From contig JADZEO010000175.1 in NCBI GenBank assembly GCA_020850475.1, positions 1 to 35,169 on the forward strand: a DNA stretch of 35,169 bases, in the 5' to 3' direction. The notes beneath the pieces are model-generated. The model ran no database searches. It had not been told where the DNA came from and saw nothing but the letters and a program-made list of their open reading frames with translations. This stretch comes from Bdellovibrionales bacterium (GTDB lineage Bacteria; Bdellovibrionota; Bdellovibrionia; Bdellovibrionales; UBA1609). Positions 1 through 35,169 of the stretch are shown here, one piece after another. A program made the position numbers and the translations under genes. Numbering within the stretch: position 1 is the stretch's first letter; every line of letters begins with the position of its first letter.

Positions 1-117
1 GAAGACCAAGAAAGATCTTGAACTACTACACCCCAGCTGAAATATTGACCAGCAAACCCGGAAAGAAGCCGAGAATAAAAACCTTCCTGTTCAGTTAATT
101 TGTCGCAGTTAGTGTGA
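1..117 (+). mobile_element. Right end of an insertion sequence abutting an integrase remnant
   Basis: The transposase tail ends at 98. From about 118 the frame of the recombinase remnant becomes alignable to the complete integrase further along, with a stop codon (TGA, 115-117) just before it. The IS end is therefore placed near 100-117. The other IS end lies outside the window, so the terminal inverted repeat and target duplication cannot be confirmed. Boundary is inferred. Confidence 0.45.
3..98 (+). pseudogene. C-terminal tail of an IS30-like transposase (cut by window edge)
   Basis: Reading from base 3, an open frame enters from the left edge and stops with TAA at 96-98. It contains RPRKILNYYTPAEIL, which fits the RPRK-x-L-x3-TP-x-E signature at the end of the DDE integrase core in IS30-family transposases. 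Only about 31 residues are in the window, so catalytic residues and intactness cannot be judged. It is labelled pseudogene only because it is partial here; outside the window it may be complete. The family call rests on one motif; a related rve-core IS family is possible. Confidence 0.6.
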
Positions 118-573
118 AAATTCGGGCGCGTGAGTATAAATAAATCGTACTGTTGGAAAGAGAGAAAAAGCGGTCCCACAAAAAATGGCGAACCGAGAAT
201 GGTCCCTATGAGCGAGGAGCTAAAATCCTTTCTAAAGGAATATAAACTCGCAAGGGGCGGAAATGGATATGTATTCCCAAGATTGTCTGGATGGCACTCA
301 GGTAAAGCTGCGGAGATACTACGCGTCTTTCAAAAAGAAAATGGGATTCGAGCGACAAACTTTCACTCCATTCGTGCTACTTTCATTACACAACTTCTGC
401 TTGCAGGTGTCGCTGTCACCAAAGTCCAAAAATTAGTCGGTCACAAAGACTTAAAAACCACAATGGACTATGTTCGGCTGATAGCATCTGATCTTGATGG
501 TTCGACCGATGCTTTATCTTTGAAGAACAATCACGATGGCGCAAAGGTTATTCAATTTAACCGTCCGTCTTAA
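118..573 (+). pseudogene. 5'-truncated tyrosine recombinase (integrase remnant)
   Basis: This is the C-terminal catalytic half of a tyrosine recombinase. Counting from the GTG at 130, the HxxR box is H79/R82, the second histidine H105 (in GHKDLKTT) and the nucleophile Y114. The N-terminal arm- and core-binding domains and the first catalytic arginine are absent. The frame is blocked by TGA at 115-117, next to the IS end. It aligns along its whole length with the last ~150 residues of the complete integrase at 1234-2325, including the shared FHxxRATFITQ stretch, so it is a relic of a related integrase. It runs opposite to the intact integrase and overlaps the XRE gene tail by 17 bp. It probably cannot recombine DNA. 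Confidence 0.75.
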
Positions 574-919
574 TACCCGATAGTTCCATAATTAACTGCG
601 ATATGATCTTCTGTTGCCTTGTGGGGAGTTTTCTCAGAAGGTCTATCGCTTTTTCATCTATCTTAGAGGTCTCTGCGGCTTCTTTAGCAAGTTTATTGGA
701 TAGCTGATCGAAATACTCAATACCCATTTTGTATGTCTTCAAAAACATGGTGAGCCTATCGCCTGTCGGTGGATACTCTTTAAAATTTTCAATCTGACTT
801 ATCAACGTTGTTGAGCATCCGAGTTTAGCTGCGGCTGCCTTGAGCGTCATTCCGCGTTTGATTCTAAAGTCTTTTAAGATTTGGGCTTGAGCTTTTTGCT
901 TCAATGAAAGTGGTTTCAT
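557..919 (-). CDS. XRE-family HTH transcriptional regulator
   Basis: A 120-residue protein with a Cro/C1-type helix-turn-helix at about residues 15-70 (KRGMTLKAAAAKLGCSTTLI followed by SQIEN). The remainder, about 75-120, is a helical tail that may dimerise. It is convergent with the integrase remnant. It starts at ATG 919 with no Shine-Dalgarno, and a TATAAC -10-like hexamer lies seven bases upstream, so its mRNA may be leaderless. A 7-bp inverted repeat (953-959/973-979) and phased repeats lie upstream and could be its targets. It plausibly controls the integrase or element maintenance; the role is inferred from position only. Confidence 0.8.
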   Translation of the reverse strand: MKPLSLKQKAQAQILKDFRIKRGMTLKAAAAKLGCSTTLISQIENFKEYPPTGDRLTMFLKTYKMGIEYFDQLSNKLAKEAAETSKIDEKAIDLLRKLPTRQQKIISQLIMELSGIKTDG

Positions 920-926
920 GTATGAC

Positions 927-932
927 GTTATA
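927..932 (-). promoter_or_regulatory. Candidate -10 box of the XRE gene (leaderless start)
   Basis: On the minus strand TATAAC is followed by seven bases and then the ATG at 917-919. Transcription would start at or next to the A of the start codon. The -35 region is weak. No AGGAGG-like sequence lies before the ATG. Confidence 0.4.
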
Positions 933-952
933 CTCTATGTCGAAATAGTTAA

Positions 953-979
953 AACTAAAAGTTTACTAAAAATTTAGTT
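953..979. promoter_or_regulatory. Inverted repeat, candidate operator of the XRE gene
   Basis: AACTAAA (953-959) and TTTAGTT (973-979) form a perfect 7-bp inverted repeat with a 13-bp spacer, just upstream of the candidate promoter of the minus-strand XRE gene. This is a typical position for autoregulation. Binding is inferred. Confidence 0.4.
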
Positions 980-1127
980 GGGCCACTCTTGGGCTTTTCT
1001 TGGGCGTTAGATTGATGTGGATTCTAGGTAAACCCAAGTAAACCAAAGTAAACTGTTTGGGGATTAAGTGTTTGAAAGGATTTGTGAAACGGTAAAGTGC
1101 GGTAAACTCCGTGAGAGTTTGGTAAAC
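978..1127. repeat. Two sets of helically phased short direct repeats
   Basis: TTGGGC occurs at 978, 989 and 1000, exactly 11 bp apart. GTAAAC occurs at 1028, 1038 and 1048, exactly 10 bp apart (unit GTAAACCMAA), and again at 1102 and 1122, with the near-match GTAAAG at 1092. Its reverse complement GTTTAC is at 961-966. All copies of a set sit on one face of the helix, as expected for cooperative binding by a recombinase arm domain, an excisionase or a regulator. The block fills the otherwise gene-free 920-1233 region between the XRE promoter and the 3' end of the integrase, where an ICE attachment site is often found. A short ORF across it (966-1163) has no protein-like features. Confidence 0.7.
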
Positions 1128-1153
1128 CGCTGAAATGTCATGAGAGAAAATTG

Positions 1154-1184
1154 GATGGGTCACTCTTTAAACTCGTAACCCATC
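1154..1184. repeat. Inverted repeat downstream of integrase
   Basis: GATGGGT (1154-1160) and ACCCATC (1178-1184) are a perfect 7-bp inverted repeat with a 17-bp loop. It lies about 50 bp past the integrase stop on the minus strand. No T-run follows it, so it is a weak terminator candidate; it may instead be part of the attachment or arm-site region. Confidence 0.35.
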
Positions 1185-1233
1185 GGTTTTAGTCGCCAAT
1201 CAAGCACCCATATTACCTGTTGTTACCTCGAAA

Positions 1234-2325
1234 TCAACGTCTGATTAGGCTTACGACGTTGTCATAAGCCACCTCGTCTTGAGGAATTTCGATCTTAAGC
1301 TCCTCAGTTGCTCCCTCGATATCTTTACCTGACAGCCGCAAATAGCCTTGCGTCGTCTTTAAAGACGAATGGCCGACAATGGCCATGACCTTTGAGAGCG
1401 GCACACCGTTATTCAGCATCTGCGTAATAAAGGTGGCCCTGAGGTCGTGGAACTTCACAGGTGTAATGCCGATCTCCTCACAGAAGCTTTTTAAAATCTT
1501 CGCCTGCTCTCCCTGTTGCCATTCCCACATGTGGGGGAGGACGAAGTCGGAATTGGGCTCAGATTTCGCTCGTAGCTCTTCGAGGAATTTTCGGCACTGA
1601 CTTGAAATCGGATAAATCCGGTTCTTGGCGGTCTTCGTCGGTCCCTCCCCATTGTGGCGAGTCCAGGCTTTGCTGATGGTGATCTTGCCACTGACAAGAT
1701 CAACGTCACTCCAGCGCAGACTATACAGCTCACCGGATCTCATGCCGGTGAGAAGCGCAAGGGTCCAGTGCGGATAAAATTGATGATCTTTCTTCTTCGC
1801 TTCGCGAAGAAGGATTTCGATCTCATTTTTATTGAGCACCGCTTGATGTGCTTCCGCGCATCTGACGCGAATGCCAACGGCCGGATTTCTAACGAGGAGG
1901 CCTTCTTCAATCGCGATGTTGAAAACTCGTTTCACGATTTTAAGCAAACCGCGCTTCGTGTAACTCGACACATGAACGCAGTCCTCGAAGATCACGCGAT
2001 GAACGTCACTGGGTTTAATGTCGGCGACAAACTTGTCTTTCCAGATCGGATTGAACCATTTGTCGAGACAGTGTTTGTAGTTGAGGTAAGTCGAGTAGCG
2101 ATACTCGACTCGATACTTCTCAAGGACGTGCGTGATCCAGTGCTGCCAAACGGCCTTGGCTTTATCATCGTCGAGTTCGACCATGAGCCTTGCCTCGGCC
2201 ATGCGCGCTTCTTTTTCGGTGTCGAAGCGCTTTCGCTTACCGATTTGTTTTCCGGATTTATCTCTGATTTTTACAAAGACTTCGAATCTAAGTTTGCCGT
2301 TTTGGATTACTTTTTTAAGTGCCAT
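1234..2325 (-). CDS. int: Tyrosine-type site-specific integrase
   Basis: A full-length (363 aa) phage/ICE-type tyrosine recombinase. Residues ~1-55 are an arm-binding-like domain rich in basic residues, ~60-155 the SAM-like core-binding domain, and ~165-340 the catalytic domain. The catalytic set is complete: R196 (in TGMRSGEL), a likely K near 229-231, H293 and R296 (HDLR), H319 (GHSS) and nucleophile Y328. It would insert and excise the element by strand exchange at att sites. It lies downstream of, and two bases from, the HTH gene at 2328-2597, a usual xis-int arrangement. A truncated relative is at 118-573. Phased repeats beyond its 3' end may be its DNA sites. Confidence 0.93.
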   Translation of the reverse strand: MALKKVIQNGKLRFEVFVKIRDKSGKQIGKRKRFDTEKEARMAEARLMVELDDDKAKAVWQHWITHVLEKYRVEYRYSTYLNYKHCLDKWFNPIWKDKFVADIKPSDVHRVIFEDCVHVSSYTKRGLLKIVKRVFNIAIEEGLLVRNPAVGIRVRCAEAHQAVLNKNEIEILLREAKKKDHQFYPHWTLALLTGMRSGELYSLRWSDVDLVSGKITISKAWTRHNGEGPTKTAKNRIYPISSQCRKFLEELRAKSEPNSDFVLPHMWEWQQGEQAKILKSFCEEIGITPVKFHDLRATFITQMLNNGVPLSKVMAIVGHSSLKTTQGYLRLSGKDIEGATEELKIEIPQDEVAYDNVVSLIRR

Positions 2326-2327
2326 GA

Positions 2328-2597
2328 TTAGCTCCCTTGCTGGTTTCGTTCGTTACGAATCAGCGAAGCGAGATAGTTCACGTCGAATCTCAAATGCTTT
2401 CCGAAGTACCGACACTCGATTTCACCTCGGCACTTTCGAATACGAAGCGCGTTTGGAGAAATCCCGAGCATCTGTGCAGCAGCCTTAGTCGAAGCCCATA
2501 CGGGCACTATTTGATTTTCAAAGAACAGTTCCTTCGAATTTACCGCTTTCTCGCTCCCTTGGCCATTTTTCTCTTCTCTTCTATTTCCCTGTGTCAT
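2328..2597 (-). CDS. Excisionase-like HTH (MerR/HTH_17-type) protein
   Basis: A small winged-HTH protein of about 89 residues. The C-terminal half (AAAQMLGISPNALRIRKCRG, then the RYFGKHLRF wing) matches the helix-turn-helix excisionase type in which a recognition helix is followed by a basic wing. The ATG at 2597 is preferred: AGGTG lies six bases before it; a GTG at 2606 is an alternative. It ends two bases before the integrase start, so the two are probably cotranslated. The likely role is a directionality factor, steering the integrase toward excision, or a regulator of int; the DNA target is unknown. Confidence 0.8.
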   Translation of the reverse strand: MTQGNRREEKNGQGSEKAVNSKELFFENQIVPVWASTKAAAQMLGISPNALRIRKCRGEIECRYFGKHLRFDVNYLASLIRNERNQQGS

Positions 2598-2621
2598 CTC
2601 TAACACCTATTTATTCTCTCT

Positions 2622-2732
2622 CCCGCCCGCCTCCTTCCCCTGTCTCCCTGACTACTTTCCACCGTTAAACATCTTTAGATGTAGGGGGAGAGTAGTCAGG
2701 GAGCTTTAGAAGGGGAACGGACGGCGGGCGGG
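2622..2732. repeat. 111-bp nested imperfect inverted repeat (candidate oriT or structured terminator)
   Basis: Four nested arm pairs match in order: CCCGCCCGCC (2622-2631) with GGCGGGCGGG (2723-2732); TTCCCC (2635-2640) with GGGGAA (2712-2717); CTCCCTGACTACT (2644-2656) with its complement (2691-2703); and ACATCT (2669-2674) with AGATGT (2677-2682). It occupies most of the 2607-2810 gap between the DNA-processing cluster and xis-int. No ORF of substance covers it. Conjugative origins commonly carry such repeats beside mobilisation genes, which favours oriT. A terminator that stops the upstream operon before xis-int, or a structured RNA, is also possible. Confidence 0.75.
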
Positions 2733-2810
2733 TTGGTTTAAGTCCTTAATTCGCCAAGTGAAAAAGTGGATAAGCGCGGACGAAGGTCCCAAGTGCTTGG
2801 ATATGGTAGG

Positions 2811-3656
2811 CTACGCATCGAAAAACTGATTGTCTCTCCTGAACTCTGTCGTCTTCGCTTGTAGAGTGTGACACCAGTTGATGAGCGAAGTTGGCTGTCC
2901 GCTTGCGTTGTAGAAGCTAGAAATCGGACTATCGCCCGCACTCATCGAATCAGAAAACAGGAAGAAGTTCTCCGTGTAGCCGCGTTTCTTGTGCGCTTTT
3001 TCCAGCGTCTTCTTTCGGTAGAGCAGGCGAATCGTCTCCGACAATCTTCCTGAGTCGCAGACGTAAATCAGGCCGTCGATATGCGTCTCGTAGATGTAAG
3101 TCTTTAGTTTCTGCTGGATGCGCTCATCTGACTTGCGGGTTCGCTCAATCTCAAACGCAACACTAGCTTTTCCGTGCGTTGCCGTTTTCGGAAAGATCAT
3201 CAAGAAGTCGGGTAGTAAGTCGAGAGGCCTTCCTTGTTGCTGCAAGATGCTTCGCGCCGGTGCGTGGCCTTCGATTTCGTGTTCGCGGATGATTTCGACT
3301 TCAGGAAATGCCCGCTTTATTGTGAGCGCCCAGAACTCACACCATTGGTTGTGAATCCAGTTTCGCCTATTCAAAAGCGGCCTTGCCGCTTTTGTTTTGT
3401 CATCTTTTAGTCTTAGGGCGACTTCATCGCGAACGGTTTGGGCGTTGTTGAGCTGATAGTAGAATGTGCTGGCGCTTCCAATGACCATATCGACGATGCC
3501 TTTGCGTTTCATGATTCCGACGGATTGGCGCAGATTCTTTTTCGGAATCGGCGGCGCGGTCATGCGGTGAAGCATCTCGAGAGTAAGTGGGCTGTGATCT
3601 CGGAGCAGTGTCAGAACCTCTTTTGCGACTTGGCGTTTTGGAACTTTGTCGATCAA
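2811..3656 (-). CDS. Replic_Relax-like DNA-processing/mobilisation protein
   Basis: A 281-residue protein. Residues ~1-75 look like a winged helix (KRQVAKEVLTLLRDHSPLTL, then an IMKRKGIV strand). Residues ~95-215 have the pattern of the replication-relaxation family (PF13814-like): a HNQWCEFW helix, a LLPDFLMIF strand with an aspartate, then VAFEIERTRKS and a lysine about 10 residues on. The acidic D...ExE...K layout is PD-(D/E)XK-like. It starts at TTG 3654-3656, overlapping the stop of the upstream gene by four bases (TTGA), so it is coupled to it. Lying beside the large palindrome and upstream of xis-int, it may process or bind the transfer origin. No HUH relaxase motif is visible in it. 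The family assignment is from pattern recognition. Confidence 0.6.
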   Translation of the reverse strand: MIDKVPKRQVAKEVLTLLRDHSPLTLEMLHRMTAPPIPKKNLRQSVGIMKRKGIVDMVIGSASTFYYQLNNAQTVRDEVALRLKDDKTKAARPLLNRRNWIHNQWCEFWALTIKRAFPEVEIIREHEIEGHAPARSILQQQGRPLDLLPDFLMIFPKTATHGKASVAFEIERTRKSDERIQQKLKTYIYETHIDGLIYVCDSGRLSETIRLLYRKKTLEKAHKKRGYTENFFLFSDSMSAGDSPISSFYNASGQPTSLINWCHTLQAKTTEFRRDNQFFDA

Positions 3657-3970
3657 AGTTCAGCTCCCTTCATTGCGAGCTGCGTTTTCGCCTGACGCCT
3701 TTGTCCGGCGGCTTTCAGCTCCATCAAACTCTTGATAGCAAGATCAATGTCGATGTCCTTTTTGCTCGCGAGGTTCCTGAGCGAGCGACGAACGTTCGTG
3801 TGCTTGATTTGGAGCGCTCGAACGTCGATCTTGGCCGTGAGCAAGATTTCGTTTACGACATCAGACATATTGATCGTGCCGCTTTGAAAATCGAGATTGG
3901 CCTCTTTGACGATCGCGTCGAGCGTCGTCCACGAATCTTCTGTGAGTATGACCTGAAGTTTCCTTTTCAC
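3653..3970 (-). CDS. Ribbon-helix-helix-like small protein, possible relaxosome accessory
   Basis: A 105-residue protein. The N-terminus (KLQVILTEDSWTTLDAIV, then a helix containing NMSDVVNEILL) has the strand-helix-helix spacing of ribbon-helix-helix DNA-binding proteins such as MobC or TraY-type accessory factors. The rest is basic and helical. It starts at GTG 3968-3970 after the Shine-Dalgarno GGAGG, and overlaps the lipoprotein stop by one base. Its place next to the Replic_Relax-like gene suggests it helps nick or load the transfer origin, or autoregulates the operon. Function is inferred. Confidence 0.6.
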   Translation of the reverse strand: MKRKLQVILTEDSWTTLDAIVKEANLDFQSGTINMSDVVNEILLTAKIDVRALQIKHTNVRRSLRNLASKKDIDIDLAIKSLMELKAAGQRRQAKTQLAMKGAEL

Positions 3971-4305
3971 TAGCGACCTCCTCGTTTGTTGGAATTGGGA
4001 ATGACGAACGGACTCGGCGGTAGGTCGCCGAAGTAGATTTCGGTCTGCCTTGTTGATGACTCGCGATCTTCGACCACTGACTGATGGACGAAGTAAGAAG
4101 TCAGAAGGCCAATCCCGAGCCCGATGCTGGCGCCGATGCCGACATCTTTAAGCTTCGGTTCGCCTCCGGCAGCTCGACCAGCGGCATAAGTGGCGGCGGC
4201 ACCTGCCATTGCTCCGGTTGCGGCACCCAGCCGGAATGATTGATCAAGCGTGCTGCACCCGCTGGTGAGCATCGCTAAGGTTGTTAAATAGAGAACAGCT
4301 CTCAT
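3970..4305 (-). CDS. Small glycine-zipper lipoprotein (VirB7/TraV-position)
   Basis: A 111-residue protein with a lipoprotein signal: MRAVLYLTTLAMLTSGC, with the lipobox LTSGC and lipidated Cys at 17. Residues ~28-75 are rich in Gly/Ala with small-residue spacing (GAATGAMAGAAATYAAGRA; then GIGASIGLGIGLL), which resembles glycine-zipper membrane segments. The C-terminus is polar. The ATG at 4305 has a strong AGGAGG about 7 bases upstream. In many T4SS operons a small lipoprotein of the outer-membrane core is encoded near the pore genes; this could play that role or act as an exclusion protein. The sequence alone does not decide. Confidence 0.65.
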   Translation of the reverse strand: MRAVLYLTTLAMLTSGCSTLDQSFRLGAATGAMAGAAATYAAGRAAGGEPKLKDVGIGASIGLGIGLLTSYFVHQSVVEDRESSTRQTEIYFGDLPPSPFVIPNSNKRGGR

Positions 4306-4398
4306 GAGCGATTCCTCCTGTATTGGTTAGACAGTGGAGGAGTGCCGAGAAGTGCGAGGGGTTGAGTGGAGTAGTAATAGGAAATTGAATGTGAGAAG

Positions 4399-4427
4399 CC
4401 CTGAGCTAGATCAATACCAGCTCAGGG
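4399..4427 (-). terminator. Hairpin downstream of the XRE gene of the NTase pair
   Basis: CCCTGAGCT (4399-4407) and AGCTCAGGG (4419-4427) are a perfect 9-bp inverted repeat with an 11-bp loop, 15 bases past the stop of the minus-strand XRE gene. The downstream strand is only modestly T-rich (TTCTCACATTCAATTT). It is a moderate rho-independent terminator candidate that separates the NTase/XRE pair from the lipoprotein gene at 3970-4305. Confidence 0.55.
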
Positions 4428-4442
4428 ACAATGCTTGCAGAG

Positions 4443-4877
4443 TTAGATAGCGTTTCTGACGTCGTCGAGTTTGGATTCGATCTTAACGCCGAGAGCATCG
4501 AGAACTCTCTGGGCCTTCTCGATCGAAGCACCATGGTACTCGTTTCGCTCATCGCGAGACACCTGCGGTTCCGATACGCCCAATCGGTCGGCCAAATCTT
4601 TCTGCGTCATGCCTTTGTAGATTCGAAGGGCGATGAGTGTGCGTCCGAGACCGTTGAAGTTGACGAATGGATCGAATTGGCCACGCTTCAATTTTTCATA
4701 CTCCGCGACTTCTTCTTTAAGCTGGAGCGTGAAAGAAACGAGTGGGTCCATTGCGAGTTTGATCTGCTCGTCACTCATGCCAGCGGCCTTCATTTTCTTT
4801 TCGTGAGTCTCAAGAGTTTTGTACTCTTGCTCTAGTCTTGTTTTTGCTTCCAAGTAGTCTTTTTCGATTTTAATCAT
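4443..4877 (-). CDS. XRE-family HTH protein, probable antitoxin of an NTase pair
   Basis: A 144-residue protein. Residues 1-60 are a charged helical, coiled-coil-like segment; residues ~78-135 are a Cro/C1 HTH (RIYKGMTQKDLADRLGVSEP, then QVSRDERNEYHG). It starts at ATG 4877 with GGAGG about 6 bases upstream, 12 bp after the stop of the nucleotidyltransferase-like gene, so the two form a unit. In toxin-antitoxin modules the HTH partner both neutralises the toxin and represses the pair. The palindromic operator upstream of the first gene fits that reading. Toxicity or neutralisation is not shown by the sequence. Confidence 0.75.
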   Translation of the reverse strand: MIKIEKDYLEAKTRLEQEYKTLETHEKKMKAAGMSDEQIKLAMDPLVSFTLQLKEEVAEYEKLKRGQFDPFVNFNGLGRTLIALRIYKGMTQKDLADRLGVSEPQVSRDERNEYHGASIEKAQRVLDALGVKIESKLDDVRNAI

Positions 4878-4889
4878 TATAAACCTCCG

Positions 4890-5450
4890 TCACTGAATCA
4901 CCCGGACAATTCCTTTTTGGCGAAAGCCGTTGCGGGACTGTCTGAAAGCGGATGGGAATTTCAAGTCGTTTCCAAATGCGTCAGTAATGCCCGTGCCCTG
5001 ACCCATATGCGGATAGAACTCGACGCGATAAAAGATCCACATAGGTAACTGGCGTTTGGAGAATCCTGCTACGGACCGGCGTGAGGCCGGGTCCCAGTTC
5101 CAGATCTTGTGTTGGTCCAAGTTGTTTAAGCTCGACACGATCTGCTCAAATTTCTGAATATCATTTTTGTCGTACAGGGACAGATGTGGGTCGAAGTAGC
5201 CATCAATGTCGTTTGGATGATCTTTGTCTTCTACGAAAGAGCCATCTAAATAAATGTCCGTGATACCGACTTGCCAGAGTTGCTTGATGAGAACAGCGGC
5301 GTTGTCGACCAATTGACTTCGCCACTTCGAATCCCAATTCGGAGAGCCGCAGCCGCGAACAAGGATGCTGTTCTTGATATCAAGAATTGTCGCATCGTAT
5401 GTGCCCGGATCTAAAACTCCATCTTTGTTGAACTGTGCTGGGATTCCCAT
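4890..5450 (-). CDS. Nucleotidyltransferase-fold protein (DUF6932-like), possible toxin
   Basis: A 186-residue protein. The segment LDGSFVEDKDHPNDIDGYF carries the G-S-x(n)-D-x-D motif of the polymerase-beta-type nucleotidyltransferase fold, where the two aspartates bind metal. The N-terminal half resembles DUF6932 proteins (LDPGTYDATI opening). The C-terminus ends KGIVRVIQ after a conserved-looking basic stretch. ATG 5450 has a strong AGGAGGAG close upstream. It is followed by an XRE gene after 12 bp. Families with this layout often transfer nucleotides onto tRNA or protein, but the substrate here is unknown. It is embedded between the T4SS and DNA-processing genes, so it could stabilise the element. 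Confidence 0.6.
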   Translation of the reverse strand: MGIPAQFNKDGVLDPGTYDATILDIKNSILVRGCGSPNWDSKWRSQLVDNAAVLIKQLWQVGITDIYLDGSFVEDKDHPNDIDGYFDPHLSLYDKNDIQKFEQIVSSLNNLDQHKIWNWDPASRRSVAGFSKRQLPMWIFYRVEFYPHMGQGTGITDAFGNDLKFPSAFRQSRNGFRQKGIVRVIQ

Positions 5451-5466
5451 TCTCCTCCTTATCGGT

Positions 5467-5507
5467 TAACTTAACACATAGGTTAAGTTATTTCCAGTGT
5501 TAACTGG
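5467..5507 (-). promoter_or_regulatory. Promoter and palindromic operator of the NTase/XRE pair
   Basis: TAACTTAAC (5467-5475) and GTTAAGTTA (5482-5490) are a perfect 9-bp inverted repeat with a 6-bp spacer. On the minus strand a -35-like TTAACA (5498-5503), a 17-bp spacer and a -10-like TATGTG (5475-5480) precede the gene. The palindrome overlies the -10 box and spacer. A second imperfect palindrome, CCAGT/ACTGG (5494-5498/5503-5507), overlies the -35 box. This is the layout of an autorepressed promoter; the -10 match is weak. Confidence 0.6.
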
Positions 5508-5546
5508 TCGGCATCTATAAGTAACTGAAATTACTAAGGAAAAAAC

Positions 5547-7031
5547 TCAGCCCTGTCTCAATTCGGGAAACCTCACCGTGAAAACGCTCGAAGCCCCATG
5601 AGGGGTGGCTCGTCCGTGAGCCACAAGGACCGCGCCCACTCCTGTGGGGAGGGTCTTCAAGAGATCCGGCGAGGCTCGAAATTGGTGAGCGTCGCGGGTG
5701 GTTCCTTCGCCGACGACTTCGGCACGGTCGATGTCCTTAGTGTTCGTGATCCGTTGAGTGGTTTTCTGGATGCTCTTTGTCCCAAATGAGCGCGAGAAAA
5801 ACTCGGCTGAATCGGGGTCATTGATTCGAAGCACAATCTTCGTCGCTGCATTGTCTGTGATTCGGTTTAAGAACCCAGGCGAGACTTCGATCACGTCACC
5901 AATACTTTGATGCGAAAAGTGCAGAGCAAAGCCAGCCGAGCGAGCCTTCGAAATCAAATCGGCGAACTCGGCGCAAGCAAACGACGCAAACTCGTCAAAG
6001 TAAACTGGGACGAGTCTTCTCTGTTTTGCTTGCGGAGAAATGAGTCCCCGGTGTGCGGTTCCGGCCAAAAAATTTAAGTGGTTAATGATGAGTTTCCCGA
6101 GAATCGAAACAAGCTGTGGAGACATGAGACTTTGAAGGCGAAAGTAAATCACGTGACCGTTTGAGGCCTTGGAGAGATCAATTGCGACCTCGGCAGGCGA
6201 GAGTGTTTTATCTAAGTGCCCGATCGTTAGCGAGCGAATTTGATCGCGAAGTCCAGAGAGGTCTTGAAAATCGGCGACTGCCAGATTTTCTGGGAAGTCC
6301 TCCGTCGAAACGAAGGTCGAATAGGTCTTGGGCGTTTCAAGGTAGTTCGCAATGTCGACAAGAGTCGGATTTCGTCCATTCACGTTGAAGTGAATCTGGA
6401 AAATCCGCTGAAGCGAAGAGAGTGCCTTCGATTTGTAATACTCCTCGCTCCAAGTGAGAGAAGAAAAGAGTCTTTGCGCTGATTCAAGTGCCGATCCTGA
6501 TAAGAGTGGGTCGTACCCGAGCGAATCGGCGCTGCTGAGGTCAAAGACTGACAAGCGTTCGGTCGGCACGAGCCGCTCAAGTTCAGAGAGAAACGAATGA
6601 TCGCCTTTGGCGTCGAGAATGATGGTACCGAGACCGCGCGAGATATCCTGCCGCAAGAAGTTCAAGATCACGCTCTCAGTTTTGCCCGAGCCAGTGGCAC
6701 CCAAAATGTGAACGTGACGCGTGCGAATCTGATCGGGGAGAAAGATTTGAGCACCGAGATCTGAATCAACACCCATCAATACCGATGATTCACTAGCGTT
6801 TCGAAGCTCTTCAGGAATTTCGAGTAAGGTCTCGCGGCGCTTTTTCTGCGCCCGTGCCCATGGCGAAAAGTATGTGGCCCATCCGAGTAACATAAGACTT
6901 CCGAGCGCAATTCCTGCGAGCCAAATCAGCAGTTTATTCGTAGGCGAACTAGCAGAGTATGCCTCAAGTAGCCAAAGTGCAGCGAGCCCAAAAGGGAGCA
7001 GAAGCAGTGATTGATAGTTCTGATCCGTCAT
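5547..7031 (-). CDS. VirD4/TraD-type coupling protein ATPase
   Basis: A 494-residue type IV coupling protein. Two membrane segments are at ~9-24 and ~33-52. The Walker A motif GATGSGKTES is at 111-120, with a following LGTIILDAKGDHSF strand. Walker B is VYFDEFASFA at roughly 345-355. The stretch FALHFSHQSIGDVIE is typical of this family's sensor-like motif. It would dock the relaxosome and pump DNA into the secretion channel at the inner membrane. It is the last gene of the T4SS operon and overlaps the VirB10-like stop (TGATG). It is shorter than many TraD proteins, which have a longer C-terminal tail. Confidence 0.9.
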   Translation of the reverse strand: MTDQNYQSLLLLPFGLAALWLLEAYSASSPTNKLLIWLAGIALGSLMLLGWATYFSPWARAQKKRRETLLEIPEELRNASESSVLMGVDSDLGAQIFLPDQIRTRHVHILGATGSGKTESVILNFLRQDISRGLGTIILDAKGDHSFLSELERLVPTERLSVFDLSSADSLGYDPLLSGSALESAQRLFSSLTWSEEYYKSKALSSLQRIFQIHFNVNGRNPTLVDIANYLETPKTYSTFVSTEDFPENLAVADFQDLSGLRDQIRSLTIGHLDKTLSPAEVAIDLSKASNGHVIYFRLQSLMSPQLVSILGKLIINHLNFLAGTAHRGLISPQAKQRRLVPVYFDEFASFACAEFADLISKARSAGFALHFSHQSIGDVIEVSPGFLNRITDNAATKIVLRINDPDSAEFFSRSFGTKSIQKTTQRITNTKDIDRAEVVGEGTTRDAHQFRASPDLLKTLPTGVGAVLVAHGRATPHGASSVFTVRFPELRQG

Positions 7032-7849
7032 CAGTGCTGCCCCGGAAAGTAATCTGTCAATTCAACGAAGAACTCAGTCATGGGTTTCACCGTTAGTACT
7101 TGCGCATTTTTATGCGCGACAGTCGCCTCCGACTGAAACTCCTGCATCATGCCCGCCGCGAGCGCGCGCGCGACGAGCGTTCGCATATCTTCCTTGTCCG
7201 TACCTGTATCAACGGTATTCGGATTCGACGAAGCTGACCGAATAGCCGCGCGAGCAAAGAAGCCCTCTTTTTTGACCGCTGCGATTCCAAAAGTGCCATC
7301 AAGACTCATCGCTCGTGCCGAGATCGGTACAGCAAGATCAAGTCTTCGAGGGTGCCGAACAAAGCGAAAGGCGATGTTCACACGTCCTGACGAGAGCTCA
7401 CCCGTGGCTTCGCCAATGAGAGTCCCTCCGACAAATTCTTTTCCGAGCCCGTAGTCGACGACTTGCGCGTGAACAGGTGCATTGGAAAGTGTTTCGAGAA
7501 CATTCATCAGGCGAACTTTCACCAAGGTGCCCGGAGCGCGTTTTGAAAATCCAAAAACACCACGACCGGCCCCACTGCGACCACCGAAGTTGATAATCTG
7601 CGACTGCTTCTCGGGCCGATCACGACCCGCTTCGGCGCGTGGTCGAGTTGGTGGTCGTGACGGTGCAGACAATCCAGCTTCGATAATCTTAAAAATGATA
7701 ATTGCGGAGATCGGGATTAACCCAAAGACCACGAGGTCTTTCGCTAAGAGACTGAGTTGAAATCGAGGTGTCCCGCCTGGGTAATCTTCTTCTAACCAGC
7801 GGGCAAGAAGTCGCTCTTTTTGCCGAGCGAATGAATTCACACTTTTCAT
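7031..7849 (-). CDS. VirB10/TrbI-like T4SS core protein
   Basis: A 272-residue protein. Residues 1-35 are cytoplasmic and basic; one membrane helix lies at about 36-58 (LVVFGLIPISAIIIFKIIEA). A proline/arginine-rich linker (~60-85) follows. From ~103 there is a VirB10-like beta domain: GTLVKVRLMNVLETLSNAPV, then VHAQVV...GGTLIGEATGE and a VNIAFRFVR strand. VirB10 spans from inner to outer membrane and gates the channel in response to ATPase activity. At 272 residues it is short compared with typical VirB10 (~400), mainly in the linker. Its start overlaps the upstream VirB9-like stop (TAATG). Confidence 0.75.
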   Translation of the reverse strand: MKSVNSFARQKERLLARWLEEDYPGGTPRFQLSLLAKDLVVFGLIPISAIIIFKIIEAGLSAPSRPPTRPRAEAGRDRPEKQSQIINFGGRSGAGRGVFGFSKRAPGTLVKVRLMNVLETLSNAPVHAQVVDYGLGKEFVGGTLIGEATGELSSGRVNIAFRFVRHPRRLDLAVPISARAMSLDGTFGIAAVKKEGFFARAAIRSASSNPNTVDTGTDKEDMRTLVARALAAGMMQEFQSEATVAHKNAQVLTVKPMTEFFVELTDYFPGQH

Positions 7850-8529
7850 TAGCGACCCGCCTTTAGATTTGCGAGAAATGGCTTAGTCGAACCTTTCACC
7901 GGAACGACAAGGGATACATCACGCATATCAAGCGGGATGTTGGGCTTGGTAAAAATCAGCCGCGCTTTGATGGTCGAGTCTCGCTGAATCTCGCGCCGCT
8001 CTGACCAAAGTTTGCTCGGACTCACATATCGATCCTTATGCTTAAGTCGAATGCGATCCCAATCTGGCGTAATTTTAGCCGAAGCATCTGCCGAGATTTC
8101 AAAATCGACGGTGAGGAAATCCTTTTTCCTATCGAAAACCGACTTGTGAACCACTGCCTTGCGCCCGTAGACTCTCGCCGCTTGGCGAGTTGCGCTCGTC
8201 GTCGGTTTCGAAGGAATGAGAGAGGTGAACTTCTTAAAGTATGTTGGCTCGTTGTCCTCAGAAGCCGTCAGGATGAAAAGCCGAGCCTCCTTCTTCTTGA
8301 AATACACGAACATATTTGTCGTTGCATAAGGAACGAGCGGCTTGATGACGATAGAACGTTCCAGTTTCTCAACCTGGAAGAGATTCTGATCGCCCAGTAC
8401 GACCTGAGTCGGAGCTTCTTCAAACTCCAGGATCGAACTGAAGCCTTCCTTCAAAAATACCGGAAACGGGGCTGGATTCACATTCATGGCAAACGCCACC
8501 TGCGACAGAAAAAGTGCAATCAAGATCAT
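7849..8529 (-). CDS. VirB9/TraK-like secreted T4SS protein
   Basis: A 226-residue protein with a cleavable signal peptide (MILIALFLSQVAFA). The mature N-terminal half is beta-rich (FPVFLKEGFSSILEFEEAP, then VVLGDQ and IVIKPL), resembling the VirB9/TrbG/TraK N-domain that lies in the periplasm. The C-terminal half is basic with beta strands. ATG 8529 is chosen over an upstream start at 8613 because AAGGAG sits five bases before it and because a signal peptide begins there. It lies directly before the VirB10-like gene, as VirB9 usually does. Family identity is by pattern and position. Confidence 0.6.
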   Translation of the reverse strand: MILIALFLSQVAFAMNVNPAPFPVFLKEGFSSILEFEEAPTQVVLGDQNLFQVEKLERSIVIKPLVPYATTNMFVYFKKKEARLFILTASEDNEPTYFKKFTSLIPSKPTTSATRQAARVYGRKAVVHKSVFDRKKDFLTVDFEISADASAKITPDWDRIRLKHKDRYVSPSKLWSERREIQRDSTIKARLIFTKPNIPLDMRDVSLVVPVKGSTKPFLANLKAGR

Positions 8530-8530
8530 G

Positions 8531-9409
8531 TTAGCTCCTTCCTCTCGAAAAATTTCGAGCGTAATTGACGTATCTTTTTGCTCGCGCTGTGTGAACGGCC
8601 GCCGACATTGCAAGCGTCTTCGGATTCGACATCGCCACAGTCTTCAACACGCCTTTGCGTAACGTATCGCCGACGCTCAAGTTAACGCCGTCAGCAAGCT
8701 GCGAGACGATGAAGGGTGAAAACATCAGCGCCACTGCAATGATGAGGTTCAACGTAATGACGGTGATCAAGTTCCCCTCGACTGAGTAGGCCGAAGCAAA
8801 AGGCATCGCCTTCAAAAATGCCGAGAGTACCGACCAGATCACGGGCCAGCAGGCCACTTGAAACATCGACTTGAAAAGTCCTTTCGTGATCCCGCTCGAT
8901 GCTTCAAACAGTGATCCCAAAATCAAGAACGGACCCAGCGCCACGAGCAGAAACCAATAGAAATGCTGAAACGCGAGCAAGAAGAAGCGAGCTACGATCA
9001 GTATAACGAAGCTAATTAAAACGAGCCCACCGACCAACAATTCACTGCCAAGATTGATGAGCCCCTCAAGATCGAAAGAGTAGAGTTCGGCCCGTTTTGA
9101 TGCCGCATCGAGTACGGCATCAATTCCGGTCATGTCGTCGATTGACTTTGCGATCTCGACCCCGAGTGTTTGTGAAAACTCCGCAATCGTCGGAAATGCG
9201 ACGAGTAGGAGAGCGACCAAGAACAGCCGCTTAAGCCGCACGATGACTGCGCCGCTGATTCCAAGGTCTGTCGAATAGCCGACTGCGACCGAGACTAAGA
9301 AGAGCGGCAGAAGCATTTGCCATGAAAGGTGGCTTGTATGCTCATAGATTTGCCGAGCGACGGGAAGTAGCTTTTCGTACTCTTCGATGGCGGGGATCGT
9401 GTATTTCAT
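8531..9409 (-). CDS. VirB6/TrbL-like polytopic membrane protein
   Basis: A 292-residue protein with about six hydrophobic segments, for example near residues 32-50, 60-80, 130-150 (GGLVLISFVILIVARFFLLA), 150-170, 185-205 and 215-240. There is an amphipathic region between the second and third. The C-terminus is basic (HTARAKRYVNYARNFSRGRS). VirB6/TrbL proteins form part of the inner-membrane translocation pore. It overlaps the start of the VirB5-like gene's end by four bases on the upstream side, and its stop is just before the VirB9-like start. Confidence 0.7.
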   Translation of the reverse strand: MKYTIPAIEEYEKLLPVARQIYEHTSHLSWQMLLPLFLVSVAVGYSTDLGISGAVIVRLKRLFLVALLLVAFPTIAEFSQTLGVEIAKSIDDMTGIDAVLDAASKRAELYSFDLEGLINLGSELLVGGLVLISFVILIVARFFLLAFQHFYWFLLVALGPFLILGSLFEASSGITKGLFKSMFQVACWPVIWSVLSAFLKAMPFASAYSVEGNLITVITLNLIIAVALMFSPFIVSQLADGVNLSVGDTLRKGVLKTVAMSNPKTLAMSAAVHTARAKRYVNYARNFSRGRS

Positions 9410-10083
9410 CGCGTAGATCCTGACTTCAATACGATTCGTGAAAACGTGGAGTCGCCGCCCTGACTCAAGTTGCTCGAAAATGCCTTCATAGAACTGCCAC
9501 GAAGGGTGACTGCGCGAGTCTCCTTTTCGTTACCGTCTGCCAGCATTTGAGCGAGAAGCGCAATGACGTGGCTTTGCATCGTGAGTGACTGAGATTCAAG
9601 AGAGATGAGACTTCCTACTCCCGAAGCTGTGAGTTTCTGCGCGACGCCAGGGGAGGCATCAGCACCTCTGCGCTCGAGTTCTTTGCCAGACTCGAAGCTA
9701 GACTTTGATTCAGGTGCTATGCGAGCCGCGAGATTCATCGCCTTTGCGATTTCATCCTCAATCGTGTCGTACTTCTCTGAACGGTATTCCTTGGGCATAG
9801 CGTGATAGATGATTCGCAGACGGTTCACAGCCTCACGGGGGTCTTTCCATTTCTCCCACTGTGACGGCTGAACGGCGTCTGAGATTGTGCGAATGCGATT
9901 GATGCGGTCTTTGATTCCGGCCAGTTCGTCATTCATGTGCTGAGACTGTTTCTCTAGCTCCATCATTGTGTGGAGCGTGTTGAAGACGATCTCGGCGAGG
10001 AGTGGCAGATCGGCACCCCAAAGATCGGCCTTGGCCTGATATGGCAGAAATAGAAATGCAGATGCCAGAACTAGCTTCTTCAA
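9406..10083 (-). CDS. VirB5/TrbJ-like periplasmic T4SS protein
   Basis: A 225-residue protein with a signal peptide (MKKLVLASAFLFLPYQAKA). The mature part is helical: a long helix at ~28-75 (LAEIVFNTLHTMMELEKQSQ, then MNDELAGIKDRI) and another in the C-terminal half (ISLESQSLTMQSHVIALLAQ). That architecture fits the VirB5/TrbJ family, minor pilus or periplasmic assembly proteins. It lies between the VirB4-like and VirB6-like genes and overlaps both by about four bases. Confidence 0.6.
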   Translation of the reverse strand: MKKLVLASAFLFLPYQAKADLWGADLPLLAEIVFNTLHTMMELEKQSQHMNDELAGIKDRINRIRTISDAVQPSQWEKWKDPREAVNRLRIIYHAMPKEYRSEKYDTIEDEIAKAMNLAARIAPESKSSFESGKELERRGADASPGVAQKLTASGVGSLISLESQSLTMQSHVIALLAQMLADGNEKETRAVTLRGSSMKAFSSNLSQGGDSTFSRIVLKSGSTR

Positions 10084-12143
10084 TTCAAATCCTTTCGTGT
10101 TGATACATTTTCGGTATTTGCGAGCTGATAGAACTCAGGTGTCGGGTAGAGCCTGAACACCTGACTCATGGTCGGACTAAGCGCAAAAAATTCCGAGTAG
10201 ACCGGCTTCTTTGATGTGACAGACAGTGCGCGGGAAATGTCTGTGTTTGGAAGATCGAAGGTCTCTTTTAAAAACTCCGCCGCCGCACCGTTTTGCAGAA
10301 ATATCTTCGTGAAGCTGTTGGTGAAGATCATCTTCGCGAATGCTTCGTCGCCATAGTCCGCCAGGTTCTGCGTGATTGAGACAATTCCTGCGCGATATTT
10401 ACGAAGAGTCCGGTACATCTCCTCTAAGAACGACTTGCTCTGAGCGAAAAAGCGCCAGACCTCATCGAAAACGATCAAAGTTCGCGAGTAGGTGCCCTTG
10501 GTGAGATCGTTCCACAGCAGTTCTGACAGCAGAAGGATCGCAGTTCTTTGTAGAACAGGGTCCGAATCGAGTTCTTTGAAGTCGAACGCCGTGATCTGTG
10601 AGGTGATCATGTCCGTCAATTCAGAGCGCGGTTTGATCTTATCGAGGCCCAGGTGCGGCTTTAGCCAATGTGCGATGTCTTGGTAGAACCGCTCATCTTT
10701 CTTGGCCGCGAACTTCGAGATTGCTCCAATGCTGAGTGGCGTGCCTTCGATGCTTTTTAAAAGATCGTCGATTGCGACTTTGTGCGAGTGAGTGATGTGG
10801 CTTCCAGATCCGCAGAGAGTTTCGATCAGGGTTCGAAAGAACCCGCTCCCGTCGACTCCTCTGAGCTGAAGAAAACTCGCCAAAAGAGCACGTGCTTCGT
10901 CTGCGGAAAGGACTTTGCTCTTGCCGCCATTCGCTTCGATGATACGTCGGTACGAGCCTCCGATATCGAAAATGCAAAGCCGTGTCCGGGACTCATCCTT
11001 GAGGGCCGACGACAGAATGGCATTCATCAAAAAACTCTTACCCGAGCCAGAGGCACCGCAGATGAACGAATTGAAATTGAGGTTCTCTTTTGAGAACAAG
11101 TTCAAATGCGAGACCTCTTCGCTTCGAGATCTTAAGGTCAAAGCCGATTCATCATTACTGCGCGAATAGTCGTGAAGGAGCGGGAACACGTGCGCCAGAT
11201 TCTCCGAGAGAATTGGTAGTTTTCGAATGCCGAGAACTTTACCTCCCGGCAGATGGCTAGTAATCACTGGCAATGCGCCAATCCCTTCCGGGTAGAGACC
11301 GGCATTGCCAATACCCGAGACGACGCGCTCGAAATCATTCGCGAGATCAAATGTTTCTTGCGATGAACCCGATATCGAAAGCCCAAGCGACACTTCGAAA
11401 AGCGTCTCTTTGTTGACGAGAATCCGCTCTAATGTTTCTTCCGACGAATGTAGTACCGAGTTTGACTCAATATTCTTTACCTCAAGTGAACTTGTGACCG
11501 AGAGGGCATGGCTGACCCGACGTTTCGTCTCAAGCTGGCGGCGAATCCTCTTTCGATCTGGAATATTGAATCGAAGCGACAGCGTAAACGGACAGGCGCT
11601 CTCGAAGACAGGCTGAAGGCATCCTTGCCATGTCACCTGCGGGAGTTCTGTAAGCGAAAGAACTCGAACGGTTCTTTCGCCTGCACGAATACAGTCTTTC
11701 TCCCAAACCACGTCTGGAAGTGAGTTCGTCAAAAGCTTTGGGCCGAGAATCGTGCTAAGATAAGAGTTCCAAGTGTCTTTCGAAAGCGGCTCGCATCGAA
11801 CTTTAAGTTCGCCCAAAATCGCACCGAGATGCGAATAGCTTTCTACTTTCTTTACTCGCTCAAAAAACAAGATTTTTGTTTTGAAACCGGCGACTTCGTG
11901 TTCGACTCGCATTCTGAATAAAATCGCTTGGCCGTCGAATAGATTCGGAAGTCTAGTGAGAAGCTCAGAGAGCTTTTGAAAAAAGCTAGCGGCATTGGGG
12001 CCGTCGAGTTCTTCTTCAAAAAGTCCGGTTGAAAGTGGTTCGGCCTCGAAGCACTTGTAGATAGAGCCGTCTTCGCCCTCGATAGTCCCGTCATCATGAA
12101 AGCGTGTCTTCAAAATTGTTTTCGTCAGCGAGTACTTTCTCAT
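10080..12143 (-). CDS. VirB4/TraC-type T4SS ATPase
   Basis: A 687-residue ATPase. The N-terminal ~330 residues are the VirB4/TraC docking domain. Walker A (CGASGSGKSF) is at about 361-370, Walker B (IVFDEVWRF) at about 556-564, followed by a LRKYRAGIVSITQNLADY sensor region typical of VirB4. It would energise pilus or channel assembly at the inner membrane. It follows the VirB3-like gene by 11 bp and overlaps the VirB5-like start. No VirB11 partner ATPase is visible in the window, a pattern seen in F-type systems. Confidence 0.92.
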   Translation of the reverse strand: MRKYSLTKTILKTRFHDDGTIEGEDGSIYKCFEAEPLSTGLFEEELDGPNAASFFQKLSELLTRLPNLFDGQAILFRMRVEHEVAGFKTKILFFERVKKVESYSHLGAILGELKVRCEPLSKDTWNSYLSTILGPKLLTNSLPDVVWEKDCIRAGERTVRVLSLTELPQVTWQGCLQPVFESACPFTLSLRFNIPDRKRIRRQLETKRRVSHALSVTSSLEVKNIESNSVLHSSEETLERILVNKETLFEVSLGLSISGSSQETFDLANDFERVVSGIGNAGLYPEGIGALPVITSHLPGGKVLGIRKLPILSENLAHVFPLLHDYSRSNDESALTLRSRSEEVSHLNLFSKENLNFNSFICGASGSGKSFLMNAILSSALKDESRTRLCIFDIGGSYRRIIEANGGKSKVLSADEARALLASFLQLRGVDGSGFFRTLIETLCGSGSHITHSHKVAIDDLLKSIEGTPLSIGAISKFAAKKDERFYQDIAHWLKPHLGLDKIKPRSELTDMITSQITAFDFKELDSDPVLQRTAILLLSELLWNDLTKGTYSRTLIVFDEVWRFFAQSKSFLEEMYRTLRKYRAGIVSITQNLADYGDEAFAKMIFTNSFTKIFLQNGAAAEFLKETFDLPNTDISRALSVTSKKPVYSEFFALSPTMSQVFRLYPTPEFYQLANTENVSTRKDLN

Positions 12144-12154
12144 TCTCTTACGTC

Positions 12155-12439
12155 CTATTCCTTCTTCGATTTGGTTTGGCCCTTATGGCCTAGGTAGAGA
12201 TGTGGCTCGATGAGAAATCGGCCAAGCATCTCAAGGTGTCCGTTCTTTTGCCCATGCGATATGATTCGCAATATCGCGAGCGTTCCTAGGCCGAGCCCCC
12301 AAGAGAGCAGTAGGGGCGCTTGCATGATATTTAAGATCACATTCGATCCAGCGAGCACCGAGAAGGCAGTGACGATGTGACTGACTTCAAAGCCCCAAAG
12401 CTGCGAGCGATTCATGTTGCTCGTTGGACAGTTCTTCAT
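12155..12439 (-). CDS. VirB3/TraL-like membrane protein
   Basis: A 94-residue protein with two hydrophobic segments at about 20-42 and 43-62, and a conserved-looking polar tail (GRFLIEPHLYLG). Size, topology and place directly between the pilin-like gene and VirB4 match VirB3/TrbD/TraL proteins, which link the pilus base to VirB4. Its ATG overlaps the pilin stop by four bases. Confidence 0.65.
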   Translation of the reverse strand: MKNCPTSNMNRSQLWGFEVSHIVTAFSVLAGSNVILNIMQAPLLLSWGLGLGTLAILRIISHGQKNGHLEMLGRFLIEPHLYLGHKGQTKSKKE

Positions 12440-12708
12440 CGAACTGTCCTTTGAATCAGATCAACGATGCTTTGGGCGCCGAAGAGAATCGTCGCGCCTG
12501 TCACGGCATAGACGAGGTGCTGCTTCGCATTTGGGTTGCCCGTGAAAAAGCTGAAGGCCGCAAAGCCAAGCCCCAGGACGGCGAATATAGGCAAAATCGA
12601 TCCGATCAAGACGTTCTTTAGTCCCAAGAGCGATGACTCGACTGAGGCGTGGGCGAACGGTGCAACGAGCAACATAAGTGCGAGGAGTGCGAATTGTTTT
12701 TTACTCAT
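12436..12708 (-). CDS. VirB2/TrbC-like pilin
   Basis: About 90 residues. A signal peptide (MSKKQFALLALMLLVAPFAHA) is followed by a short mature protein with two hydrophobic helices, LIGSILPIFAVLGLGFAAFS and LVYAVTGATILFGAQSIVDL, separated by a polar loop (GNPNAKQ). This is the layout of T4SS major pilins. ATG 12708 is preferred because it overlaps the stop of the preceding small gene as ATGAGTAA and begins a proper signal peptide; an upstream start at 12744 would extend into that gene. Confidence 0.75.
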   Translation of the reverse strand: MSKKQFALLALMLLVAPFAHASVESSLLGLKNVLIGSILPIFAVLGLGFAAFSFFTGNPNAKQHLVYAVTGATILFGAQSIVDLIQRTVR

Positions 12709-12907
12709 TGGTCTTTGCCTCATTGTTTTGAAGTTGGATGACATAACGCTGACCTGGGAACATGTGGAATTCGCAGCTAACTGAGCCGCCTGATTTTGAT
12801 GGCCATGCGCGACCTACTCGGTTCCACGCAGTTTTCTTTTCTGGGATGCCGTTTTGTTTTGTCTCGTACTCTTTAGCTACAAGAATGTCGTAGAATCCGT
12901 TGTTCAT
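12701..12907 (-). CDS. Small conserved-looking protein at the head of the T4SS operon
   Basis: A 68-residue protein starting MNNGFYDILVAKEYETKQ. The ATG at 12907 is supported by AGGAGG four bases before it; an open frame to 12997 has no such signal. It has a beta-rich pattern (DILVAKEY, WNRVGRAWPS, SVSCEFHMFPG, RYVIQLQ) similar to small proteins that accompany conjugation modules and describe a ssDNA-binding-like or DUF736-like domain. I do not recognise it firmly. Eight-base overlap with the pilin gene indicates cotranslation. Confidence 0.6.
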   Translation of the reverse strand: MNNGFYDILVAKEYETKQNGIPEKKTAWNRVGRAWPSKSGGSVSCEFHMFPGQRYVIQLQNNEAKTNE

Positions 12908-13004
12908 AGTTCCTCCTGAGCTGATAGCAGCTCCATTAATTCTGGTTCTTGTTTCAGTGGCAGAATGCCGATGGACCAAAGGTAGAAGTCGTAGCAATCA
13001 AGGT

Positions 13005-13214
13005 TCACGCGCGCAGATCAGCCAACTGATGTGGCTGACCGACGTGGTGGCTCTTGAGCGAATTTTTTAGAAAGTTCGGGAACTCGATTCGTTCCCATTG
13101 GCTTAGCTCTGAATCAAAGTCTGGCGAGTATCCGCACTCCCAGCAGTTTGAATGTGTCGCAAAGTGTTCGAGGGCATAGCCCCCACATCGCATACAAAAA
13201 TCAATCTCGTTCAT
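13005..13214 (-). CDS. Small zinc-ribbon protein
   Basis: A 69-residue protein with two CxxC pairs, CMRCGG near residue 7 and CWECGY near residue 24, spaced as in a zinc ribbon. The rest is acidic and then basic at the C-terminus. Function is unknown; a DNA- or protein-binding adaptor is likely. Its ribosome site (GGGAG on the minus strand, 13222-13226) lies partly inside the base of the hairpin at 13224-13267. Confidence 0.65.
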   Translation of the reverse strand: MNEIDFCMRCGGYALEHFATHSNCWECGYSPDFDSELSQWERIEFPNFLKNSLKSHHVGQPHQLADLRA

Positions 13215-13223
13215 TTATGTACT

Positions 13224-13267
13224 CCCATATTATGAGGGGCGAATCATCTCGCGCCCTCATATATGGG
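13224..13267 (-). promoter_or_regulatory. Long hairpin overlapping the ribosome site of the zinc-ribbon gene
   Basis: CCCATATtATGAGGGgcg on the left pairs with its complement ending ATATGGG at 13267: about 17-18 base pairs with one bulge and a short loop. On the minus strand it lies between the PIN gene stop (13280) and the zinc-ribbon start (13214). No T-run follows, so it is not a classic terminator. Its base includes GGG of the zinc-ribbon Shine-Dalgarno, so it could limit translation of that gene, or attenuate or protect the mRNA. Function is inferred. Confidence 0.55.
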
Positions 13268-13279
13268 AAGTGGGTGACA

Positions 13280-14302
13280 TCACTCGACTACAAGCCCTTT
13301 GAATGAATTGATGTCGGATACTCTATCGAAGTGGGGATCGACGTTTTTCAGGGAGTAGAAGTGTTCGTCGGCAGAAATAAATGAATCTGAATAGGTAATG
13401 TAAACAGCGTGCAGACAATCCGCCCAAAGGCCACGAGATTTTTTCCGCTTTATCTGATGGAGTGCCATGTAGGCCATCGTTAGGATTGGCCCTCTTTGTA
13501 TGGCAATCTCATATTTTTGTAAGAAGTGATGAAGTCGTTCATTTCGATCATTGATGCCTTCCTCTCTCCAGAACTCCGAGATGACATCAGTTTCCATCGA
13601 TAGCTCTCCGCAAAGAATCATCAGCACAAAATAGATCGAAATTCGGTACAAATCCCGATCGTTGTCGTTCAATTGCGGCTGGCTTCGGACGAAGCTGAGG
13701 TTGGCGACCAAGGGATCGATAATGTCCATTAATACGACGCCAAGTAGTTCATCTTTTTGAGCAGGAAACAGTATTGTCCGGCGAAGTGAGTGCCCAAGTT
13801 TTCTCATTAAATTGAGTTTGTGTGCCAGGTCCTTTCTGTCTAATACGAAGGTTTTTCTCTTATCGCCGCAGATGTCCCGCCAGACATCTGCAATTAGTGA
13901 TCTTGAATCAATTTGTCTTCTCGGCTCGACTCTAGGGCATCCTTGCTTCAACCAATCAATTATCAACTCTTCGGGCGCGGCGAAGGGTGGAAACGGAGCG
14001 AAGTGTTGGAGAAATAAGACGAGACTTTCTCGTTTCGTATCGTCTGCAGTAAGCAAAATCTCCCAAAAAACCAATGATGATATTCGATAGTGATTTCCTT
14101 TCTCTGTGACGAATTTAGAAATTGCTTCGGCCTCCTCGAAACTCAAAATCTCGTGCAAATGATTGATGGCTGATGTTTCGAAATATATGTAGGGCTGGCC
14201 GCCACTCCGATGAAACCAGTGCTTGAATTTTCGTATAGTCGATTTTGCCAAATCAGTCGCTTGCTGCCTGATACGATGGAGCATTGTTTGCCATTCTGTC
14301 AT
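13280..14302 (-). CDS. PIN-domain-like protein (putative RNase)
   Basis: About 340 residues. The pattern of a PIN nuclease is visible: YFETSAINHL near the N-terminus (acid E42 in place of the usual D), ISSLVFWEIL with E81, then near the C-terminus LWADCLHAVYITYSDSFISA with D295, followed by SADEHF with D312. The intervening ~200 residues are an insertion larger than in toxin PIN proteins (~130 aa total). ATG 14302 overlaps the upstream sigma-like gene by 50 bp; TTG at 14323 is an alternative. It may cleave structured RNA. Its partner or antitoxin is not obvious; the upstream sigma-like gene is the only coupled gene. Confidence 0.6.
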   Translation of the reverse strand: MTEWQTMLHRIRQQATDLAKSTIRKFKHWFHRSGGQPYIYFETSAINHLHEILSFEEAEAISKFVTEKGNHYRISSLVFWEILLTADDTKRESLVLFLQHFAPFPPFAAPEELIIDWLKQGCPRVEPRRQIDSRSLIADVWRDICGDKRKTFVLDRKDLAHKLNLMRKLGHSLRRTILFPAQKDELLGVVLMDIIDPLVANLSFVRSQPQLNDNDRDLYRISIYFVLMILCGELSMETDVISEFWREEGINDRNERLHHFLQKYEIAIQRGPILTMAYMALHQIKRKKSRGLWADCLHAVYITYSDSFISADEHFYSLKNVDPHFDRVSDINSFKGLVVE

Positions 14303-14882
14303 CTTTCGATTGTGCCATCGCAATTAGAGACTTCGCAGTCCAGGGACTCTTGGTCGAGTTTGAGCGGGTCGCAGCGAGCAGAGCGCGCTCTATCTTCTGA
14401 AGTGCCCGCTTCTTCGTAACCTTGATCGAGGATCGACTTAAGTTGAGTCGTCGTGCCAGTGTCCGTTCACTTGTGTCTTGCCAGAAGATAGCTTCGACGA
14501 TTTGCGATTGACGTGTTGTTAGCGAGGCCAATGCAAATCCCAAAGACTTCGAGCTGCTGCAATCGCCAGAATTTAGTAGATTCAAATATGGCTCATTTAG
14601 ATCGGCCGCAGTTTGATAGTTCATAGCTGAAATCAAAGTTTCCCGCAGGGGAATCTCTATTGATAGGAGGTAATCATCCCAGGTTTTTTGATCCCAAGTC
14701 TTCGACTCTGTTTTTAAGGTCTCATCATCGATTGGGTGGCTATGAATATCGAGCCACGGCTTCTCTGGATGAATGGCGACAGTTTCGGTGATAAGATTCT
14801 TTGCGAGTTGTGAGCCCATGATTGGGACCTCTTTCGGAAGCTGCGCGGTCGGTCCTTGATCCGACATATTTGCCAACTTCAC
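14253..14882 (-). CDS. Sigma-region-4-like HTH regulator
   Basis: A protein of up to 209 residues. Residues ~112-175 match the sigma-70 region 4 / LuxR-like HTH: LTTRQSQIVEAIFWQDTSER, then TLARRLNLSRSSIKVTKKRA. No sigma region 2 is evident; the N-terminal 110 residues are not recognised. It could be a phage/ICE-type activator or a divergent sigma factor. The start is uncertain (GTG 14882 or ATG 14867; neither has a clear ribosome site). It heads the minus-strand block leading into the T4SS genes, which makes it a candidate activator of transfer. This is inferred from position. Confidence 0.65.
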   Translation of the reverse strand: MKLANMSDQGPTAQLPKEVPIMGSQLAKNLITETVAIHPEKPWLDIHSHPIDDETLKTESKTWDQKTWDDYLLSIEIPLRETLISAMNYQTAADLNEPYLNLLNSGDCSSSKSLGFALASLTTRQSQIVEAIFWQDTSERTLARRLNLSRSSIKVTKKRALQKIERALLAATRSNSTKSPWTAKSLIAMAQSKDDRMANNAPSYQAASD

Positions 14883-14960
14883 GGGACCGCATCCATCTCG
14901 AATGGTCGTGCTGATCCCAAGCTTTCTGTTGCCGCCCGTTGTATTGGGTAGGGCTTGATC

Positions 14961-15167
14961 CTATCGGTCTAGTTCGCGAACGACATTCTTCTGGATCTCA
15001 ATTCGAGGACTCCACTTTCCTTTGTGGAAGTGGATCGTCAGACTCCCGAACTCGATCCCTAAAATTTCTGCCAAGCTATCGAGCGCCTTCGATAGCAATT
15101 GATTCTTAGTTTCGTGCATCTTCCTTTTGTCATAATTCGCTAAATCAGCGAATTGATCATGTTTCAT
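14961..15167 (-). CDS. Small hypothetical protein, first gene of the minus-strand block
   Basis: A 68-residue protein, basic, with a helix at ~15-38 and a strand-rich end (SLTIHFHKGKWSPRIEIQ). I do not recognise it. The ATG at 15167 has a good GGAGG about 8 bases upstream, which supports a real gene. A perfect inverted repeat AATTCGC/GCGAATT (15134-15140/15148-15154) lies inside its first codons. It is divergent from the XRE regulator at 15287. Confidence 0.6.
   Translation of the reverse strand: MKHDQFADLANYDKRKMHETKNQLLSKALDSLAEILGIEFGSLTIHFHKGKWSPRIEIQKNVVRELDR
15134..15154. promoter_or_regulatory. Inverted repeat AATTCGC, candidate XRE operator
   Basis: AATTCGC (15134-15140) and GCGAATT (15148-15154) form a perfect 7-bp inverted repeat with a 7-bp spacer. 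The half-site AATTCGC recurs at 15258-15264, between the -35 and -10 of the divergent XRE gene. A shared motif on both sides of the divergent region suggests one regulator binding both. Confidence 0.4.
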
Positions 15168-15234
15168 GTCATAGCCTCCAATTTGGCCGATTTGAAGCGT
15201 CTTACGGGCGATATACGTGGTTTAAATAGACTTC

Positions 15235-15279
15235 GTCAAATATTTTCTATTGACATCAATTCGCCAAAATAGCTATTAA
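15235..15279 (+). promoter_or_regulatory. Promoter of the XRE regulator, apparently leaderless
   Basis: -35 TTGACA (15250-15255) is a perfect consensus; an 18-bp spacer leads to TATTAA (15274-15279). Transcription would then begin around the ATG at 15287, and no Shine-Dalgarno lies before it. GTCAA (15235-15239) and TTGAC (15250-15254) form a small inverted repeat over the -35 box. Autorepression is plausible. Confidence 0.6.
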
Positions 15280-15286
15280 CGGCCGC

Positions 15287-15739
15287 ATGCAGAGTGATCC
15301 TAAGTTTATTTCAGATCGTATCCGCTCGTTGCGCATGGCGAGGAACGTGAAGCAATCCGAACTTGATGAGAAGTCCGGGCTTCCGCGTTCGACGATTTCG
15401 AAGATTGAAAATTCAAAGCGCGAGGCAACGGCCAGCGAACTTGTTCGGATTGCGCAGGCTCTTGGGCTCACGCTGGATATGTTGGTCGCGGGGAGTGACT
15501 CGTTCGTCTATCAAGAAGAGATGAAAGTCATTGAAGCCCTTCGCGAGATTCCTTTCGAAGACTACAAGCGGATTCTTCATACCATAGAGGCTCAAGTCTA
15601 TTTTGCATCGAAGGACGCGACGAAATCGCGCAAAGAGTATTTGGAAGAGTTGGTCGGATCGCTCACGCAGCTTTCACAAGGGGATCGCCGACCGCGCAGT
15701 CATTTTGCAGAGAACAAAAGAGTTATAAGAAAAGATTAA
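15287..15739 (+). CDS. XRE-family HTH regulator
   Basis: A 150-residue protein. Residues ~10-68 are a Cro/C1 HTH (RMARNVKQSELDEKSGLPRS, then TISKIENSKRE), with the following LVRIAQALGLTLDMLV helix typical of the family. The C-terminal 80 residues are helical. The HTH begins close to the N-terminus, which supports ATG 15287. It sits at the divergent promoter and is followed after 18 bp by a membrane-anchored DUF4423-like protein. In TIGR02147 proteins an HTH of this kind is fused to the DUF4423 domain; here they are separate genes. Confidence 0.85.
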   Translation: MQSDPKFISDRIRSLRMARNVKQSELDEKSGLPRSTISKIENSKREATASELVRIAQALGLTLDMLVAGSDSFVYQEEMKVIEALREIPFEDYKRILHTIEAQVYFASKDATKSRKEYLEELVGSLTQLSQGDRRPRSHFAENKRVIRKD

Positions 15740-15757
15740 CCAAGGTTTGGGGGTAAA

Positions 15758-16915
15758 ATGGAATTAGAGCGAAACAGGATGGGGTCGAAGGCCCCGACGG
15801 TGAACTCAAAATCTAAAAAAACGGAAGCGACAGTCGCAGGTCCGATTGTCGGATCTCAAAAGTCGGACAAGGCAGCGTCGCCACAAGTCGAAGTGCCAAG
15901 TATTCGCCTGTCGCCAGAACAAATCGAAGAAATCCACGTCGATGAGTATTCGCTGACTTTGTTTTACGCGACTCGCGTCGAACCGCTGACGTTAAATGAT
16001 ATCAAACGCGAATTTGCAGAACCCGAGCCAAAGAAAGCCCAATCAGTAATGGAGCGTTTCATTAAAGTAGGCCTCGTGCATATCACTCCGGATGGCTCGT
16101 ACTATTCAAACTACCCAGAGAACTACATCAATTACTCGCACTACAGATATGACGGCGACCTCGAGGCGCGCAAAGATTCGAAGGTTTTCCAATTGATGAA
16201 AGAGTTCAGCGGAAAATCTGAGTATTGGAAAGACAAAACATATTTTTCGATGGATGCGTTCTATTCGAAAGAACAAAGCGACGAGCTTCTCGAGATGTTC
16301 AAGGCCATCAAGCTGAAAGCGAAAGAGTTCGCCAATGAAAACGCCAAGAAAAAAACTATTCGTGGCCTTCGGTTCCGCAGAATGAAGTTCTTCGACATGA
16401 CCTTCGCTTTCATATTCGCGATGCTAATGACGCTTGGAATGTCAACAAAGTCATTCGCTGGCGGCAACGATCCGGTCATCAATATGTACCGAGCGAATCC
16501 TGTCGCAGCTTTCAACTTCTTGAACGTGGCTCGATATGCTGGCGGTGGAAATGATCCAACGGCAATTCGGTTTGGCGGCACGGTTCCTGATTTGTATTAC
16601 GCCGCATTGGCCGAGCCGCCAAAGGCCCCAGGTTCTGACGGCGGTGGTGGGCACGATCCAAATGGAAGCAGGGGGCCGGTTGTCGGTGGTGGCGGTCATG
16701 ATCCAGCAAATCCGCCAAGCATGGGAAGTCCTTCTTGTTACTTCGAATACGAAGGGCAAATGATTGCGATCATGTCGAAACGCAGTTGCCGATTGAAAGT
16801 ATTTATCGACTTCATGAACGAATGCGGTGATAGCGATCAACCTGCTTGTGTTGAGGCCGAGAGGCAGACTGAGTTGTTGATTCATCGACTTGAACTTGAA
16901 AGTCGAACGAAGTGA
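15758..16915 (+). CDS. DUF4423/TIGR02147-like domain with membrane anchor and GGxDP repeats
   Basis: A 385-residue protein. Residues ~50-205 resemble the C-terminal part of TIGR02147/DUF4423 regulators: RLSPEQIEEIHVDEYSLTLF, a PKKAQSVMERFIKVGLVHIT wing, then an FSMDAFYSKEQSDELLEMFK helix. Residues ~211-234 are a signal-peptide-like hydrophobic segment ending SFA. After it come GGNDP (~235), GGGNDP (~262), GGGGHDP (~295) and GGGGHDP (~310), then a cysteine-containing domain (four Cys). So the N-terminus is probably cytoplasmic and the C-terminus exported, as in anti-sigma or regulated-proteolysis sensors. ATG 15758 follows GGGGG. The gene overlaps the MFS start by four bases. Confidence 0.6.
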   Translation: MELERNRMGSKAPTVNSKSKKTEATVAGPIVGSQKSDKAASPQVEVPSIRLSPEQIEEIHVDEYSLTLFYATRVEPLTLNDIKREFAEPEPKKAQSVMERFIKVGLVHITPDGSYYSNYPENYINYSHYRYDGDLEARKDSKVFQLMKEFSGKSEYWKDKTYFSMDAFYSKEQSDELLEMFKAIKLKAKEFANENAKKKTIRGLRFRRMKFFDMTFAFIFAMLMTLGMSTKSFAGGNDPVINMYRANPVAAFNFLNVARYAGGGNDPTAIRFGGTVPDLYYAALAEPPKAPGSDGGGGHDPNGSRGPVVGGGGHDPANPPSMGSPSCYFEYEGQMIAIMSKRSCRLKVFIDFMNECGDSDQPACVEAERQTELLIHRLELESRTK

Positions 16916-18099
16916 GAGCTCTCGCCAAGGCCCAAGTAGTTACTGGACTTCGAGGATTTGCCGCGATGGTTTTCACCATAGCGGCTTCTCCTGTTTTGCA
17001 TGAAGCTGGTGTCAGCTTTCAGACAATTTCGTTGGGCTTTGGTGTTTTGTATTCGATTTTGGCGATCACAGAAATTCCGACCGGAGTTTGGGCCGATGTC
17101 TTTGGCGCTAGAAAGTCCGCCATCATCGGTGGAATTCTTCAGACCATGTCACTTGTGATATTGGGGCTTGGGTCGTCGGCGACATGGCAAGTGCTGTCCG
17201 GTTTTGCCTTATACGGTTTAGGTTCGAGCTATGTCTCTGGCGCACTGTCGGCTCTTCTGTTTGGTATAAACAAAGATCAAGACGGCGAGCGCTTTAATTC
17301 CAATCATTACTTTTCAATGACGGAGAAGGTGGCCGTAGCGAGTTATGTCGTTGCGAGTGTTTCGGTTGGTTTTTTAAGTCAGTGGTTTGGACGTGGTTCG
17401 TTTCTGATAGCCGGATCCTTCTATCTCTTGGCCGCGGCATTCGTCGCATTTTTTATGAGTGAACTTCCTCCCGAGAGAGAGTTTCATTCGACAAGAAAAG
17501 AATTCGTTTCGCGAATCGATGAAGGATTCGCTGCCATTCGATCATCTATTCACCTTAAAGCTCTGCTTCCGATCCGCGTACTACATCAGGTGGAAACAAT
17601 TCTTGGGGTTTTGTGGCTGCCTTGGATACAGCAGCTCGGGGGCGGTGATGCAAGATGGTTTTCTGTGCTTGCGACAGGTTCCTATCTGCTGCGCTATGCT
17701 GTGAATCACTACTTCTCTGGGAAGTCTCGACCTGAATCTTATATGCCCAGAATTGGCTATGCGCTGGCCTGTATGGCGCTGGGATCTTTGATTTGCGTAT
17801 TCGCCGAGAATGTTTGGCTTGCGCTCTTCGGTGTCTGGACGATGGCTGGGGCGCGTGGCGCCTTCTTGCCAGCCGTGCAAGCGATCCAGCACGAAGAGTT
17901 TCCGGAGCGTGTGCGGACGACCGGCTTGTCTGTGATGAACTTCTCCACCGAAGCGATTTTCGCGCTCAGCTACTTTGTTTCGGCGGCCGTCGTTGACGCA
18001 TTGAGTATCAAATTCGCTTGGGGAATTTCCGCAGTATGCTTTGCAGCTTCGGCCTTGATCGCCGCTCTAGGAGCGAAGTTCAGGAATCAAGCTGACTAG
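16912..18099 (+). CDS. MFS transporter
   Basis: A 395-residue, 12-helix-type permease. The loop after the second helix, GVWADVFGARKSAIIGG, has the MFS motif-A pattern (G-x3-D-x2-G-x-R). Helices occur near 12-35, 45-60, 80-105, 140-170, 215-230, 270-320, 340-385. It starts at GTG 16912-16914, overlapping the previous stop, so it is translated with the membrane regulator. The substrate cannot be read from the sequence; drug or metabolite efflux is a common role for such proteins. Confidence 0.85.
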   Translation: MRALAKAQVVTGLRGFAAMVFTIAASPVLHEAGVSFQTISLGFGVLYSILAITEIPTGVWADVFGARKSAIIGGILQTMSLVILGLGSSATWQVLSGFALYGLGSSYVSGALSALLFGINKDQDGERFNSNHYFSMTEKVAVASYVVASVSVGFLSQWFGRGSFLIAGSFYLLAAAFVAFFMSELPPEREFHSTRKEFVSRIDEGFAAIRSSIHLKALLPIRVLHQVETILGVLWLPWIQQLGGGDARWFSVLATGSYLLRYAVNHYFSGKSRPESYMPRIGYALACMALGSLICVFAENVWLALFGVWTMAGARGAFLPAVQAIQHEEFPERVRTTGLSVMNFSTEAIFALSYFVSAAVVDALSIKFAWGISAVCFAASALIAALGAKFRNQAD

Positions 18100-18143
18100 T
18101 CTTCGATCCCCGATATCCTGCCTCGTTTGCGACCTTAAACCGC

Positions 18144-18179
18144 TGCCTGCATCAGTCTAAATCAGGCACTATTTTTTAT
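18144..18179 (+). terminator. Rho-independent terminator after the MFS gene
   Basis: TGCCTG (18144-18149) and CAGGCA (18163-18168) form a stem with a 13-base loop, followed by CTATTTTTTATT. It lies 45 bp past the MFS stop and closes the 15287-18099 operon before the DISARM genes. Confidence 0.75.
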
Positions 18180-18231
18180 TAGTCCGTTTGGGGTCGGCGC
18201 GCCGCATGGCTCTTGGTCTAGTTTCTCGACT

Positions 18232-18260
18232 TCAACACTTTAGCAACCAGCATCAACACT
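18232..18260 (+). promoter_or_regulatory. Direct repeat TCAACACT in the DISARM leader region
   Basis: TCAACACT occurs at 18232-18239 and 18253-18260, 21 bp apart, so both face the same side of the helix. The perfect palindrome CGGCGCGCCG (18195-18204) lies just upstream. The gap 18180-18310 holds no ORF. I see no convincing -35/-10 pair, so this is a candidate regulatory region only. Confidence 0.35.
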
Positions 18261-18310
18261 CATCAAATCGATAACAACTGGTAATAATGGCCAAGTTGAA
18301 AGGAACCATT

Positions 18311-18496
18311 ATGACTGATGAGGTTCTCACGCTGGATGAACTCTCTGACTATTTGAAGTTGTCGAAATCGACGACCTACAAACTCGTTCAGGAGGGAGTT
18401 ATCCCCGGTCAGAAGGTCGGGAAACATTGGCGCTTTTTGAAGTCAGTCGTTGATGAGTATCTGAAGGGTTCACTCAAGAAGGGCAAGGCTAGGTAA
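18311..18496 (+). CDS. Small MerR/HTH_17-type DNA-binding protein at the head of DISARM
   Basis: A 61-residue HTH protein (LDELSDYLKLSKSTTYKLVQ, then the GKHWRF wing), of the excisionase/HTH_17 type. ATG 18311 has AAGGAA about 7 bases upstream; an upstream ATG at 18287 lacks a ribosome site. Its TAA abuts the drmD ATG directly (TAAATG), so it is in the same transcript. It may regulate the DISARM operon, perhaps through the TCAACACT repeats upstream; this is inferred. Confidence 0.75.
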   Translation: MTDEVLTLDELSDYLKLSKSTTYKLVQEGVIPGQKVGKHWRFLKSVVDEYLKGSLKKGKAR

Positions 18497-21400
18497 ATGG
18501 AAAATCTCATTCCTCAAGTTGGCAGCCTTGTCGAAGTTCGCCAGCGCAGATATTTGGTTGAATCCGTACGTACGAGCGAGAAGTCAAAGCTTACCACTCT
18601 ATCGCTGGCTTGCATTGATGACGACGATCAGGGGCGAAAACTCGAGGTCTATGGGGAAAAAGAACGAGACGGAAAAATACTCGAGGCCGACAATTGGCAG
18701 AAGATCGTCGAGAAGGGGTTCGATCCTCCTGAGAAATTCGCTGCCTACTTGAATACAATTCGCTGGAATTGCGTAACCGCGACAGATCCGAAGTTGTTTC
18801 AAGCTCCATTCAGAGCGGGCATTAAGATCGAGGCATATCAGCTGGAGCCGCTTCGCAGGGCTTTACAAATGCCTCGCGTGAATCTTTTCATCGCTGACGA
18901 CGTCGGTCTCGGGAAGACGATTGAGGCCGGACTCATTGTTCGAGAGCTTCTGCTGCGAAGAAAAGCAAACTATGTGGTTGTAGCAGCTCCTCCATCGATG
19001 ATCCCTCAGTGGAAGTCCGAACTCGACAATCGCTTCGGCCTTTCATTTCAAATCATCGACCGAGAATTTATAAGCGAGCTTCGCAAAGAGCGCGGTTATG
19101 CGATCAACCCGTGGTCAACAAACACTCGATTCTTGATTTCGCAAAAGCTATTGATCGACGAGAATTACATCGCTGGTCTGCGCGACTTCTTATCTCAAAA
19201 TCGCATGGGTTCGCTTCTCATTTTGGATGAAGCCCATCATGCGGCTCCGTCGACAGGATCAAAGTACGCTGTAGACTCTCAACTAACGGCATCAGTTAGA
19301 GAACTAGCGTGGTTGTTTGAGCATCGCCTTTTTTTGTCGGCCACTCCTCACAATGGCCACAGCAACAGTTTCTCTGCGCTTCTTGAGGTTTTAGATCCGC
19401 AGCGATTTATGCGAGGTATTCCTGTCGATCCGAAGCTTCGCAAAGAAATAATGATTAGACGTCTTAAAGAGGACTTGCGAAGTCTAGTTGGTGGACTGCC
19501 CGAGCGAGAGGTCGTACAGGTCGACATCGATTGCGATGAACCAACCGAGATTCCTGAAATTAAATTGTTCGAGCTATTGAGCGGATACATCGAGCTACGC
19601 GAGCAGCGATTAAGTAAGGCATCGAAGGGATCTCAAAGAGCATCGAAGCTAGTGCTATCTAATCTTCAACAACGTCTTCTTTCGTCGGTCGAAGCTTTTT
19701 ACCGAACACTTCGAGTTCATAAAAAGTCTGTCGAAAAGCTGCTTGAAGCAAAGACCGACGAGGTCGATGTGAAGCCGCAGATCAAGTTCGATTTGCTCGA
19801 AGGGTCGATAGGAGCGGACGACGATCGAGCTTCGCTTGATCCTGAAGTCAACGAGCAAGAGGTCGAAGCTCAGATGCGGAAAGCAACTGAAGCAAGTGCC
19901 GGACCACTCGAGGGAATGCAGGCGGAATTGAAACTGCTCAATGAAATGGAAGCGCTAGCAGGAAAGTCAAAGACTCAGCCAGATCAGAAAATTCAGAAGC
20001 TTGTCGATTGGATATCAAAAAATCAATGTGCTGCAATTGGTGATTCGAAAGTCAAAGACAAGAAGTGGACTGAAAAGCGTGTCATCATTTTTACGGAGTG
20101 GGAAGACTCGAAAAGATACGTTCGCGATCAGCTACTTTCGCTAATTGAAGGCACTGATCAGTGGGAAAAGCGGATTGAAGTTTACCACGGGTCTACTTCA
20201 GTTGAAAAACGCGAAGAAATAAAGAAGCGATTTAACACTGACCCAGCGGTCGAGCCATTGCGAATTCTGATCTGTACAGATGCTGCACGCGAGGGTCTGA
20301 ATCTTCAGAAATACTGCTTCAACCTATTTCATTACGATGTTCCGTGGAACCCAAGTCGTATGGAGCAGAGAAATGGTCGAATTGACAGAAAGCTCCAAGA
20401 ATCTGAGATCGTCTACTGTCACTACTTTTTCTATAGGCAGCGGCCAGAGGATCGCATTCTCAAGGTACTTATCGACAAGACCAATACTATTCGCAAACAA
20501 CTTGGCAGTGTTGCTCAGGTCGTCGAAGAAAAATTAGCTGAAGATCTGAAGGGATCAGTTCTTAAGCGAAGTACTCTAGATGACCTTCGGCAGCGATATG
20601 AGGCTCTTCAGGTTGAAGAGGCTAAGTCGAAGGCATTTAAGGCAGAGTTTCTCGACGATGACGAGCGGCGTGAAGAGCTCATCAAAAGTATCTCGACCCT
20701 AAGAGCTCAATTACAGGAATCATCAGGCTGGATCGGATTCTCGAAAGAGCAATTCAAGCAAGCTATAGAAGTGGGCCTTGGGGTTATCGGCGCTCCTGGT
20801 CTAGAGCCAAAGACACTAAAAGAATCTGAGGCCTTCGCGATCAATACGAATGAAGACAGTCTCACCAAGAAGACGAGCTGGCTTGATGCGATTGATCAGC
20901 TGAGAACTCCTATGACAAATGAGCGCTCTGTATCGGAATGGCGTCGAAGTTCTCCAATTCGTCCGATTGTTTTTGAAGATGTTGGGGCGATGGATGACTC
21001 CGTTGTCCATCTTCACCTAGAGCACAAGCTTGCGCAGCGACTGCTCGGAAGATTGCTAACACAAGGTTTTGCGTACGACGACCTATCTCGATCTTGCTTT
21101 GCTAGCTCAGATGGCAACGTGCCTAAAGTAATTTTGCTTGGTCGTGTTGCTCTTTATGGCGATCGAGCGATGCGGTTACATGAAGAAATCGTAGGCGTGT
21201 CTGCGGAATGGCTTGAGCCAGAAATCCGTAAGGGAAAAAAGTTAAAGCCTGAACCCGAAGCAGACTACGACCGATCTCGGGAAGCGCTATTTAAGGCAAT
21301 TTCTAGAAAGAAGCATTCAGTACAAAAAAATATTCAAGCCAAACTACACAGCTCAATCATTCAGGACATTGACGACTTGAAAGCCACTCTCTTAAAGCGT

Positions 21401-21748
21401 GCTGAAAAAGCGATTGAAAAAGCCCAAGGCTTGCTTGAGAAGCGAGCGGTTGCCGAAGCTGATCAGATGAAGAAAATCATCGAGAATCAAATCAAGTCGG
21501 TCTCTAAATTCCAAGGAGGTTTGGAGAAGAAGGATCAGGCTCAGGCGCTTTTACCTGGCTTTGAGGAAATCGTCGAAAAAGCAGAGCGAGAGCAGTTCGA
21601 AGCCAATCGAAAATACTGGGTGAAGCGCCTAGAGGATCTTGCTCGTGAACTCGAGCAGGAACCACAAAAAGTGAAGCAGTCCTATCAAATTAAGGCATCG
21701 CGATTTGAGCCGGTTGGCATTGTCTACCTTTGGCCGGAGTCAAACTGA
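18497..21748 (+). CDS. drmD: DISARM class 1 DrmD, SNF2-type helicase
   Basis: A 1083-residue SNF2-like DExH helicase. The Walker A loop DDVGLGKTIEAGL begins at residue 134; DEAHH at 244-248; SATPHNG at about 281; the motif V/VI region (TDAAREGLNLQKYC, then RMEQRNGRIDR) near 595-627. The C-terminal ~430 residues are helical and charged. DrmD with DrmMI defines class 1 DISARM, an anti-phage system that methylates host DNA and blocks incoming phage DNA. Its TGA overlaps the drmMI ATG (TGATG). Confidence 0.93.
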   Translation: MENLIPQVGSLVEVRQRRYLVESVRTSEKSKLTTLSLACIDDDDQGRKLEVYGEKERDGKILEADNWQKIVEKGFDPPEKFAAYLNTIRWNCVTATDPKLFQAPFRAGIKIEAYQLEPLRRALQMPRVNLFIADDVGLGKTIEAGLIVRELLLRRKANYVVVAAPPSMIPQWKSELDNRFGLSFQIIDREFISELRKERGYAINPWSTNTRFLISQKLLIDENYIAGLRDFLSQNRMGSLLILDEAHHAAPSTGSKYAVDSQLTASVRELAWLFEHRLFLSATPHNGHSNSFSALLEVLDPQRFMRGIPVDPKLRKEIMIRRLKEDLRSLVGGLPEREVVQVDIDCDEPTEIPEIKLFELLSGYIELREQRLSKASKGSQRASKLVLSNLQQRLLSSVEAFYRTLRVHKKSVEKLLEAKTDEVDVKPQIKFDLLEGSIGADDDRASLDPEVNEQEVEAQMRKATEASAGPLEGMQAELKLLNEMEALAGKSKTQPDQKIQKLVDWISKNQCAAIGDSKVKDKKWTEKRVIIFTEWEDSKRYVRDQLLSLIEGTDQWEKRIEVYHGSTSVEKREEIKKRFNTDPAVEPLRILICTDAAREGLNLQKYCFNLFHYDVPWNPSRMEQRNGRIDRKLQESEIVYCHYFFYRQRPEDRILKVLIDKTNTIRKQLGSVAQVVEEKLAEDLKGSVLKRSTLDDLRQRYEALQVEEAKSKAFKAEFLDDDERREELIKSISTLRAQLQESSGWIGFSKEQFKQAIEVGLGVIGAPGLEPKTLKESEAFAINTNEDSLTKKTSWLDAIDQLRTPMTNERSVSEWRRSSPIRPIVFEDVGAMDDSVVHLHLEHKLAQRLLGRLLTQGFAYDDLSRSCFASSDGNVPKVILLGRVALYGDRAMRLHEEIVGVSAEWLEPEIRKGKKLKPEPEADYDRSREALFKAISRKKHSVQKNIQAKLHSSIIQDIDDLKATLLKRAEKAIEKAQGLLEKRAVAEADQMKKIIENQIKSVSKFQGGLEKKDQAQALLPGFEEIVEKAEREQFEANRKYWVKRLEDLARELEQEPQKVKQSYQIKASRFEPVGIVYLWPESN

Positions 21749-24700
21749 TGAGTGAAGCGTACCTTCTCAATGAGCATCGAGAGTGGATTGGGCTATTGCA
21801 GCCAGTCGGACTTGTTGTTTCGCCAACTGCGCTTGCGCGCGCACAATTGCGATTGCAAAGGGACGTCTTTGAACTTCAGAACGAGTTGATGTCGATAACG
21901 GATGACGCAGGCTTATTGCCCATGCATCTGTTAAATCTCTTCATCCGCGTGCTTGGGTGGCGAAAGGATGATCTGTTCGCTGGCGATTCTATCAATGATC
22001 TCCATGTATATCTTCCTGAGCGAGAAACTCTTCTTAAGGCTGACTTTGCCGTAAAGAACGTCGATACGCAGAGTTTTGAAATTCTCATTAAAGATATTGG
22101 TCATAAAGCTTTCGATGAGGATGAGGTACCCGAAGGTCGCGGCTGGCAAGCGACTCCACACGCCAAGTTTGAGAGACATCTCAGAGAGAAGAATATCTCT
22201 ATCGGGATTCTCGTCAGCCAAGCAGGGCTTCGGCTCTTGTATGCGCCAAAAGGCGAAACATCAGGCTATCTGACCTTCCCTTTTGCATACATGCGAGAGA
22301 CTCAGGGGCGGCCGGTTCTTTCGGCGATGCATCTATTACTGTGCGAGGACCGACTATTCAAAGGTGATACATCACAGCGATTGCCAGCACTTTTAATAGA
22401 GAGCCGAAAATTTCAAAACGATGTCTCGACTCAGCTTTCAGAGCAAGTGCTTGCTGCACTTTACGAATTGTTGAGAGGCCTTCAAGAGGCAGATGAGTTT
22501 TCGAAGGGCCGGCTGCTTGAGGATGTCTTAGCTCGAGATAAGAATGAGGTCTATCACGGGCTACTCACAGTACTGCTGCGAGTCGTCTTTCTTCTTTATG
22601 CGGAAGATCGTGATCTATTATCGAACGATGCAGTTTTTTTAAACAACTATTCTGTTAACGGTTTGTTTGCACGCCTTCGCGAGGACTTCAGTAAGCATCA
22701 TGATAGCATGAACTTCCGTTTTGGAGCGTGGGCGCATCTGCTTTCACTTTTTAGACTGATCTACGAAGGCGCTGAATTGGAGTTCGACAACATTCCGGGT
22801 CGAAAGGGTCATTTGTTTGACCCGGAAAGGTTCCCGTTCTTAGAAGGGCGAGAATCTAAATTAGAATTCCGTCCGCCTAACATTTCCGACGGCGTAATTT
22901 GGCGCGTGCTCTCGAATCTGATGACCTTGGATGGGGACCGAATCTCCTATAGGGCGTTGGATGTGGAGCAAATTGGTTCAGTCTATGAAGCGGTGATGGG
23001 ATTCGAATTGATAATAGCTGACGGGCCTAGTGTCGCTGTCAGGTCTTCAAAGCCGCATGGCGCGCCAGTGTTGATCAACCTTCAAGAAGTCCTTGATAGT
23101 ACCGACAGGGATAAGTTGATCTCTGAACTTGCTGATTTGAAAATCGATAAGAAAACTTCGGAGTTGGTAAAGAAAGCTACTTCTGTCGATGAGCTTGCAC
23201 GTGCGATAAGTAAGTATGTTGCAGATTGGGCGACACCTTCTATCTTGGATCCCGGTTCGATTATGCTCCAGCCTGGCGATGAAAGGCGAAGGTCTGGATC
23301 GCACTATACACCAAGGTCACTAACTGCTCCGACTGTATCGAAAGCTCTGGAGCCGATCATATCGAGTTTTGGTCCCAGCCCTACGCCGGAGCAAATTTTA
23401 GGTCTGCGAATCTGCGATCCTGCGATGGGATCCGGTGCGTTTCTTGTTGAAGCTTGCCGACAGCTAAGTGAGTTATTAGTTATTTCTTGGGCGTTCCATC
23501 AGGTTGATGTTCACAGCGAATTGCCGCCAGATGAGGATGAACTTCTCTATGCTAGGCGCTTGATTGCTCGTCGATGCATATATGGTGTCGACAAGAATCC
23601 TATGGCCGTCAACTTGGCTAAACTTTCTTTGTGGTTGGTTACCTTTGCGAGAGATCATGATTTTACGTTTTTAGATCATGCGTTGAAGGTAGGCGATTCG
23701 TTGGTCAGCCTAAGCCTTGCGCAGATTCGTGGAGCTTCCTGGAGTGATGAGCAAACACTGCCGCTTCAGATCCAATCGGTTGTTGAGCGGGTTAGCAAGG
23801 TCATGGAAGTTCGCCGCTCAATTAGCAATGCGGATGATACTGCTAGTACCGTAGTTTTGGAAGCTCTGAAGGCAGAAGAGGACGAGCTTTTAAACGATTT
23901 GAGGTCAATCCAGTCAGTTGTACTTTACTCCTATTTCTTCCAATCAACCGACAAACTGCGGAAACAAGAGCTGGGCCGAATCTCACTTTTACTAGAACAG
24001 TTCTACGCAAGTGGACTGGCATTCAAGGATTTTAGGGGCCTTGATAGAGAGCTGCATTTGTCCAATTCAAGCATTCGTTCCTTTTCCTGGGAAATTGAGT
24101 TTCCTGAAATCTTTGGTCGACAAGACTCAGGATTCGATTGCTTTGTGGGAAACCCACCTTTCCTGGGTGGGCGTAGAATATCTTATCGTCTTTCCGACAG
24201 CTACTTGGAGTTTCTGAAGAGAACACTTGATGGCTCAGCTGGGACGACCGACCTATGCGTTTATTTTATGCGTAGGTTGTGGGCGCTCCTTAAGCATCGC
24301 GGAACGTTTGGCCTTATTTTGAGTGATATCGTTTCTCAGGGGGAGTCGCGAATAAACGGGCTCGAGTTTCTTATCAGTCAAGGCGCCACAATTTATTCTT
24401 GTGTTCCGTCAATGCCCTGGCCGGGGACTGCGGGCGTCAGGGTAGCTCAAGTTCATGCCACAAAGGGTGACTACCAGAAAGAGAAATACATAGACGGCGT
24501 AGTGGCGCAACAAGGGATTGACTCTTTTCTTCAGGATTCCACTGGCGCGCGTACACCGCATCAGCTGTTGGAGAACGATGGAATATGCTATTCGGGCCAT
24601 TATCTGATGGGCCAGGGTTTCGTAGTTTCTGTCGAAACGGCTAGCGAACTGAAAAGCGCGCGCGAATGCAATCGAGAGGTCATCTTTGAATATATTCGGG

Positions 24701-25509
24701 GAGACGATATTAACAATGAGCCTACTCAGCGATCTGGACAGTTCGCGATCAACTTTGGAATGCGCGAATTGTCTGAATGTGAAGAGAGATATCCAGAATG
24801 CATTGAGCTTGTCAGGAGTTTAGTCAAGCCTGAGCGCGATCAGGTAAAACGCAAAGCAAACCGTGAGAGATGGTGGCGCTATGCTGAAGCCCGCCCAGGA
24901 CTTGAAGCTGCAATTTCTGAACTTCAAAGAGTAATAGTTCAGCCATTTACCGCAAAGTATCTATTTCCTACGTTTGTTCCGGCCAGGTCGGTTTTTGCAC
25001 ATCCCATGGTTGTAGTCCCAGATCAGAGATTCGGTGTTTACGCGATTTTGCAGTCAAGGATCCACGAGCTCTGGGTTTGGCAACACTGCTCAACTTCTCT
25101 CGAGCTGCTTAGATACACAGCGAGCAGTGTTCTAAATACGTTTCCGTTTCCAAGAAGCATCGTCTCCTTAGATGGAATTGGCGAAACCTATTATGGGGCT
25201 CGTCAATCACTTCTAGCGAGTCATCGAGGTGGACTAACGGAGATATACAATAGATTCCATGACCCATCTGTGACTGACGCTGGCATTGTTGAGCTTAGGT
25301 CACTTCATTTGCAGCTAGATCAATCTGTTGTGGCTGCTTATGGTTGGCATGATCTTCAGCTAAGCCATGAATTCACGACGAGGTTGGGCACAAACGGTAC
25401 ACGGCTAGAGATTCTGGAACATCAACAAAAATCGATACTCGAACGATTGCTCCAGCTCAATTTGACGATGCCTTCGGTGACAGGTGATCCGAACAGTGAG
25501 GAAATCTGA
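21748..25509 (+). CDS. drmMI: DISARM class 1 DrmMI, adenine-specific DNA methyltransferase
   Basis: A 1253-residue protein. The N6-adenine methyltransferase motifs are DPAMGSGAF (AdoMet-binding motif I) from residue 557 and NPPF (catalytic motif IV) from 802. HYTPRSLTAPTV, the family-typical segment before motif I, is also present. The ~520-residue N-terminal part and the C-terminal target-recognition region resemble Type IIG-like methylases. In DISARM it marks host DNA as self. The ATG at 21748 overlapping the drmD stop is preferred over the TTG at 21730. Its stop overlaps the drmA start. Confidence 0.93.
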   Translation: MSEAYLLNEHREWIGLLQPVGLVVSPTALARAQLRLQRDVFELQNELMSITDDAGLLPMHLLNLFIRVLGWRKDDLFAGDSINDLHVYLPERETLLKADFAVKNVDTQSFEILIKDIGHKAFDEDEVPEGRGWQATPHAKFERHLREKNISIGILVSQAGLRLLYAPKGETSGYLTFPFAYMRETQGRPVLSAMHLLLCEDRLFKGDTSQRLPALLIESRKFQNDVSTQLSEQVLAALYELLRGLQEADEFSKGRLLEDVLARDKNEVYHGLLTVLLRVVFLLYAEDRDLLSNDAVFLNNYSVNGLFARLREDFSKHHDSMNFRFGAWAHLLSLFRLIYEGAELEFDNIPGRKGHLFDPERFPFLEGRESKLEFRPPNISDGVIWRVLSNLMTLDGDRISYRALDVEQIGSVYEAVMGFELIIADGPSVAVRSSKPHGAPVLINLQEVLDSTDRDKLISELADLKIDKKTSELVKKATSVDELARAISKYVADWATPSILDPGSIMLQPGDERRRSGSHYTPRSLTAPTVSKALEPIISSFGPSPTPEQILGLRICDPAMGSGAFLVEACRQLSELLVISWAFHQVDVHSELPPDEDELLYARRLIARRCIYGVDKNPMAVNLAKLSLWLVTFARDHDFTFLDHALKVGDSLVSLSLAQIRGASWSDEQTLPLQIQSVVERVSKVMEVRRSISNADDTASTVVLEALKAEEDELLNDLRSIQSVVLYSYFFQSTDKLRKQELGRISLLLEQFYASGLAFKDFRGLDRELHLSNSSIRSFSWEIEFPEIFGRQDSGFDCFVGNPPFLGGRRISYRLSDSYLEFLKRTLDGSAGTTDLCVYFMRRLWALLKHRGTFGLILSDIVSQGESRINGLEFLISQGATIYSCVPSMPWPGTAGVRVAQVHATKGDYQKEKYIDGVVAQQGIDSFLQDSTGARTPHQLLENDGICYSGHYLMGQGFVVSVETASELKSARECNREVIFEYIRGDDINNEPTQRSGQFAINFGMRELSECEERYPECIELVRSLVKPERDQVKRKANRERWWRYAEARPGLEAAISELQRVIVQPFTAKYLFPTFVPARSVFAHPMVVVPDQRFGVYAILQSRIHELWVWQHCSTSLELLRYTASSVLNTFPFPRSIVSLDGIGETYYGARQSLLASHRGGLTEIYNRFHDPSVTDAGIVELRSLHLQLDQSVVAAYGWHDLQLSHEFTTRLGTNGTRLEILEHQQKSILERLLQLNLTMPSVTGDPNSEEI

Positions 25510-28500
25510 TGAAATCCGCAGAACTAAGAGAAGATATTATTGAGGCCCTCTTGCTCGACTTGGTGGGGCCAAGTTCATCTTTTGGAACAAGTGATGAGAC
25601 TCTAAATCTGGCTCCATCCAAAATGTACCTCTGCGGATTTCTGGCTCCAAAGGGCGCACCTGTTGAGGACCGATCGGACGACGACGGCGCGGGTGAGTTG
25701 GAGCAGCTAGACGATCAGATCCGCAATGAAGGTGACGACAAAGCTCCCGATAAGCCTGCTAAGAAGAAAAATTTTTTCCCATCCTCTGTCGGCATTAGTT
25801 GCATCGTTTCTGAAAAGACGAAGTCATTGTCCATAAAGATTGATTGGGGCGAATACCATTCTTTGTCGGCTGAAGAAGCAGAGAAGATAGACCCAGAGTT
25901 TGATGCGGGAAGAGTGTGTTGGCAAAGAACACCTCGAAATGAAAATGTCGTAATTGATCTTTCGAAACCTATACCCGAGCGAATACCAGTTCCGAATGCT
26001 CTAGGTCTAAATCTAGTTGTCGCCTCCCAAGCTATTCCATCGGACTGGGCGACCTTGGGTGAGATTCCGAAAGGCGCAAAGTCGCTTTCAATTTTTTTGG
26101 TTAATGAGAAAGAGATCCCGAGCGATGAATACTTCAGAGACTTAGGATTTATTTTTCAAGTAGAGCTTTCGATTTCCTCTGATCAGCCGTTTCTGCCTAG
26201 GCCAAACTTGAAGGGATTAATCTTAGATGATTCGGACGAGCGAATAGCTGACGTACAGTACCGCGATACTTACGAGTTCTCAGTCGGGCACGGAGTTGCG
26301 ACGAAGAACGAATTTAACGCCAACAACGATTGCGTCGGAATTTGTACGTCGTGGTTGCCCGAGGCAGTAGTCGAAAAAGTTGTACCTTCTGAGGATATTA
26401 AAAGCATTCCTCTAGAGATGGAAAAGCTAGCGGGATATTCGAACCCTGCCGAACTTATCCGAGACCTTAGCCAATTAGTCGAGCAGTACGCGGATTGGAT
26501 TCGCACTCAAGAGTCTATCGTCGGCAAGTTCAAATCAAAACGTGCCGAAGCCGGTAGATCCTTGGTCGATAATCAAAAGAGGGCTTCAAGTCGTCTAAAA
26601 GAAGGAATTGAACTTCTTGGACGCAAAGAGGTTCTCGAAGCCTTTTGCCTGTCGAATAAGGTGATGGCAGCGGCGGCAAAACAGAGAAATTGGTTTACGA
26701 ATAAGTCTAAGTTCACATCGCCAGATGACCCGTCAAATAAGCCAACGTGGAGACCATTTCAGTTGGCATTTATCCTCTTGAATTTGAAAGGGGTTGTTGA
26801 GCCCTCGTCGAAAGATCGAGATGCGGTTGATCTATTGTTCTTCCCAACAGGTGGCGGAAAAACGGAAGCCTACTTGGGCCTATCTGCGTTTACGATGATA
26901 TTCCGACGACTGACGAATCAAGGGAATCTGTCTTCGGGCATTAGCGTTCTCATGCGATATACGCTTAGACTGCTTACGTTAGACCAACTTGGTCGCGCAG
27001 CAGGGTTGATTTGTGCATTAGAGATCGAAAGAAAGAAAGATGAGGCCAAGCTCGGGAAGTGGCCATTCGAGATCGGCCTCTGGGTTGGAAGAGCGGCAAC
27101 TCCCAATCGCCTTGGCGAAAAAGGCGATAAGCAACGTGAGACAGCGAAGTCACGCGTTGCCGCTTTCAAAAGAGAGTTTCCACACAAGCCGTCGCCGATC
27201 CCACTTGAGGCCTGCCCTTGGTGCGGGACTAAGCTAGGCAAGGAATCGTTCAATCTCTACCCAAATGCAGAAAAGCCGACACGTTTGCTTGTACGCTGCG
27301 ATTCCAGACCCAATGAGTGTGCGTTCGCAGGGTCGAACTATCTCCCGATTCTCGGGGTTGATGAAGAGATCTATCAGCGGCTTCCGGCATTCTTAATTGC
27401 GACGGTTGATAAGTTTGCGAGTCTTCCGTGGCTTTCTGAAGCGGGACAACTTTTTGGAAATGTAAACCGTAGCAATACAGAAGGATTTTACGGAGAGGCA
27501 TTTCCAGGTGTGGGAACTCCGCTCCAAGCCAATCAACGATTGCTGCCTCCTGATTTAATTATTCAAGACGAGCTCCATCTAATTTCAGGACCGATGGGAA
27601 CGATGGTCGGCCTTTACGAGGGTGCGCTCTACAAACTGAGCCAAAGAAAAATTGGTGAGAAGTTTGTTGGACCGAAAATCATTGCTTCAACAGCAACTGT
27701 TCGCCGGGCGCACAGGCAGATTCAGGCGTTGTTCGGTAAGAACGACGTAGAGATCTTTCCGCCTCCTGGCGTGAATCTCGACGATTCGTTTTTCGCGAAG
27801 ACAAAAAAAGAGCGAGAACTTGGCCGTCTATACGTCGGAGTAGCAGCGCAAGGGCGAAGCACAAAAGTAATATTGCTTCGAGTTTTCGCTGCACTATTGG
27901 GCGCGGCAAAGAAGATTCACGCCGAGCATACTGGTTCAGGATTTAACCCGGCTGATCCATATATGACGTTGCTTTCGTACTTTAACAGCTTGCGAGAGCT
28001 GGGTGGCGCGAGACGAATTATCGAAGACGAAGTTACGAGTTGGCTTCAGCGGATTGAATCGCGAAAGAGAGTTGGCGAGAAAGATGGTCTATTCAAAAAT
28101 CGGGAAATCGACCGAAATCTTGTTGAGCTAACTTCTCGGGTGAGCACATCCGATGTGTCGGAAGCCAAAAGAAAACTCGGCCTAAATTACGGCACCGAGG
28201 GTTCAGTGGACGTAGCGCTTGCGACGAATATGATTTCAGTCGGACTGGATATCACCCGACTTGGCTTGATGGCAGTATTTGGTCAGCCAAAGACAACTTC
28301 TGAATACATTCAGTCGACGTCGCGAGTGGGGCGCGATGAGAAGCGTCCTGGTCTGGTGGTGACCCTCTATAACATTCATCGACATCGAGATAGATCGTTC
28401 TACGAACGCTTTGAGTACTCGCATAAAACGTTTTATCGAAACGTTGAGGCGACAAGCGTAACGCCATTTTCACCTCGCGCCTTAGATAAAGGGTTTGCAG

Positions 28501-28946
28501 GTGCAGCGATGTCGCTGGCTCGTCACGGCGTACAAGGGATGACACCGCCACGATCTCCAGAGCAGATCCAAAGAAAACGTCACGAGATCGAAGCTCTACT
28601 AATAGAAACGTTCATCGCTCGCGTCAGTGGCATTCGAACTCGTCCGGAATCGGAAGTCGAGATCATGAAGAAGGATCTTCGCGACCGGATCTCGGACATT
28701 TTGGACTCGTGGGAACGTATTTGGTCCTACTACGACGAAGAAGGAACTGGTCTTCAGTTTGCTAACGAAGTCGAAAGTACGCCTTCTTTAATTTACGACT
28801 ATCTTGATCCCGATCTGGATAAGTCACCAATGAAGGATCAACTTTGGAAGTTTCGAACGGGACGTTCCATGAGGGATGTCGAAGCGGCGGTCGATATCTT
28901 CGTATCAAATCGCGGCGAAGAGGCGCAGGAGGACGAGCATGAGTAA
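25509..28946 (+). CDS. drmA: DISARM core protein DrmA, helicase
   Basis: A 1145-residue superfamily 2 helicase of the DrmA type. Walker A FPTGGGKT is at 445-452, DEAD-like QDELH at 686-690, and the motif VI region QSTSRVGR at 935-942. A zinc-ribbon-like set of cysteines is inserted between the two helicase lobes: C569, C572, C597 and C604. The N-terminal ~400 residues are beta-rich and unlike ordinary helicases, as in other DrmA proteins. DrmA with DrmB forms the DNA-binding core that recognises incoming DNA. The TGATG overlap with drmMI and the eight-base overlap with drmB indicate tight coupling. Confidence 0.93.
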   Translation: MKSAELREDIIEALLLDLVGPSSSFGTSDETLNLAPSKMYLCGFLAPKGAPVEDRSDDDGAGELEQLDDQIRNEGDDKAPDKPAKKKNFFPSSVGISCIVSEKTKSLSIKIDWGEYHSLSAEEAEKIDPEFDAGRVCWQRTPRNENVVIDLSKPIPERIPVPNALGLNLVVASQAIPSDWATLGEIPKGAKSLSIFLVNEKEIPSDEYFRDLGFIFQVELSISSDQPFLPRPNLKGLILDDSDERIADVQYRDTYEFSVGHGVATKNEFNANNDCVGICTSWLPEAVVEKVVPSEDIKSIPLEMEKLAGYSNPAELIRDLSQLVEQYADWIRTQESIVGKFKSKRAEAGRSLVDNQKRASSRLKEGIELLGRKEVLEAFCLSNKVMAAAAKQRNWFTNKSKFTSPDDPSNKPTWRPFQLAFILLNLKGVVEPSSKDRDAVDLLFFPTGGGKTEAYLGLSAFTMIFRRLTNQGNLSSGISVLMRYTLRLLTLDQLGRAAGLICALEIERKKDEAKLGKWPFEIGLWVGRAATPNRLGEKGDKQRETAKSRVAAFKREFPHKPSPIPLEACPWCGTKLGKESFNLYPNAEKPTRLLVRCDSRPNECAFAGSNYLPILGVDEEIYQRLPAFLIATVDKFASLPWLSEAGQLFGNVNRSNTEGFYGEAFPGVGTPLQANQRLLPPDLIIQDELHLISGPMGTMVGLYEGALYKLSQRKIGEKFVGPKIIASTATVRRAHRQIQALFGKNDVEIFPPPGVNLDDSFFAKTKKERELGRLYVGVAAQGRSTKVILLRVFAALLGAAKKIHAEHTGSGFNPADPYMTLLSYFNSLRELGGARRIIEDEVTSWLQRIESRKRVGEKDGLFKNREIDRNLVELTSRVSTSDVSEAKRKLGLNYGTEGSVDVALATNMISVGLDITRLGLMAVFGQPKTTSEYIQSTSRVGRDEKRPGLVVTLYNIHRHRDRSFYERFEYSHKTFYRNVEATSVTPFSPRALDKGFAGAAMSLARHGVQGMTPPRSPEQIQRKRHEIEALLIETFIARVSGIRTRPESEVEIMKKDLRDRISDILDSWERIWSYYDEEGTGLQFANEVESTPSLIYDYLDPDLDKSPMKDQLWKFRTGRSMRDVEAAVDIFVSNRGEEAQEDEHE

Positions 28947-30756
28947 GGGACAGATTCGCAAAAGTCAGGTGATCACTACCTTTGGACCTGGCGCGCTCGT
29001 CGATTTGCCTGAACATTCCGTAATTATTGGTGGACTGAATTATTGGCGTTACGGCGAGGTGCCGCCCAAGAAAATCGAAGAGGATCGACTTGCCGGCCTT
29101 ATCAGAAATTGGTTCAAGCTCCCACACGTAGAATTCTGGGAACCGCCGATTCACACCGATGATTTTACGATTCAAAAGAAGGGGAGTATTTACGCTAACA
29201 AGTTTCCTACCTATTTCGTAACTCAGCAGAGCTACGAGCTGGTAAAAGGATTCAAATCTAGATACCTCGTTCACATTGATCGACTCGATAGCGGAAAGTT
29301 CTTTAATCCTGAAATTCGCAAGAAAGTTGAAGTCGTACCTGTCCGTTTTGTCCGGGCCTGTGCGCACGGACATATTGGCGATATTAACTGGCGTCGTTTT
29401 GTCCATGGCGATACAAAGTGCACTTCTCAAACTCTCTTCTTTGACGAGAAAGGAGCTTCGGGAGACCTCGCGGATGTTCGAGTGCGATGTGAATGTGGCG
29501 CGCAAAAGCGTTTGATCGAAGCGACTGGATTCGCTGGCGACAATCCACCACTTGATTGGTGCGATGCTCGTCGCCCTTGGATTGGGCCGAACGAACAAGA
29601 TCCGGACGGATGCAATCAACCTAATCGATTGCTTGTGAGAAGTGCGAGCAATGCGTACTTCCCGCAAGTCGTGAGTGTAATCTCAATTCCTGAGGCTAAA
29701 AAAACAGTTGAGAACGCAGTAGAAAGAGTCTGGACTCTGGTATCGAATCTGGCGACTCCAGAGGAACTCACTTTTCTAAAGCGAATTCAGCCCAACGTCG
29801 ATTCGGCACTTAAGGATTTCTCAAGCGATGACGTGATGCGAGAGATCTTCAATCGCAAAAATGGAATATCGACTTCGAGAAAGCCGCCAAAGCACGCAGA
29901 AATTGAACGATTCATGTCCGAAACGGATGATGTCGGAACAGGAATTTTAGATCAGTCGTTCTGGGCCAAGTCATTGCCAAGATCAGAGTGGGATGCACAG
30001 TGGACGAAGGCGATGGAGAAAGTTGTCCTAGTTCATCGGCTCAAAGAAGTCGCAACGCAAGTTGGGTTCACTCGCTTTGAAGCTGCTACGCCCGACATTT
30101 CGGGAGATCTCGATCTGCAAGTGAAACGCGCAAGTCTCACGGGCGATGAACAGCACTGGTTTCCAGCGTATGAAAATCGTGGCGAGGGATTTTTTATTGG
30201 CTTCAAAAAGGACGTCATAAAATCCTGGGCAAATCGCCCAGAGGTAAAGGCCAGAGAGAAGGTCTTGCGCGATGGATTCGATGTTTGGTGTAGGCAGCAC
30301 AATAATTCGCACCGGACTTTTGCAGGTATGCCGTACATCATGCTTCACTCGCTTTCCCATTTGCTGATCACTTCGGTTTCTCTCGAATGTGGTTACCCAG
30401 CGAGCTCCCTTAAAGAGAGAATCTATGCCGACGAAACCTATGGATACGGCATCCTCATTTATACGGGAACATCTGACGCTGAAGGCACGATGGGCGGCCT
30501 AGTTGAGGTGGGTCGTTCAATTAAGGAGCATTTGCGAATTGCACTCGAGAGCGGGAAATTGTGTTCAAACGATCCGGTTTGTGTGCAGCACCGACCGGAT
30601 ATGGATTTCGATCACTCGAATCTTTTGGGAGCAGCTTGCCACGGGTGCCTGTTAATTTCCGAAACGTCATGTGAGATGGGCAATGAGTTCTTGGATAGAA
30701 CTGTTGTTGTGCCAACACTCAGCCAATCTGGCGTCTGCTTTTTTGGAGAAATTTGA
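28939..30756 (+). CDS. drmB: DISARM core protein DrmB (DUF1998)
   Basis: A 605-residue DUF1998 protein. The N-terminus (IRKSQVITTFGPGALVDLPE) is the standard opening of DrmB. A cysteine/histidine cluster (C141 and HGHIGD, then CECG) and a C-terminal DUF1998 region (HSLSHLL from about H470, then CVQH and CHGC) suggest zinc binding. It partners DrmA. The ATG at 28939 overlaps the drmA stop as ATGAGTAA; an upstream start at 28876 would add only overlap and is rejected. The stop overlaps the drmC ATG. Confidence 0.93.
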   Translation: MSKGQIRKSQVITTFGPGALVDLPEHSVIIGGLNYWRYGEVPPKKIEEDRLAGLIRNWFKLPHVEFWEPPIHTDDFTIQKKGSIYANKFPTYFVTQQSYELVKGFKSRYLVHIDRLDSGKFFNPEIRKKVEVVPVRFVRACAHGHIGDINWRRFVHGDTKCTSQTLFFDEKGASGDLADVRVRCECGAQKRLIEATGFAGDNPPLDWCDARRPWIGPNEQDPDGCNQPNRLLVRSASNAYFPQVVSVISIPEAKKTVENAVERVWTLVSNLATPEELTFLKRIQPNVDSALKDFSSDDVMREIFNRKNGISTSRKPPKHAEIERFMSETDDVGTGILDQSFWAKSLPRSEWDAQWTKAMEKVVLVHRLKEVATQVGFTRFEAATPDISGDLDLQVKRASLTGDEQHWFPAYENRGEGFFIGFKKDVIKSWANRPEVKAREKVLRDGFDVWCRQHNNSHRTFAGMPYIMLHSLSHLLITSVSLECGYPASSLKERIYADETYGYGILIYTGTSDAEGTMGGLVEVGRSIKEHLRIALESGKLCSNDPVCVQHRPDMDFDHSNLLGAACHGCLLISETSCEMGNEFLDRTVVVPTLSQSGVCFFGEI

Positions 30757-31541
30757 TGAGCAATTTCTCGCAAGTCACAGAGCAATCGATTGAAGCTTTG
30801 ATCAGCGCTGTATCGTCGGGTCGGGTGGCATTGCCCCTTAATAAAATCCAACTCAATAATTTGCTCGGCAATCATGCGGCCGGGGCGGTTGCAGCCGAGC
30901 TGGAGCGGTTGCTATCTAAGGCTGGACCAGAGGGAACTGCGGCAGCATTGGAGCTGCTTCTTGCAGACCGAAAAAATCGCAGAGTTGATATGCAGCAGCT
31001 TTTGAGTCTTGTTTGGACTGGTCCTGAGATTCCAGGTATCCGCAATCGAGACACGAAAGTAGTAGTTGCAGATCTTTTTCGACGAGCTAAAAAGTCCGTA
31101 ATCATATCGGGATATTCATTCTATAAAGGGAATGAGATCTTCGAAAGCCTCGCTGAGAAATTAGCTGCCGACCCCTCATTCTCAGTTCGTATTTTCATGA
31201 ACCTTTCGCAAGACCATACTGTCATCGGATCAGAAGTCGAGCTTGTTAATCGGCGACGAGACGAGTTCTTTCGCTATAACTGGCCTTGGCAAAAGAAGCC
31301 TGAAATCTTCTACGATCCGCGTGCGGTCAACGCAGACAACTCTGAGAAAGCAGTACTCCACGCAAAGTGCATCGTCCGCGATTGCGAGGACCTGTACATT
31401 GGCTCCGCTAACTTTTCGGAAGCGGCTCATACTCGAAATATCGAGGCAGGAGTCTTGATCAATTCGGTCGAGTTGGCAAAGAAGCTTGAGCGGCACTTTC
31501 TAGGATTGATTGAAGCAGGTTTGGTGAATGAACTCCGATAG
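30756..31541 (+). CDS. drmC: DISARM DrmC, phospholipase-D-family protein
   Basis: A 261-residue protein with one clear HKD motif: H202, K204, D209, then G216-S217 and N219 (HAKCIVRD...GSANF). The N-terminal ~100 residues are helical and basic; the PLD domain occupies ~105-255. PLD-family nucleases act as dimers when they carry one HKD. DrmC was reported as dispensable for protection in the first described DISARM. ATG 30756 overlaps the drmB stop (TGATG). A gene for a PD-(D/E)XK-like protein follows after 36 bp. Confidence 0.92.
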   Translation: MSNFSQVTEQSIEALISAVSSGRVALPLNKIQLNNLLGNHAAGAVAAELERLLSKAGPEGTAAALELLLADRKNRRVDMQQLLSLVWTGPEIPGIRNRDTKVVVADLFRRAKKSVIISGYSFYKGNEIFESLAEKLAADPSFSVRIFMNLSQDHTVIGSEVELVNRRRDEFFRYNWPWQKKPEIFYDPRAVNADNSEKAVLHAKCIVRDCEDLYIGSANFSEAAHTRNIEAGVLINSVELAKKLERHFLGLIEAGLVNELR

Positions 31542-31577
31542 AGAAATGTTTGTAAGCTTAATAGGGCGAGCAATCCT

Positions 31578-32168
31578 GTGAATACAGAAGCCAATCGAAT
31601 TAGAGTTGGGCATGTCTTAGAAGCAGTCGCGGAACAAACCAGAAGCAGGCGAGCAATCGTGCTTACGGAAAGTGATTTGAAGTGCCAAGTATATTCGAAC
31701 CTAATTGCAGTGCCAGAGTTTGGCAGATTTCAAGACACTTTTGATCCCGAAGTGAGCGGCATCTCAGTTCATACAGAAACGAAGTTTTTTGATAGCCGAG
31801 GGCTGCTTCGGCAAGCTCCGGATTTAGTGATAACTAGTCCGTCACGTTTGAGTATAAAGACGCGCATCGATGGCGAAGCATTGCCTTCCAAGGGGTTTCA
31901 TTTTGATGGTTCAGCAATTCTTATTGAGCTCAAGTTTCTCAAAAAAGATGGGCGGCTCGCAGCGACAGATTTGGGGAAGATCGAGCAAGATATTTTAAAG
32001 GGTGAAACCCTGAATCGTCGTGGTGATCTAGATTTTCACCTATTTGTTGCTGTATTTGATCGATTTGTTCACGGACAAGAACCTGTTAACGACTTATTCC
32101 TACACCACAGGAACCAAGAAAATCTGACGTGCAGGTACTTTCCAGGTGGTCCATCGTTTCGCGCCTAA
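31578..32168 (+). CDS. Putative PD-(D/E)XK nuclease appended to DISARM
   Basis: A 196-residue protein. The order E31, P81-D82 (APDLVI), E117-x-K119 (ILIELKF) fits the PD-(D/E)XK nuclease core, with an acidic helix residue, the PD strand and the ExK strand. K134 in DLGKIEQDIL could complete the active site. It begins at GTG 31578, 36 bp after drmC, with GGGCGAG upstream, and is probably in the DISARM transcript. No standard DISARM component matches it. It could be an extra effector, or the remnant of a separate restriction gene. Confidence 0.5.
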   Translation: MNTEANRIRVGHVLEAVAEQTRSRRAIVLTESDLKCQVYSNLIAVPEFGRFQDTFDPEVSGISVHTETKFFDSRGLLRQAPDLVITSPSRLSIKTRIDGEALPSKGFHFDGSAILIELKFLKKDGRLAATDLGKIEQDILKGETLNRRGDLDFHLFVAVFDRFVHGQEPVNDLFLHHRNQENLTCRYFPGGPSFRA

Positions 32169-32294
32169 AGCAAATCTCGCCGGCACTTAGTCTGGGTCGC
32201 GACAGTCCTAGGTCAGGCCAGAAATGGAGTTGGAGCTGACAATCTGAGATTGGCTCAAGATCGTCCTAGAGAAAATCCAGTTTAGTTCCGATCT

Positions 32295-33386
32295 GTGTTT
32301 GTGGCGAATCAATTGAAAGATAAGCAGCTTAAGTTCTTATTTAGATCATACACGCCGCAGGTTAGGGCGGGATCTAGGTCAAATAACAGGTTTTCATTTC
32401 AAGAAGCTTGGAGTTTAGATCGCCTGCTTGATCAACACGGCAGTATGCAAGATTACCTGGCTGTCTTTGATTTTCATGAGGACTTCGTAATTTTTGAAGA
32501 TACGGTTGCCTTCAAGGCAGCTAGTTTCTTTCAGATCAAGACGAAAGATTCAGGTCAGTGGAGAATTTCAGATCTGACAAATAAGGGAAGGTCAAAGAAG
32601 TGCTTTCTCGACAAGTTGGCAGAGACCCGACACGCATTTCGTAAAATGCAGATGAGACTTTTTCTTGTTATAAATGGAACTGCTGAAATTGCTGTCAAGC
32701 CCGGTGCAAATTCATTTGAGTTTGGACTCCATCAGATAGAGTCCGCTGACCAAAAGAAAATAAGAGCTAAGATCGCAATCGGTAAAACGCCCGATAAGTG
32801 TTCTAAATTCTTTCAACAGACCTCGATTGTCTTGTCGACCCTTCCTCTTGATGAAAGCCAGCGTGAGACACAGCTAAAGGGTAAGTTAACAAATCTCATC
32901 ACAAAGCTGTTCCCCCAGCGGCCGTATCAAATTATTCCCATTTATGAATGCCTAAAGGTCGAAATTTCAAGGCGAAGTAAGTTCGAACTTGAGGTTAAAG
33001 ACATTGCGGCCTTAAGGGACAAGAAGGGAATATCAAAAGACCAATTCGCTCAATTCCTTTCTGTTGGTGTTGAGCGAACCGAGCAGTCTGACTGGGTAAA
33101 TATTCAGCAAAGACTTACGGCTGAGGGCGTTTCGTTGAAAACGGTTAAAGAATTGAGAGATGGATACAATGAGCTTCTAGTATTACGGACTAGCGGAAGT
33201 CCTGCACTTGAGAAAATTGCTTGCGATATCAACGAGCAAATTGCAATCGAGGAAGTGCGTCAAAGCAAACTGATAGACTTAATCGAGACCGTTCACAATA
33301 ATATTAAATCGAACGATTTTTTAGATGGTTACAAAGAAACTGTAATCAGGGCTTTGGTGGCACATGAATATCAGAAAAAAGGGTAA
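32295..33386 (+). CDS. DUF4297/Cap4-type nuclease, LmuA-like
   Basis: A 363-residue protein. The N-terminal ~200 residues match the DUF4297 dsDNA endonuclease of Cap4/LmuA: FSFQEAW (35-41), the catalytic aspartate D63 in HEDFVIFED, then Q80-x-K82 in FFQIKTK. The C-terminal ~160 residues are helical and could hold the partner-binding domain. Start is GTG 32295 or GTG 32301. The preceding 126-bp gap contains two GTCCTAG copies (32205 and 32263) and no clear promoter. It is followed after 38 bp by a Rad50-like ATPase. In Lamassu and other ABC-three-component systems such a nuclease is held inactive by the ATPase until phage DNA is sensed. Confidence 0.7.
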   Translation: MFVANQLKDKQLKFLFRSYTPQVRAGSRSNNRFSFQEAWSLDRLLDQHGSMQDYLAVFDFHEDFVIFEDTVAFKAASFFQIKTKDSGQWRISDLTNKGRSKKCFLDKLAETRHAFRKMQMRLFLVINGTAEIAVKPGANSFEFGLHQIESADQKKIRAKIAIGKTPDKCSKFFQQTSIVLSTLPLDESQRETQLKGKLTNLITKLFPQRPYQIIPIYECLKVEISRRSKFELEVKDIAALRDKKGISKDQFAQFLSVGVERTEQSDWVNIQQRLTAEGVSLKTVKELRDGYNELLVLRTSGSPALEKIACDINEQIAIEEVRQSKLIDLIETVHNNIKSNDFLDGYKETVIRALVAHEYQKKG

Positions 33387-33424
33387 CTATAAATTTCTGG
33401 TTAGGAACCTGAGAGAGAATCGGC

Positions 33425-35080
33425 ATGAAGAAGCTCATAATAAAAGAATTGCAACTTTGTTCTCTGAAGGAGAAGAAGGCAAAGTGTCTCCCTCTAGATC
33501 CAAAAAAAAATCTGATAATCGGAGGAAATGATACGGGCAAATCTTGCCTGATGAAGAGCATCTATCATGCATTTGGAGCTGATGTTAAATTCGAACCAGC
33601 ATGGGAATCCGCAGATGTTAAATCACTCGTGACGTTCACGGTTGATAATGGACAAACCTACTCGATTCTTAGAGACCAACGAACATTCAGCGTCTTCGAT
33701 TCTAATATGAACCACCTGAAGACGTTTACGTCCGTGACCAAGGGTCTCGGCCCATACCTAGCGGACATGTTCGATTTCAAATTGCGATTACCAACTAAAG
33801 GTAACTCTCAAGATGCTATGCCGACCCCTGCATTCATGTTTCTGCCGTTCTATATAGATCAAGATAAAGGTTGGAACCGAAGTTTTGATTCCTTCGAAAG
33901 GCTCCAGCAGTTCAGCGATTGGCGTACTCCTACAATTGAGTTTCACACAGGCATTAGGCCAAACGAGTATTACGCTACCAAGATTGAGATTAAAAGCAAG
34001 ATCATCAAAAGAGATGAGATACAGAGCGAGGTGAATGCAACGGATGCGATACTATTTAAGCATAGGGAGCGCTACAAAGATCTTCCGTTTGACATTGATT
34101 TTGATGCATTTAGAAAGGAAGTCGACGAGCTTCTCGTTCGAGCTGAGATTGTTAAGTCAGAAGAGGAGAAGTTTAGGTCAGATTTGCGCGAGCTTTATGA
34201 TGAGAAACATGTTGTTAGCCATCAGTTAAGTTCCGTATCAAAAGCTCTTCAGGTGGCCGAGAAAGATTTTAAGTTTACGGTCGAAAATCCTGACGAAGAA
34301 ATTGAATGCCCAATCTGTCATACGACGTTTGATAACCGTTTTGCCGATAGGATCGAAATTGCAAAAGACGTGAACGAATTTGATCAGCTATTGAATGAAC
34401 TTCAGCAAAGAGCTCTTCAAATTGAAGCGTCGATAAAAGATCTAAAAATCAAGACAGAGCCTTTGAAAAGTGAGTTGTTCCGCATAAACGCGATTCTCTC
34501 GGAGAAGAGAAAGACCATTGAGCTGCGCGATTTGATCAAAGCCGAGGGCCGACGAGAATTGATTGATGATCTAAAGGGCCAACGTGATCTGCTGCTTGGG
34601 AAGCTGAGAGATCTGCAGGCTGAAATAGATGCTTTGAGCGAGAAGCTTAAGTCGTATGAGAATAAGGATCAGAGGAATAGAGTTGTAAGCAGTTACTTTC
34701 TTGCGACTAAGAGATATTTAAACGACCTGGATGTTCATAATATTGCCGAAGAAAAGTTCAAAAAGGTCTCGAGCGTAATCGAGAAATCCGGGAGCGACAA
34801 GCCGAGGGCACTGCTTGCGTATTTCTTCGGAATTCTTGAGGCAATTAAGCAGCACTCCACGTTCATGCTTTGCCCGATAGTTGTTGATTCCCCTAACCAG
34901 CAGGCTCAAGACAAAACAAATATCAAAAACATCCTCGAAGTTATTCGAGATAAAGCCCCATCTGACTGTCAGGTAATTTTAGCTGTCGAGGGCTTGCACG
35001 GTGTAAAATTCAATTGGAATACGATTGAGCTAAAGACTAAATTGTACTTAGGCAGTAATTCTCGTACACGCGGGGCGTAA
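33425..35080 (+). CDS. Rad50/SMC-like ABC ATPase, LmuB-like
   Basis: A 551-residue ATPase. Walker A GGNDTGKS is at 33-40; a long coiled coil runs over ~185-290 and ~315-425; C295-P-I-C298 (CPICH) at its tip is a zinc-hook signature; Walker B is IVVDSPNQQ with D488 near the C-terminus. This head-coil-hook-coil-head plan fits SMC/Rad50 relatives such as LmuB and other ABC-three-component ATPases. At 551 residues it is shorter than a typical Rad50. ATG 33425 is preceded by GAGAGAATCGGC, a weak ribosome site. It likely senses DNA ends and releases the upstream nuclease. Confidence 0.75.
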   Translation: MKKLIIKELQLCSLKEKKAKCLPLDPKKNLIIGGNDTGKSCLMKSIYHAFGADVKFEPAWESADVKSLVTFTVDNGQTYSILRDQRTFSVFDSNMNHLKTFTSVTKGLGPYLADMFDFKLRLPTKGNSQDAMPTPAFMFLPFYIDQDKGWNRSFDSFERLQQFSDWRTPTIEFHTGIRPNEYYATKIEIKSKIIKRDEIQSEVNATDAILFKHRERYKDLPFDIDFDAFRKEVDELLVRAEIVKSEEEKFRSDLRELYDEKHVVSHQLSSVSKALQVAEKDFKFTVENPDEEIECPICHTTFDNRFADRIEIAKDVNEFDQLLNELQQRALQIEASIKDLKIKTEPLKSELFRINAILSEKRKTIELRDLIKAEGRRELIDDLKGQRDLLLGKLRDLQAEIDALSEKLKSYENKDQRNRVVSSYFLATKRYLNDLDVHNIAEEKFKKVSSVIEKSGSDKPRALLAYFFGILEAIKQHSTFMLCPIVVDSPNQQAQDKTNIKNILEVIRDKAPSDCQVILAVEGLHGVKFNWNTIELKTKLYLGSNSRTRGA

Positions 35081-35153
35081 AAGTGCACTTGCGCCCTCCT
35101 CGATGGAGCTGGAGAATTTCCAGCAGCATTAACCCAAAGGGGAGGGAACACAA

Positions 35154-35169
35154 ATGCAAGACGAGCTAA
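35154..35169 (+). CDS. Start of a further gene, cut by window end
   Basis: ATG at 35154 follows GGGGAGGG about 9 bases upstream, a strong ribosome site, and the five visible codons are open to the edge. It is a likely next gene of the defence island. Nothing can be said about its product. Confidence 0.4.

Follow-up and report, generated by a model that had tools for sequence, protein, structure and literature searches.

Introduction

A gene pair at the end of a Bdellovibrionales contig, encoding a DUF4297 nuclease and a Rad50-like ATPase beside a DISARM operon, raises the question of where the third component of a Lamassu-like system, LmuC, might be: missing, fused to one of the two proteins, or encoded downstream. 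LmuC is the middle component, and some Lamassu systems do without it (PMC10586767); about 10.2% of the Lamassu systems in a PADLOC survey contained it, and its presence defines type II (PMC8565338). The original prediction, made from the letters of the DNA, had noted the likeness to Lamassu (LmuA/LmuB), and had proposed that a compact LmuB and a two-gene or fused architecture might set this locus apart.

Here we characterize the pair within positions 1 to 35,169 of contig JADZEO010000175.1 (assembly GCA_020850475.1, Bdellovibrionales bacterium), the whole stretch analysed and hereafter called the window. We conclude that it is almost certainly a type I (two-gene, LmuAB) Lamassu anti-phage or anti-plasmid system that shares a defence cluster with DISARM, apparently within an integrated conjugative element. 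The analyses described below directly show the genes present, the families to which they belong, the fold of their products and the residues conserved.

Results

Gene content of the window

The pair comprises two consecutive plus-strand ORFs at 32295-35080, preceded by the other features considered here:

1234-14882, minus strand: integrase and conjugation genes
15758-16915: 385-aa ORF beside an MFS transporter gene
21730-25509: Eco57I/MmeI-type N6 methylase (Pfam)
31578-32168: 196-aa ORF between drmC and lmuA
32295-33386, plus strand: lmuA, 363 aa, GTG start
33387-33424: lmuA-lmuB spacer, 38 bp from the ORF coordinates
33425-35080, plus strand: lmuB, 551 aa, ATG start

A short way upstream of the pair, DrmD, DrmA, DrmB and DrmC were identified by PADLOC and NCBIfam, and together with the adenine methylase they make up the gene set that characterizes class 1; the operon is thus class-1-like DISARM, in agreement with the DISARM neighbour named in the original prediction. 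Farther left, the minus strand encodes a phage-type integrase, a VirB4/TraG-like ATPase, a CagX-like protein (a weak match) and a coupling protein. This combination suggests that the region is probably part of an integrated conjugative element with defence genes as cargo. Two ORFs, of 196 and 385 residues, matched nothing in Pfam, PADLOC, NCBIfam or PHROGs, and the former had no plasmid relative either; by eye, its segment PDLVI...AILIELK looks like a PD-(D/E)XK nuclease motif.

LmuA is of ordinary form throughout its length

The product of the first ORF matched the PADLOC LmuA profile PDLC00238 (2.4e-63) nearly end to end, residues 16-361 aligning with profile positions 9-363 of 365. Its N-terminal part is a Cap4/DUF4297 nuclease (Pfam PF14130, 3.1e-25), with a PD-(D/E)XK-type domain spanning approximately residues 24-228. 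The signature D63, Q80 and K82 that had been read from the sequence lies in this domain, and in an alignment of 17 sequences all three residues are invariant, as are G26, Q36 and K244. The remainder (residues 229-363) forms a helical C-terminal domain typical of LmuA. Scanned alone, it aligned with the corresponding end of LmuA profiles (1.1e-14); no other profile, LmuC profiles among them, was matched.

A predicted model of LmuA (pLDDT 79) retrieved 9ux7, entitled "CryoEM Structure of LmuAB-DNA complex", as its top Foldseek match; the structure predictions used no plasmid-record rows as input. Residues 33-363 superimposed on 9ux7_C with Z 16.9 over 287 aligned residues and an rmsd of 8.8, a high value that in the model probably reflects a differing angle between the two domains. 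By itself, the nuclease domain also matched those of Cap4, Hachiman and Avs3 in structure comparison.

LmuB is a near-normal Rad50-like ATPase with a short C-terminus

Matches of the second product to SMC/AAA families in Pfam were only weak, whereas those to LmuB profiles were very strong (PDLC00249, 2.5e-176, residues 1-542 on profile positions 1-541 of 565). The SMC-like heads and CPIC hook originally perceived were borne out: the Walker A residues N35, G38, K39 and S40 (region 35-40) and the Walker B D488 are invariant among 17 aligned sequences, the zinc hook C295-P-I-C298 is conserved, a GSDKPRA signature region begins at residue 456, and the predicted model (pLDDT 86) places head elements at both ends with long helices between them. 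The best solved relative by sequence was the 562-aa LmuB of 9ux7 (1.3e-18), and 9ux7_A was the top Foldseek match of the model (1.8e-20). Active ABC ATPases carry a glutamate directly after the Walker B aspartate. At this position the window LmuB has a serine (D488-S489), and its relatives mostly S, A or T, a substitution that fits the remark in a review that LmuB may be slow at ATP hydrolysis (PMC10586767).

The supposed compactness of LmuB largely dissolved on comparison, since 551 residues are near normal beside full-length relatives of 561-582 aa, a PADLOC profile of 565 positions and the solved protein of 562 aa. What sets it apart is its end: LmuB stops soon after the last predicted strand, about 10-31 aa short of full-length relatives, which continue for about 10-30 residues more. 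The sole oddity of the gene pair is this short C-terminus, encoded near the end of the contig; it leaves the assignment to Lamassu unchanged.

Relatives, gene order and the contig end

Relative loci were drawn from genomes and plasmids, taking the first possible start codon of each gene. Identity to these relatives was low in both LmuA and LmuB alignments (17-36%), and searches of 141 and 144 genomes from the order and class of the host yielded no LmuB relative, a result consistent with horizontal gain. The comparison of gene order proposed with the original prediction gave a consistent picture: of the 23 relative loci that include sequence upstream of lmuB, 22 carry an LmuA-family ORF immediately 5' of this gene, with spacings from overlap to 87 bp, and no other protein family was present in the neighbourhood of more than two loci, so that neither a conserved third gene nor a conserved gene 3' of lmuB emerged.

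Position 35169 is the genuine end of the contig. As had been pointed out, a possible next gene is cut off there: its ATG lies at 35154, preceded by a GGGGAGGG stretch, and 16 bases of the gene are present. For the final 115 bases, the genome contained no other substantial match and the plasmid records searched none at all, so that no continuation beyond this point was found. The interval between lmuB and this start codon (35081-35153) contains GC-rich inverted repeats, maybe marking a transcription end; the folding energy of 35070-35153, a value computed without a shuffle control, was -35 kcal/mol.

A second Lamassu system in the same genome

Searching the genome with LmuA revealed a second DUF4297 gene on another contig (C170), belonging to a three-gene system:

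Positions 1149-4583 within 3000-11886 of contig C170, minus strand: type II Lamassu, with LmuA, LmuC and LmuB in a row

Its products are LmuA of 395 aa, LmuC of 164 aa (2.6e-25) and LmuB of 596 aa (2.8e-124). The best LmuA and LmuB profiles of this pair differ from those of the window pair, which is therefore unlike a type II copy stripped of its middle gene. With its real LmuC, the C170 system provides a useful internal contrast.

Discussion

Three features place the window pair in Lamassu type I: an LmuB matching its family profile over residues 1-542 of 551 and finding 9ux7_A as nearest fold, an adjacent LmuA whose C-terminal domain alone is recognized as LmuA, and no LmuC between the two genes, the 38-bp spacer leaving no room for one. 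The likeness to Lamassu originally drawn was thus confirmed by near full-length profile matches for both proteins. With the type I complex 9ux7 the pair shares a two-protein composition, a Cap4/DUF4297-type effector, an LmuB of about 560 aa with a short coiled coil, and the best Foldseek match for both members; it differs in its low identity (about 14-19%) and slightly shorter LmuB C-terminus. Type II, ABC-3C and DdmABC systems (LmuACB; 9hqx, 9uxh) have the effector nuclease fold and LmuB fold in common with it but are distinguished by the middle gene LmuC, absent at this locus. The Cap4 effectors of CBASS (6vm6, 6wan) share the nuclease fold, but they bear a SAVED domain responsive to cyclic nucleotides and adjoin a cyclase gene; in the window LmuA, Pfam matched the nuclease domain only, the C-terminus is LmuA-type, and the neighbours are DISARM and LmuB.

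The apparent lack of LmuC had drawn attention to this locus, and indeed none lies between lmuA and lmuB; its absence, however, is the usual state, given the frequency of about 10.2% noted above (PMC8565338). That the LmuA C-terminus stands in for the middle component could be argued from the missing gene and from the lower conservation of the C-terminal half relative to the nuclease half. We reject this proposal, to which we give next to no probability: residues 229-363 match LmuA and not LmuC profiles, so that no fused middle-component domain resides there. The C-terminal portion of the nuclease can be aligned throughout with ordinary LmuA, an outcome that the original prediction had itself named as refuting its suggestion. 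Moreover, the LmuA proteins of relatives are equally long (361-390 versus 363 aa), and LmuAB with two proteins is a solved complex. That the pair belongs to a type II system of three genes, with LmuC past the contig end, is likewise extremely improbable. The cut-off ATG at 35154 would allow it; LmuC, however, is the middle gene, as in the C170 system, and occurs in only about 10% of systems, and is thus not expected 3' of lmuB, where relatives have no conserved gene. None of the neighbouring ORFs scanned matched a PADLOC LmuC profile, and the best-scoring LmuA and LmuB profiles are not those of the C170 pair.

Lacking the final stretch of its relatives, this copy of LmuB might be weakened, and the pair could be a relic whose lmuB end was lost by rearrangement, leaving a non-functional system. 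In addition to the shortfall itself, the tail motif of relatives (LL....Y plus a helix) is absent from all three forward frames as far as the contig end, and the last eight residues of the model are low in confidence. The same scan of forward frames led us to reject a frameshift at the lmuB end. We consider a relic unlikely, since the catalytic, hook and Walker residues of both genes are intact, neither internal stop nor frameshift is seen in them, and among relatives the tail is constant in neither length nor sequence; the short C-terminus may be length variation of no consequence, or may stem from a local rearrangement. A type I system in which a tail-less LmuB acts as a compact sensor, or shares control with the adjacent DISARM operon, appears very unlikely.

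For the type I system favoured here, a mode of action can be proposed by analogy with studied homologues. LmuB would act as sensor in the form of a Rad50-like dimer that binds ATP, is joined at its zinc hook and may clamp foreign DNA or DNA ends; it would probably sense ends or hairpins, in line with the sensing and nuclease output summarized for Lamassu (PMC12904381). LmuA, the presumptive effector, would be a double-strand DNA nuclease of the Cap4 type, which LmuB would keep bound until target DNA is recognized; once freed or activated, the nuclease would cut DNA, and the infected cell would be killed or arrested (PMC10586767). Sequestered and nuclease-tetramer states are named in PDB entries for type II structures (9hqu, 9hr5), and we infer that similar states may apply to type I.

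The two-gene form was initially put forward as a novelty; since type I is already classified and its structure solved, the finding is an ordinary one and raises no new question. The pair extends Lamassu type I by one divergent member, and its genome is an example of one that holds both type I and type II Lamassu.
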